Part shown: positions 1-53,104 of the stretch, piece after piece
Layout: each line of letters begins with the position of its first letter
Position numbering within the stretch: the first letter of the stretch is position 1
NCBI GenBank assembly: GCA_947449575.1
Contig: CANFRV010000024.1
Location: forward strand, 1-53,104
From: Flavobacteriales bacterium
GTDB lineage: Bacteria > Bacteroidota > Bacteroidia > Flavobacteriales_D > Crocinitomicaceae
DNA: 53,104 nt
Direction: 5' to 3'
Made by a program: the position numbers and the translations under genes
The notes under the pieces: model-generated
The model's database searches: none
Seen by the model: only the letters and a program-made list of their open reading frames with translations
What the model was told of the DNA's origin: nothing

Positions 1-293
1 AAGTAAAATTAAAACGGTCTTTCCACAGAATTAGTTGTAAATTTTTCCGTAATCGCGTTTCGCTTTTTCAGCGAAAAGGAGCGTGAAGGAAAGTATTTAC
101 GTACGGTTTTACGAAATGCAATGCAGTAAAAAATTCCTTGGAAAGATCCTTGATTTTTGCTTACCTCCGGCGCTACCGCTTGTCTTCGAAAATTACATTT
201 TCTCTTCATCAAGAAAAAGTAAGAGAATGTTAAAAGAAGTAGATTTGATAGTTATAGTAGAAACCGAATCCTCCAACTAACAAACGCTCTATA
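1..293. other. Intergenic left edge, no credible gene
   Basis: Two short open frames here (9-212 minus, 83-280 plus) have no recognisable domain and overlap each other, so I do not call them. A small hairpin is visible: TTTCGCT at 58-64 pairs with AGCGAAA at 70-76. The right end (about 257-290) is one copy of a dispersed repeat described separately, lying just past the stop codon of the minus-strand helicase. Confidence 0.6.
257..290 (+). repeat. Dispersed short repeat, copy A
   Basis: Shares the core GTAGAAACCGAATC and then a CAACTAACAAACG-like stretch with copies near 1863, 1952 and 2172. It lies immediately downstream of the helicase stop codon on the minus strand. Function unknown. Confidence 0.6.
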
Positions 294-1517
294 TCACCAC
301 TCCTCCTCTGTCCCTGCCTCCTTATTTGCGTCTCTCATCAATTTTTTCCAATCATAGGAACCATCATCAGAATCTCGTAAAATATCTTTGTAATCATCTC
401 TATCAATCTCTTGGTATTCAATTTCTTCACCAGTGTACACTTCAATTTCGGCGATTAAAGGTTTTTCCTCCTCGCTACAAAATGAAATCGCACTTCCTTT
501 TTTACTACCGCGACCACAGCGACCGCATCTGTGGACATAATTTTCAGGATTATCAGGAACATCATAGTTGATCACATATTCAACCGTTGGAATATCGATC
601 CCGCGTGCAGAAACATCCGTTGTAATTAAAACCCGATTTTCGCCTGATCTAAATCGATCTAAAATAGCGAACCTATCTTTTTGTTCTACTCCTCCATGCA
701 AAGCCTCTGTGTCGATACCAACACGTTTCATCGCTTCCACCACACGCCCTGCGCGAATTTGAGTTCTAACAAAAACGATAAATTTACTTTCCTCATATTC
801 TTTGAGAATATTTTCTAAGAAAAAACGTTTATCGTCCATGGAGACATAGGTCACAGAATGTTCAATATTTCCAGCCACAGGATTATGGGGCGCAATTTGG
901 ATACGGATTGCATTTCTCACCACAGAGTAGGCCACTTTTTTAATTTCAGGCGTTATGGTAGCCGAGAAAAACAAAGTCTGTCTTCGTTGCGGTATATGTT
1001 TAGAGACATCCTGAATATCTTTCAAGAACCCCATATCAAGCATCAAATCAGCCTCATCCAGCACAAGGAATTCTAATTTAGAGATATCAATATGACCTTG
1101 AGAAATGAGATCAAACATTCTTCCAGGCGTAGAAACTAAAATATCTATTCCATTGTTGAGCGTTTTAATTTGTTGTTCTTGTTCAACACCACCAAATAGA
1201 CCGAAGGTTTTCACAGAAGTAGAACGTCCGATATCTTGAAACACAAGAGAGATTTGTTTCGCCAATTCTCTCGTAGGCACCATGACGAGGCAGCGCACAC
1301 CTTTATATGTTTTTTTCTTTTTTGTTTCCAGCACATGTAAAATCGGAATCGCAAAAGCCCCTGTTTTCCCCGTTCCAGTTTGTGCAATGGCCAAAACATC
1401 TTCACCGTCTAAAATCGGTTTTATTGCTTTAAATTGAATATCAGTAGGTCTATTAAACCCAAGAACTTCCAGTTGTCCCTTGATAGCCGAAGATATATTG
1501 TAGTCACTAAATTTCAT
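294..1517 (-). CDS. DEAD-box ATP-dependent RNA helicase (RhlE-like)
   Basis: A 407-aa superfamily 2 helicase core that should unwind RNA duplexes using ATP in ribosome assembly or mRNA turnover. Motifs in order: Q motif around residues 21-28, Walker A AQTGTGKT (45-52), PTRELA (81-86), TPGR (about 130-133), DEAD (154-157), SAT (185-187), motif V around TTDVSARGID (299-308), and motif VI HRCGRCGR (329-336). Motif VI is usually HRIGRTGR, so two Cys replace Ile and Thr; the arginines needed for ATP hydrolysis remain. Only a short acidic tail follows the core, without the basic C-terminal extension seen in many RhlE proteins. It is transcribed alone, with about 800 bp of gene-free DNA upstream. 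The subfamily is not certain, so no symbol is given. Confidence 0.95.
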   Translation of the reverse strand: MKFSDYNISSAIKGQLEVLGFNRPTDIQFKAIKPILDGEDVLAIAQTGTGKTGAFAIPILHVLETKKKKTYKGVRCLVMVPTRELAKQISLVFQDIGRSTSVKTFGLFGGVEQEQQIKTLNNGIDILVSTPGRMFDLISQGHIDISKLEFLVLDEADLMLDMGFLKDIQDVSKHIPQRRQTLFFSATITPEIKKVAYSVVRNAIRIQIAPHNPVAGNIEHSVTYVSMDDKRFFLENILKEYEESKFIVFVRTQIRAGRVVEAMKRVGIDTEALHGGVEQKDRFAILDRFRSGENRVLITTDVSARGIDIPTVEYVINYDVPDNPENYVHRCGRCGRGSKKGSAISFCSEEEKPLIAEIEVYTGEEIEYQEIDRDDYKDILRDSDDGSYDWKKLMRDANKEAGTEEEW

Positions 1518-1678
1518 ATGTGTTTTCTTGTTTTTTAATGATCCTATTTGAAATGCGAATCTACTTTAGTTGGGAATTTTGAGCCTATCGAAATTAGCTA
1601 TGAAATGAATTTTATTTTTTTTCTGCATCACAAATCAAAATAAGTAATCATGCAAATGCTAAATGAAATAATTAATCA

Positions 1679-1686
1679 CAAAATTA
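1679..1686 (-). promoter_or_regulatory. Possible -7 box for the helicase
   Basis: The minus strand reads TAATTTTG, fitting the Bacteroidota -7 consensus TAnnTTTG. No TTG is seen at the matching -33 spacing. If real, it gives the helicase mRNA a leader of roughly 150 nt. The next bases upstream form a small hairpin (CGCTT 1687-1691 with AAGCG 1696-1700). Confidence 0.3.
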
Positions 1687-1862
1687 CGCTTTTTTAAGCG
1701 ATTTTAAATATATTTTATTTCACGACAGTAAAATTCAAAAAAAGCTCGAAACAAGCACAATCTCACCATCATTTTGAATTCTCAAAGAAACCCCAAAAAA
1801 ACCAATTTTTTTCCTGATTACCCCCCAAAACAAAATCAGCTTCTCCTCACCCTCAAAAAATC

Positions 1863-1901
1863 GTAGAAACGGAATCTCTCAACGAACAAACGATCTCAAA
1901 C
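1863..1901 (+). repeat. Dispersed short repeat, copy B
   Basis: About 39 bp, beginning GTAGAAACGGAATC and continuing with CAACGAACAAACGATCTC. Nearly identical over its full length to copy D at 2172-2210. Confidence 0.7.
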
Positions 1902-1951
1902 AGAAATCAACATACCCTCAGCCTTATCCTTAAACTTAATCTCAACAAAAA

Positions 1952-1972
1952 GTAGAAACCGAATCTTCGAAG
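1952..1972 (+). repeat. Dispersed short repeat, copy C (partial)
   Basis: Contains only the left core GTAGAAACCGAATC; the right half has diverged or is missing. Confidence 0.5.
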
Positions 1973-2171
1973 CACCCTTCCTTTCGACCTAGGAAAATAA
2001 TGATTTCTGGAGATTAAAAAATGCGTTAAGCAATCGAGGAAGCTACGTAATGTAAATGGAGTAGATCACCTCTATTGTAGCATTTTTTGATTGGAAGGAA
2101 GCATTCTTTTCCAAGTCTTGAATTTTTTTTTTGGTTCTTTATTTTTGTTTCAAGACAAAAAAAAGAACAAT

Positions 2172-2210
2172 GTAGAAACGGAATCCTTCAACGAACAAAT
2201 GATCTCAAAC
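2172..2210 (+). repeat. Dispersed short repeat, copy D
   Basis: Matches copy B almost base for base, including the GATCTCAAAC end. It lies about 50 bp beyond the terminator of the zinc-ribbon gene, so copies A and D both sit just past the 3' end of a minus-strand gene. Confidence 0.7.
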
Positions 2211-2260
2211 AAACAATCTAAAACAACCTCAATCATTAATCAACAAAACATCTATAAACC

Positions 2261-2295
2261 AAAAAAAACCACTCTATCTCCAGAGTGGTTTTCAA
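2261..2295 (-). terminator. Rho-independent terminator after the zinc-ribbon gene
   Basis: Plus strand AAACCACTCT (2266-2275) pairs with AGAGTGGTTT (2282-2291) around a 6-nt loop: a 10-bp stem. The A-run at 2261-2268 becomes the U-run on the minus-strand transcript. Confidence 0.85.
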
Positions 2296-2315
2296 AACCT
2301 TTATTATATAAAATT

Positions 2316-3074
2316 TTATTTCGCGATTTCAACCTCAGCTCCAGGAACTAAAATTCTTCCACAGTGCTCGCAAACGATAATTTTTCTTTTTAATGTAATT
2401 TCTAATTGACGTTGTGGTGGAATTTTATTGAAACAACCTCCACAAGAATCACGATTAATTGGAACAACAGCCAAACCATTTTTAGAATTATTTCTCAAAC
2501 GACTGTATGCAGTAATCAAACGATCGTCGATTTTTTTCATGGCAGCCTCAGAAGATTTTGATAATTTATCTTCTTCTTTTTGCGTTTCTCCAACGATTTC
2601 ATCCAATTCGCTTCTTTTTGTAGCCAAATCCGTTTTTCTGAATTCTAATCTAGCTTTCGATTCATCTAAAGATTCTTTTTTTGAAACGATTTTATACTTC
2701 ACCTCTTTGCTTTTTTTGTCGTGAAGTTTAATTTCCAACTCTTGGAATTCAATTTCTTTTGCTAAAGATTCAAATTCACGGTTGTTACGCACTTTTTCTT
2801 GTTGCTCTTTGTACTTGCTTATTGCTAATTCAGAATCTTTCACCGCATTTTTACGATCTGAAACTTCTGTCTCAAGTTCTTTAATTTCTTCTTGATTTTT
2901 AGCGATACGAAGTGTAATTCCTTCTAACTCGTCTTCCAAATCTTGAACTTCTAATGGTAGTTCACCACGTACAGTTTTTATCTTATCTATTTCAGAATCA
3001 ATCTTTTGTAATTCGAATAAAGCGTCTAATTTCTCAGATATTGATACTTCTTTTTTCGTCGCAGTTGTTGCCAT
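2316..3074 (-). CDS. C4-type zinc-ribbon coiled-coil protein (COG1579)
   Basis: A 252-aa protein with a long charged heptad-rich coiled coil over roughly residues 10-195, followed by a zinc ribbon with two CxxC pairs (CGGC and CEHC). The family is widespread and little characterised; binding to nucleic acid or translation factors has been proposed. The start lies 3 bp after the stop of the Nif3-like gene, so they are very likely co-transcribed, a pairing known in many bacteria. No signal peptide or membrane segment, so cytoplasmic. A strong terminator follows. Confidence 0.9.
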   Translation of the reverse strand: MATTATKKEVSISEKLDALFELQKIDSEIDKIKTVRGELPLEVQDLEDELEGITLRIAKNQEEIKELETEVSDRKNAVKDSELAISKYKEQQEKVRNNREFESLAKEIEFQELEIKLHDKKSKEVKYKIVSKKESLDESKARLEFRKTDLATKRSELDEIVGETQKEEDKLSKSSEAAMKKIDDRLITAYSRLRNNSKNGLAVVPINRDSCGGCFNKIPPQRQLEITLKRKIIVCEHCGRILVPGAEVEIAK

Positions 3075-3077
3075 GTG

Positions 3078-4172
3078 CTAAAAATAATTTATAGGATTTG
3101 TTTTTACCCCCGTTAAATGAAGGACAAAGATAGGGAATTTTTTCGTCAAAATATCAGCTAATAAATGGATTGTGTATTGTTCGCTTTCAAAATGACCAAT
3201 ATCTGCGATAACTAACTGATTTTCAGCATCAAAAAAATCATGATATTTATAATCGGCCGTAATAAAAATATCTGCTTTTATTTGTTTTGCATTTTTAAGT
3301 AAAAAACTTCCTGATCCACCGCAGAATGCAACCGTTTTTATAGGTTTGTGTAATAAATTGGTATGTCGAATAATGTCGCAATGGAAGGTTGATTTAAGTT
3401 GCGTTAAAAAGGAGATTTCATCCATTTCTACTTCTAATTCTCCATACATTCCGCTTCCTTCATAGGCGTTTTTATTTTTTAAAGAAATAATATCGTACGC
3501 TATTTCTTCATACGGATGGGCTGTTTTCATTGCTTTTAACACTGAATTTAACACATGAATAGCACACACTAATTCTATTTTTATTTCATCAACGATTGAT
3601 TTTTCTCCTACTTTCCCTTCATACGGATTCGCATTTTCTAAAGGAGTAAATCTTCCCTTTCCTGGCGTTTCAAAACTACATTCTTGGTAGTTTCCAATTT
3701 CTCCAGCTCCCGCTTTAAACATGGCTTCAGAAACGATTTCAACATGGGTAGGAGGGACGAAAATGGTAATTTTACACAGTGCATTTTCAGACGGCGATAA
3801 TATCTGCAAATTTTTTAATCCTAATCTTTTTCCAATCTCATGATTAACCCCAAATCTATATGCATCTAAGTTCGTGTGAATCGCATAAATCGCAATTTTA
3901 TTTTCAATCGCTTTAATGACTGTTCTTTCTATATAATTGTCACCATTTAATTTCTTTAATCCTGAAAAAACAATTGGATGATGAGCGATAATCAGATTAC
4001 AACCTTTTTCAATCGCCTCATCTACAATTGCTTCAGTGCTATCTAGACATACTAAAACGGCCGTGATTTCAGTTTCCCTATTTCCGACTATTAATCCGCA
4101 ATTATCATAACTAGCCTGACTAGAAAGTGGTGCTAATGATTCTAAATACGATGTTATTTCTTTAATTTTCAT
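3078..4172 (-). CDS. Nif3-like dinuclear metal centre protein (YbgI/DUF34 family)
   Basis: A 364-aa protein of the long form, in which a PII/CutA-like domain is inserted in the middle of the Nif3 fold. Likely metal ligands are His64-His65 (AHHPIVF), His99 and Asp103 (HTNLDA), and His327 and Glu331 (GHFESEQ). The family forms toroidal hexamers with a two-metal site. It is often labelled GTP cyclohydrolase 1 type 2, but its physiological reaction is not settled. First gene of a two-gene operon with the zinc-ribbon protein. A 96-bp spacer separates its start from the GxxExxY gene upstream. Confidence 0.92.
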   Translation of the reverse strand: MKIKEITSYLESLAPLSSQASYDNCGLIVGNRETEITAVLVCLDSTEAIVDEAIEKGCNLIIAHHPIVFSGLKKLNGDNYIERTVIKAIENKIAIYAIHTNLDAYRFGVNHEIGKRLGLKNLQILSPSENALCKITIFVPPTHVEIVSEAMFKAGAGEIGNYQECSFETPGKGRFTPLENANPYEGKVGEKSIVDEIKIELVCAIHVLNSVLKAMKTAHPYEEIAYDIISLKNKNAYEGSGMYGELEVEMDEISFLTQLKSTFHCDIIRHTNLLHKPIKTVAFCGGSGSFLLKNAKQIKADIFITADYKYHDFFDAENQLVIADIGHFESEQYTIHLLADILTKKFPIFVLHLTGVKTNPINYF

Positions 4173-4268
4173 TTTTTGTATTTATTTTTTAACAGGATGG
4201 GATTTTGAGCCATTTATTAAGGATTTACGGTCACATAAGACGTTTGATAGGTAATAAGTTATTGTATT

Positions 4269-4679
4269 TCAAACGAGTTGTTTGTATAAATAATTAACGT
4301 ATGTTTTTTGACCTTCTTTGTATACGTTTGTGCAATTAAAATTAATCATTAAACCCATGGGTACATTTAATAAATTCATGTAGGATAAAATTTGAGCTTC
4401 ATGAATAGGTGCTATTTTTTCAACCGCTTTCAATTCAACTACTAGACAGTTTTCAATAAAAAGATCACATCTAAGTTCGGATTCTAAATGGATTCCCTTA
4501 TAAGAAATTGGAACAATCATTTCAGAACAAAATTCAATTTCCCTCATGTTTAATTCATGTTTTAAACATTTATGATAAACACTTTCCAATAACCCAGGCC
4601 CCAATTCCTTATGAACTTCAATCGCCGCCCCATTCACCTGATAGATTAATTCTTTATAATACGCCTTATCCTTTATCAT
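4269..4679 (-). CDS. GxxExxY family protein
   Basis: A 136-aa protein with the family signature G-L-L-E-S-V-Y at residues 29-35. A later Asp (about residue 72) and the triplet E-L-K (about 82-84) resemble the catalytic pattern of PD-(D/E)xK nucleases, so a nuclease-like fold is plausible; no activity is established. Unlike most genes here it has a strong ribosome-binding site (AGGAGG read on the minus strand near 4687-4692). It lies directly downstream, on its own strand, of a tandem-repeat array. The family is patchily distributed, consistent with transfer. Confidence 0.88.
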   Translation of the reverse strand: MIKDKAYYKELIYQVNGAAIEVHKELGPGLLESVYHKCLKHELNMREIEFCSEMIVPISYKGIHLESELRCDLFIENCLVVELKAVEKIAPIHEAQILSYMNLLNVPMGLMINFNCTNVYKEGQKTYVNYLYKQLV

Positions 4680-4740
4680 ACTTATACCTCCTTCTTTTTA
4701 AAATAATAATTCATCTTCAACTCCCCCCAAAAAATTCCCC

Positions 4741-5171
4741 ATCACCCCCTCACATTCCCCATCATCAAAATCCTTATACGCCCTTACATTCCTTATATGG
4801 TTCAAAAAAATGCACTTCTTTCAATTCCCCATCCACATCCCCATCATCAAAATCCTTATACGCCCTTACATTCCTTATATGGTTCAAAAAAAATGCACTT
4901 CTTTCAATTCCCCATCCACATCCCCATCATCAAAATCCTTATACGCCCTCAAACCCCTTATATGTTTCAAAACCACTTCACACTTTCTCACATTCCCCAT
5001 CACACCCTCCTAATCAAAATCCTTATATGCCCTTAAATCCCTTATATGGTTCAAAACCACTTCACAATTCATTTCAATCCCACCATCACATTCCCCATCA
5101 CACCCTCCTAATCAACATCCTTATATGCCCTTAAATCCCTTATATGGTTCAAAATCAACACCACCCCCTAA
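4741..5171 (+). repeat. Tandem repeat array, about five units of 82-98 bp
   Basis: The anchor AAAATCCTTATA (AACATCCTTATA in the last copy) recurs at about 4767, 4849, 4932, 5016 and 5114, giving steps of 82, 83, 84 and 98 bp. Each unit also contains CCTTATATGGTTCAAAA about 25 bp after the anchor. The first two units are nearly identical and later units diverge. The plus strand is almost free of G. The array fills the whole gap between the barrel gene's stop and the GxxExxY gene's leader. Open frames through it are low-complexity artefacts. Confidence 0.9.
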
Positions 5172-5933
5172 TCAAAACCGATAAACCACCCCAAACCCAA
5201 CACTAAACACCCTCGCATAATGCTTATAATCAGCAGTCTTACTTAAGCTAGTATTCAACTGCCATCGATATTCAGGCATCACAAAAATGGACCAAAATTT
5301 ACTGTATTTTAGTTGAATTCCAACATTGGCCGCAGCACTCATAACAAAAGAATTAAACTCGTTAGTTGATTTGATAGTCGCCGTACCTTTTGTATTTACT
5401 TTATTTTCCCACTGCTGCTCTTGGCGATATTTTACAAACATTTGAGGAATTAAGCCGCCCCCGACGAAAAACCGAATATCTTTCCCGACAAAATAATACG
5501 CTTTCACCGGCATACCAATATAGGAATACGTCGATTGATAATTAAAGGAAGAATCACTGTCTTTGTATTGATAACTTTCGCCATTTTTTATATACGAAAT
5601 ACCACCTTCAAAGAGAATTTTTTTTGAAACGAAATTCCTAAACCCTAGAGAATATGACCAAGTTGAAAGATTTTTTTCATCTGCTCTTTTGTTAAGAGGT
5701 AAGCCATACAACGATCCATTTTCAACTAATTTACGGTAACTTTCTGACCATGATGAAGAGAAATAAATTTCTGTTGAACCATCCAACTCCTGATTTAATG
5801 GAAGATTCTCTTTTTTTTGCTTTCGTACATGTGATTTCAAAGGCTCTGTAGTTCCACCGATTGTTATTTGAGCAGATACCTTAAAAGATGTTAACGACAC
5901 CAATAAAATAAAGATGAGATGAAATAATTTCAT
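5172..5933 (-). CDS. Outer-membrane beta-barrel protein, secreted
   Basis: A 253-aa protein with an N-terminal signal peptide (hydrophobic core LIFILLVSLTSF, likely cleavage after VSA). The mature part has alternating aromatic and polar strands and ends in -VVYRF, as outer-membrane barrels do with a C-terminal Phe. Middle strands such as YIGMPVKAYYFVGKDIRFF resemble the OMP_b-brl/PorT class. Function not recognised. Divergent from the AsmA-like gene across a 66-bp gap; its 3' end abuts the tandem array. Confidence 0.75.
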   Translation of the reverse strand: MKLFHLIFILLVSLTSFKVSAQITIGGTTEPLKSHVRKQKKENLPLNQELDGSTEIYFSSSWSESYRKLVENGSLYGLPLNKRADEKNLSTWSYSLGFRNFVSKKILFEGGISYIKNGESYQYKDSDSSFNYQSTYSYIGMPVKAYYFVGKDIRFFVGGGLIPQMFVKYRQEQQWENKVNTKGTATIKSTNEFNSFVMSAAANVGIQLKYSKFWSIFVMPEYRWQLNTSLSKTADYKHYARVFSVGFGVVYRF

Positions 5934-5999
5934 TATTTTTACGATATAATATGAGAATAAAACGGAAACAAATATCGTAAAATAACATCAGATTTAGCC

Positions 6000-8885
6000 A
6001 TGAGTACAAAAGAAAAAGTCAAAAAAAGCATCATTAGTAGTATTCTAAAATGGACAGGGATTACATTTTTACTGGTACTCATAGCCCTGATAATCATCCC
6101 GATTATTTTTAAAGATGATATTAAAAAATTAGTGATCAAAGAAGCAAATAAATCCTTGTTGGCCGATTTATCGCTAGGCGAATTTGATTTAACTTTCATT
6201 AGTACCTTTCCAAATATGACCATCAAATTGGTGGATATGAAATTGACGGGCAGAAATGAATTCAAAGGAGTTGATTTGGTAAATATCAAAGAATTTACGG
6301 CGCATGTTGGTTTCTGGAGTGTTATTGGCGGCGATAAAGTTGAAATTAGTGAAATTAATTTGGATAAACCTTCGTTCGATGTGCGTATATTAAGCAATGG
6401 AAAAGCAAATTATGATATTGTAAAACCGGATTCTATCAAAACGCCTGAAGAGAAAAGTGAACCCTCAAAATTTGAATTGAAATTAAACGAATATTCCATT
6501 AATAATGCCCATATACGTTACGATGATCAACCCGGAGATATGTTTACCGAATTAGTAAATATGACGCACAGTGGTGCCGGGGATTTAACAGCTGATGTGA
6601 TTGATTTCAATACAACTACCCACATAGACGAAATGACGTTTGAAATGGGCGGGATCTCTTATTTGAAAAAAGTGAAAACGGACTTGCTGGCCAATATCTT
6701 GATGGAGTTTACGGAAAAAACATCAAAATTCACCTTGAAAAAAAATGAAGTAACCCTCAATGCCCTGCATTTTTCAGTAGATGGATTCTATGAAATGTTG
6801 GAAGGATATGACAATATGGATTTAAAATTGAAAGCGGATAAAGCAACGTTTAAAGATTTTTTATCATTAATTCCTACATTTTACCAATCCGGATATGAAA
6901 GCATGATTGCGCAAGGAAACTTAGCCTTTAAAGGAGAAGTGAAAGGAAGAATGGATGATAAAAATATGCCAGCCTGGGATTTTGGTTTGCAAGTAGACAA
7001 AGCGAAAATTAAATATTCTGCTCTTCCGGGATCGATCGATAACATTGTGGTCAAAGCAGGTTCAAAATTTGCTGGAGGTGAAGATATGGATAAAATGACG
7101 GTGGATGTACAAAAATTTCACGCTGATTTTGTTGGAAATGTTGTCGATGCGACCTTGACAATGAGAAATCCGATGACAGATCCAATGATTGATTCTAAAA
7201 TAATCGCAAAAGTAGATTTAGCAACGTTGGGCAAAGTAATTCCGATGGCTGAAGGGGAATCGTACAATGGGAAACTGGATGCCGATGTGCTAGTAAATGG
7301 TAGAATGAGTGCTTTGGAAAAACAAGATTTTGAAGCATTTAAATCGACCGGAACGGTTTTGTTAAGCGATATTCTCTATAAATCAAAGGATTTGCCAAAT
7401 GAGGTTTCCGTTAAAAAGATGTTGTTACGTTTTTCTCCCCAAAATCTTTCTCTTGAAAGTTTAGATGCTAAAATGGGGAAATCAGATTTTCAAATGGCAG
7501 GAAAAATTGATAATTATTTAGGATATGTTTTTAGGGATGAATTGCTAAAAGGCCAGTTTACCTTAAATAGTACAAATCTTGATTTAGATGAATTGATGGG
7601 AACAACTGCAACTCCTGCAGCAACCAGTGACAAAGCAGCCGCAGCGACAGCAACTGCTCCGCCAGCAAACCCTGAACCTTTTTTAATTCCGAATAATATC
7701 GATTTCATTTTGACTACGTCGCTTGCAAATGTTACATATAGCGGCATTGTTCTAAAAAATATTAGAGGGAATATAAAAATGAAGGAAGAAGTTGCCTCCT
7801 TGGAAAATTTAACCATGAATGCGATGGGTGGAACAATTGGTTTGAAAGGAAACTACGATACAAAAGAACATCATAAACCACATGTTGACTTTGGGTATAA
7901 TTTAAAAGATATTGACATCAAAGAATTGGCAGAAAACTTTTTGACCATAGAGAAATTAGCGCCTATTGCTAAATATGCAACGGGAAAAATTAGTACTACA
8001 TTTGACATGAAATCAGATCTAACAGCTAGCATGGAACCCATATATAGCAGCTTAAGTGGTGCAGGTGATTTCTTTTCTTCGATGTTAAAAATTTCAGGGT
8101 ATAAACCTTTAGAGAAAATAGCAGATGTTTTGAAGATGAGTAAATTATCATCTCAAACATTGAATGATTTTAAAACAAATTTTAAGTTTGAAAATGGAAA
8201 AGTAAGTTTGACGCCTTTTGATGTGAAACTTGGTAAAATCGTAACTAATATTTCAGGATCTTCTTCCTTTGAAAGAGATTTAGACTATGTATTAACGATG
8301 AATATCCCTAAGGAAGAAATTCCTGCAAGCATGCTGAAAGTGGTTGAAGATCAACTCAAAAAAATAAACAATATCGTTCCTAAACTTAATTTAAGCGCGA
8401 TTCCTGCTTTCCTGAAAGTGAATGTAAAGGTGACAGGAAAAGGAACAGATCCAAAAATTACGACAGATTTTAAAGAAGCGCTTTTGAAGGCAACAGGCAA
8501 TTTGAAAGATAATTTGGTTAATTCCGTGAAAGAGACGATCAAAGACACTGTTAAAGCAATTGTAGGGAAAAAAATAGAAGAAATTCGAGAAGATTTAAAT
8601 GCTAAAAAACAGAAAATTTTAGATGATGCTCAGAAACTAGCCGATAAAGCAAAGATGGAAGGCAAAAGATTGGCAGATGCAGAAAGAGATTTGGGTGTTA
8701 AAGCGGCAAAAGCGGCCATGGATGAAGCAGGAGGGAACCCAATTAAAAAGAAACTCGCTGAAGCACTTGGGAATAAAGCGAAGAAAATAGCGGAAGAAAA
8801 AGCAGTTAAAATCGAATACGAAGCCAATTCAAAAGCTGATCTAATCATGAAAAATGCGAGAGAAAAAGCAAATCAAGTGAAGTAA
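6000..8885 (+). CDS. AsmA-like family protein
   Basis: A 961-aa protein with one N-terminal membrane anchor (about residues 15-37) and a long repetitive beta-strand body, typical of AsmA/TamB-type bridge proteins involved in lipid transfer or outer-membrane homeostasis. A flexible Ala/Thr/Pro linker lies around residues 530-560, and an AsmA C-terminal-type region spans roughly 560-830. The last ~115 residues are a Lys/Glu/Ala-rich helical tail that looks like a coiled coil. Expected in the inner membrane with the body in the periplasm. Transcribed alone. Confidence 0.85.
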   Translation: MSTKEKVKKSIISSILKWTGITFLLVLIALIIIPIIFKDDIKKLVIKEANKSLLADLSLGEFDLTFISTFPNMTIKLVDMKLTGRNEFKGVDLVNIKEFTAHVGFWSVIGGDKVEISEINLDKPSFDVRILSNGKANYDIVKPDSIKTPEEKSEPSKFELKLNEYSINNAHIRYDDQPGDMFTELVNMTHSGAGDLTADVIDFNTTTHIDEMTFEMGGISYLKKVKTDLLANILMEFTEKTSKFTLKKNEVTLNALHFSVDGFYEMLEGYDNMDLKLKADKATFKDFLSLIPTFYQSGYESMIAQGNLAFKGEVKGRMDDKNMPAWDFGLQVDKAKIKYSALPGSIDNIVVKAGSKFAGGEDMDKMTVDVQKFHADFVGNVVDATLTMRNPMTDPMIDSKIIAKVDLATLGKVIPMAEGESYNGKLDADVLVNGRMSALEKQDFEAFKSTGTVLLSDILYKSKDLPNEVSVKKMLLRFSPQNLSLESLDAKMGKSDFQMAGKIDNYLGYVFRDELLKGQFTLNSTNLDLDELMGTTATPAATSDKAAAATATAPPANPEPFLIPNNIDFILTTSLANVTYSGIVLKNIRGNIKMKEEVASLENLTMNAMGGTIGLKGNYDTKEHHKPHVDFGYNLKDIDIKELAENFLTIEKLAPIAKYATGKISTTFDMKSDLTASMEPIYSSLSGAGDFFSSMLKISGYKPLEKIADVLKMSKLSSQTLNDFKTNFKFENGKVSLTPFDVKLGKIVTNISGSSSFERDLDYVLTMNIPKEEIPASMLKVVEDQLKKINNIVPKLNLSAIPAFLKVNVKVTGKGTDPKITTDFKEALLKATGNLKDNLVNSVKETIKDTVKAIVGKKIEEIREDLNAKKQKILDDAQKLADKAKMEGKRLADAERDLGVKAAKAAMDEAGGNPIKKKLAEALGNKAKKIAEEKAVKIEYEANSKADLIMKNAREKANQVK

Positions 8886-9111
8886 TTTGTCCTTTTATAT
8901 TTTTTCTTTTAAGGCGATGGTGATTTACTGCGAATTGAGATTTTGGAGGAATAATTATGAAGGAGATCTTTTGGTGAATGGTTTGTCAAATTTGTAATCT
9001 ATGAACGAAGGACAAATGCCCTCGAAAGAACTGCTTAAGAATGTCAAAATAAATAATCCAAGTACCAAGAAATAGTATGTACAAATACACATTTATGTTT
9101 AATTTTGGAGA
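8886..9111. other. Intergenic region ahead of the phosphoglycerol transferase
   Basis: No gene seen. ATTTGTCCTT at 8885-8894 and AAGGACAAAT at 9008-9017 form a 10-bp inverted repeat across about 113 bp, possibly chance. The right end holds the candidate -7 box. Confidence 0.5.
9100..9107 (+). promoter_or_regulatory. -7 box 4 nt before the phosphoglycerol transferase ATG
   Basis: TAATTTTG matches TAnnTTTG and ends 4 nt before the ATG at 9112. With the usual Bacteroidota spacing, transcription would start at or next to the start codon, implying a leaderless mRNA. No clear -33 TTG. Confidence 0.4.
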
Positions 9112-11022
9112 ATGATTAGAAGTAGAATCAATTTTTCATTTATTCCGGTTCATATTAAAGTCCTTCTGCAACGAATGGGAATTGTGATGCTTTTTATGTC
9201 ACTTTCTCGATTGGTCTTTTATGTAAGGAATTCGGATAGTTTTTCAGATGTCTTGTTTTCAGATTTTTTTGTAAGTGTTTGGTTTGATTTAATCACGGTT
9301 TGTATTTTTTTTATACCTTTTTATACTTTTTATCTCTTTCCACTTCCTGTGGGTGGCTACAAATTTTCTAAACGATTTTTTAAAGTATTATTTCATATTC
9401 TTAATTCACTGATCATTTTTCTTAATTTGCTAGATGTCGAATATTTTCAATTCACTAGTAAACGTTCAACCTTTGATATTTTTTCTTTCGTTGGAGGTGA
9501 AACTGGAATGGGCCAGTTAATCATTTCGTTTATCAAAGATTTTTGGATTCTGATTATAATTTTCATTCTTTTTGTATTCATTTCTGAAAAGTTATATCGA
9601 AAAACTGAAAGAATTTCAGAGAAGTGGAGCGAAGGAACGCGTCAATTTTATAAAGTACGGACTATTTCGTTTTGTCTTTTTTTACCATTGTTGCTATTGA
9701 TTGGTAGAGGAGGTTTTCGGGTGCGGCCTATTGGAAGTATAGAAGTATCTAGCTATACAAAAGTAGAAAATGCCGCTTTAGTGTTGAATACCCCCTTCAC
9801 AATGATAAAATCATATGGAAAAGAAGTGTTAGAAATGAAGCATTATTTTTCTGAAGAGGAAGAAGCTAAATTATTTAACCCTATTCAAGTGTCTCAGCCT
9901 CAGCATATCCTGCCTGATGGTACCAATGTGATGCTTATTATTTTAGAAAGTTTTGGGGATGAATTTGTTGGTGCGTATAACCAATCTACTAGCTACACGC
10001 CTTTCTTAGATTCATTAATTAATTGCTCATTATCCTTTGAGTATGGCATTGCTAATGGAAAAAAATCGATTGAGGCGGTACCAGCAATAGTATCATCTAT
10101 CCCTAGTTTGATGAATAATCCTTACATTAATTCTCCTTATGGGAATAACAAAATTCAATCTTTAGCAAGTATCTTGGGTGAAAAAGGCTATTCCTCGGCA
10201 TTCTTTCACGGGGCTACAAATGGTTCAATGCGTTTTGACGGGTTTACAGCACAAGCGGGGTATCAAAAATATTTCGGTAGAAAGGAATATAATAATGAAA
10301 AACATGCGGATGCAACATGGGGCATTTTAGATGAGTATTTTAATCCATGGACCGCTAAACAAATGACAAGCTTAAAGGAACCTTTCTTTTCTACGCTTTT
10401 CACTCTTTCTTCTCATCATCCATACTTTGTGCCTGAACACATGAAAAAGAACGTGAAAAATGGACCATATCCAATATGCGCTTCGATTAGCTATGCAGAT
10501 TATTCACTTCGCAAGTTCTTTGAAGAAGCGAAGAAACAGCCGTGGTATGATAATACTTTATTTGTGCTTTGTGCGGATCATACGCCTGCCTCCAATAGTG
10601 TAATTTATAGCCAACGAACGAATATGTATAAGATTCCCATCGTTTTTTATCATCCTAAAAAAGGTTTGAAAGCTAAAAAAGAGAAAATTCTTTTTCAACA
10701 ATTAGATATTTTACCTACCATTTTGGATTTAGTAAATGTGAACACGAAATTTTATTCGTATGGTCAGTCGTATTACTCAAAATCATCTAGGGAAGCTATT
10801 ACCTACATTGAAGGTGCTTATTATTACTTCAATAAAAATCACATGTTCTCATTTTCAGATGATAAGGTTCGTAATATGTATGATTTTATCGTTCGAAAAG
10901 AGTTCGCTGTAGATTCACTTATTTATTACAAAAACGAATCTATGGCGGTTGAAAAGAGATTGAAATCTATTATTCAACGCTATAACCATGATTTGATTCG
11001 CAATCAAACAACTGTTGAATGA
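9112..11022 (+). CDS. LTA synthase/MdoB-like phosphoglycerol transferase
   Basis: A 636-aa membrane enzyme: about five hydrophobic segments in the first ~210 residues, then an extracytoplasmic alkaline-phosphatase-fold domain. Visible active-site elements are Glu279 (LESFG), a nucleophile position Ser319 in GKKSIEA (Thr in LtaS), His435-His436 (HHPY) and Asp489-His490 (ADH). Family enzymes take glycerol phosphate from phosphatidylglycerol and release diacylglycerol; the acceptor in Bacteroidota is not known. The stop overlaps the start of a diacylglycerol kinase (ATGA), which fits recycling of the by-product. ATG 9112 is kept because homologs carry some residues before the first membrane segment. 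Confidence 0.9.
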   Translation: MIRSRINFSFIPVHIKVLLQRMGIVMLFMSLSRLVFYVRNSDSFSDVLFSDFFVSVWFDLITVCIFFIPFYTFYLFPLPVGGYKFSKRFFKVLFHILNSLIIFLNLLDVEYFQFTSKRSTFDIFSFVGGETGMGQLIISFIKDFWILIIIFILFVFISEKLYRKTERISEKWSEGTRQFYKVRTISFCLFLPLLLLIGRGGFRVRPIGSIEVSSYTKVENAALVLNTPFTMIKSYGKEVLEMKHYFSEEEEAKLFNPIQVSQPQHILPDGTNVMLIILESFGDEFVGAYNQSTSYTPFLDSLINCSLSFEYGIANGKKSIEAVPAIVSSIPSLMNNPYINSPYGNNKIQSLASILGEKGYSSAFFHGATNGSMRFDGFTAQAGYQKYFGRKEYNNEKHADATWGILDEYFNPWTAKQMTSLKEPFFSTLFTLSSHHPYFVPEHMKKNVKNGPYPICASISYADYSLRKFFEEAKKQPWYDNTLFVLCADHTPASNSVIYSQRTNMYKIPIVFYHPKKGLKAKKEKILFQQLDILPTILDLVNVNTKFYSYGQSYYSKSSREAITYIEGAYYYFNKNHMFSFSDDKVRNMYDFIVRKEFAVDSLIYYKNESMAVEKRLKSIIQRYNHDLIRNQTTVE

Positions 11023-11903
11023 AGCAAAAAATCCGTTTTATTATTAATCCAATTTCTGGAATCGGCAAGAAGGGTGATATTCCGCGATTAATAAAATCTA
11101 CTTTAGATACATCAAAATTTGAATTTGACATCAAAGAAACAGAATATCGACAGCATGCTAAAACATTGGCACATGAAGCTTCTCTGGAAGGATTTGACAT
11201 TGTTTGCGCTGTTGGAGGTGATGGTTCTGTTCATGAAGTTGGAACGGCTCTCATAGGTACGAAGACGAAATTAGCCATCCTTCCAACTGGTTCAGGAAAT
11301 GGATTAGCGCGTCATCTTCACATTTCCCGAGATATTGTTAAAGCGATACAATGTATAAATGACAATTATTGTATTAAAATGGATACTGTTTTGGTGAACG
11401 ATCAGCCATTTATAGGTGTTGGAGGGTATGGGTTTGATGCGTTAATTGCAAAAAAGTTTGATGAGCACCATGCAAGAGGTTTTGCAAGCTATATTAAATT
11501 AGTGATAAGGGAATATTTTAAATTTACACCTAAAAATATTTCATTTGAAATGAACGGAGTAACGAGAAATGTTTCTGCTGTTTTATTTACAATTGCAAAT
11601 GCTTCTGAATTTGGAAATGGATTTTGTGTTTCTCCTAATTCATCCATCACCGATGGTCAATTAGAATTATGTATCCTTCGTCCGTTTTCAGTTTGGTCAT
11701 CGCCATCGCTTGCTTTTCGATTTTTTAGAAAAACAGCAGATAAATCGAGATTTACAGAAATAATTCCATTTAAAAAAGCAAGAATTCATCTCCTTGATAG
11801 CATCGCTCATTACGATGGAGAACCTTTTGATGTGAGAAAAGAACTAAATGTGGAAGTTGTTCCAGAAAGTCTTCATATCTTAGTAGGAAAAAATAAGTTG
11901 TAG
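11019..11903 (+). CDS. Diacylglycerol/lipid kinase family protein (DagK/YegS-like)
   Basis: A 294-aa soluble kinase with the family nucleotide-binding motifs GGDGS (66-70) and PTGSGN (89-94), and the two-domain length typical of DgkB/YegS proteins. Expected to phosphorylate diacylglycerol or a related lipid at the inner membrane using ATP. Its ATG overlaps the TGA of the phosphoglycerol transferase by 4 nt, so the pair should be translationally coupled. The coupling suggests it converts diacylglycerol released by that enzyme to phosphatidic acid (inference). Confidence 0.9.
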   Translation: MKQKIRFIINPISGIGKKGDIPRLIKSTLDTSKFEFDIKETEYRQHAKTLAHEASLEGFDIVCAVGGDGSVHEVGTALIGTKTKLAILPTGSGNGLARHLHISRDIVKAIQCINDNYCIKMDTVLVNDQPFIGVGGYGFDALIAKKFDEHHARGFASYIKLVIREYFKFTPKNISFEMNGVTRNVSAVLFTIANASEFGNGFCVSPNSSITDGQLELCILRPFSVWSSPSLAFRFFRKTADKSRFTEIIPFKKARIHLLDSIAHYDGEPFDVRKELNVEVVPESLHILVGKNKL

Positions 11904-11904
11904 T

Positions 11905-12354
11905 ATGTTTATTGAAGCAGATATTGAAACGATTTTAGGTAAATTATCTAAATTAGAAGAAACGCAAAAACCGGTTTGGGGCACTATGAGTGCGCAAAGA
12001 ATGGTAGAACATTTAACTGATTTGGTGAAAATTTCAAACGGTAAATCAGTTTTAGAAATAATAACCCCAGCGGATAAGATTGAAAGAGCGCAATTGTTTC
12101 TGGAATCGGATACCCCGATGGCTAAAAATGTAAACGTTGAATTCGTGGCAAAGGAAGTTGCGTTGCGCCATGCTGAAATCGAATTAGCGATTGATGAATT
12201 AACGGAAGAATGGTGCGATTTTGAAGAGTTTTATGAAAATGATGAAAGCAAAACGGCAAATCATCCATATTATGGGACCCTAAATTTTGATCAGTGGAAA
12301 AAATTACATGCGAAACATTTCACCCATCATTTTGAACAATTTAATATAGCATAA
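11905..12354 (+). CDS. DinB-like / DUF1569 family protein
   Basis: A 149-aa protein with WGTMSAQRMVEHL near the N-terminus and HAKHFTHHFEQF at the C-terminus; spaced His residues match the metal-binding pattern of the DinB four-helix fold. Homologs are often mislabelled as fragments of PaaZ. Biochemical role unknown. Starts 1 bp after the kinase stop, hence third gene of that operon, and ends at a strong terminator. Confidence 0.8.
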   Translation: MFIEADIETILGKLSKLEETQKPVWGTMSAQRMVEHLTDLVKISNGKSVLEIITPADKIERAQLFLESDTPMAKNVNVEFVAKEVALRHAEIELAIDELTEEWCDFEEFYENDESKTANHPYYGTLNFDQWKKLHAKHFTHHFEQFNIA

Positions 12355-12382
12355 AAAAAGGAGGTAAATAACCTCCTTTTTT
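12354..12382. terminator. Bidirectional rho-independent terminator
   Basis: AAAAAAGGAGGT (12354-12365) pairs with ACCTCCTTTTTT (12371-12382) around a 5-nt loop. The A- and T-tracts let it end both the plus-strand operon and the minus-strand gene at 12412. Confidence 0.9.
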
Positions 12383-12411
12383 ACTTAATAACCTTAATTT
12401 AAACTTCTAAA

Positions 12412-12732
12412 TTAATCTTTTTTAGGTTCTTCAACCTTTTTCTCAGTTCCTTCAGCGGTTTGTATTCTTTGAGGTCGTTGTAATTCCTCTCTTTTGACTG
12501 GAGTTGAATTAAATACCTTAGAGTTTGTTGCTGGTTCAGCTGCTTTCATTTGAGCAGGCTCTTCTGTTTTTAATGTTTCTCTTTGTTTTTCTGCCGGCGC
12601 TGCTTCTACCTTCATTTCTTTTCTTTGAACAGGTTCAGCGGCCTTGGTTTTCATCTGCTCTTGTCCAAATGAAAATGAACTTATTAATCCAAAAGCTAAA
12701 ACTAAATTTAATCGATTCAATTTTTTCATCAT
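12412..12732 (-). CDS. Small secreted Lys/Glu/Pro-rich protein, unknown
   Basis: 106 aa with a signal peptide (LNLVLAFGLISSFSFGQ) followed by a low-complexity charged region with repeated K(A/M)(A/E)xEPxQ(M/R)K-like blocks. Probably disordered and periplasmic or surface-exposed. No domain recognised. The second Met (start 12729) is an equally good start. Ends at the shared terminator. Confidence 0.6.
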   Translation of the reverse strand: MMKKLNRLNLVLAFGLISSFSFGQEQMKTKAAEPVQRKEMKVEAAPAEKQRETLKTEEPAQMKAAEPATNSKVFNSTPVKREELQRPQRIQTAEGTEKKVEEPKKD

Positions 12733-12889
12733 ACAAATTTTTAAAGTTGTGTGATAAATTTACAAAATATATGCCACAAATAAAAATTGAATTTGATAAT
12801 TCGTGATTTATATTTTGATATTCTGCTAATCTGCTATTATTTTTTTTAGGGAATGCTAAATTATTATCAGATTGAACCTTACAATTGCT

Positions 12890-12912
12890 TATCTTTATTC
12901 GATAATAAAGAT
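12890..12912 (+). promoter_or_regulatory. Palindrome over a weak promoter before mutA
   Basis: ATCTTTATT (12891-12899) and AATAAAGAT (12904-12912) form a perfect 9-bp inverted repeat around CGAT. It overlaps TATCTTTA (12890-12897), one base off the -7 consensus. Could be an operator for the mutase genes; no regulator gene is nearby. Confidence 0.35.
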
Positions 12913-12969
12913 TTCTTAATCTATGTTTTCAGTATTAATTCATTGAAAACTAATAAGTAATAAATAAAA

Positions 12970-14322
12970 ATGAATAAACTTTTTTCTGATTTCCCTAAAA
13001 TTTCGAAAGAAAAATGGGAAGAAAAATTGACGAAAGAACTAAAAGGTGCAGACTTTGAATCCTCCTTCATGCGAACAGATGAAATTGAAGATCTCTTTTA
13101 TTCTACCTATTCTCACCATCAAGATGCTCCCTTATCTGCTGAAGTGCCAGGTGCATACCCATTTACAAGAAGTGGAAAAACCACTAATAACGATTGGAAT
13201 ATAGCTTCTTTAGTCGTTATTACTGATGAAAAAGAAGCAAATATTCGCGCTTTAGATTTTCTCATGACGGGTTGTACTTCATTAATTTTTGAGAGTAGAA
13301 AAAACACCATCAATTGGGAAATTCTTTTTGATCAAATTGGATTTGAATACATTCAAACGCAGTTTATTTTAACCGATTTTGAGCAATATACAAGCCTAAG
13401 AAAAAGCCTAGAAGGGAAAGAAAATTGCGTTTTTAGCTACCGCCTCGACTTTTTTTTCGCTGAAAAATGGATGAGTAATTTTACTAATTTTATACAAGTT
13501 CCTTCTTCTGAAACTCCTCGCTTTTGTCATGTGAATACATTTGAAATTCAACAATGTGGCGCAAGTATTTCTCAAGAAGTGAGCTTTGGTTTGGCTGTTG
13601 GTCATGAATATTTAGTGAAGTTGATGGAAAATGGATGCACCATCGATCAAGCTGCCTCAAGTATTCATTTTTCAATCGGTGTAGGGGCTAATTATTTTTA
13701 TGAAATGGCGAAAGTAAGAGCGCTTCGTAAATTGTGGAGTAAAATTGTAAAGAGTTATAATCCGAAGAATGAAAATTCAGCAATTTGTCCTATTACAGCG
13801 GAGATTGGGCATATGAATAAATCTTTAAAAGATCCATATACTAATTTACTTCGCCAAACGACGGAAGCGATGTCGGCGGTTTCTGCAGGAGTTGACACCT
13901 TATTGATTCATCCCTATAATTCAAAATCGACAGAAGGTACAACCGAATTAGCGGCACGAATGGCAATGAACATTTCGTTAATTTTGAAAGATGAAAGTTA
14001 TTTCGATATGGTAATCGACCCGATTGGCGGTAGTTATTCTATTGAACTTTTAACGGAACAAATTGCTGAAAAATCGTGGTGTTTATTTCAAGAAATAGAT
14101 ACCGAAGGAGGAATATGTTCTAAAGAAGCGGTGGATGTTCTGAAAGAAAAGATTCTCGATAAAGCGAAGATAAGACTAGAAAAAGTAAAATCTGGACAAC
14201 AAGTAATCATCGGTGTTAATAAATTTCCAAATCCTGAAGTGGAAGAAAACTCCTGGTTACCTGAAGAATCTTTTTTAGGGTTGAAAAAGATAGTTTTTGA
14301 AAGAGATCTTAAAATAAATTAA
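12970..14322 (+). CDS. mutA: Methylmalonyl-CoA mutase small subunit
   Basis: A 450-aa non-catalytic partner of MutB. The TIM-barrel mutase fold is recognisable (for example [15 protein letters not shown] and [10 protein letters not shown], both mirrored in MutB), but there is no C-terminal DxHxxG cobalamin domain, as expected for this subunit. It ends 4 bp before mutB, so they form an operon. The complex interconverts methylmalonyl-CoA and succinyl-CoA for propionate, odd-chain and branched-chain amino acid breakdown. Confidence 0.93.
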
Positions 14323-14326
14323 GAAT

Positions 14327-16462
14327 ATGGAACGTATTTCATTTAAAGATATTCAGTATTCATCAGAGGTTGTGAATGACAGTGCAACGTCAGAAATTAC
14401 CTATGAAACGGCTGAGAAAATAAATTTATTGAATTTTTACCAAGCGAAAGATATAAAGGATACCGAGCATATCGGTTTTGTTTCTGGAATAGCTCCTTTT
14501 TTACGAGGCCCGTATTCCTCTATGTTTGTCATTCGACCATGGACCATTCGTCAATATGCTGGTTTTTCTACCGCTGAGGAATCAAATGCATTTTACAGAA
14601 GAAATTTAGCCGCAGGACAAAAAGGATTATCAGTAGCTTTTGATTTAGCAACGCATCGCGGGTACGATTCTGATCATGAAAGAGTAGAAGGGGATGTCGG
14701 AAAAGCAGGAGTTGCAATTGATTCAGTCTTGGATATGAAGATTTTGTTCGATCAAATTCCCTTGGAAGAAATGTCTGTTTCAATGACGATGAATGGAGCT
14801 GTTTTGCCCATTTTAGCATTTTATATAGTCGCTGCTGAAGAACAAGGAGTGAAACAGGAACAATTATCAGGAACCATTCAAAATGATATTTTAAAAGAAT
14901 TTATGGTTCGGAATACCTATATATATCCGCCAGAATCTTCCATGAGAATTATTTCTGATATTTTTGATTACACGTCTAAGAATATGCCGAAATACAATTC
15001 AATCTCTATTTCGGGGTATCATATGCAGGAAGCAGGTGCTACTGCAGCCATTGAATTAGCGTATACGTTGGCAGATGGTTTAGAATACTTAAGAGCAGGA
15101 ATTAAAGCAGGAATGAGTATTGATGAATTTGCCCCTAGACTTAGTTTTTTCTGGGCTGTAGGGATGAATCACCACATGGAAATTGCGAAATTACGAGCTG
15201 GAAGATTAATTTGGTCAAAATTGGTGAAGCAATTTAATCCTGCATCTGAAAAATCCTTGGCATTGCGAACTCATTGTCAAACATCAGGTTGGAGTTTAAC
15301 AGAGCAAGATCCTTTTAATAATGTGGCACGAACATGTGTGGAAGCAATGGCTGCAGCCTTTGGCGGGACTCAATCTTTACACACAAATGCCTTGGATGAA
15401 GCCATCGCATTACCTACTGATTTTTCTGCTCGAATTGCTAGAAACACGCAGATTTATATTCAAGAAGAAACAGGTATTACGTCATTCATTGACCCATTTG
15501 GAGGAAGCTTTTACGTGGAAAAATTAACAGAAGAACTTACTGATGAGGCGTGGAAATTAATCCTAGAAGTCGAAGAGTTAGGAGGAATGGCAAAAGCGAT
15601 AGAAACGGGCTTACCCAAAATGAGAATTGAAGAGGCAGCAGCTCGAAAGCAAGCGAGAATTGATTCAGGAAAGGACATTATTGTGGGTGTAAATCGATAC
15701 CAAAGAGAAAAAGAAGATCAAATGGATATTCTAGAAGTAGATAATTCAAAAGTGCGCATCTCTCAAATTGCTAGAATTCAAGAAATGAAAGCAAATCGAA
15801 ACGCTAGGGCAGTAGAAAAGGCCTTAGAAAATTTAGGGGAAGCAGCAAAAAATGGAACAGGAAATTTGTTAGAATTGGCCATTGTTTGTGCAAGAGAAAG
15901 AGCTACTTTGGGAGAGATTTCTTCAGCATTAGAAAAAACATATGGTAGATATAAAGCAGTAATCCGTTCTATAAGCGGAGTTTATTCGTCAGAATCTATG
16001 AAAGATAAAGACTTTGAGATGGCCATGGAGATGGCGAATCGATTTAGTAAAATGGAGGGAAGAAGACCTCGTATTATGGTCGCGAAAATGGGTCAGGATG
16101 GCCATGATCGTGGTGCAAAAGTGATAGCGACGTCATTTGCAGATATTGGTTTTGATGTTGATATTGGCCCATTATTTCAAACACCGAAAGAAGCGGCTAA
16201 GCAAGCGGTTGAAAATGATGTTCATATTCTGGGTGTTTCGTCTTTAGCGGCAGGTCATAAAACATTGGTTCCACAGGTAATCGAGGAATTGAAAAAAATG
16301 GGTCGTGAGGATATAATGGTTGTCGCTGGGGGAGTTATTCCTCAGCAAGACTATGATTTTTTATACAAAGCCGGTGTTTTTGGAATTTTTGGACCAGGGA
16401 CGAAAATCTCCAAAGCAGCGCAGGATATTTTGGGTTTATTAATTAAAAGTATAGAAGAATAA
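14327..16462 (+). CDS. mutB: Methylmalonyl-CoA mutase large (catalytic) subunit
   Basis: A 711-aa coenzyme-B12 enzyme. N-terminal mutase barrel with RGYDSDH (111-117) and the substrate-specificity residues Tyr77 (RQYAGF) and Arg195 (MVRNT), aligning with the Tyr and Arg that hold the methylmalonyl carboxylate. C-terminal B12 domain with D591-G-H593 (DGHDRG), where the His replaces the lower axial base. Usual length for the family. Directly follows mutA. Confidence 0.96.
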
Positions 16463-16537
16463 TTAGTCCTTTTTTGTATTTGATTGGAATTTTTCATACA
16501 TTCGGCATAGTTATTGAAATTTAGCCATAAAAAATAA

Positions 16538-17269
16538 ATGAGTATGAAAAAAACATTTTGTTTAGTATTGGTAGTCTTTACTAACTTTTTCAGCTATTGT
16601 CAAGCTCCAGATTATGATGATTTAAAGATTTTGTACGCTGATGGAAAGTACGAAAAATTAGTAGCCGCAGCAGATAAATACACTTTAAAGGAAAGTACAA
16701 GTAAAGACCCGAATTCTTTTATGTGGTTAGCGAGAGGGCTATATAAAATATCGATTTCTGGAAATTCAGATGAAAAATATGCTACGGCATACAAAGATGC
16801 AATCGGTGCTCTTTCAAAAGTTACTAAGTTGGATAAAGATACGAGTTGTAGAACTGCAAACAAGGAATTTGTAGATGAATTTCAAATGAGTTTAGCGAAT
16901 CGAGTAAATGACTTCATCACTTCTGAAAAATTCCGCGATGCTTCGGGAATGGCAGTGAAATATTATAAAATTTCTACCAACATTATTGGCGCCAAATATA
17001 TTGAAGCTTCCGCGAAATACAGAAGTGCGGATAAAGGAGGAGCAAGTGCGTTGTGGAAAGAGTGTGATAAAATCCTAACAACAATTGTGGATCTTGAATC
17101 TTGGTCTGAAGCTGATATCAGCCTTTTTAAATCAGGAATACTCATGACAGCGGATTGTTATATCAATGGTCGCCAAAAAGAAAAAGCAGTTGATTTGCTT
17201 AATAAAGTTGCTCCTTGGTTTGAAGAAGACGAAGAATTTAAAGCGCGTTACGACGAATTGACTAAATAA
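16538..17269 (+). CDS. Secreted TPR-like protein, unknown
   Basis: 243 aa. A signal peptide (TFCLVLVVFTNFFSYCQ) precedes an all-helical body with helix pairs resembling degenerate TPRs (ADGKYEKLVAAADKY; KFRDASGMAVKYYKIS; INGRQKEKAVDLLNKV). Likely periplasmic. Starts 75 bp after mutB and has its own terminator. The Met at 16544 is an equally possible start. Confidence 0.65.
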   Translation: MSMKKTFCLVLVVFTNFFSYCQAPDYDDLKILYADGKYEKLVAAADKYTLKESTSKDPNSFMWLARGLYKISISGNSDEKYATAYKDAIGALSKVTKLDKDTSCRTANKEFVDEFQMSLANRVNDFITSEKFRDASGMAVKYYKISTNIIGAKYIEASAKYRSADKGGASALWKECDKILTTIVDLESWSEADISLFKSGILMTADCYINGRQKEKAVDLLNKVAPWFEEDEEFKARYDELTK

Positions 17270-17300
17270 ATAATTTTATTATAGTTGAATACGGTACTTC

Positions 17301-17330
17301 AAATAGCTCCTTTTGGGAGCTATTTTTGTT
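17301..17330 (+). terminator. Rho-independent terminator
   Basis: AAATAGCTCC (17301-17310) pairs with GGAGCTATTT (17316-17325), followed by a T-rich stretch to 17332. Ends the transcript of the TPR-like gene. Confidence 0.9.
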
Positions 17331-17413
17331 TTGGATAGAGAATTCGGCATGTTTTGAACATTATGATTTTAAAAACAATAAAAACGGATAGTATTAGTAG
17401 CTTTAAAAGAATG

Positions 17414-17421
17414 TACTTTTG
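17414..17421 (+). promoter_or_regulatory. -7 box for the FtsB/DivIC-like gene
   Basis: TACTTTTG fits TAnnTTTG. Transcription would begin around 17427, before the ATG at 17452 but after the TTG at 17419, supporting the ATG as the start. Confidence 0.5.
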
Positions 17422-17451
17422 AAGCAACAAGTGTTGTTGAGATTAAATCCC

Positions 17452-17736
17452 ATGAAGAAATATTTAAAATATTTAAAAAATAAGTTTATTTTAACGAGTG
17501 TAATTTTCTTTATTTATGCTTTGTTTTTAGATGATATAGATTTAGGGTCCATGATTAATCATTCTAGTAAATTAAGAAATCTAGAAGCTGCAAAGTTGGA
17601 AGTTTCTGCAAAATTGAATAAAACGAGACATACCTTAAAGCAATTACGTTATTATTCTGAAATTGAAAGATATGCCCGCGAGGAGAAATTTTTCAAAAAA
17701 GACAACGAAGATATTTTTGTGATTACTTATGAATGA
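17452..17736 (+). CDS. Septum formation initiator family protein (FtsB/DivIC-like)
   Basis: 94 aa from the ATG at 17452: short basic cytoplasmic start, one membrane segment (ILTSVIFFIYALFL), then a periplasmic coiled coil ending YARE-E-FFKKDNEDIFVI, the family pattern. Expected to join the FtsQ-L-B divisome scaffold. An in-frame TTG at 17419 would add 11 residues but precedes the predicted transcription start. In related Flavobacteriia this gene sits next to mutA/mutB, and here it lies between mutB and icmF. Confidence 0.88.
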   Translation: MKKYLKYLKNKFILTSVIFFIYALFLDDIDLGSMINHSSKLRNLEAAKLEVSAKLNKTRHTLKQLRYYSEIERYAREEKFFKKDNEDIFVITYE

Positions 17737-17960
17737 AATAGATGAAGCATTCAAGATTGAAAGACTTGAGTTTCTCTGGTCTTGAATCTTTGCGTCTTTT
17801 TTCATTGAGTCCAATTAATCAATTTTATCATTTCCGTCCTATTTCTTTTGAAAAAATCTGTGAACTTTAAGTTAATTTGACAGTACATTATTGTCGATAT
17901 TACGTATCTTTTTCGTTAATTTAGCAGCGCTTAAAAAAGCACTATTATTTAATTGAAAAC
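17737..17960. promoter_or_regulatory. Leader region before icmF
   Basis: 224 bp without a gene. TTG at 17891 followed after 23 nt by TAATTTAG (17917-17924) is a weak promoter match. I see no cobalamin-riboswitch-like B12 box. Confidence 0.3.
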
Positions 17961-20900
17961 ATGGAAAACTCTTTACATTATAAGCCAGTAAACAACGTTA
18001 GAATTGTCACAGCGGCAGCTTTGTTTGATGGTCATGATGCTGCGATTAACATCATGCGTCGAATTATTCAAGCTACGGGTTGTGAAGTCATTCATCTTGG
18101 TCATGATAGATCTGTGGAAGAAGTAGTTGATTGTGCTATACAAGAAGATGCGCAGGCGATTGCGATTACTTCGTATCAAGGTGGTCATAATGAGTATTTT
18201 AAATACATGCGTGATTTATTGATTGAAAAAGGCGCACCGCAAATAAAGATTTTTGGTGGTGGTGGTGGTACCATTCTTCCTAGTGAAATAGCTGAATTAC
18301 AAGCATACGGAATCACGCGAATTTATCATCCAGATGATGGTCGAACGATGGGATTGCAAGGAATGATCAATGATTTGATTGAGAAATGTGATTTTCCCGT
18401 TGGTGAAAAGTTAAATGGAGAAATCAATCATCTTAAAGAGAAAAGTGTTCCTGCAATAGCACGAATAATTTCTGCTGCTGAAAATTTTGCTGAAGCTTCA
18501 AAAAATGTAATGGATGAGGTACGAGCGATGGCAACTGCAGTTAAAGTTCCTGTTTTAGGAATAACTGGTACAGGTGGTTCAGGAAAATCTTCTTTGGTGG
18601 ATGAATTAGTTCGTCGTTTTTTAATTGATTTTCCGACAAAAACAATTGCAGTGGTGTCTGTGGATCCTTCGAAACGAAAAACAGGTGGCGCATTACTAGG
18701 AGATAGAATTAGAATGAATTCTATCAAAAATCCAAGAGTGTACATGCGTTCATTGGCGACTAGACAATCAAATTTAGCATTGTCAAAACATGTTTCTGAA
18801 GCGATTAATGTATTAAAAGCGGCGGAATATGATTTGATTATTTTAGAAACTTCAGGTATCGGACAATCAGATACTGAAATTTTAGACCATTCAGATGTTT
18901 CACTTTATGTGATGACTCCTGAATATGGTGCTGCAACTCAATTAGAGAAGATAGATATGTTGGATTTTGCAGACGTGATTGCGTTGAATAAATTTGATAA
19001 AAGAGGCGCGTTAGATGCTCTTCGTGACGTCCGAAAACAATATCAACGGAATCATAATTTATGGGATTCTCCGGTAGATTCTATGCCAGTTCACGGAACA
19101 ATTGCTTCTCAATTCAATGATCCAGGAATGAATACGTTGTACAAAGTGATCATGGATACGATGGTAGAAAAAGCAGGTGCAGATTTGAAATCTACGTTCT
19201 CCATTACCCAAGAAATGTCGGAGAAGATTTATGTAATTCCTCCAGATCGAACACGTTATTTATCAGAAATTTCAGAAAGTAATAGAGCATACGATAAATG
19301 GGTAAATCAGCAGGTTATTGTAGCCGATAAATTGTGTGGTTTAAAATCCTCTATCGAGTCAATTAACGCTTCTTCCATGGAGGATAAAGATAGACTTGTG
19401 AAAGGATTGCAAGAAGCTTTTGAAACAGAGAAGTTAAATTTTGACCCTAAAAACTGGGCGATTCTTGAGGGTTGGGCCGCAAAGAAACAACTGTACAAAG
19501 ATCCCATTTTCAAATTTAAAGTGAGAGATAAAGAACTTTCACTTCAAACGCATACGGAGTCATTATCACATTCTCAGATTCCTAAAGTTGTTACACCAAA
19601 CTACAAGGGGTGGGGTGATATTTTGCGATGGGTTTTGCAAGAAAATGTACCAGGTGAATTTCCCTATACTTCAGGATTGTTTCCTTTCAAGCGGGAAGGT
19701 GAAGATCCAACACGTATGTTTGCAGGGGAAGGAGGTCCAGAAAGAACCAACAAACGTTTTCATTATGTGAGTCTTGGTATGCCTGCTAAAAGATTGTCAA
19801 CTGCATTTGATTCGGTGACTCTTTACGGAAATGATCCAGATATTCGACCTGATATTTATGGTAAAATTGGTAACTCAGGAGTTTCTATTTGTTGCTTAGA
19901 CGATGCGAAAAAGTTGTATTCTGGTTTTGATTTATGTCACCCGATGACTTCTGTTTCGATGACCATCAATGGACCAGCCCCGATGTTATTAGGTTTCTTT
20001 ATGAATGCTGCTATCGATCAAAATTGTGAAAAGTATATTATTGAGAATAAGCTTGAGGCTGAAATTGAGGCTAAAATTGAGAAATATTATCACGTAAAAG
20101 GGGTAAAAAGACCTCGATATCAAGGAGAATTGCCTGAAGGTAATAATGGCTTAGGATTGATGCTCTTAGGAATTACGGGAGATAAAGTTTTACCAAGGGA
20201 TGTCTATGCGGAGATTAAAAAAACAACGTTAACTCAAGTTCGAGGAACGGTTCAAGCAGATATTTTAAAAGAAGATCAAGCTCAAAATACATGTATTTTT
20301 TCAACTGAATTTGCCTTGCGATTAATGGGGGATGTTCAACAGTATTTTATTGATAACGCGGTTCGAAATTTTTATTCTGTTTCAATTTCAGGATATCACA
20401 TTGCTGAAGCGGGAGCAAATCCGATTACGCAGTTGGCATTTACACTGGCGAATGGTTTCACGTTTGTCGAATACTATTTAAGTCGAGGAATGGACATCAA
20501 TGAATTTGCGCCTAATTTATCCTTCTTTTTCTCGAACGGAATTGATCCTGAATATGCAGTGATAGGTCGAGTAGCGCGAAAATTGTGGTCGAAAGCATTG
20601 TCAAAAAAATATGGAGCAAATGCTCGAGCTCAAATGTTGAAATATCATATTCAAACTTCTGGACGTTCGTTGCATGCTCAAGAGATTGATTTCAATGATA
20701 TTCGCACCACCTTGCAAGCTTTGTATGCAATTTACGACAACTGTAATTCCTTGCATACCAATGCGTATGATGAAGCGATAACAACGCCCACTGAAGAATC
20801 CGTTCGACGTGCTATGGCAATTCAATTGATTATCAATAGAGAATTAGGATTAGCGAAAAATGAAAATCCATTACAAGGAAGTTTTATTATCGAAGAATTA

Positions 20901-21341
20901 ACCGATTTGGTGGAATCAGCTGTATTAACTGAATTTGATAGAATTACGGAAAGAGGAGGTGTTTTAGGGGCGATGGAGACGATGTACCAACGTTCTAAGA
21001 TTCAAGAAGAATCACTTTATTACGAAACGTTGAAGCACAATGGTGAATTCCCTATTATTGGTGTAAATACATTTTTGAGTTCAAAGGGTTCGCCAACCGT
21101 CCTTCCAAAAGAAGTAATTCGAGCTACCGAAGAGGAAAAACAATATCAAATTAACATGTTGGTTGACTTGCATGCAGCTAGTGCAGATCAAATGGCAGAT
21201 CAAATTAAGCAGATTCAAATGGCTGCCATTCAAAACAAGAATATTTTTGAAGAATTGATGGAAGTTAGTAAAACAGCTTCACTTGGTCAAATAACAAATT
21301 GTTTGTTTGAGGTTGGGGGGCAGTATCGACGCAATATGTAG
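17961..21341 (+). CDS. icmF: Fused isobutyryl-CoA mutase IcmF
   Basis: A 1126-aa fusion: N-terminal B12 domain (DGHD, residues 23-26, His25 the likely axial ligand), a MeaB-like G-protein chaperone (Walker A GTGGSGKS 203-210, NKFD 343-346), a linker, and a C-terminal mutase barrel. In the barrel Phe587 (RMFAGE) and Gln775 (AQNT) replace the Tyr and Arg of methylmalonyl-CoA mutase (Tyr77 and Arg195 of the MutB here); this Phe/Gln pair is the published isobutyryl-CoA mutase signature. It should interconvert isobutyryl- and n-butyryl-CoA, with a built-in GTPase for cofactor loading. Commonly annotated only as a methylmalonyl-CoA mutase family protein. Confidence 0.95.
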
Positions 21342-21344
21342 TTT

Positions 21345-21400
21345 TTTGAATTTTGAATTTTTGATGTTTAATGTTTAATTGATTAAAAAGTATTAAATAA
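21345..21400. repeat. AT-rich repetitive left flank of the four-helix gene
   Basis: Short imperfect repeats of TTTTGAATTTTGAAT and GATGTTTAATGTTTAATT type. The right flank (21814-21852) carries similar sequence in the opposite orientation (CAAACATTCAACATT, AATCAAACATC), so the gene lies in imperfect inverted AT-rich flanks. Confidence 0.55.
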
Positions 21401-21415
21401 ATAGTTTTAAATAAA

Positions 21416-21466
21416 TTTCTCTCATAATTTTCCTAACTTAAATGAAAATAAAAATTATGAGAGAAA
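21416..21466 (+). repeat. Perfect 16-bp inverted repeat over the four-helix gene start
   Basis: TTTCTCTCATAATTTT (21416-21431) and AAAATTATGAGAGAAA (21451-21466) are exact reverse complements separated by 19 nt. ATG 21442 lies in the loop and ATG 21457 in the right arm. The RNA hairpin could block translation; alternatively this is a scar of insertion. Confidence 0.9.
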
Positions 21467-21813
21467 ATATTATTGAAGCAAAATCATTTAATTTTGCCCT
21501 TCAATCGATTCAAATTTATAAATTATTGATAAGACAAAATGAATATGTTTTATCAAAACAATTTTTAAGAAGTTCAACCAGTATTGGTGCAAATGTAAGA
21601 GAAGCAAGTGCAGGTTATAGTAAAAAAGATTTTGCTGCAAAAATGAGTATTGCTTCAAAAGAAGCTAGGGAATCTTTATACTGGATTCAATTAATAGAAA
21701 CTTCAACCTTTATTGATTTTGATTTTAAAAAAATAAAAGAAGAATCTGAAACGTTAATTAGGATTCTAACATCATTAGTTAAAACAAGCCAAATAAATTT
21801 AAAAAATCAATAA
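21442..21813 (+). CDS. Four-helix bundle protein (S23/IVP family)
   Basis: 123 aa (118 aa if started at ATG 21457, which begins MRENIIEAKSF as homologs do). Conserved core RSSTSIGANVREASAGYSKKDFAAKM and a second helix pair KEARESLYWIQLI. The family was first found encoded in 23S rRNA intervening sequences and is related to the Avd protein of diversity-generating retroelements; free-standing copies like this have no known function. No reverse transcriptase or rRNA is nearby. It has no clear ribosome-binding site and lies in repeat-rich flanks between icmF and a convergent glycosyltransferase. Confidence 0.9.
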   Translation: MKIKIMRENIIEAKSFNFALQSIQIYKLLIRQNEYVLSKQFLRSSTSIGANVREASAGYSKKDFAAKMSIASKEARESLYWIQLIETSTFIDFDFKKIKEESETLIRILTSLVKTSQINLKNQ

Positions 21814-21841
21814 ATAATAATCAAACATTCAACATTAAAAA

Positions 21842-22633
21842 TCAAACATCTTTTTTAAGTCCATTTTCACAATACGTTATTCCCTTGGCTTTTTTATCAG
21901 CACAAATTTTCTTACTGATGGCAGTTTGATCTTCTCGCTCTGGTCTTTCGTGGTAGAGGTGAAATTGAAGAGCATGAAATTTCATGTTAAAAAACGAGAA
22001 CCCTTGTTTTAATATTCTCCACTCAATGTCTACATCTTCGCCAAAGCCAGTGATTTCATAATCTTCATCAAATCCATTTACAGCTGTCAATGTCGAATAA
22101 GGGATTGCCATATTGCAACCAATAATTCGTGGATTTTTGACTTTTTTCACAGGTTTGAAAGGCAAGTAAAAGCTGTCCTCAACTCTTGTGCTTTTATTTA
22201 AAATCATTGTTATTTTATTGGGAACAATGTTGCTTGAATTGAGTAAAAAAGTACTTGTTTTAGGGTCTAAATTTGTTCTTTTCGAATAAAAAACAGAAGA
22301 ACCATCGTAATGTTTCACGTATTCATAAATAAATTTTGGATGTAAAATGCAATCACCATCAATGAAGATACACAGTTCTGCTTTGTTTTTTCTTAGTCCT
22401 GCATTTAGGATTTTATTTTTTCTAAATCCTTGATCTTCCTGCTGCAGATGTAGAATTGAAAATGAGCAAGTATAGTTTTCTATAAATGTTTTCATTTCTT
22501 CAAAATTTCCATCTTCAACAATCGTAACTGTGAAATTTTTATAAACTTGTTGTTCAACAGAGTCTAAAACTTTCCGTAAAAAGGGAATATTCTTGTAAAC
22601 ACAAATAAATAAGTTAACTGAAATATCTTTCAT
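21842..22633 (-). CDS. Family 2 glycosyltransferase
   Basis: A 263-aa GT-A enzyme: N-terminal Rossmann-like start (VNLFICVYKN), acidic motif FIDGD around residues 90-94, and a C-terminal galactosyltransferase-type motif (GFDEDYEITGFGEDVDIEWRI). No membrane segment. Transfers a sugar from a nucleotide donor to an unknown acceptor, probably a surface glycan. It stands alone, so the pathway cannot be inferred. Confidence 0.87.
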   Translation of the reverse strand: MKDISVNLFICVYKNIPFLRKVLDSVEQQVYKNFTVTIVEDGNFEEMKTFIENYTCSFSILHLQQEDQGFRKNKILNAGLRKNKAELCIFIDGDCILHPKFIYEYVKHYDGSSVFYSKRTNLDPKTSTFLLNSSNIVPNKITMILNKSTRVEDSFYLPFKPVKKVKNPRIIGCNMAIPYSTLTAVNGFDEDYEITGFGEDVDIEWRILKQGFSFFNMKFHALQFHLYHERPEREDQTAISKKICADKKAKGITYCENGLKKDV

Positions 22634-22768
22634 TCTTTTGTATATTTTTCATGAGTAAAAAAGTGATTTCTTCATCTCGCAGTTTCCGCAAAATAGGTCT
22701 TTCAAGCATATTATTTTGAATCTAACTTTATTTTGAAATACTTGTTTTTTAAGGATGAAATGTTTTAA

Positions 22769-22783
22769 GTGAAAAATTTTCAC
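22769..22783. promoter_or_regulatory. Palindrome between divergent genes
   Basis: GTGAAAAATTTTCAC has perfect 7-bp arms about a central A and lies between the divergent glycosyltransferase and barrel genes. Possible operator; no further evidence. Confidence 0.3.
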
Positions 22784-22870
22784 AAAAGTATTAATTTTAA
22801 AGGTGATATTATACTAATGACTCTTTTAATTGATAAGGTTTAGTTAGTTTTGTTAAAATAAGCTGGTCCT

Positions 22871-23461
22871 ATGAAGTTTCTATTATTATCTCTATCATTC
22901 ATTATTTTTTTAGGTTCTCATGCGCAGGATAGTTTTACAAGGTGTAAATACTTTGGTTTAGAATTAGGTCCAAATTTTTCAACGATTTTATATAATTCTT
23001 CTCAGGTTTCGGCGAATTCATCCATTTCTGGAAAAATAGGAATGACAGCAGGAATAAACTATGAGAATGTTTTCAAGCCTAGAATATCAATTAAATATGG
23101 TTTTTTATTAGAGAGAAAAGGGGCGGTTTTTTCTACGTCAAGTTTTTGGTTTGCTTCTTCTGAAACGGTTAAATTGAATTATTTTGTGATTCCTATTTTA
23201 GTTTCTTACAATAATTTAGCAGGAATGTATTGTAATCTTGGGCCATATGCTGGTGCTTTATTTCTGGATAACTTAAATTTTAAGCGGTTTGATTTGGGTG
23301 CTGTTTTTGGTGTAGGTGTAAAATTTAAAATTTCGAAAAACGTTCTTTTTGATATCGGAGTAAAAGAGAATTTAGGATTAATGAATGTAAAAACTACCGA
23401 GCCAATGGGGTGCAGGAATAATTCAATTTTATTAAATTTTTCTTTGAAATTTAAGATGTGA
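22871..23461 (+). CDS. PorT-like outer-membrane beta-barrel protein
   Basis: 196 aa. Signal peptide (FLLLSLSFIIFLGSHAQ) followed by barrel strands of the OMP_b-brl_2 type (LGLELGPNFS-like start YFGLELGPNFST, GMTAGINYE, ILLNFSLKFKM end). No specific role recognised. TAGTTTTG at 22845-22852 is a possible -7 box. Confidence 0.75.
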   Translation: MKFLLLSLSFIIFLGSHAQDSFTRCKYFGLELGPNFSTILYNSSQVSANSSISGKIGMTAGINYENVFKPRISIKYGFLLERKGAVFSTSSFWFASSETVKLNYFVIPILVSYNNLAGMYCNLGPYAGALFLDNLNFKRFDLGAVFGVGVKFKISKNVLFDIGVKENLGLMNVKTTEPMGCRNNSILLNFSLKFKM

Positions 23462-23542
23462 GAACTAATGAGTAGAAATATTTTTCTTTATCCTTTGAAT
23501 CTCAAATAAAACCTTTATAGCCACAAAAAGATAATCCAATTC

Positions 23543-25552
23543 TTACTTCTTCAACTTTTCCAAGGCAAACAGTTGATCTCTTAATCTGGCAGCTTCAATA
23601 AAATCTAATTCTTTGGCCGCTTTTTGCATCGCTTTGCGCGTTAGTTGAATGTTTACGGCTAGTTGTTCTTGTGTTTCGTATTGGGCAATTGGATCTGCAG
23701 CGACAGATAATTCTTCGTGTGTTAATTGTCGATACATTTTTTCATCGTTGATGATTTTTACATTTTCCAATGTTTGTCCAATTCCTTTATTCAATGCCAT
23801 TGGAATTTTCCCATGTGCATCATTATAATCAATTTGGATTTTTCTTCTTCTGGCCGTTTCATCAATTGTTTTCTGCATAGAATCGGTCATTTTATCGGCA
23901 TACATGATTACCGTTCCATTGATATTTCTCGCAGCTCGGCCAACGGTTTGCACTAGTGATCTCTCATTTCTTAAAAAACCTTCTTTGTCAGCGTCTAAAA
24001 TAGCAACGAGAGATACTTCTGGTAAATCTAATCCTTCTCTCAATAGATTAACGCCAATTAAAACATGAAAAGTGCCCATTCTTAATTGCTTCAAAATTAC
24101 GACACGATCCAGCGTATGCACTTCGCTATGGATATAGCGACAAAGAATCCCTAATTTATCAAGGTATTTTTGTAATTCTTCAGCCATTCTTTTTGTCAAA
24201 GTAGTAACGAGGACCCGTTCATCTCTTTCAATTCGCAGGTGAATTTCTTCTATTAAGTTGTCTATTTGATTTAAACTTGGTCTTACATCAATAATTGGGT
24301 CTAATAAACCAGTAGGACGAATGACTTGTTCAACCACAATACCGCCTGATTTTTCTAATTCGAATTCCGCCGGAGTAGCAGAAACAAAAATGGTTTGCGG
24401 GATAATTGATTCAAATTCTTCAAATTTCAACGGGCGGTTATCCATTGCTGCCTGCAAACGAAATCCGTAATCGACTAAATTTATTTTTCGTGCTCTATCT
24501 CCTCCATACATTGCTTTAATTTGCGGCATTGTTACGTGACTTTCATCTACAACCATTAAAAAGTTATCGGGAAAGTAATCTAGTAAACAGAAGGGTCGCG
24601 AGCCTGGTATTCGTTGATCAAAATAACGAGAATAGTTCTCAATTCCAGAGCAATAGCCTAATTCTCTAATCATTTCTAGATCATATGAAACACGTTCTTC
24701 TAACCTTTTTGCTTCTTCTATTTTATGCTCTTTCTTGAAGTTTTCCACTTGTATGACCATGTCTTCCCCAATTTGGTCGATGGCTTTTCGAGTCGTTTCT
24801 GGATTTGATACAAAAATATTCGCTGGGTATACATTAATCTCTTGAAAAGATTCAATTTTGGAATTGGTTTCAGGATCAATTGCTGATATAGCATCAATTT
24901 CATCTCCAAAAAAGTTTATTCTTAGGGCATGATCTGCATAGGCTAAATAGATGTCAACGGTATCTCCTTTGACGCGAAACATCCCTCTTTTAAATTCAAT
25001 ATTTGCCCGAGAATATAAACTTTCGACCAACCTGAAAAGAAATTTATTTCGTGAAATTATCATTCCTACTTTCAAATGAATAATACTATTTTCAAATTCA
25101 TTAGGGTTACCAATTCCATAAATGCATGATACGGAAGATACTACAATTACGTCTTTACGTCCTGATAGTAAAGCCGAGGTGGTTGAAAGTCTAAGTTTTT
25201 CTAATTCTTCATTAATAGCTAAATCTTTTTCAATATATGTTCCCGTAACCGGCATGTATGCTTCAGGTTGATAGTAATCGTAATAGGAAACAAAATATTC
25301 AACCGCATTTTCAGGAAAGAAGTGTTTGAATTCGCTATAAAGTTGGGCTGCTAATGTTTTATTATGAGAAAGAATCAGTGTTGGACGATTGGTTTCCTTG
25401 ATCACATTCGCTACTGTAAACGTTTTCCCACTTCCAGTAACTCCTAACAATGTCTGATTTTGAACGTTATCTTGAAGACCTTCTACTAATTGCTTGATTG
25501 CTTCTGGTTGATCGCCAGTGGGTTCAAAGTCCGAAAAAAGTTTAAAATCCAT
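23543..25552 (-). CDS. uvrB: Excinuclease ABC subunit B
   Basis: A 669-aa nucleotide-excision-repair helicase-like protein. Walker A GVTGSGKT lies near residues 38-45, the beta-hairpin region around YYDYYQPEAY follows, then helicase motifs (DESH, QTVGRAARN) and a C-terminal UVR domain (ELDFIEAARLRDQL) for UvrA/UvrC contacts. Normal length and complete. It loads from UvrA onto damaged DNA and recruits UvrC. Transcribed alone, convergent with the upstream barrel gene; no strong terminator visible. Confidence 0.98.
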   Translation of the reverse strand: MDFKLFSDFEPTGDQPEAIKQLVEGLQDNVQNQTLLGVTGSGKTFTVANVIKETNRPTLILSHNKTLAAQLYSEFKHFFPENAVEYFVSYYDYYQPEAYMPVTGTYIEKDLAINEELEKLRLSTTSALLSGRKDVIVVSSVSCIYGIGNPNEFENSIIHLKVGMIISRNKFLFRLVESLYSRANIEFKRGMFRVKGDTVDIYLAYADHALRINFFGDEIDAISAIDPETNSKIESFQEINVYPANIFVSNPETTRKAIDQIGEDMVIQVENFKKEHKIEEAKRLEERVSYDLEMIRELGYCSGIENYSRYFDQRIPGSRPFCLLDYFPDNFLMVVDESHVTMPQIKAMYGGDRARKINLVDYGFRLQAAMDNRPLKFEEFESIIPQTIFVSATPAEFELEKSGGIVVEQVIRPTGLLDPIIDVRPSLNQIDNLIEEIHLRIERDERVLVTTLTKRMAEELQKYLDKLGILCRYIHSEVHTLDRVVILKQLRMGTFHVLIGVNLLREGLDLPEVSLVAILDADKEGFLRNERSLVQTVGRAARNINGTVIMYADKMTDSMQKTIDETARRRKIQIDYNDAHGKIPMALNKGIGQTLENVKIINDEKMYRQLTHEELSVAADPIAQYETQEQLAVNIQLTRKAMQKAAKELDFIEAARLRDQLFALEKLKK

Positions 25553-25570
25553 AGAATATACTTAGTTTCA

Positions 25571-25578
25571 CAAATTTA
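25571..25578 (-). promoter_or_regulatory. -7 box for uvrB
   Basis: The minus strand reads TAAATTTG, a full TAnnTTTG match 18 nt before the uvrB start, implying a very short leader. No clear -33 TTG. Confidence 0.5.
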
Positions 25579-25701
25579 CTGAATTTCTTTGAGTATTCAT
25601 AGTAGTTTAATTGTGTGTTAAGTCCAGAAGTTTTCTCTGTAGAATAGGCGATTCAAATCTAATTCATGCGGTATAAAATAAAAAAAATAAAAAAATAGAC
25701 A

Positions 25702-25737
25702 TTTGTCGTTTTTATTAAGACTTATTTCGTATATTTG
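25702..25737 (+). promoter_or_regulatory. Promoter of the Xre/RES toxin-antitoxin pair
   Basis: TTTG at 25702-25705 and TATATTTG at 25730-25737 (24 nt apart, a little long). GACATTTGTC at 25699-25708 is a near-palindrome over the -33 element and could be an autoregulatory operator, as is usual for such antitoxins. Confidence 0.5.
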
Positions 25738-25765
25738 ACGAAGTAGTAATTTTATTCATAAAAAC

Positions 25766-26194
25766 ATGAAAAAGCAACAAGTAGTACAAGAGCCCCTTAT
25801 TGCCTATGAGATGAAAGAATCTTTTGACAGCAATCGATTAGTAACGCTAGTTAGAGAAGGAGTTCAATTTAGTGTTTTTTCAAAATTATTAAAAAGGATT
25901 TCTTTTTCAGTACAAGAATGGTCTTCATTTTTGCATTTATCAGAAAGAACAATGCAAAGGTACCAAAAGGAAAACAAAACATTTGATATCTCCTCCTCAG
26001 AAAAAATCATTCAGATTACTATTTTATACGAGTTCGGAGTTTCTGTTTTTGGAAATAAAGAAAACTTCGATTCTTGGTTGATTACCAAAAATGTAGCCTT
26101 AGGATCAAAACCCATCGAATTATTAGACACTGTTTTTGGTATTGAGATCATAAACAATGAATTAATAAAAATAGAACACGGTATTTTTGCATGA
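25766..26194 (+). CDS. Xre/MbcA/ParS-type antitoxin (DUF2384)
   Basis: 142 aa. The N-terminal half contains a helix-turn-helix-like region (SVQEWSSFLHLSERTMQRY) and the C-terminal part is the toxin-binding domain (ALGSKPIELLDTVFGIEIINNELIKI, with the typical G-x-x-P-x-x-L-L-D pattern). The stop overlaps the RES toxin's ATG (ATGA at 26191-26194). Expected to neutralise the RES toxin and repress its own promoter. Confidence 0.9.
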   Translation: MKKQQVVQEPLIAYEMKESFDSNRLVTLVREGVQFSVFSKLLKRISFSVQEWSSFLHLSERTMQRYQKENKTFDISSSEKIIQITILYEFGVSVFGNKENFDSWLITKNVALGSKPIELLDTVFGIEIINNELIKIEHGIFA

Positions 26195-26649
26195 TCGTTT
26201 TTCGTTTGTGTAAATCTAAATATGCACATGATCTTTCTGGAAAAGGAGCTGAAAAAAGCGGAGGAAGATGGAATGGAAAAGGATATCCTATGCTGTATAC
26301 AAGTGGCTCAAGATCTTTATGTTTAATCGAAATTGCTGTGCATTTACCTCTAGGGATTTTACCAGATGATTTCGTGTTGGTTTCTATCGAATTTCCTGAT
26401 TCAATAGTAGTGAAAGAACTGCTTGAATTTGAACTACCTATCAATTGGAAAAGTTTTCCGCATCAAGTGGGAACGAGTAAATTGGGAAATGGTTTTTTAA
26501 AAAACGCCGATTATTTGATTTTAAAAGTTCCTTCGGCTGTCGTTCAAGATGAGTTTAACTTTTTGATTAATCCAGAACATGAATTATTTCATCAAGTTAA
26601 AATTTCTCAAATTGAGCCTTTTTACATTGATAATCGATTGTTTAGATAG
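26191..26649 (+). CDS. RES-domain toxin
   Basis: 152 aa. Family residues visible: Arg26 in GGRWN, Tyr36, Ser38, Glu47, Ser115 in VPSAVV and Asn127-Pro in NFLINP. RES toxins studied elsewhere deplete or modify NAD+ in the cytoplasm. The reading frame is intact with all key residues, so it should be active unless bound by the antitoxin encoded just upstream with a 4-nt overlap. Confidence 0.92.
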   Translation: MIVFRLCKSKYAHDLSGKGAEKSGGRWNGKGYPMLYTSGSRSLCLIEIAVHLPLGILPDDFVLVSIEFPDSIVVKELLEFELPINWKSFPHQVGTSKLGNGFLKNADYLILKVPSAVVQDEFNFLINPEHELFHQVKISQIEPFYIDNRLFR

Positions 26650-26713
26650 AAGAGAATTACTTTTTAACCTTCATTTTTTATTTCGACTTTCCTTTATTTT
26701 ACAACATTACTCT

Positions 26714-26721
26714 TATCTTTG
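26714..26721 (+). promoter_or_regulatory. -7 box for the cystathionine beta-synthase-like gene
   Basis: TATCTTTG is a full consensus match 27 nt before the ATG at 26749. The -33 region at about 26692 is only T-rich. Confidence 0.6.
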
Positions 26722-26748
26722 TGCTTCAAAATTTGAAATGAATAATCT

Positions 26749-28110
26749 ATGAAGATCTACAATAATATCCTTGAAACGATTGGAAATACTCCAATGGTGA
26801 AATTAAATGTAATCACAAAAGATATAAAAGCGACCATTCTTGCTAAAGTGGAAACAACCAATCCAGGAAACTCTGTAAAGGATAGAATGGCTGTAAAAAT
26901 GGTAGAAGATGCTGAGAAATCAGGATTGCTAAAACCTGGAGGGACAATAATTGAAGGGACTTCTGGAAATACGGGTATGGGATTAGCTTTGGTTGCGATC
27001 AACAAAGGATACAAATTAATTTGTGTATTAAATGACAAACAATCCAAAGAAAAAATGGATATTCTTCGCGCTGTAGGTGCTGAAGTGGTTGTTTGTCCTA
27101 CTGCTGTTGAACCGACGGATCCGCGTTCATACTATTCAGTATCTAGACGTTTATCAACTGAAATACCAAATTCTTGGTACGTGAACCAGTACGATAATCT
27201 TTCCAATAGACAGGCACATTACGAGCAAACTGCGCCGGAGGTTTGGGATCAAACAGATGGTAAAATAACTCATTTTATTGTGGGGGTTGGAACTGGAGGA
27301 ACCATTTCTGGGGTTGGAAGATATTTAAAGGAAAAAAATCCAAATGTAAAGATTTGGGGAATTGATACATATGGCTCCGTTTTCAAGAAATACAAGGAAA
27401 CTGGAATTTTTGATGAAAATGAAATTTATCCATATATCACTGAAGGAATAGGTGAAGATGTTTTACCAGAAAATGTTGATTTTAGTATAATCGATCATTT
27501 TGAAAAAGTAACGGACAAGGATGCTGCAGTTATGACTAGAAGGATTGCACGTGAGGAAGGTATTTTTGTTGGAAATTCTGCTGGAGCGGCGATTGCAGGT
27601 TTATTGCAAATGAAAGATGAATTGAAAGAAACAGATGTTGTTGTTGTGTTATTTCATGATCATGGAAGTCGTTATATTGGAAAAATATTCAATGATGAGT
27701 GGATGAAAGAGCGTGGTTTCTTAGAGGAAAACATCAAAACGGCTGGCGATATGGTTTCTAAACATCAAGATGAGCCGTTGGTTTCTTTGTATTCCGAAGA
27801 ATTAGTTTCTCATGCGATTGCAAAAATGAGAAAATTTGGTATTTCTCAAATACCTGTCACAAAAGATGGGGTTTATGTGGGTTCATTAGATGATTCGCAT
27901 GTATATCAGTTATTAGTTGATAATCCAGTTTTGCGCGATGCTCCAATTTCAAGTGTTATGCAGGCTGCTTTTCCAGTGGTGAAAACTACTACATCCTTAG
28001 AAGAAGTTTCTAAATTAATTAATAAACAAACCCATGCTGTTTTAGTAGAAATGCCTAATGGTGGGCATCATATTATTACTCGTTATGATATTATTTCATC
28101 ACTTTCTTAA
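26749..28110 (+). CDS. PLP-dependent cystathionine beta-synthase / cysteine synthase with CBS domains
   Basis: 453 aa. Fold-type II PLP domain: Lys44 in NSVKDR is the expected Schiff-base lysine, SGNTG (72-76) binds the cofactor and substrate, and GTGGTISGVGRY binds the phosphate. A C-terminal pair of CBS modules (about residues 340-453) probably regulates activity. It lacks an N-terminal heme region. Domain makeup matches cystathionine beta-synthase, but cysteine synthase activity cannot be excluded from sequence alone. The BtuF-like gene follows after 8 bp. Confidence 0.9.
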   Translation: MKIYNNILETIGNTPMVKLNVITKDIKATILAKVETTNPGNSVKDRMAVKMVEDAEKSGLLKPGGTIIEGTSGNTGMGLALVAINKGYKLICVLNDKQSKEKMDILRAVGAEVVVCPTAVEPTDPRSYYSVSRRLSTEIPNSWYVNQYDNLSNRQAHYEQTAPEVWDQTDGKITHFIVGVGTGGTISGVGRYLKEKNPNVKIWGIDTYGSVFKKYKETGIFDENEIYPYITEGIGEDVLPENVDFSIIDHFEKVTDKDAAVMTRRIAREEGIFVGNSAGAAIAGLLQMKDELKETDVVVVLFHDHGSRYIGKIFNDEWMKERGFLEENIKTAGDMVSKHQDEPLVSLYSEELVSHAIAKMRKFGISQIPVTKDGVYVGSLDDSHVYQLLVDNPVLRDAPISSVMQAAFPVVKTTTSLEEVSKLINKQTHAVLVEMPNGGHHIITRYDIISSLS

Positions 28111-28118
28111 TCGATTCG

Positions 28119-28904
28119 GTGAAAGAATTTGTTGATCAAATGAATAATACAATCCGCCTTTCGGGAATTCCGAGGCGGATTGTTTCATTGGTGCCATCTC
28201 AAACAGAATTGCTATTTGCCTTAGGTTTAGGAGATCGAGTCGTGGGAATAACTAAATTTTGTATTTACCCCAAAGAATGGTTTCTATCAAAGACGAAAGT
28301 TGGAGGTACAAAAAATGTAGATTTTGAGAAGGTGAAAGCGTTGAAGCCTGATTTAATAATAGGAAATAAAGAGGAAAACGATCAGTCAAACATTGAGCAA
28401 TTAGCTTCTATAGCTCCTATCTGGATGAGTGATATTTCGAATTTAACGGATGCGCTAGAGATGATTCAAAAAGTAGGTGATCTGGTGGGCGAATCTACTA
28501 ATTCGATGCAGTTAATAGCAGATATTCGGCTTCAATTCGATGAGCTCAGTGAATACGTGAAAGCAAAACCTTTTGATTGTAAAACACCGTCCGTTCTCTA
28601 TTTAATTTGGAAAAACCCTAATTTGTCTGCCGGGAAAAGTACGTTTATTGATGATATGATTTCAAAATGTGGGATGATCAATTATGTAAATATCGACAGA
28701 TATCCTGAGGTAGTATTTGATGAAAATAGAGCTCCTGATATTGTTTATTTAAGTTCAGAACCCTATCCATTTAAAGAGAAAGATATTGAAGAGATAAAGC
28801 AATTTTTCCCCAATATTCAAGTGATTTTAGTCGATGGAGAGATGTTTTCTTGGTATGGATCAAGATTAATTCATTCACCAAAATATTTTATTGGATTGCT
28901 CTAA
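28119..28904 (+). CDS. BtuF-like helical-backbone metal/cobalamin-binding protein
   Basis: 261 aa, read from a GTG start (ATG 28140 is a possible alternative, but homologs keep the FxDQMxxTI start). Core RRIVSLVPSQTELLFALG and the long backbone helix are typical of class III periplasmic binding proteins of BtuF type. No signal peptide or lipobox is visible, so it may be cytoplasmic or use another route. No permease or ATPase gene is adjacent. Its last 17 bp overlap the 3' end of the minus-strand gene at 28888. Ligand unknown. Confidence 0.8.
   Translation: MKEFVDQMNNTIRLSGIPRRIVSLVPSQTELLFALGLGDRVVGITKFCIYPKEWFLSKTKVGGTKNVDFEKVKALKPDLIIGNKEENDQSNIEQLASIAPIWMSDISNLTDALEMIQKVGDLVGESTNSMQLIADIRLQFDELSEYVKAKPFDCKTPSVLYLIWKNPNLSAGKSTFIDDMISKCGMINYVNIDRYPEVVFDENRAPDIVYLSSEPYPFKEKDIEEIKQFFPNIQVILVDGEMFSWYGSRLIHSPKYFIGLL
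28151..28181 (+). promoter_or_regulatory. Strong hairpin inside the 5' end of the BtuF-like gene
   Basis: AATCCGCC (28151-28158) pairs with GGCGGATT (28174-28181), and inside it TCGG (28161-28164) pairs with CCGA (28170-28173) around GAATT: 12 bp with a 2-nt bulge. It lies 30-60 nt after the GTG start within coding sequence, followed by only a weak T-run. Attenuator or RNA-stability element are possible readings. Confidence 0.6.
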
Positions 28905-30252
28905 CTCCAAACAAGAACTTTATCGCTTCGTTGATTGTTGAATGTCCTTTTTTTATCACGATATTTCCTTTTAATTTTGCTTGATTGTTACTTGTTTTAC
29001 AAATGGAAACATCAAATTTCTCTGTAGAATCGAATAATTCTATAAAGGAATGAAATATGGGAGTAGCTTTCATAATTGCAACGAGTATTCCTCCTCCCTC
29101 AATTTTTAACAAGGAAGATAGGTTGCCATTTGCTGAAAAAAGCTGATTTGAAGTGTTTTTTAGGATAGTGATGTTTTTTGTCGTTCCGATTGAAACAGTG
29201 GAGGTATTGACTTGTTTTACATAATAAGTAACGCCCGCTATTGTTAATTCATTATTTGAATAAATAGCATTTAATTTTTCAGTCAATCCTGAGTTTGTAA
29301 TGAATGTATTGATAGAGAATTCTTTGTTAAATTCAATCAATATATCAAGGTTTGGTAAAGGATGTGTTCCAGATCTATCTTTCTTAATTTCAATTCCTTT
29401 ATAATTCATAGAAATTGATTTGATTTTTGGTAAAGTATAATCCATTTTGTTTAATAGTTTTGCTAAACTATCTTGCAACATTTGCGGAATTATAGACGAT
29501 GAAAAGTGGAAATCTTCTTTTGAGGTATTTAAAATCAGTTTTGAAGGACTGCAATTGCTTGCTTGTCTCCCAGAAATTGATAGTAATCCATCTACTTCAA
29601 TACTTGATTTTAAAAGCTGTAGTTGAATATCTGAAGTTGCAAAATAAGTTGATCTACCAAAAATATCACCATTCGTTTGCACTTGAAAAACAGAATTCTT
29701 AGCAAGAGGAAATACCATTCTCTTTTTTATTGAATTCTTGAAAAATGTGGTCAATTCTGATTGTGAAAGTTCAATCTCCGAGTCGCTTAAATAGGTTAAA
29801 ATAAATCCAACATGATCAATTGTTTGAACTACCTGATTTTTAACAAGTAGTGGTATTATGTTTTTTTCAAAATCATTCGAATTTTGCAGATTGAATGAAA
29901 CACCAATTACTTTTCCCTCTTTGAAGGGAAGTGAGAAAATAACAATATCTGAAAATAAATTTAAATCAGTTGCATTGAATTTCTCATCTTTAGTTTCTTG
30001 CAGCAAAAGGTATTCTTTTATTTTTTGAATTGTGCTTTCGTCTTTTGCTTCAAAAATAATGGAGAATAGAGTGCTTTTAATCAATTCTTTAGCATCAATT
30101 CGTATAGCTACTTCAGCATCGGAAGGGATATAATCTAAGTTATTGCTATTTTCCTTTTTTAATATGAAAGTGGAAATAAAAAAAATAAGCCATAAAAAAG
30201 ACAACAATACTAATGAAGTTATGATTTGTTTTAATTTGTTTTTATTTTTCAT
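28888..30252 (-). CDS. Membrane-anchored protein of unknown function
   Basis: 454 aa from the ATG at 30252 (MKNKNKLKQ); a longer frame to 30324 would run into the promoter of the divergent acyltransferase. One N-terminal membrane segment (IITSLVLLSFLWLIFFISTFIL), then a large extracytoplasmic body beginning YIPSDAEVAIRID, which resembles the opening of DUF3352/DUF4836-type proteins. Function not recognised. Convergent with the BtuF-like gene, with a 17-bp tail overlap. Confidence 0.7.
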   Translation of the reverse strand: MKNKNKLKQIITSLVLLSFLWLIFFISTFILKKENSNNLDYIPSDAEVAIRIDAKELIKSTLFSIIFEAKDESTIQKIKEYLLLQETKDEKFNATDLNLFSDIVIFSLPFKEGKVIGVSFNLQNSNDFEKNIIPLLVKNQVVQTIDHVGFILTYLSDSEIELSQSELTTFFKNSIKKRMVFPLAKNSVFQVQTNGDIFGRSTYFATSDIQLQLLKSSIEVDGLLSISGRQASNCSPSKLILNTSKEDFHFSSSIIPQMLQDSLAKLLNKMDYTLPKIKSISMNYKGIEIKKDRSGTHPLPNLDILIEFNKEFSINTFITNSGLTEKLNAIYSNNELTIAGVTYYVKQVNTSTVSIGTTKNITILKNTSNQLFSANGNLSSLLKIEGGGILVAIMKATPIFHSFIELFDSTEKFDVSICKTSNNQAKLKGNIVIKKGHSTINEAIKFLFGVRAIQ

Positions 30253-30283
30253 ACGATAAAAGTAGCTTTTTATCTTAAATATG

Positions 30284-30291
30284 TACATTTG
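30284..30291 (+). promoter_or_regulatory. -7 box 4 nt before the acyltransferase ATG
   Basis: TACATTTG matches the consensus and ends 4 nt before the ATG at 30296, the same arrangement as at 9100-9112, suggesting a leaderless mRNA. It would also place the upstream in-frame ATG at 30281 outside the transcript. Confidence 0.4.
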
Positions 30292-30295
30292 TAGC

Positions 30296-30838
30296 ATGAG
30301 AAAATTTTTAAAATTTTTACTCAAGTTGGCTGGATGGAAAATCGATGAGTATGTTCCTACTGGGATTGAGAAATGTGTTGTGGTGATGGGACCACATACT
30401 TCTAATTGGGATTTTATTATTGGTCGTATAACGTTCGCTAACTATGGTGTAAATGCAAAGTTTTTAATAAAAAAAGAACTTTTCTTTTTTCCTTTGGGAA
30501 TCATCTTTAAAAGATTGGGAGGAATTCCAGTAGATAGAAAAACGAATAATAATATTACTGATTTTGCAGTGAAATTGTTTGAGGAAAATAAAAGCTTATA
30601 TCTTGTTTTTACACCTGAAGGAACAAGGAAATATAACGATCGTTGGAAAAAGGGTTTTTACTATATCGCTCAAAAAGCAAATGTTCCAATTTATATAGCG
30701 TATATAGATTATTCTACAAAAAAAGGAGGATTTGAAAGGATATTTGAGCCTACAGGAGATGTAGATGCAGATATACGAGAAATTAAGCAAGTTTTATCCA
30801 AATACAAGGGGAAATTTCCTGAGCAAGGAATAATATAA
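30296..30838 (+). CDS. 1-acyl-sn-glycerol-3-phosphate acyltransferase-like protein
   Basis: 180 aa. The acyltransferase HX4D motif is HTSNWD; the later FTPEGTRKYNDRWKKGFYYIA block matches the substrate-binding EGT motif and the downstream segment. No strong membrane segment, so peripheral. Should acylate lysophosphatidate or a related lipid in phospholipid or ornithine-lipid synthesis. An ATG at 30281 in frame adds 5 residues but falls upstream of the expected transcription start. Confidence 0.88.
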   Translation: MRKFLKFLLKLAGWKIDEYVPTGIEKCVVVMGPHTSNWDFIIGRITFANYGVNAKFLIKKELFFFPLGIIFKRLGGIPVDRKTNNNITDFAVKLFEENKSLYLVFTPEGTRKYNDRWKKGFYYIAQKANVPIYIAYIDYSTKKGGFERIFEPTGDVDADIREIKQVLSKYKGKFPEQGII

Positions 30839-30896
30839 AATAGGCGCACTATCGATGATTAATCGAACTGATGTTATTAACACAGAATCTCAGGTC

Positions 30897-31085
30897 TTAG
30901 GTTGATTTGTGTGATAAAGTCTTTTTGTCAAATCCATAAGGACAATGTTTACATCCATTTTTACAGCAAAAACCTCGTTTCAATAAATATTTTTCAGTGA
31001 AAATTAGATACCCTTCAGGACTAAGATAATATTCATCTATTTCTAGTTTGTCTTTTTTTGAAAAGCCTGACATATCATCGCTCAT
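30897..31085 (-). CDS. DUF5522 small Cys-rich protein
   Basis: 62 aa with the conserved block GFCCKNGCKHCPYGF near the C-terminus, four Cys in a tight cluster suggesting metal binding. Preceded by YYLSPEGYLIFTEKYLLKRG, the other family hallmark. Role unknown. Divergent from the desulfhydrase-like gene. Confidence 0.85.
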   Translation of the reverse strand: MSDDMSGFSKKDKLEIDEYYLSPEGYLIFTEKYLLKRGFCCKNGCKHCPYGFDKKTLSHKST

Positions 31086-31131
31086 TGTCTTGGAATTGAT
31101 AAAATTTCAAATTACTGACTGTAAATTTACG

Positions 31132-31139
31132 TATTTTTG
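31132..31139 (+). promoter_or_regulatory. -7 box for the D-cysteine desulfhydrase-like gene
   Basis: TATTTTTG, a full TAnnTTTG match 41 nt before the ATG at 31181. No TTG at the expected -33 position. Confidence 0.45.
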
Positions 31140-31180
31140 TAGTAAATCGTCAAAAAAATATAAGGAAACAATATTTCTAA

Positions 31181-32122
31181 ATGCTCTTTTCAACTGAAAA
31201 ATCGATTCTTCAAAAAATAGAAGGTGAATGTTTTAAAAAACATAATATTCAGCTGTATATAAAACGCGATGATTTAATTGATAGCGAGGTTTCAGGTAAT
31301 AAATGGCGAAAATTAAAATTTAATATTGAACAAGTGAAAGTGCTAAAGAAAGAAGGTGTTCTGACTTTTGGTGGTGCTTTTTCAAATCATTTAATTGCTA
31401 CAGCGTCCGCTTGTCAAAAGGCAGGTATTCAATCTGTTGGAATTGTTCGAGGGGATGAATTAAATGAAAATTCGAATGAAACGCTTAGAAATTGCTCACA
31501 ATTGGGAATGATACTCAAATTTGTCACACGTGAAGAATACAGATTAAGATACGATAAAATGTATCAAAATGAATTATGTGCTGAATTTGAAAACCATTAT
31601 GTCGTTCCAGAAGGAGGGGCAAATTTTTACGGAATGATTGGTTGTCAGGAGATTATAAAAGAAATTGACATTGATTATGATGTGCTTTTGGTTGCTCAGG
31701 GCACAAGCACTACAAGTTGCGGATTGTTATTAGGCTTGCCCGGTGGAGTACAATTGCACGTTGTTCCAGCGCTAAAAAACTATGATTCGATTGAGTCTAT
31801 GCGAGAATTGTTAAACTATTCCATTTTCGATGAAGAATTTACGGACGAATTGCTTCAAAAAGTAGTTGTACATGCTGATTATCATTTTGGTGGATATGGA
31901 AATTATTCGATGGAATTACTTCATTTTATTCAAAATTTTTACCGACAATTTCAGGTTCCTTTAGATCAAGTATATACTGGGAAAGCAATGTTTGCTTTGT
32001 TTTCTGAAATGGAAAAAGGAAATTTAGATAATAAAACGATTGTATTTATTCACACAGGAGGAATTCAAGGAACAAAATTTATAGAATCAAAAGAAGGATT
32101 ACGTTTATTTGAATTGAATTAA
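31181..32122 (+). CDS. ACC deaminase / D-cysteine desulfhydrase family PLP enzyme
   Basis: 313 aa, fold-type II PLP enzyme. IKRDDL and SGNKWRKLKF near residues 28-45 contain the lysine expected to hold PLP; FGGAFSNHLIATA is the family Asn-His segment, and HTGGIQG binds the cofactor near the end. The two activities cannot be separated reliably from sequence; many bacterial members are D-cysteine desulfhydrases. Transcribed alone. Confidence 0.87.
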   Translation: MLFSTEKSILQKIEGECFKKHNIQLYIKRDDLIDSEVSGNKWRKLKFNIEQVKVLKKEGVLTFGGAFSNHLIATASACQKAGIQSVGIVRGDELNENSNETLRNCSQLGMILKFVTREEYRLRYDKMYQNELCAEFENHYVVPEGGANFYGMIGCQEIIKEIDIDYDVLLVAQGTSTTSCGLLLGLPGGVQLHVVPALKNYDSIESMRELLNYSIFDEEFTDELLQKVVVHADYHFGGYGNYSMELLHFIQNFYRQFQVPLDQVYTGKAMFALFSEMEKGNLDNKTIVFIHTGGIQGTKFIESKEGLRLFELN

Positions 32123-32203
32123 AAGAGTGTTTTTGATGAGGTAGTAAAAATATATGGATAAATCAAAAACCGTAGAGTCTAAATTTTCCGAGTAAATTTC
32201 CGG

Positions 32204-32233
32204 TTGACGAAACAAAAGATACTTGTATATTTA
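32204..32233 (+). promoter_or_regulatory. Promoter of the BBP2 porin gene
   Basis: TTG at 32204-32206, a 19-nt spacer, and TATATTTA at 32226-32233 (one base off TAnnTTTG). The spacing is the Bacteroidota optimum; the ATG follows at 32260. Confidence 0.65.
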
Positions 32234-32259
32234 CGAATGTTTTTGAAAAAAATTATCGT

Positions 32260-33375
32260 ATGTTAAAATCATATCTTTCTATCGTTTTTGTTTTTTTAGG
32301 AATTTCGCTGTTTTCTCAGATCGTAAACACTGGAATGACAACTAATTATGATTCCTTGGAAACAGGGAAAATTTCGATTGGTGGCTATGTGGATACGTAT
32401 TATGGATTTGATTTTAGTCAACCGGAAAATTCCGAGAGGGCTTATTGTGTATCATCTTCGCGCCACAATGAAATAAATGTGAATTTTGCTTACATCGATA
32501 TAAAATATGCAAATGATAAGATAAGGGGAAGAATAGTTCCTGGTTTTGGCACGTATATGAATACAAATTACACGGCCGAAAAAGGGTCTTTGAAAAATCT
32601 AATTGAGGCCAATGGGGGAGTCTGCTTATCTAAGAAAAGAAATATTTGGGTCGATGCTGGGATTATTGGATCACCGTATACAAATGAAACGATCATATCT
32701 AAAGATCATCTAATGTATACAAGGAGTTTTGGTGTGGAATATGTGCCTTATTATTTATCTGGGGTGAAGTTATCGTATCCGATCAATAAAAAAATTAATT
32801 CATTCCTATATGTTATTAATGGCTGGCAAGAAATTTTTGATGTAAATAAATCATTAGCTGTAGGGTCTCAAATTGAATATCGTCCTAATAATAAAGTGCT
32901 TATAAATTGGGATACCTATACTGGAAATGAAAAATCTATTTCGTCCCCTACATTTAGAAATCGATATTTCTCGGATGTATATGTGATTTTTAACAATGGA
33001 AAAAAAATAGCATTTACGACATGCGCCTATGTAGGTCTGCAAAATTTACAAGATACAATAGGGGTTAAATCCAATGCTGTTTGGTGGCATGCAAATTTTA
33101 CGGGAAGTTATGAATTGAAAAAAGATGTTTCTATCTCAAGCAGAATAGAATATATCAGTGATCCTAACTCCGTTTTGTTGCATCCCATAACCTCAGCGAT
33201 TGGTTTTTCTTCTTTTAGCGTAGGAGTTTGTTTGAATGTGAAAATTTCAAAGCATGCTATGTTTCGTGTTGAAGACAGAGTTTTTTACTCACAACAAAAA
33301 GTGTTTTTAGATAAAAATAAGAACGAATCAAACGCGAATAATTTATTGATTGGAAGTTTAACTGTCTGGTTTTAA
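32260..33375 (+). CDS. BBP2-type outer-membrane beta-barrel porin
   Basis: 371 aa. A signal peptide (SIVFVFLGISLFSQ) is followed by the family opening ISIGGYVDTYYGFDFSQP, and later GIIGSPYTNETIISKDHLMYTRS, typical of OmpL-like beta-barrel porin-2 (BBP2). The C-terminus ends in a barrel strand with a terminal Phe (LLIGSLTVWF). Should form a passive channel in the outer membrane. Convergent with folP across 17 bp. Confidence 0.85.
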   Translation: MLKSYLSIVFVFLGISLFSQIVNTGMTTNYDSLETGKISIGGYVDTYYGFDFSQPENSERAYCVSSSRHNEINVNFAYIDIKYANDKIRGRIVPGFGTYMNTNYTAEKGSLKNLIEANGGVCLSKKRNIWVDAGIIGSPYTNETIISKDHLMYTRSFGVEYVPYYLSGVKLSYPINKKINSFLYVINGWQEIFDVNKSLAVGSQIEYRPNNKVLINWDTYTGNEKSISSPTFRNRYFSDVYVIFNNGKKIAFTTCAYVGLQNLQDTIGVKSNAVWWHANFTGSYELKKDVSISSRIEYISDPNSVLLHPITSAIGFSSFSVGVCLNVKISKHAMFRVEDRVFYSQQKVFLDKNKNESNANNLLIGSLTVWF

Positions 33376-33392
33376 TTGTTTATCTAAGATTT

Positions 33393-34250
33393 TTAAAAAG
33401 TAAGTAATTTGATAATTTCTTTTGCTTCTTTCACATCATGTACACGTAAAATAGAAGCTCCATTTTGAAGTGCAATTGTGTTTAAAACAGTCGTCCCGTT
33501 GATGGCATCTTCAGGTTCAATTTCTAGCTTTTTATAGATCATCGCTTTTCGTGAAATACCTACTAACAATGGTTTTTCCAGAATTTTAAATTGATCTAAT
33601 TTTAGAAGTAACTCATAATTTTGTTCTCTGGTTTTCCCAAAACCAAAACCTGGATCTACTGCAATATCATAAATTCCATTTTCATGAAGAATCTTTATTT
33701 TTTTTGAAAAAAAAGCGATTATCGTTTTAAATAAATTTTCGTAATGGGTGTTTTTTTGCATCGTCTGCGGCGTTCCCGGCATGTGCATCAAAATATATGG
33801 ACATTTGTAATGTGTAATTACATTCAGTAGCAAGTGGTCTATTTCCCAGGCACTTATATCGTTGATAATGTCAACCCCATTTTCTAAACCAATTCTTGCA
33901 ACTTCAGAACGGAAGGTGTCGAGTGACAAAGGGATGTTTCCAAATTCAGTTTTAATAGCTTGAAGAGGAGCTAGAATGCGATCTATTTCTTCATCAACTG
34001 ATATTTCAGAAGCTCCCGGTCTGCTCGAATAACCTCCTAAATCGATAATATCAACTCCTTCGAGCAAGAATTTTTCTACTTTTGTTAAAATAGATTTCTC
34101 ATTTGTCAAACGACTTCCCGCAAAGAAAGAATCGGGAGTAATGTTTAATATACCCATTATTTTGGGTTTAGAAAGGTCAAATAAATTATCCTTCAAACGA
34201 AGGTGTTTATTTGCGGGAAAATATGTATCTTCAACCCTTAATTTGTGCAT
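33393..34250 (-). CDS. folP: Dihydropteroate synthase
   Basis: A 285-aa TIM-barrel enzyme joining pABA to the pterin diphosphate in folate synthesis. Signature MGILNITPDSFFAGSR near residues 32-47, then DLGGYSSRPGA, PLSLDT, NDISAW and DPGFGFGKT in the usual order. Complete. Divergent from the DUF1599 gene with only 10 bp between start codons, so each promoter must lie inside the other gene's 5' coding region or both use an overlapping site. Confidence 0.97.
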   Translation of the reverse strand: MHKLRVEDTYFPANKHLRLKDNLFDLSKPKIMGILNITPDSFFAGSRLTNEKSILTKVEKFLLEGVDIIDLGGYSSRPGASEISVDEEIDRILAPLQAIKTEFGNIPLSLDTFRSEVARIGLENGVDIINDISAWEIDHLLLNVITHYKCPYILMHMPGTPQTMQKNTHYENLFKTIIAFFSKKIKILHENGIYDIAVDPGFGFGKTREQNYELLLKLDQFKILEKPLLVGISRKAMIYKKLEIEPEDAINGTTVLNTIALQNGASILRVHDVKEAKEIIKLLTF

Positions 34251-34260
34251 ACTTGAATAA

Positions 34261-34797
34261 ATGAGTCAAACTTCTTTAGAATATACAAATATAATCAATG
34301 TTTGTCGAGAAATTTTCTCCAAGAAAACAAAAGATTATGGAACGGCTTGGCGTATCTTGCGTCCAAGTTCTTTGACCGATCAAATTTTTATCAAAGCTCA
34401 ACGTATACGTACGATTCAGGAGACAGGAGTGAATAGAGTGGGTGAAAGTATTGATGCTGAATTTATCGCAATTGTCAATTATTGTCTCATGGCAATTATA
34501 CAAGTTCGTGAAAAAGATCTGGATGAAGTTGAAATTAATCCAGATTTAGCTATTTCGTTATATGATAAATATTCTACAGAAGCTTTTGATTTGATGATGA
34601 AAAAAAATCATGATTATGGAGAAGCATGGAGAGATATGCGTGTAAGTTCATTGACCGATTTAATCTTGATGAAAATTTTACGGGTGAAACAAATTGAAGA
34701 TAATAACGGTTCTACACTAATTAGTGAAGGTATTGATGCAAATTATTTTGATATGCTTAATTACTCCATATTTGCATTAATTCACTTAAAAATTTAA
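34261..34797 (+). CDS. DUF1599 domain protein
   Basis: 178 aa made of two copies of one ~80-residue module: KDYGTAWRILRPSSLTDQIFIKA...GESIDAEF in the first half and HDYGEAWRDMRVSSLTDLILMKI...SEGIDANY in the second. Conserved in Bacteroidota beside folP; the E/D pattern hints at an all-helical nucleotide pyrophosphohydrolase relative, but activity is unknown. Begins the operon-like block ending at clpS; 4 bp to the next gene. Confidence 0.88.
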   Translation: MSQTSLEYTNIINVCREIFSKKTKDYGTAWRILRPSSLTDQIFIKAQRIRTIQETGVNRVGESIDAEFIAIVNYCLMAIIQVREKDLDEVEINPDLAISLYDKYSTEAFDLMMKKNHDYGEAWRDMRVSSLTDLILMKILRVKQIEDNNGSTLISEGIDANYFDMLNYSIFALIHLKI

Positions 34798-34801
34798 GCG
34801 T

Positions 34802-36679
34802 ATGAGTAAGATATTTAACATTGAAGGTCGTTCGTTTTTTTTTAATTTACTCTTTGTAGTATTTAATTTAATTGGATTATCAATGGTTTGCATGGGCTTC
34901 CATGATAATTTTGAGGAATATAAAGTTGTATTGATTGCTTCTGGTGTTGCTTTAATTTTACTCACTTCATTTTTACTTCTAATTTTCCGGGGTCGTCTTC
35001 TAATGGCTGGATTTTCTAGGGTGATTGTTGGAAGTTTATGTATTGTTTCAGGACTTGTAAAAGCAAATGATCCGATTGGTTTTTCCTACAAATTAGAAGA
35101 ATATTTTGAAGATGGGGCTCTTGCCTACAGGATCAAAGAGATGTTTGGAATGCCTGGTTTTTCTTTAGAGTTTTTGATAGATTATGCACTAATATTGAGT
35201 GCGTTTATTTGCGTTCTTGAAATTGTATTAGGCGTACTTTTAATTATTGGAGGGAAAATTAAAACAGTGACGTATTGCGCTCTATTGATGATGCTTTTCT
35301 TTACTTTTTTGACCTGGCATACTGCTAATTGTGATCCAAGTAAAAAGTTTGTGGATAGAGATACCTATTCCATGTCAGATCCAATGGCCATTTCGAAGAT
35401 TGAGGAAATTAAGGTAAACAAAGAAGTGACTATTCATTCTAAAACAGCCGACTATCTAGTTGTTGATGAATTAAAGTCGCCGCAGTGCGTTGCGGATTGC
35501 GGCTGCTTTGGTGACGCTTTAAAAGGTTCAGTTGGAAGATCCTTAACACCCAAAGAATCTCTTTGGAAAGATCTTATTTTATTGTACCTCGTCATCTGGA
35601 TTTTTGTTGCGCAGTGGATTATTTTACCGAACACTCGTAAACAGAATTTAATTTTCTCACTATCATCAATTCTTATAATTTCTTTCTTTGCCTGGGTTTT
35701 TAGCTGGATTTTCCCTATATTATTTGGAATATTGGTTTTGTTAGGGGCTTTATGGATTGTCAGGGCAGGAGGGAAATTCTTCGGTAATTATTTTGGGTCC
35801 ACATTGATTGTCGCTCTAATAAGTTTATCTTTTATTGCCTATGTGTTGATGAATGAACCCCTAAAGGATTATAGACCATTCGCTGTTGGAAGCAACTTGT
35901 ATCAAAATATGCATAATGGAAAAGTCGGGATATTCAAAAGTATACTTGTTTATGAAAACAAAAAGACGGGTAAAATTGTAGAATTTGCAGCTGATTCTGA
36001 AGAATTTAAAGGGATAACAGATTGGGATAACTGGAGATTTATTCGAATGTCCACGAAGATAATTCGGGATACTCAGCTGCCTTCTATCAATGATTTTGAT
36101 CCTTTAATAAGTCTTTCAGATATTGGAAAAGAAGAATTGAAAATGAAAATCATCCAAAATGGACTAAAAAGCACGAAAGTACGTGGATTAAAAATGAAGG
36201 ATATTTTAAATCATTCATCTTTTGAAATTCCCTTTGAAGAATTTAACTTGATCGATTATCCGGTTGAAAATTATACTATTCAAGATACGATTGAAATTGA
36301 AAAATCGGCAGTTTCAGACATTAGTATTAAAGATTTTATACTTAAAAGTCCAAACATCATTATTGTTTTTGCTAAAGATTTAAAAAGAGCAAACTTTAAT
36401 GAAATAGAGAAATTTAAATCGATTCAAATGAATTGTGACAAAAATGGAATTCCTTTTATCATGATTTGCTCTGCGATAAGAAGCGAAATTAATGCATTCA
36501 GAAAAAAGTTTGATTTTAATGTTCCTGTTTTCGTAAATGATGAAAAAACAATAAAGACGGTTTCGAGGTCCAATCCATCTTTACTCGTCATTAAAAATGG
36601 GATTGTTAAAGGCAAATATCCGCACCGATCTCTACCTAGTTTTAGTTGGTTGAATGAAAATATTTTATTGAAAAAATGA
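34802..36679 (+). CDS. BT_3928 family DoxX-like membrane protein
   Basis: 625 aa. Two N-terminal membrane segments, then a DoxX-like four-helix region opening with VGSLCIVSGLVKANDPIGFSYKLEEYF-type sequence (about residues 75-110) and containing DCGCFGDAL, the family hallmark. A ~55-residue soluble insert precedes that motif. Further membrane segments follow, then a cytoplasmic or periplasmic C-terminal half with a thioredoxin-like fold but no CxxC. Longer than the ~360 aa I recall for relatives. Role unknown, possibly envelope redox. Overlaps tpiA by 4 nt. Confidence 0.82.
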   Translation: MSKIFNIEGRSFFFNLLFVVFNLIGLSMVCMGFHDNFEEYKVVLIASGVALILLTSFLLLIFRGRLLMAGFSRVIVGSLCIVSGLVKANDPIGFSYKLEEYFEDGALAYRIKEMFGMPGFSLEFLIDYALILSAFICVLEIVLGVLLIIGGKIKTVTYCALLMMLFFTFLTWHTANCDPSKKFVDRDTYSMSDPMAISKIEEIKVNKEVTIHSKTADYLVVDELKSPQCVADCGCFGDALKGSVGRSLTPKESLWKDLILLYLVIWIFVAQWIILPNTRKQNLIFSLSSILIISFFAWVFSWIFPILFGILVLLGALWIVRAGGKFFGNYFGSTLIVALISLSFIAYVLMNEPLKDYRPFAVGSNLYQNMHNGKVGIFKSILVYENKKTGKIVEFAADSEEFKGITDWDNWRFIRMSTKIIRDTQLPSINDFDPLISLSDIGKEELKMKIIQNGLKSTKVRGLKMKDILNHSSFEIPFEEFNLIDYPVENYTIQDTIEIEKSAVSDISIKDFILKSPNIIIVFAKDLKRANFNEIEKFKSIQMNCDKNGIPFIMICSAIRSEINAFRKKFDFNVPVFVNDEKTIKTVSRSNPSLLVIKNGIVKGKYPHRSLPSFSWLNENILLKK

Positions 36680-37425
36680 GAAAGAAAATAGTTGCAGGTA
36701 ATTGGAAAATGAATCTAATGAGCGTTGAAGCTAATGCCCTTTTTGATAAAATTTCCTCTAATTTATCAGGTTCTGATGAACCACTAGTGCTGGTTTTTCC
36801 TCCGTCTATTTTTTTACGTGAATTATCAAAAAAATCGAGTAAAACTGTTGCAATTGGAGCTCAGAATTTTTACCCGAAAGAAAAAGGTGCATTCACAGGG
36901 GAAATATCGGTTACTCAAGTGCAAGATTGCGGTGCAACTCATGTCTTGATTGGTCATTCTGAAAGACGTGCGTATTTTCAAGAAACAGAAAGTTTTTTAA
37001 AGGAAAAAGTGGAAAGTGCACTTGCCTATAACATAGGTATTGTATTTTGTTGTGGAGAGCCGTTGGAGATTCGTGAAAAAAATCAGGAAATGGAGTATGT
37101 GAAAAAGCAATTAGAAAATAGCCTTTTTCATTTAAGCGTTGCAGATATATCAAAATGTGTTATTGCTTACGAACCTGTTTGGGCAATTGGAACTGGAAAA
37201 ACAGCCTCAATTGAGCAAGCAGAGGAGATGCATTTTGCTATTCGTTCGTGGCTTAGTGGAAAATACGGTCAGCAGGTAGCGGATTCAATTTCAATTTTAT
37301 ACGGAGGAAGTTGCACGGCTGCAAATGCAAAAGAACTTTTTTCTTGCCCAAATGTAGATGGTGGTTTAATCGGAGGTGCTGCTTTAGATGCAGAGGCATT
37401 TCTACAAATTATACATTCTTATTAA
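36676..37425 (+). CDS. tpiA: Triose-phosphate isomerase
   Basis: A 249-aa TIM barrel interconverting DHAP and glyceraldehyde-3-phosphate. AGNWKMN at residues 7-13 holds the catalytic Lys, IGHSERR the catalytic His, and AYEPVWAIGTGK the catalytic Glu; the phosphate loop YGGS is near the end. ATG overlaps the preceding stop (ATGA). Confidence 0.98.
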   Translation: MRKKIVAGNWKMNLMSVEANALFDKISSNLSGSDEPLVLVFPPSIFLRELSKKSSKTVAIGAQNFYPKEKGAFTGEISVTQVQDCGATHVLIGHSERRAYFQETESFLKEKVESALAYNIGIVFCCGEPLEIREKNQEMEYVKKQLENSLFHLSVADISKCVIAYEPVWAIGTGKTASIEQAEEMHFAIRSWLSGKYGQQVADSISILYGGSCTAANAKELFSCPNVDGGLIGGAALDAEAFLQIIHSY

Positions 37426-38270
37426 TGGATTATTTAGAATTAACGATATCAATTGTGCCACGAAATCCGTGGGCTGAAATCTTAACAGCAGAGTTGGCGG
37501 ACTTGGGTTTTGAAAGTTTTGTAGATACGGAAGATGGAATTCAAGCATATGGATTATTGAAAAATATTGAACTAGAATCGGTTGTAAAAAAATCTAGTCT
37601 TTCCTCTGAAAATGAAGGTGTGCATTTTGAATTTACGCAAAAAGTAATACCACATCAGAATTGGAATGCACTATGGGAATCTGATTTTCATCCTGTTGAA
37701 GTGGAGGAATATTTAACAATTATTGCCCCTTTTCATTCAAAAGAAAATCTAAAAGGTATGATTGTTGAGATTCAGCCTCAAATGTCTTTTGGAACAGGTC
37801 ATCATCAAACCACTTGGTTGATGTCTAAAGCATTGTTCGAATTAGAAAGAATACCTGAATCTGTTTTAGATATGGGTACAGGAACGGGTGTTTTAGCAAT
37901 AATTGCTGAAAAATTAGGTGCTAAGACCATAGTTGGAATTGATATTGAAGATTGGACAGTCATTAATGCGAGAGAAAATATAAAAAGAAATACGTGTAAA
38001 TCGATCGAAATTTTGTGTGGCGATGTCGATTTAATTGAGGGCAGAAAATTTGGACTTATTATTGCAAATATTAATAAAAATGTATTAAAATCTCATATTG
38101 AATCATACAGCAGAGCGCTAGAATATGGAGGAATTCTGCTTCTTAGTGGTTTTTTTGATTCGGATGTTGATGAACTTATTACTTTTTCAAATGCTCATAA
38201 TTTAAAAATGAATAGAATTTATTCGAAAGAAAGTTGGGCGGGAATAAAACTTATTAAAGAAGAAAATTAA
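37425..38270 (+). CDS. prmA: Ribosomal protein L11 methyltransferase
   Basis: 281 aa from the ATG at 37425, which overlaps the last base of the tpiA stop; a longer in-frame start at 37311 lies inside tpiA and gives a Cys/Arg-rich nonsense leader, so it is rejected. N-terminal L11-recognition domain, then the SAM-binding core with FGTGHHQTT, LDMGTGTGVLAI and the catalytic-site IANINKNVL (NxN in place of the usual NI-L-type motif). Trimethylates L11. Confidence 0.95.
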   Translation: MDYLELTISIVPRNPWAEILTAELADLGFESFVDTEDGIQAYGLLKNIELESVVKKSSLSSENEGVHFEFTQKVIPHQNWNALWESDFHPVEVEEYLTIIAPFHSKENLKGMIVEIQPQMSFGTGHHQTTWLMSKALFELERIPESVLDMGTGTGVLAIIAEKLGAKTIVGIDIEDWTVINARENIKRNTCKSIEILCGDVDLIEGRKFGLIIANINKNVLKSHIESYSRALEYGGILLLSGFFDSDVDELITFSNAHNLKMNRIYSKESWAGIKLIKEEN

Positions 38271-38286
38271 TTTAACACAAAAAGCT

Positions 38287-41200
38287 ATGTTAAAAAAGAT
38301 ACTTTTAATTTTTGGGTTTAGTTTAACCAGTTATTTTTCTATAAGTCAGTCATATACGGAAGATAAAGGCGATTTTGTTAAGGCTTTTCACAAGGCGCTA
38401 AATGAATATGGTAAAGGAGAATTCTCTGATTTTGCTAAAAAAGATTTACCTGCAATGCTTCTTGAAACAACACAATTCCCCGCCAATTATTTTAAAAAAA
38501 TGGTGGAGACATGTAATTTAATGGAGTCAAAAAGAATGTCGCCCTACCCAGAAATTTATAACTATGTTTTTTCAGTATATTCTTTTGTCAAAGGAAAACA
38601 AAGTACTGCTAGTTATGATATTTGGCAGGCTGCAATAGATAAAATGCTCGCATCTAAGAATAATCAGAAATTTGAGGATTTTGTAGGGTTTTCAGGTTTA
38701 TTCTTTTCAAAACAGATAATCAGTGATAATGCAAATTTTGATTGGTATTATGTAGGTGGTACATTTTCTTTCGAATATACTGATAAACCTTTATTCAAGT
38801 GTGTCAATGGAACGCTAGCTTGTCGTGTCATTAACAATGATCAGAAAACAATGAAGGAATTTAAATTTGTGGATAGTTTGGTGATTTCAAATACTTCTGG
38901 AACATATGATCCGATGGCAAAAAGATGGGTTGGTAGTGGTGGATCATTGGATTGGGAAAAAGTCGGACTTTCTAAAAAACAGACATCTGCGATTCTTACT
39001 AATTATGAAATTTCAACTCGGGTTTCAAATTTTTCATGTGATTCTGTGACGTTAACAACTCCTTATTTTGCCAAACCAATCAAAGGTAGAATTGCCGATC
39101 GTGCTTTTAAAATAAATAGGGAAGAAGATAAAATATATCCTCAATTTACTTCATATGAGAGGAGACTATCTATTAAAAAGATAAAAGCGGATATTGATTA
39201 TGAGGGTGGATTTTCTCTTCAAGGAGCAAATTTTGTGGGGGTTGGCTACCCAAAGGAGCCAGCGAAAATGATTGTAAATAGAGGAGGAAAGGCTTTTTTA
39301 ACAGCAACTGCGCAAGAATTTATTATTAGCCCAATAGCGATTCATGGATTTAATACAGCCATTAAATTGATGCTGAACGATAATCATGATTCAATTATTC
39401 ATCCTGGTTTGGATTTTAAATACATAATTGATAAAAAGAGTGTTGAAATGGCTAGGACAAAGTCTGGTAATGGTCAAGCTCCTTTTCATAATACGTATCA
39501 TAAGGTTGATATGTATATGCCGAAATTGGCTTGGCAGACGGAATCCACAGACTTGGTAATCACCTACGAAATTGGTACGAGTCAAGAACAAAAAATTGCC
39601 ACTTTTGAATCTGAGAACTTCTTTGATGCACGTTTATTTGACAAACTACAAGGTATGGAACCAATTCATCCCTTGGTGGCAATTTCAAATTACTGTTATA
39701 AAAATGATGAATATATTTTATCAGATGGTAAAGTCGCTACCGCTTTAAGTAAGACACTTGAACAAGTTAAACCTCTATTATTAGAACTTGCTAATTATGG
39801 TTTTATCACCTACGATACAGATTCTAAAATGATTACCATCAATAGTAAACTGACCAATTTTGTCCTTGCTAAATCAGGTAAAAAAGATTTTGATAATTTA
39901 ATCTTTATTTGTGATTTACGTCCGAAAGAATTAACAGAGACACCAGAACAAATTGCCAAAGATGAAAATCTTCGCTTTGTGCAACTTGAATACAAAAAAA
40001 ATAATGAGGTGAGGCGGAATATGCCCGAATTTGGAAAATTAAGTTTAAGTTCATTAGAGCTTAATATCAAAGCGATCGACTTCATTAATATTTCTAGTGC
40101 TCAAAATACTTTTGTTGTTCCGACTGACAAAGAAGTTATTTTGAAAAAAGATCGAAACTTTGATTTTATCGGTTGGATAAGTTCTGGGAAAATGGAATTA
40201 AATGTCTTGGCTTCTTCCTTTAATTACAAAGAATTTAAATTTACGATTCAAAAAACACATAAATCATTGTTTAGAGTTAAACCTCTGAGACCGGAAGATG
40301 GCAATAGACCTATTGCTATGATGTCCAGCTTGAATGGAATTACAGGCGAGTTGTTTATTGATAATCCTACAAATCGATCTGGAATTAATCCTAAAATTAC
40401 CGATTATCCTCAGTTAAAAGTTTCAAAACCTTCTTTTGTGTATTATAATTCTCCTGCAATTTATAATGGCACCTATGATAGTAGTCGATTTTACTATACG
40501 GTAGATCCATTTTTCATTGATAGTTTGGATAATTTTGAAGAGAAATCTTTTAGAGTGATTGGAGAATTAACTTCAGCCGGTATTTTCCCGAAATTTAGAG
40601 AAAACTTGACGATTATGCCTGATTATTCCTTCGGGTTTTCAGCGAAAGCACCAGCGGGTGGACATGATTTTTATGGAACGAGTTCTAAATATGAAAATAA
40701 AATTATTTTATCGAACAATGGTTTAGAAGGGGCTGGAACAATTAATTATGTTCATTCAAGTTCTGTCTCGAAAGGTTTTACATTTTTTCCAGACTCAACA
40801 ATTGGTCTAGCTGTTTTCACAAACAAACCTATCGAAGTAGGTGTTCAATTTCCAGATGTTACATGTGAAAATGCCAACATTACCTACGTCCCTAAAAAGA
40901 ATTTATTGAAAGCGGCTTCTACAAATAAATTTGATTTATTGTTTTTTAATAAAGAAGCAAAACTCAGGGGTACGGCCATCGTAAGAGCTGAAGGAATGAC
41001 AGGTTTTGGTTTAATGAATGTGAAAAATGCAACAATGCTTTCCGATGATTATAAATTTAAAAGATGGGATGTTGATGCGGACACACTAGGTTTCAGTCTT
41101 AAAAATCAATATTTAGTTGAAGGGGAGGAGCCAATTGCATTAAAGACCGATAATGTGCAAGGACATGTTTCATTTGTGGACAGAAAAGGAGAATTTAAGT

Positions 41201-42906
41201 CAAATAACGGAGAAGCTAGACTCGATTTCCCCATCAATCAATATTTCTGTACTATGGATAAATTTACATGGTTTATGGATTTAGAATCGATTGAAGTTGA
41301 AGCGAAAGGAGGCGAAGACGCAGTGGCAAATGCAGATCTAGATTTACTCGGACCTAACTTTTTCTCCGCGCATCCTGATCAAGATTCTTTGCAGTTTAGG
41401 GCTCCAAAAGCGGCTTTTAACTTAAAAGAAAAATCAATTTATTGTTCGAAGGTATTTTATTTAGATGTTGCTGATGCACGAATTTATCCAGACAGTTCGA
41501 AAGTTGTTATTCGTAAAAAAGCAAAAATGGATCCATTCCAAGATGCTAAAGTGGTAGCCAATTATATTACTAAATATCATAAGTTCTTGCATTGTGAAAT
41601 ACAAGTGTCTGCGCGAAGAAAATATGCTGGTAAAGGTGTGTATCCCTATTATGATAAAGATAGTTTGAAAACGGATTTTACGATGAATAGAATTTATCTT
41701 GATTCAACGGGTCAAACAGTTGCTGAAGGTAAAATAGGACAAGATGCCAATTTCTATCTGAGTAAGCAATTTGATTATTATGGTGACGTTTCCGTAATTG
41801 CTTCCTTACCTACAATTATTTTCAAAGGTTCTACAAGAATGAATCATAATTGTGAGAAATTTCCCCGATCTTGGATTGCTTTGAGTGCTAATATTGATCC
41901 AGCAAATATTCAAATACCTATAGATGCTGCGATGAAAAACATTGAAGGAAAAAGTGTAATGGCAGGTTTAGCATGGAGAGATTCAAAAGTTTTGGATAGT
42001 ATTCGCTTGTATCCAACATTTTTATCTCCATTGCAAAATGATTTAGATCCTGTCGTAATGAAAGCTACGGGTTTACTTCAATACAATGTGGACGCAAAAG
42101 AATTTCAAATTGGTTCAGTGGATAAATTACTGAATCGAGGTGAGAAAGGAAATTTTCTTTCTTTGCATACAGAAACTTGCATACTGGATGGTAATGGCGC
42201 GATTAATTTAGGGATGAATTATGGTGATGTCAATGTAAGTTCTGTTGGTGTAGTCAATTATAATCCTAAAAAAGGAGAAACGACGATGAATCTTACAGCT
42301 AAGTTTAATATGCCAATGGACAAAGGTTTGATGCAAGATTTAGCTGTTAAAATGGCAGCTGTTGAGGATTTAAAACCATTGGATTTTAATTCAAGTACCT
42401 TGGAGCAAGCTGTTTTAGAATGGTCGGGTCGGGAAGAAGCAGATAAGATGAAAGCGGACTATACAATTAATGGAGAGCTCAAATATCCAAAAGGGCTGGA
42501 GTCTGCGTTAACAATAACAGGATTAAAAATTAAATCATTTGATATTAAAACAATGCAAGAAAGAGGATTTATTTCAACGTCAGAAACGGCTTCTATTGTT
42601 TGTATGTATGGTAAACCTGTATTTAAAACGGTTCCTTTTAAGGCATTCTTTTTACAATCCTACTCATTGTCTGAAACGGTAGGAGATAAATTCGGACTGC
42701 AAATTAATATTCCTACGCTTGATTATTATTTTGATTATTCCATGGAAGCGAAAGATGGAACCATGCGCATAATTTCAGGTGATCCTGATTTTGTGACTGC
42801 AGTGAATGCAATAAAAGAAGATAAAAGAAAAATTAAGAATTTTAAATATGCAATAGAAACGGGAAGCATTTATTTAAGTAAGTTTTTACGTTATTTTGGA
42901 CTTTGA
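38287..42906 (+). CDS. Large secreted protein of unknown function (1539 aa)
   Basis: A signal peptide (ILLIFGFSLTSYFSISQ) precedes a helical region (about residues 25-150), then a very long beta-rich body with many short strand-turn segments and no transmembrane helix. A small helical region around residues 450-540 (PLVAISNYCYKNDEYILSDGKVATALSKTLEQ) may be a winged-helix-like module. There is no type IX secretion C-terminal domain. I recognise no family. It starts 17 bp after prmA and runs straight into plsY (stop and start overlap), so it is operonic. Its size and context suggest an envelope or cell-surface role together with the giant protein (inference). Confidence 0.75.
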   Translation: MLKKILLIFGFSLTSYFSISQSYTEDKGDFVKAFHKALNEYGKGEFSDFAKKDLPAMLLETTQFPANYFKKMVETCNLMESKRMSPYPEIYNYVFSVYSFVKGKQSTASYDIWQAAIDKMLASKNNQKFEDFVGFSGLFFSKQIISDNANFDWYYVGGTFSFEYTDKPLFKCVNGTLACRVINNDQKTMKEFKFVDSLVISNTSGTYDPMAKRWVGSGGSLDWEKVGLSKKQTSAILTNYEISTRVSNFSCDSVTLTTPYFAKPIKGRIADRAFKINREEDKIYPQFTSYERRLSIKKIKADIDYEGGFSLQGANFVGVGYPKEPAKMIVNRGGKAFLTATAQEFIISPIAIHGFNTAIKLMLNDNHDSIIHPGLDFKYIIDKKSVEMARTKSGNGQAPFHNTYHKVDMYMPKLAWQTESTDLVITYEIGTSQEQKIATFESENFFDARLFDKLQGMEPIHPLVAISNYCYKNDEYILSDGKVATALSKTLEQVKPLLLELANYGFITYDTDSKMITINSKLTNFVLAKSGKKDFDNLIFICDLRPKELTETPEQIAKDENLRFVQLEYKKNNEVRRNMPEFGKLSLSSLELNIKAIDFINISSAQNTFVVPTDKEVILKKDRNFDFIGWISSGKMELNVLASSFNYKEFKFTIQKTHKSLFRVKPLRPEDGNRPIAMMSSLNGITGELFIDNPTNRSGINPKITDYPQLKVSKPSFVYYNSPAIYNGTYDSSRFYYTVDPFFIDSLDNFEEKSFRVIGELTSAGIFPKFRENLTIMPDYSFGFSAKAPAGGHDFYGTSSKYENKIILSNNGLEGAGTINYVHSSSVSKGFTFFPDSTIGLAVFTNKPIEVGVQFPDVTCENANITYVPKKNLLKAASTNKFDLLFFNKEAKLRGTAIVRAEGMTGFGLMNVKNATMLSDDYKFKRWDVDADTLGFSLKNQYLVEGEEPIALKTDNVQGHVSFVDRKGEFKSNNGEARLDFPINQYFCTMDKFTWFMDLESIEVEAKGGEDAVANADLDLLGPNFFSAHPDQDSLQFRAPKAAFNLKEKSIYCSKVFYLDVADARIYPDSSKVVIRKKAKMDPFQDAKVVANYITKYHKFLHCEIQVSARRKYAGKGVYPYYDKDSLKTDFTMNRIYLDSTGQTVAEGKIGQDANFYLSKQFDYYGDVSVIASLPTIIFKGSTRMNHNCEKFPRSWIALSANIDPANIQIPIDAAMKNIEGKSVMAGLAWRDSKVLDSIRLYPTFLSPLQNDLDPVVMKATGLLQYNVDAKEFQIGSVDKLLNRGEKGNFLSLHTETCILDGNGAINLGMNYGDVNVSSVGVVNYNPKKGETTMNLTAKFNMPMDKGLMQDLAVKMAAVEDLKPLDFNSSTLEQAVLEWSGREEADKMKADYTINGELKYPKGLESALTITGLKIKSFDIKTMQERGFISTSETASIVCMYGKPVFKTVPFKAFFLQSYSLSETVGDKFGLQINIPTLDYYFDYSMEAKDGTMRIISGDPDFVTAVNAIKEDKRKIKNFKYAIETGSIYLSKFLRYFGL

Positions 42907-43538
42907 TGTACATGAATTTAATAATATTTGGTAGTCTAGCCTATTTATTGGGGTCAATTCCTTCTGCTGTGTGGATTGGGAAAACCTGGTATGGTATTGA
43001 TGTGAGAGAGCATGGCAGTAATAATGCAGGTGCAACAAATACCTTCCGAGTGCTTGGTAAAAATGCAGGAATTACAGTGTTAGTTATTGATATATTAAAA
43101 GGTTTTTTAGCAGTATATCTGCCAGTTCTTATTCATTTCGGAGCTGAAACTATTTTGGATGGAGAACTGATTCATATTCAAATTCTTGCAGCAATTACTG
43201 CAGTACTTGGACATGTTTTCCCTATTTTTGCTGGTTTTAAAGGAGGTAAAGGAGTAGCTACATCATTAGGTATAATTATAGGGATTCACCCGCCTACCGC
43301 GTTAGTTTGTTTAACGTTATTTTTGATTGTATTTTTAACTACGAAATTTGTTTCTTTTGGGGCAATTTGTTCTTCCATCGCTTTCCCGATCGTTTTGGTT
43401 TTTGTTTTTAAGACAACAGATTTCTCTTTGATATTATTTAGTATTTTTCTATCATTTGCAGTTATTTTTGCCCATCGCAAGAATATAACTAGATTGATAA
43501 AAGGAGAAGAAAATAAAATGAATTTATTTAAGAAATGA
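42906..43538 (+). CDS. plsY: Glycerol-3-phosphate acyltransferase PlsY
   Basis: 210 aa from ATG 42906 (ATG at 42912 also possible; a TTG at 42903 is unlikely). Five membrane segments and the three PlsY motifs: GSIPSAVWIGK, GSNNAGATNTFR and GHVFPIFAGFKGGKGVAT. Transfers acyl from acyl-phosphate to glycerol-3-phosphate, the first step of phospholipid synthesis. The last segment is followed by a basic tail. Flanked by the two giant genes. Confidence 0.96.
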   Translation: MYMNLIIFGSLAYLLGSIPSAVWIGKTWYGIDVREHGSNNAGATNTFRVLGKNAGITVLVIDILKGFLAVYLPVLIHFGAETILDGELIHIQILAAITAVLGHVFPIFAGFKGGKGVATSLGIIIGIHPPTALVCLTLFLIVFLTTKFVSFGAICSSIAFPIVLVFVFKTTDFSLILFSIFLSFAVIFAHRKNITRLIKGEENKMNLFKK

Positions 43539-43560
43539 TATTTCCTACAAAAAATTATAA

Positions 43561-46500
43561 ATGAGTTTAAAATCTTTATATATACTGCTATTAGTTGTTT
43601 TTTCAACCACTTTTTCTTTCTCACAAGAAACGATAGAAGAAGTGAAATCAGCTGCTGATAAACTGTTTGAAAATGAAAAATATTTGGAGGCAACTCCCTA
43701 TTATTTAAGGCTGCTAGCCATTGAGCCAAGGAATCATAATTATAATTTCCGTTATGGAACTTGCCTGTTGTATAATACGAGTAAAGGTCAGGATGTTTTT
43801 AAATATTTGAATTATGCGGTGACAAATGAGGCCGTTGAAGTGGAAGCATACTATTTTTTAGCGAAGGCATTTCATCTAAATTATCAATTCAATGACGCTA
43901 TCAAATATTACACAATATATCAAACCAAGGCAGGTGAGAATGCAAAACAGGCCTTAGATGTAAAACGTCAAATTGAAATGTGTGAAAATGGTAAACGATT
44001 AATTACCACTATTACAGAAATGGTTGTAATCGATAAAAAGGAAATTGAAATTGAAAAATTTTTCCGAATTTATGATTTAAGTGACATAGGTGGTAATTTG
44101 TTAGTTACTGCAGAATTTCAGACAAAAATTGATGAGAAAAAAGCACATATTCCTTTGATTCATTTTCCAGAAAACCCGACTGTTATTTATTATTCAAGTT
44201 ATGGTGATAATGCAAAAACGGGGAAAGATATATATGTGAGGAGAAGATTGCCAACGGGTGGCTGGGGTATTCCTCAAGCAATTCAAGGGGGTGTAAATAC
44301 AAATTTTGATGAGGATTACCCGTACATGCATCCAGACGGTAATTATTTGTATTTCAGTTCAAAAGGTCATAATTCTATGGGGGGATTTGATGTTTTTCGT
44401 TGTAAATACGATGCAGAAACGGATGTGTTTGGAGTAGCTGAAAATATTGATTATGCCGTTTCCTCGCCAGATGATGATTTATTTTATGTGGTTGATTCAT
44501 TAAACAAAAATGCCTATTTCGCTTCAGGTCGTCAAAGTGAGGAAGGGAAATTATTTGTCTATAAAGTAAGGGTTGACCGTGTACCATTAAATATGTCTGT
44601 TGTCAAAGGGCAATTTTCTTCTACGATAAATCCAGCTCAAAAGAAAGTGTTTGTCGATGTAAAAGATTACGCAACAGGTGAGTTTATTGGGAATTTTAAT
44701 TCAAATGACAAAGGAGTGTATCTTATTACATTTCCAAAAGGTGGAAAATATGAATTTACGATAAAGGTGGGTGATAGTCCGCAGGAATATAAATATATAG
44801 CTTCCATTCCCTTTTTGAAGGAATTTAAACCTTTAAAACAAAAGATTGTTCACGCCATGGACGGTGATCGTGAAAATGTGAAAGTTATTGATTTGTTTGA
44901 TGAACAAGTCGAAGATCCTCAAGCAGTTTTTGCACAAGTTTTAAAATTAAAAGCCGTTTTAGCACCTAATATTACGCAGGAAGAATTAGATCTTTTAGAT
45001 AAAGATATAAAATCAAAGCAAGTTTTGGAAGACCTTGGTATTGGGAAATTATCCCTTGTTGAGGTGGGTTATTTATTGGATGAAGAAGTGAAAGATGCTG
45101 AAAAAGCACAAGGGGGAACAAAAGAAATTGAAAACAAAGTGAATACCCAGATAATCGCCAATACAAAAGAAATCAATCGCTTGGATTTAGTGATAAAAAG
45201 TAAATTGGATAAAGCGAATGTAGCGGATAGTGATAAGAAAAAATATAAACTGCTGAAGGAGGCTGATAGAGCTTTAAAATTGCAAGAAGATCTGAAAGTA
45301 TTAAATGAAGTTAGTCTGAAATATGCAGATTCGATATCAAAAATACCTGTTACTGGTTCAGAGGCTCAAACAGCTGAAGTGAAAAAGTTTGCACAGCATT
45401 TTAATGAACTTCTTAAGGAAAATAAGCAAAAAGAAGCATACGCCTACTTATATGACAACAAGGTTGCAATTAAGAATATTATAGATGTTAAGGCGCCCGA
45501 TCCACTGCAAGATATGATTGATCGTGGATTAATTTTAGATGAAGAAATTAATCGATTACAGCCTAAGGATGATAAATATGCACTAGATATTAAAAAAATT
45601 GAACAAGAAATAGCAACACTTGAGCAATCAAAAGTTACGGCAAAAAATAAGGATTTACCTGATATACAGGCAGCGATTAAATCCAAAATGAATGAAAAAA
45701 ACATGATTGCCGAAGAAAGAAATTTCAATGGTGTTGGTTTAAATGATAAAATAAACGAAAGAAGTTCTTTAAGAAAACGGATAGATATTTTGGAAGGAAT
45801 TTATGATATCAAAGCAGATAAAATAATTTCTAAAGAGGAACTTAATAGTGCGCTGGCTTCTTCTAAAGCGACCAATTCAGCTGCCATTAGAAAAGAACTT
45901 AGCGAAGAAATTGCATCATTAGTATTGAAAAATCCTGACGTTAAAGAGATTGATTATTCAGAAATGGAAGGTGAATTAGGTTCCGTTGCTACAAAATCTA
46001 GATCTCAGGCAGAAAAAATAAAAACAGATCCAAATTTAACGGCAGAACAAAAAGCTGCAAAATTAAACGCAATCAATGCAGAGCTTTTAACAACTATCAA
46101 TAAAGAAGTTAGTATTGCAAAAAAGGCGGTTGAAAAAAATCCAAACGATCCCAATTTGAAAGCAAAATTGGATGCTTTGCAATTCTCAAAATCTCTGGTT
46201 GCTGCATCACTTGACATTCCTTCGGATGATGTTGATTTGGAGGTTGTTGCTTCGACTGTATCAAATGGTTCCTCAACAAAACCTTCATCTTCCTCTACAT
46301 CTGTCGCTGTAAACTCTGAAAAACCCGCAAATAGCGCAACAACTTCTCCAGTAAGTGCGAAGCCACCTATCGTAACAGATTCTCCAGCAAAAGAAGTCAC
46401 TAAAAACACAGAAGTATCTGCCACTGTGCCTTCCACTGAAACGAAGTCCGCATCTACAAATTCTACATCTGCCACCACTGCTCCAAATGTAAGTGCAAAA

Positions 46501-49500
46501 GAAGTAGAAGTCGCGAGTTCGCAATCTACTTCAACAGCGAAATCTTCTGATCCTGATTTAAATAAAAACAATGTAGATCTAAAGGCATCACAAGCAGGAA
46601 GCAATTCGGCTGCAACCTCCGGTGAAAATGAAATTTCAAACGCGACAACAACAACTCCATTAACTGTTAAAGAAAAAGAGATACTTATAGAGACTGTAAA
46701 TCCATCGTACAATGAGAAAGTCGAAAAAATAAACTCGAATTCATCTCTATCTGCTGTTGAAAAATTGAAACAATTACAGGATACCGATAATGAATTATTA
46801 TCTGGAATTGAAGTGTCTATTAGTAAAACTGAATCTGAACTAAAGAAAGCACCTTCAGATATTGTATTAAAAGACAAATTGAATGATTTTAAAGACGTTC
46901 AATCCGATTTAACTGCCGCTATTTCCAAACGAGAAAAAGAAATTGGAACGAATGGTATTTCAAACTCTACAAATCCAATCTCAGCAAAAGAAAAAGAAAC
47001 ACTGGTTGAATCGGTAAACTCATCCTATAATGAACAAGTTGCTGCAATTAATACGAGTGGATCACTTTCGGAAGCGGATAAATTAAATCAACTGCAGGCA
47101 TTAGATAAAGGATTATTAACAGCTGTGACAAGTCAATTAACAAATACAGAAGCGGCAGCAAAAAATAGTCCTACGGATCCTGTTTTAGTTAAAAAAGTAG
47201 CGGATTTAAAAACAGTCCAATCGGATCTTAAATCTGCAATTTCAGCGCGTGATCGTGTTATTGCAACGGTAGGTCAACCGTATACTCAAAAAGCAAAAAC
47301 GGATATAATAGACGGCTTATCACCCATGTATTCTGTTAAAGTGGCTGATATTAATAAAAATACAACTATTTCAGAACCTGAAAAATTAGCACAATTACAA
47401 AAAGCGGACAAAGAATTACTTATTTCTGTGAATAAAGAGATTTCTGCACTTGAAAATAATGTTAAAAATAATGCAGATCCGCAGTTAATGAAAGAATTAG
47501 GGGATTATAAATCCTTGAAAAAAGAATTAGAATCTGCCATTTCAACAAGAGAAAATGTCCTTGCAGCTGCAACCGTTCAGCCTGTGAAAGTCAATGAAAT
47601 CAACCGCCCTGATGCTGAATTATCATCTCAAAATAGAGTTCCGAGCACGACAAGTACTTCAACAGAATCAACTACGAATACTGCCAACAAAGCGCCAGTA
47701 AAAAGTGCTGAAAATATCAGTAATGAAAAACCGAACGATCCAATATCGAATCAGAAAGAAGGTAATGTAACATCTCAAAATTCTGAACAAAAAACGACAA
47801 GTACTTCCACCGAATCGACTAATAATGCGAGTAATAAAGCTCCAGTTAAGAATGATGAGAAAATCAATCCTGCAAAACCGAATGATCCAGTATTGAATCA
47901 GAAAGAAGGTAACCTTGTATCTCAAAATTCTGAACAAAAAACGACAAGTACCTCCGCTGAATCTGCTACTAATACTGCCAATAAAGCGCCAGTGCCAGTT
48001 AAAAATGATGAAAAATCAAATTTAATTGAATCTGTAAATTCCAGTTACAATGAAGAAGTAGCGAAGGTAAATGCAAATAATTCACTGACTAATAATGAAA
48101 AATTAAATCAAATTCAATTATTAGATCGCGCTTTAATTGAGTCTGTCAATAAAGAGATTAAAACGACTGCAGATACTAAAAAGAAAGAAAAGTTAACGGC
48201 ATTAAGAACGGAATTAGAAGCAAATGTTACGGCGCGAGAATTGGTAATTGCTGCTAATTTTAAACCAGTCGACAAAGCTGTGAAGGCAAATGTGATTAAG
48301 TCAATTGATTCCAAATACGATAAAAAAGTAGAAGCAATTAATACGAATGCGGACTTATCTATTTCCGAAAAACTTACGCAATTACATGAATTAGACTTTG
48401 AAGTTATTTCAAAGATTAAGCAAGAAATCTCAGAAGTTACTGCAGATTTGGCTAAAAAACCAACGGATGCACTTTTAACAAAAAAGATAGAAGATTTGAA
48501 AGCTGTGCAGGCTGATTTGGAGCATGAAGTAGCTAATCGAGAATCTATAATTGCAGCTTCGAATTCCGTTGTGGATGATAAAGCAAAAGCCGAGTTAATT
48601 GAATCAGTCAGTTCTCAATACAATGAAAAGATTCAAGAATTAAAAAATAATGAATATTTGTTGGATTCTGAAAAACAAGCAGAATATCAAAAAATCGATC
48701 GACAGCTTCTTCAGTCAATTGAAAAGGAAATTGTTTCTCTGGAAGGAGAGATGGCTTCGAACCCTTCAAATTCTCAAGCAAAAAGAAAACTGGAAGGGTT
48801 GAAAATAGTAAAATCTGACTTGCAGAAATCAATATCGGAAAGAGAAAAGAGTTTAGCTCCTGAGTCAGCATTAAGTAATCCACTTGCTGCAAGCGCGGGA
48901 CTAATTGAAACGATTAGTAAAGGTTACAATGAAAAAGTAACAGCTATTAATGAGGATGCCTTTATTTCTCAAACGGATAAACTAATACAGTTTGAAAAAT
49001 TAGACAAAGAACTCCAGTTAGTTCTAAACAAAGAAGTTACTAAAAGTGTTTCAGCAGCCAAAAAGAAACCGAATGATCTAGAGCTTCAAAAAAGGAAAAA
49101 TGATTTAATAGCGCTCAAAAAGATTGTAGATGAGGTCGTTAATGAGGCGCCGCAACAGATTTTAAATTCTATTGCTGCTTCTGTTACTGATCAACAAAAA
49201 AATACACTGATTTCAACTGTGAAACCAGGGCATGATTCAAAAATAGAAGGTATTAAGAATTCTTCAAAAGCACCTATTAAAATTATAGAAGAATTAATTA
49301 TAGAAGAAAAAGCCTTAATTTCTAAACTAGAAGCAGAAGAAAAAATAAATCAAGTTAATCAAAAGAAAGATCCAAAGAACGATGATTTAAAAAGAAAAGG
49401 GACTGTTATTACGGTTGCTTTAGAGGAAAGCGAACTTAGAATTAACGCTTTAAATAGCGGTGCTGTCACCTTATCGATACAGGGTATTGATCAAAAAGCG

Positions 49501-52428
49501 CTCGTTGCCAAAGTTGACCCCACTTTTGAAACAGATGTAAAAACGTTGTTTGAATCTACATCTCCAACGAAAGCAAGTGATTTAGCAAACAGAGAAGAAA
49601 AGTTACAGGAAAAAATTCTTGCTCAAATAGCTGCAAATAATGAAGCAATTGCTACTAATTACACGTTAGAATTAGCCGCCGAAAATCAGATTTTAAATCA
49701 AAAAATGATTGAAAGTAAAGCAAGAAAAGAAAAATACAAAACTGGAGGAACCGATGTGTCCGTGAATAAATCAAGTTCTGCTACTACTGAAAAAGTAAAT
49801 GAATTAAGAAACGATCTTTTGGCCGATGATGCAGGGGAAGTAAGTAAGAATTACACGAAAATTGATGAACTACACGCACAAGAAGAGATTTTATCAGCGT
49901 ATAAAGACACTTTAAAATCTCGCTTGGACAATGTGAATCAATCGTTACTGATCGAAAAAAATGAGCCGACTTTATTAGAGCAAAAGGATTCGTACACTTC
50001 TGAATTGACCATCGTTGATTCTAAATTGAAACAAGTCACAAAAGCAATCTCAGGTATTGAAGAGTCAGCTCCAGTCGTTATGAATCCTGAATTGAAAAAA
50101 CTAATGGATCAAGAAGGAGAGATTAAAGAACAATTGGCAAAAACAGATTTATCTAAAAAAGAGCGTGCATCCTTAGAAAAGGAATTGATCCAAGTGCAAA
50201 AAGAAAAGAGTGTAGTTGAAAATAAACTTATTACAGAAAATATTACTACGCGCAAAGCGGATAATCAAACTAAAAGCACTCAGTTGACAAATCTAGCAGC
50301 AACATCAGATGCGGCGAAGTTAAATGCTGACATAGCTGCTTCTCAAAATAAGCGTTTGACAGCTGAAACAGACGTCTTGATTGCACAATCTGAAAAGACA
50401 AAAGATCCCGTAGAAAAAAATAAATTATTGAATCAAGCTATTGTAAAGCAAGTAAAAGCAGATAATGCTGTTCAGAATGCATTGGAAGAAAATACCACCT
50501 TACTTGCTATAAAATCAAAAGTTGAAACATTAGATTCAAAGGAAGAATTAGAGCAAAAGAAAAGTGACTTAGAGCAAGAATTATCTGATTTAACCGCAGA
50601 AGAGAATCAAGTGAACATAGATATTTCAGCAGTTAAACCCAATAAGGTTGGCGACTTGCAAAAAAAGAAAGAGGGGATAGTGTATGAAAAAACCTTAATC
50701 GCAAAACAACTAGAAGTGGTGACGAAACAGATTGACAACATCGTTCCAATACCAAAAACTATTAGTTCAACTGCTATAGAACAGATTATCTCAACGAATG
50801 AAGAAAAGAGTCTAATTGCCTCTAAAGAATATTTAGAATATGCTATAAATGCAAAAGCGGCGATTCGAGTTGAGGGACAAATTAAGGAATCTGAAGCAAC
50901 CTTGATAGAAAAAAGACAAATTGCAAAAGATTTGATTGTTAAGTCATTAGATAAAAAGAATACTGTTTTACCTACAGACATTTCTCAAGCAGTAGAAAAT
51001 GTCAAAATAGTTGAAGATGAAATCTCTACGTTGAAACAAGAATTGGCTGAAAAACAAAAAAATGCAAGCACTGTGTTTGCGGGTATCCCTGATAAAAAGG
51101 GCAAACTGGAAAATCTTTTGAAAAGGGAAATCGAACCTAGCTACAATAAAGATTTAGCGGAAGCAGAGGCGAAAAGAATGGAAGCAGAAGGGTTGACGAT
51201 CGAAGCTAAAAAGGCAGAAGGTATTGAGATTGTTCCTGTTTTGACACCAATTAATATTTATTCCTCTACAAATCCAATTCCAGTGGATGTAAAGAACGGT
51301 TCAGGTCTGCTTTATAGAATTCAGGTGGGAGCTTTTTCTAAACCGATCGCACAAGATATGTACAAATCATTTACGCCAGTATCTGGTGAAAAATTGAGTA
51401 GTGGAGTGACACGTTACATGGCGGGTTATTTTAATAAAAATGTAATTGCGGAGGAAGCATTTGCGCAAGTTAAATCGTTGGGATATTCAGATGCATTTAT
51501 TGTTGCATACTGTGATGAAAAAAGAATTCCTATTTCTGAAGCAAAAAGCCTAGAAGCATCAGGCGAATGTATTTCAACTAAAAGTGAGTTATTTGTGATA
51601 GCGACTTCTAAAATGCCATCAGCTAACGCAGCATCTAAAGAACCCAATACAAGCGATTTGAGTTATAATATTGCGCCAGGAGCAGCAAAAGCAACGCCTG
51701 TTGAATCTCATTTAGGTTTATTTTATACCGTTCAAGTCGGCGTATATAACAAGCCAGCAACGATTAAACAATTAAAAAACATAGATCCTCTGGTCACAAA
51801 ACGTTTACCGAATGGTCAGATTCGATATTCATCAGGGATGTTTAATTCGATTGAAGCCGCAAAACCTAAAAAAGCCGATGCTAGGGCAAAAGGTGTGAAA
51901 GATGCATTTATTAGCGCATATTATAAGGGAGAAAGAATAACCTTATCGCAAGCAAGTCTTCTACTGAAAAAGAATGGAGAAGGAATTTTGGAGAAACTCG
52001 ACAGCGAATTGGTTTCTTCAGTTCAGCCAGCTGAAAAAGCTTCTGTTGTTATTCCTAAGGAAAAACCGATAGTAACAACAAATTACAATGTGGGACCAGG
52101 AGCGGTAAAAGCAACAGCTGTGGAGACGAAATTGGGATTATTTTTCACGGTTCAAATTGGTGTATATAGCAAACCAGCTACTAAAAAACAGTTGAATAAT
52201 GTAACAGATTTAATCACGAAAAAATTGCCAAATGGGCAACTACGTTATTCATGTGGTATGTATAATTCAATTGAAGCGGCTGAACCTAAACGTCAGGAGG
52301 CATTATCAAAAGGTGTGAATCATGCTTATATCACTGCGTATTATCAAGGGGAACGAATTACCATTTCTGAAGCAAAAGAATTGCTGCGGATTAATGGTGA
52401 TTCAATTTTAGAAAAAATAGAAAAATAA
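43561..52428 (+). CDS. Giant PorE-like TPR/PD40 protein with helical repeats and C-terminal SPOR-like domains
   Basis: 2955 aa. Order: signal peptide (LYILLLVVFSTTFSFSQ); TPRs about 20-150; PD40/WD40-like blades about 185-340 (IYYSSYGD, YPYMHPDGNYLYFSSKG); a carboxypeptidase-regulatory-like domain about 343-430; helical and coiled-coil segments; about ten ~100-aa repeats opening LIESVxxxYNEKV (from residues about 800, 1042, 1148, 1249, 1488, 1578, 1679, 1781, 1883 and 1981); two Ser/Thr/Pro-rich linkers (about 885-1035 and 1348-1485); a coiled coil to about 2555; and three SPOR-like repeats (about 2583-2665, 2719-2800, 2859-2940) opening G-L-x-(Y/F)-x-(V/I)-Q-(V/I)-G. PorE has the same N-terminus but an OmpA-type peptidoglycan domain instead. 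A periplasmic or outer-membrane scaffold that grips septal peptidoglycan is inferred. The frame is intact. Confidence 0.88.
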   Translation: MSLKSLYILLLVVFSTTFSFSQETIEEVKSAADKLFENEKYLEATPYYLRLLAIEPRNHNYNFRYGTCLLYNTSKGQDVFKYLNYAVTNEAVEVEAYYFLAKAFHLNYQFNDAIKYYTIYQTKAGENAKQALDVKRQIEMCENGKRLITTITEMVVIDKKEIEIEKFFRIYDLSDIGGNLLVTAEFQTKIDEKKAHIPLIHFPENPTVIYYSSYGDNAKTGKDIYVRRRLPTGGWGIPQAIQGGVNTNFDEDYPYMHPDGNYLYFSSKGHNSMGGFDVFRCKYDAETDVFGVAENIDYAVSSPDDDLFYVVDSLNKNAYFASGRQSEEGKLFVYKVRVDRVPLNMSVVKGQFSSTINPAQKKVFVDVKDYATGEFIGNFNSNDKGVYLITFPKGGKYEFTIKVGDSPQEYKYIASIPFLKEFKPLKQKIVHAMDGDRENVKVIDLFDEQVEDPQAVFAQVLKLKAVLAPNITQEELDLLDKDIKSKQVLEDLGIGKLSLVEVGYLLDEEVKDAEKAQGGTKEIENKVNTQIIANTKEINRLDLVIKSKLDKANVADSDKKKYKLLKEADRALKLQEDLKVLNEVSLKYADSISKIPVTGSEAQTAEVKKFAQHFNELLKENKQKEAYAYLYDNKVAIKNIIDVKAPDPLQDMIDRGLILDEEINRLQPKDDKYALDIKKIEQEIATLEQSKVTAKNKDLPDIQAAIKSKMNEKNMIAEERNFNGVGLNDKINERSSLRKRIDILEGIYDIKADKIISKEELNSALASSKATNSAAIRKELSEEIASLVLKNPDVKEIDYSEMEGELGSVATKSRSQAEKIKTDPNLTAEQKAAKLNAINAELLTTINKEVSIAKKAVEKNPNDPNLKAKLDALQFSKSLVAASLDIPSDDVDLEVVASTVSNGSSTKPSSSSTSVAVNSEKPANSATTSPVSAKPPIVTDSPAKEVTKNTEVSATVPSTETKSASTNSTSATTAPNVSAKEVEVASSQSTSTAKSSDPDLNKNNVDLKASQAGSNSAATSGENEISNATTTTPLTVKEKEILIETVNPSYNEKVEKINSNSSLSAVEKLKQLQDTDNELLSGIEVSISKTESELKKAPSDIVLKDKLNDFKDVQSDLTAAISKREKEIGTNGISNSTNPISAKEKETLVESVNSSYNEQVAAINTSGSLSEADKLNQLQALDKGLLTAVTSQLTNTEAAAKNSPTDPVLVKKVADLKTVQSDLKSAISARDRVIATVGQPYTQKAKTDIIDGLSPMYSVKVADINKNTTISEPEKLAQLQKADKELLISVNKEISALENNVKNNADPQLMKELGDYKSLKKELESAISTRENVLAAATVQPVKVNEINRPDAELSSQNRVPSTTSTSTESTTNTANKAPVKSAENISNEKPNDPISNQKEGNVTSQNSEQKTTSTSTESTNNASNKAPVKNDEKINPAKPNDPVLNQKEGNLVSQNSEQKTTSTSAESATNTANKAPVPVKNDEKSNLIESVNSSYNEEVAKVNANNSLTNNEKLNQIQLLDRALIESVNKEIKTTADTKKKEKLTALRTELEANVTARELVIAANFKPVDKAVKANVIKSIDSKYDKKVEAINTNADLSISEKLTQLHELDFEVISKIKQEISEVTADLAKKPTDALLTKKIEDLKAVQADLEHEVANRESIIAASNSVVDDKAKAELIESVSSQYNEKIQELKNNEYLLDSEKQAEYQKIDRQLLQSIEKEIVSLEGEMASNPSNSQAKRKLEGLKIVKSDLQKSISEREKSLAPESALSNPLAASAGLIETISKGYNEKVTAINEDAFISQTDKLIQFEKLDKELQLVLNKEVTKSVSAAKKKPNDLELQKRKNDLIALKKIVDEVVNEAPQQILNSIAASVTDQQKNTLISTVKPGHDSKIEGIKNSSKAPIKIIEELIIEEKALISKLEAEEKINQVNQKKDPKNDDLKRKGTVITVALEESELRINALNSGAVTLSIQGIDQKALVAKVDPTFETDVKTLFESTSPTKASDLANREEKLQEKILAQIAANNEAIATNYTLELAAENQILNQKMIESKARKEKYKTGGTDVSVNKSSSATTEKVNELRNDLLADDAGEVSKNYTKIDELHAQEEILSAYKDTLKSRLDNVNQSLLIEKNEPTLLEQKDSYTSELTIVDSKLKQVTKAISGIEESAPVVMNPELKKLMDQEGEIKEQLAKTDLSKKERASLEKELIQVQKEKSVVENKLITENITTRKADNQTKSTQLTNLAATSDAAKLNADIAASQNKRLTAETDVLIAQSEKTKDPVEKNKLLNQAIVKQVKADNAVQNALEENTTLLAIKSKVETLDSKEELEQKKSDLEQELSDLTAEENQVNIDISAVKPNKVGDLQKKKEGIVYEKTLIAKQLEVVTKQIDNIVPIPKTISSTAIEQIISTNEEKSLIASKEYLEYAINAKAAIRVEGQIKESEATLIEKRQIAKDLIVKSLDKKNTVLPTDISQAVENVKIVEDEISTLKQELAEKQKNASTVFAGIPDKKGKLENLLKREIEPSYNKDLAEAEAKRMEAEGLTIEAKKAEGIEIVPVLTPINIYSSTNPIPVDVKNGSGLLYRIQVGAFSKPIAQDMYKSFTPVSGEKLSSGVTRYMAGYFNKNVIAEEAFAQVKSLGYSDAFIVAYCDEKRIPISEAKSLEASGECISTKSELFVIATSKMPSANAASKEPNTSDLSYNIAPGAAKATPVESHLGLFYTVQVGVYNKPATIKQLKNIDPLVTKRLPNGQIRYSSGMFNSIEAAKPKKADARAKGVKDAFISAYYKGERITLSQASLLLKKNGEGILEKLDSELVSSVQPAEKASVVIPKEKPIVTTNYNVGPGAVKATAVETKLGLFFTVQIGVYSKPATKKQLNNVTDLITKKLPNGQLRYSCGMYNSIEAAEPKRQEALSKGVNHAYITAYYQGERITISEAKELLRINGDSILEKIEK
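47626..48066 (+). repeat. Three 147-bp direct repeats inside the giant gene
   Basis: TCTCAAAA recurs at 47626, 47773 and 47920, exactly 147 bp apart, each followed by ACGACAAGTAC and by AAxGCxCCAGT. They encode 49-residue Ser/Thr/Asn/Lys units of the second linker. The third copy has a 6-bp insertion (PVPVK). In-frame length keeps the gene open. Confidence 0.85.
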
Positions 52429-52453
52429 TTTTTTTTCAGAGTAAGTTTTGGCT

Positions 52454-52474
52454 TATTTTTGTAGAATAAAGGAG
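52454..52474 (+). promoter_or_regulatory. -7 box and ribosome-binding site before clpS
   Basis: TATTTTTG at 52454-52461 matches the consensus, with a T-run 19 nt upstream. AAAGGAG at 52468-52474 is a clear Shine-Dalgarno 6 nt before the ATG, unusual here. Confidence 0.5.
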
Positions 52475-52480
52475 TAGAAA

Positions 52481-52753
52481 ATGCAAAAGACAGAATATTA
52501 TTCAGAGGAGTTAGTTTTAGATGAGTTAGTAGATCAGAAAGATTTAATCGTATTTAACGATGATGTGAACTCTTTTGATCATGTTATTGCATCTTTAATA
52601 AAGATCTGCAAGCATACAGACGTTCAAGCAGAGCAATGCACAATGATTATTCATTATAACGGAAAATGTCAGGTTAAGCGAGGTGAATACGAAAAGTTAG
52701 AACCTATGTGTACGGCACTTTTAGAAAAGGGAATAACAGCAGAAATTCAATAA
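52481..52753 (+). CDS. clpS: ATP-dependent Clp protease adaptor ClpS
   Basis: 90 aa. VFNDDVNSFDHVI is the ClpS core with the substrate-binding Asn-Asp-Asp segment, followed by QAEQCTMIIHYNGKCQVKRG, where the His and the binding pocket for N-degron residues lie. Delivers N-end-rule substrates to ClpA/ClpC. In many Bacteroidota it directly follows prmA; here two large envelope genes and plsY have come between. Confidence 0.95.
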   Translation: MQKTEYYSEELVLDELVDQKDLIVFNDDVNSFDHVIASLIKICKHTDVQAEQCTMIIHYNGKCQVKRGEYEKLEPMCTALLEKGITAEIQ

Positions 52754-52767
52754 ATTTGAGAGAAAAG

Positions 52768-52797
52768 TTGTCATTTAGAAAAAACTGACTATCTTTG
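52768..52797 (+). promoter_or_regulatory. Consensus promoter of tRNA-Arg
   Basis: TTG at 52768-52770, exactly 19 nt, then TATCTTTG at 52790-52797: the best Bacteroidota promoter in the window, 12 nt before the tRNA. Confidence 0.85.
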
Positions 52798-52809
52798 TTC
52801 TCACAAAAT

Positions 52810-52883
52810 GGCTTTGTAGCTCAACTGAATAGAGCACTACATTACGGCTGTAGAGGTTTTAGGTTTGAATCCTAACAAGGTCA
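52810..52883 (+). tRNA. tRNA-Arg (anticodon ACG)
   Basis: A 74-nt cloverleaf: acceptor GGCTTTG with CAAGGTC and discriminator A (CCA not encoded); D stem GCTC/GAGC; anticodon stem CTACA/TGTAG with loop TTACGGC, anticodon ACG (A34 normally becomes inosine to read CGN codons); variable AGGTT; T stem TTAGG/CCTAA with loop TTTGAAT. The D loop AACTGAATA has A where G19 is expected, and the T loop has T where C56 is expected, so the tertiary pair becomes A19-U56. Confidence 0.92.
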
Positions 52884-52892
52884 CAAAAAAAG

Positions 52893-52930
52893 AAAGCTAG
52901 ATGATTGTTTATCAATTTTCTAGCTTTTTT
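52893..52930 (+). terminator. Terminator after tRNA-Arg
   Basis: AAAGCTAGA (52893-52901) pairs with TCTAGCTTT (52919-52927), continuing into a run of T. The loop can itself pair (TGAT with ATCA). Confidence 0.85.
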
Positions 52931-53104
52931 ATTTTCCCATATACTTTCCATAGTTTTTTAATTGTAAGGGATCAAGGGATCAAGTCGAATTGTTGTGGGG
53001 AGCTAAAATTTAAGCATAAATATTTGTAAGTCTAAAAAGGAAAAATTCTATGTTTTTCACACCTCTAAATTGACTTCTAAATGCTTTCACTTTAGCATTA
53101 AATG
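52931..53104. other. Right edge, nothing recognised
   Basis: No gene. A direct duplication GGATCAAG GGATCAAG lies at about 52969-52984. Confidence 0.5.

Follow-up and report, generated by a model that had tools for sequence, protein, structure and literature searches.

A widespread family of giant secreted envelope proteins in Bacteroidia with a PorE-related head and predicted C-terminal SPOR repeats

The stretch of DNA analysed here (the window; 53,104 nucleotides of contig CANFRV010000024.1, assembly GCA_947449575.1, Flavobacteriales bacterium) encodes a giant secreted protein composed of a TPR/PD40/CRD head, a spacer of ~2,100 residues and three C-terminal SPOR repeats. Judged from profile comparisons and a tree, the giant is a member of a separate family whose head is homologous to those of PorE-type proteins; it is not a PorE with a swapped anchor. 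The folds recognised in it from the sequence are of known types, and a model covering the whole giant was absent from both Pfam and NCBIfam. We propose that this secreted, non-lipidated protein serves in the periplasm as a scaffold that couples the outer envelope to amidase-processed, probably septal, wall, a reading to which we give about an even chance of being right.

The open reading frame (43561-52428, plus strand) starts with ATG and runs for 2955 codons with zero internal stops. In a different assembly of the genus, a 2890-aa orthologue shares 96% identity with the giant over the first 450 residues; therefore, the giant is unlikely to be an artefact of one assembly. The gene lies in a tight same-strand run in which no gap exceeds 52 bases, in the order PrmA-like, c0, PlsY, giant and ClpS-like (Table 1). 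The PrmA-like and ClpS-like neighbours are presumably what their names say, the labels having been assigned from the sequence. Promoter-like and terminator-like sites were about as frequent as in shuffled sequence. Elsewhere on the plus strand of the window, there are two genes that we take to be methylmalonyl-CoA-mutase-like, near a longer, presumably fused mutase/GTPase-like gene (12970-21341), and two small overlapping genes resembling what we take to be an Xre/RES toxin-antitoxin pair (25766-26649).

Table 1. Features of the giant protein and its neighbouring genes; positions refer to the window and residues to the giant.
Feature	Residues	Position	Strand	Basis or remark
PrmA-like methyltransferase		37311..38270 as listed; actual start probably downstream of this	+	label assigned from sequence
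c0, 1539-aa secreted protein without recognised family		38287..42906	+	conserved neighbour
PlsY glycerol-3-phosphate acyltransferase, between c0 and giant		42903..43538	+	NCBIfam match
Giant protein, 2955 aa		43561..52428	+	ORF list and translation
Signal peptide without lipobox Cys	~1-22	43561..43626	+	by eye
TPR region	~31-129	43651..43947	+	head profile vs PDB TPR proteins
PD40 propeller region	207-338	44179..44574	+	PorE family model match
CRD-like region, boundary approximate	~345-440	44593..44880	+	hhalign vs PorE-type proteins
Ten helical-module copies, S/T/N-rich linkers between some		46003..49731	+	period near 100 aa
Helical modules 1-5	815-880, 1043-1126, 1149-1231, 1250-1332, 1489-1560
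Helical modules 6-10	1579-1661, 1680-1763, 1782-1862, 1884-1965, 1982-2057
SPOR repeat 1 (Q2588, F2592, R2618)	2582-2664	51304..51552	+	profile, Pfam, model
SPOR repeat 2 (Q, Y, R kept)	2719-2799	51715..51957	+	profile, model
SPOR repeat 3 (Q, Y, R kept)	2859-2941	52135..52383	+	profile, model
ClpS-like 90-aa protein, after giant		52481..52753	+	label assigned from sequence

The initial annotation had described an open reading frame with a signal peptide and a TPR, PD40 and CRD head related to PorE, and both this layout and the relationship were borne out. In an hhalign comparison, the head of the giant family aligned over 392 columns with four PorE-type proteins of the giant's own genome (probability 100, E 1.9e-41). 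The gaps fell where the giant is missing part of the propeller, and compared with the five blades of PorE its propeller region appears shortened. Among single models, Pfam PD40 matched residues 246-279 just below its cut-off (E 4.5e-4, 20.6 vs 20.9 bits), and the PorE family model matched the propeller region at E 3.2e-17; its 62 bits compare with a cut-off of 600 that is set for whole proteins. All of the 38 family heads matched the PorE model (NF052230; best E 6.7e-28). They also all matched the model of CHU_0125, the Cytophaga hutchinsonii OmpA-like outer membrane integrity protein (NF053607), and slightly better (best E 3.3e-33). With the head stretch only as query, the CHU_0125 match of the giant had 70 bits and did not reach the cut-off of 620; with the whole giant as query, NCBIfam gave no CHU_0125 match at E≤1. 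Two proteins with short starts (L078, L090) were excluded from the head profile, and one with its N-terminus in another frame (L099) was excluded from head alignments and kept for SPOR counts.

PorE of Porphyromonas gingivalis (PG1058) is described as a lipoprotein of ~670 residues in which a TPR and a five-bladed propeller precede a CRD and an OmpA_C anchor (PMC7192894). The giant shares with it the order of the first three domains. It differs from PorE in its shorter propeller region, its 2-kaa spacer and its SPOR repeats, which stand at the end where no OmpA family was found at E≤1 in Pfam or NCBIfam. It also differs at the N-terminus. The signal peptide, read from the sequence, ends in SFSFSQ, and by eye no Cys is present in the first 60 residues, so the lipoprotein signal of PorE is absent and the giant would not itself be lipid-anchored in the outer membrane; such anchoring, which a PorE-like reading had implied, was not upheld. 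CHU_0125 likewise combines TPR and PD40 (PMC5891637), but it has 656 aa and ends in OmpA_C.

In the giant's own genome, the PorE model matched 29 stretches at E≤0.01, all below its 600-bit cut-off; the model is not specific, as matches at this E value also occurred in 9/14 control genomes. Among the 29 are two near full-length PorE-type proteins that carry an OmpA domain. One (L001) has 639 aa, a lipobox and scores of 445 bits to PorE and 467 bits to CHU_0125, and adjoins a gene that we take to be PorP/SprF-like. The other (L002) has 713 aa and scores about 424 bits to PorE. We infer that one of these two is likelier to be the PorE of this genome than the giant. In a tree of 16 giants and ten own-genome paralogues, seven of which have long branches, a branch with 100/100 support separated the giants from the paralogues. 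Because PorE-type OmpA paralogues coexist with the giant, the heads match CHU_0125 equally and the giants group apart, a PorE with a swapped anchor does not describe this protein. The idea that SPOR repeats had replaced the PorE anchor stood as regards the three repeats and the missing OmpA domain, and failed as regards the identity of the protein.

The repeats of the tail are of a SPOR subtype that Pfam detects poorly. On the whole giant, Pfam gave no SPOR match at E≤1. In a genome search with the Pfam SPOR model, repeats 1 and 2 of the window protein appeared below the cut-off, at E 0.31 and 0.63, and repeat 3 was absent among the matches at E≤10, a threshold at which 13/14 control genomes also had matches. 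Searched alone, repeat 1 matched Pfam SPOR at E 0.013, with 16.3 bits against a cut-off of 21. At the level of the family, 55/92 single repeats matched Pfam SPOR at E≤1 (best 9.8e-7) and the next family matched five; these 92 were selected for the repeat alignment from 122 family repeats found. Compared with PDB sequences, the repeat profile matched CwlC SPOR best (E 0.0011); the remaining eight rows had E≥0.019 and were not SPOR by name. Of the three HMM searches that had been suggested for this protein, those with PorE and PD40 gave matches below cut-off, and that with Pfam SPOR gave none on the whole protein, the repeats being resolved by the family-wide scan.

We also predicted the structure of the tail (residues 2571-2955) by AlphaFold2 from ten sequences. 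The model was of middling quality (mean pLDDT 74.7, pTM 0.40) and contained three similar alpha/beta units. In VIA-align, rows 1 and 3-6 were SPOR structures, namely CwlC (1x60; Z 6.7, rmsd 2.2, 68 aligned) in row 1, followed by RlpA (6i09 and 6i05; both Z 6.2, rmsd 2.2, 68 and 67 aligned), DedD (Z 5.2, rmsd 3.3, 74 aligned) and DamX (Z 4.7, rmsd 3.0, 72 aligned). Row 2 was 6ozd (Z 6.5), which is not known to us as a SPOR protein, and row 7 had Z 3.9. The SPOR rows fell on repeats 1 and 3 of the model. Foldseek gave CwlC SPOR as its best match, a weak one (E 0.048). The tail is therefore predicted to adopt the SPOR fold, in which two helices pack against one face of an RNP-like beta sheet, as had been supposed at the outset. 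Of the two results that the initial annotation had named as refuting its reading, a tail without this fold and a head unrelated to PorE, neither was obtained. Repeat 3 stops 14 residues short of the C-terminus, and no T9SS C-terminal sorting domain was found in the giant (NCBIfam, E≤1).

The residues that contact glycan in RlpA seemed to be conserved in this subtype. Q270 and an arginine patch of RlpA are described as the key contacts to denuded glycan, and Q270, F274 and R302 as bounding the site for glycan that lacks stem peptides (PMC6895207). We surveyed 168 repeats from 57 proteins, locating Q270 and F274 by counting from where the VIA-align alignment begins, on the assumption of no gap, and inferring the R302 position from spacing. 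Among first and second repeats, the Q270 position held Q in 112/114, the F274 position F or Y in 110/114, and the presumed R302 position R or K in 111/114. Comparatively, third and later repeats kept Q in 14/54 and R in 4/54. The window protein keeps the whole set in all three repeats, and its relatives usually lose it from the third repeat on. In predicted fold and in the Q/F/R pattern, the repeats are thus like the SPOR domains (PF05036) of CwlC, RlpA, DedD and DamX; they differ in falling below the Pfam cut-off in the window and in forming a tandem array of 2-5 on a giant protein.

The same subtype occurs in proteins that look like amidases. In the giant's own genome, an amidase-like protein (L018) has a SPOR with which the repeat profile aligned over 65/89 columns (probability 96.1, E 3.3e-9); with another SPOR protein of this genome (L016), the alignment was not convincing (probability 6). 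L018 was the closer of the two own-genome SPOR proteins compared. It differs from the giant in being enzyme-like, 333 aa long and with a single SPOR, and its assignment as an amidase rests on sub-cut-off NCBIfam matches. Two proteins from elsewhere (L129, L130), labelled amidase-like from the sequence, carry the giant's subtype. A different secreted protein of 1150 aa (L128), encoded by a minus-strand ORF, also ends in one SPOR of this subtype (E 1e-24), so the subtype is common to several kinds of protein.

Between head and tail, the spacer spans approximately residues 450-2580, compared with the nearly 2,000 residues of helical spacer first suggested. Three of its ten modules (residues 1579-1862) were modelled; they were all-helical with a mean pLDDT of 89.7, and each had a pair of short and a pair of long helices. 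The spacer also includes two S/T/N-rich linkers, and the remainder would be helical as judged from composition only. A 147-bp tandem repeat (47647-47993; 2.4 copies, 79% matches) lies within an S/T/N-rich linker of the gene. Neither Foldseek nor VIA-align revealed a significant structural relative of the modules. A spectrin-like fold was the top row in Foldseek, but at E 0.051 it was not significant, and VIA-align gave no separation from common helical arrangements. The modules resemble spectrin repeats (1u4q) in being tandem, all-helical and ~100 aa long; they differ in their two short and two long helices, and homology is not claimed.

Across 41 complete proteins of the order, copy number of the module varied from 0 to 16, with nine proteins having none, and it was correlated with protein length (Spearman 0.76). 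The module was missing in 14/16 relatives drawn across the class, so that it is mostly a feature of this lineage. At the textbook helix rise, and with long helices of ~31 residues, ten modules placed end to end would measure ~50 nm. We infer that a simple taut tether does not fit, because modules in such a row would span more than the distance from outer membrane to wall. The tether to septal glycan proposed in the initial annotation seemed strengthened at its glycan end, by the conserved contacts and the similarity to the SPOR of L018.

The architecture is widespread. In what follows, we take the order to be Flavobacteriales in a broad sense and the class to be Bacteroidia, judging from titles such as Crocinitomicaceae and Fluviicola. 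A SPOR array was present in 41/41 complete order-level proteins, the window protein included, with 2-5 repeats and lengths of 1,817-3,621 aa. This count leaves out proteins truncated at contig ends (e.g. in L053-L056, L061, L064 and L068), and also L051 and L052, which duplicate the genes of L065 and L066. The head with 2-3 SPOR repeats was also found in 16/16 class relatives from 15 further families (1,482-2,586 aa), which had been chosen from the best class matches and in whose alignment one row is still shifted. By hand count, the head was matched at 190 bits or more in 49/59 close and order-level genomes, and there were at least two SPOR matches at E≤1e-8 in 209/245 order genomes, weak matches and amidases included. 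At E≤1e-17, 165/396 class genomes had at least two SPOR matches. All three counts are only proxies for the giant, and amidases and other proteins contribute SPOR matches; the last count serves below as the SPOR-array proxy. One genome (G561) had 12 SPOR matches of this subtype over several ORFs, besides a giant-sized ORF of 2347 aa.

In a genus with reduced genomes, the giant (L127) has ~1,250-1,460 aa, depending on the choice of start, and keeps the head, two SPOR repeats and, by eye, its PlsY and c0-like neighbours; in a sister species (L126) it is cut by a contig end. Assemblies titled Chryseobacterium gleum and Chitinophaga pinensis (L051, L052, L063) carry close relatives of the giant, and these titles look mislabelled. 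One family with many genomes (f60) had no member among the listed matches for the SPOR array or c0. From its SprA scores, we took this family to be probably Flavobacteriaceae; if so, this absence may explain why the giant has not come to light in model gliders.

The most frequent neighbour was c0. It lay within eight ORFs of the giant in 35/41 loci, compared with 29 each for the ClpS-like and PrmA-like genes and 25 for PlsY, some of the 41 loci ending at contig or stretch borders. In the class sample, c0 was wider in distribution than the giant (309/396 genomes). It occurred in 163/165 proxy-positive genomes and 146/231 others; the p-values of this comparison ignore kinship and are given no weight here. 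Of the 80 class genomes with both positions listed, 32 had c0 and the SPOR array no more than 16 kb apart, 9 had them at a greater distance on the same contig and 39 had them on separate contigs. We found no convincing match for c0 in Pfam (28 members) or NCBIfam (window member only), and its best match among PDB sequences, an antibody chain at E 0.11, was not convincing either. By eye, c0 looks rich in beta strands.

Taken as a coupler of outer envelope and wall, the giant might work as follows. SPOR repeats 1 and 2 (all three in the window protein) would bind glycan strands from which amidases have stripped the stem peptides. For the first two repeats, this binding has good support from residue conservation, and it would concentrate the giant at the division septum and new poles. 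The head may hold an outer-membrane or envelope partner, possibly c0, a step with weaker support and one against which the many proxy-negative genomes with c0 count; an outer-membrane anchor was not seen in the giant itself. The spacer would give a long reach, its length being set in this lineage by the number of helical modules. The giant would then work like Tol-Pal or a PorE-type linker, with a septal-glycan anchor in place of theirs. A stronger version, in which head, module-counted spacer, paired SPOR repeats and c0 form a Bacteroidia-wide one-protein counterpart of Tol-Pal that draws the outer membrane in at division, seems unlikely to us. By analogy, a role in integrity instead of division is also possible, because deletion of chu_0125 harmed outer-membrane integrity, with no division defect seen by SEM (PMC5891637).

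The length of the spacer can also be read in another way. It is far longer than crossing the periplasm needs, and variable, as would be expected if it lay flat on the wall in a lateral lattice or track; such a scaffold could be bound along the whole wall, given that in the RlpA model a run of two NAM-NAG units lacking stem peptides is all that SPOR requires (PMC6895207). However, a subtype shared with amidase-like proteins and conserved contacts to denuded glycan favour septal enrichment, and we regard binding along the whole wall as somewhat unlikely. The shared subtype would equally suit a recruiter or regulator of septal wall enzymes, amidases or others, with the head as a docking platform and not an outer-membrane link, and TPR and propeller domains are described as general docking modules (PMC7192894). 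Among the few recurrent neighbours inspected, however, none looks like an amidase, and the characterised relatives of the head, PorE and CHU_0125, are described as outer-membrane or wall proteins (PMC7192894, PMC5891637), which makes this reading quite unlikely. Membership of the type IX secretion/gliding machinery, with SPOR in place of the OmpA anchor of PorE, as initially suggested from the head and in keeping with its homology to PorE and with the presence of SprA in 164/165 proxy-positive genomes, is very unlikely: SprA is nearly universal in the class sample (385/396 genomes, including 221/231 without the proxy), so that its overlap says little, separate PorE-type proteins exist in the genome, one of them with a lipobox and adjoining the PorP/SprF-like gene, the giants group apart from these paralogues, no T9SS gene was recognised by eye among the ORFs of the window, and no other link to this machinery was found.

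A widespread family of giant envelope proteins is now defined, of which no description, and no paper on a giant TPR-PD40-SPOR protein, was found in the open-access literature searched. For a scaffold coupling envelope to septal wall, the tail gives a sharp prediction, namely that the giant would bind amidase-denuded, hence septal, glycan. To our knowledge, the link between outer membrane and dividing wall in these bacteria is little understood, and the giant and c0 may provide a testable gene pair for it.
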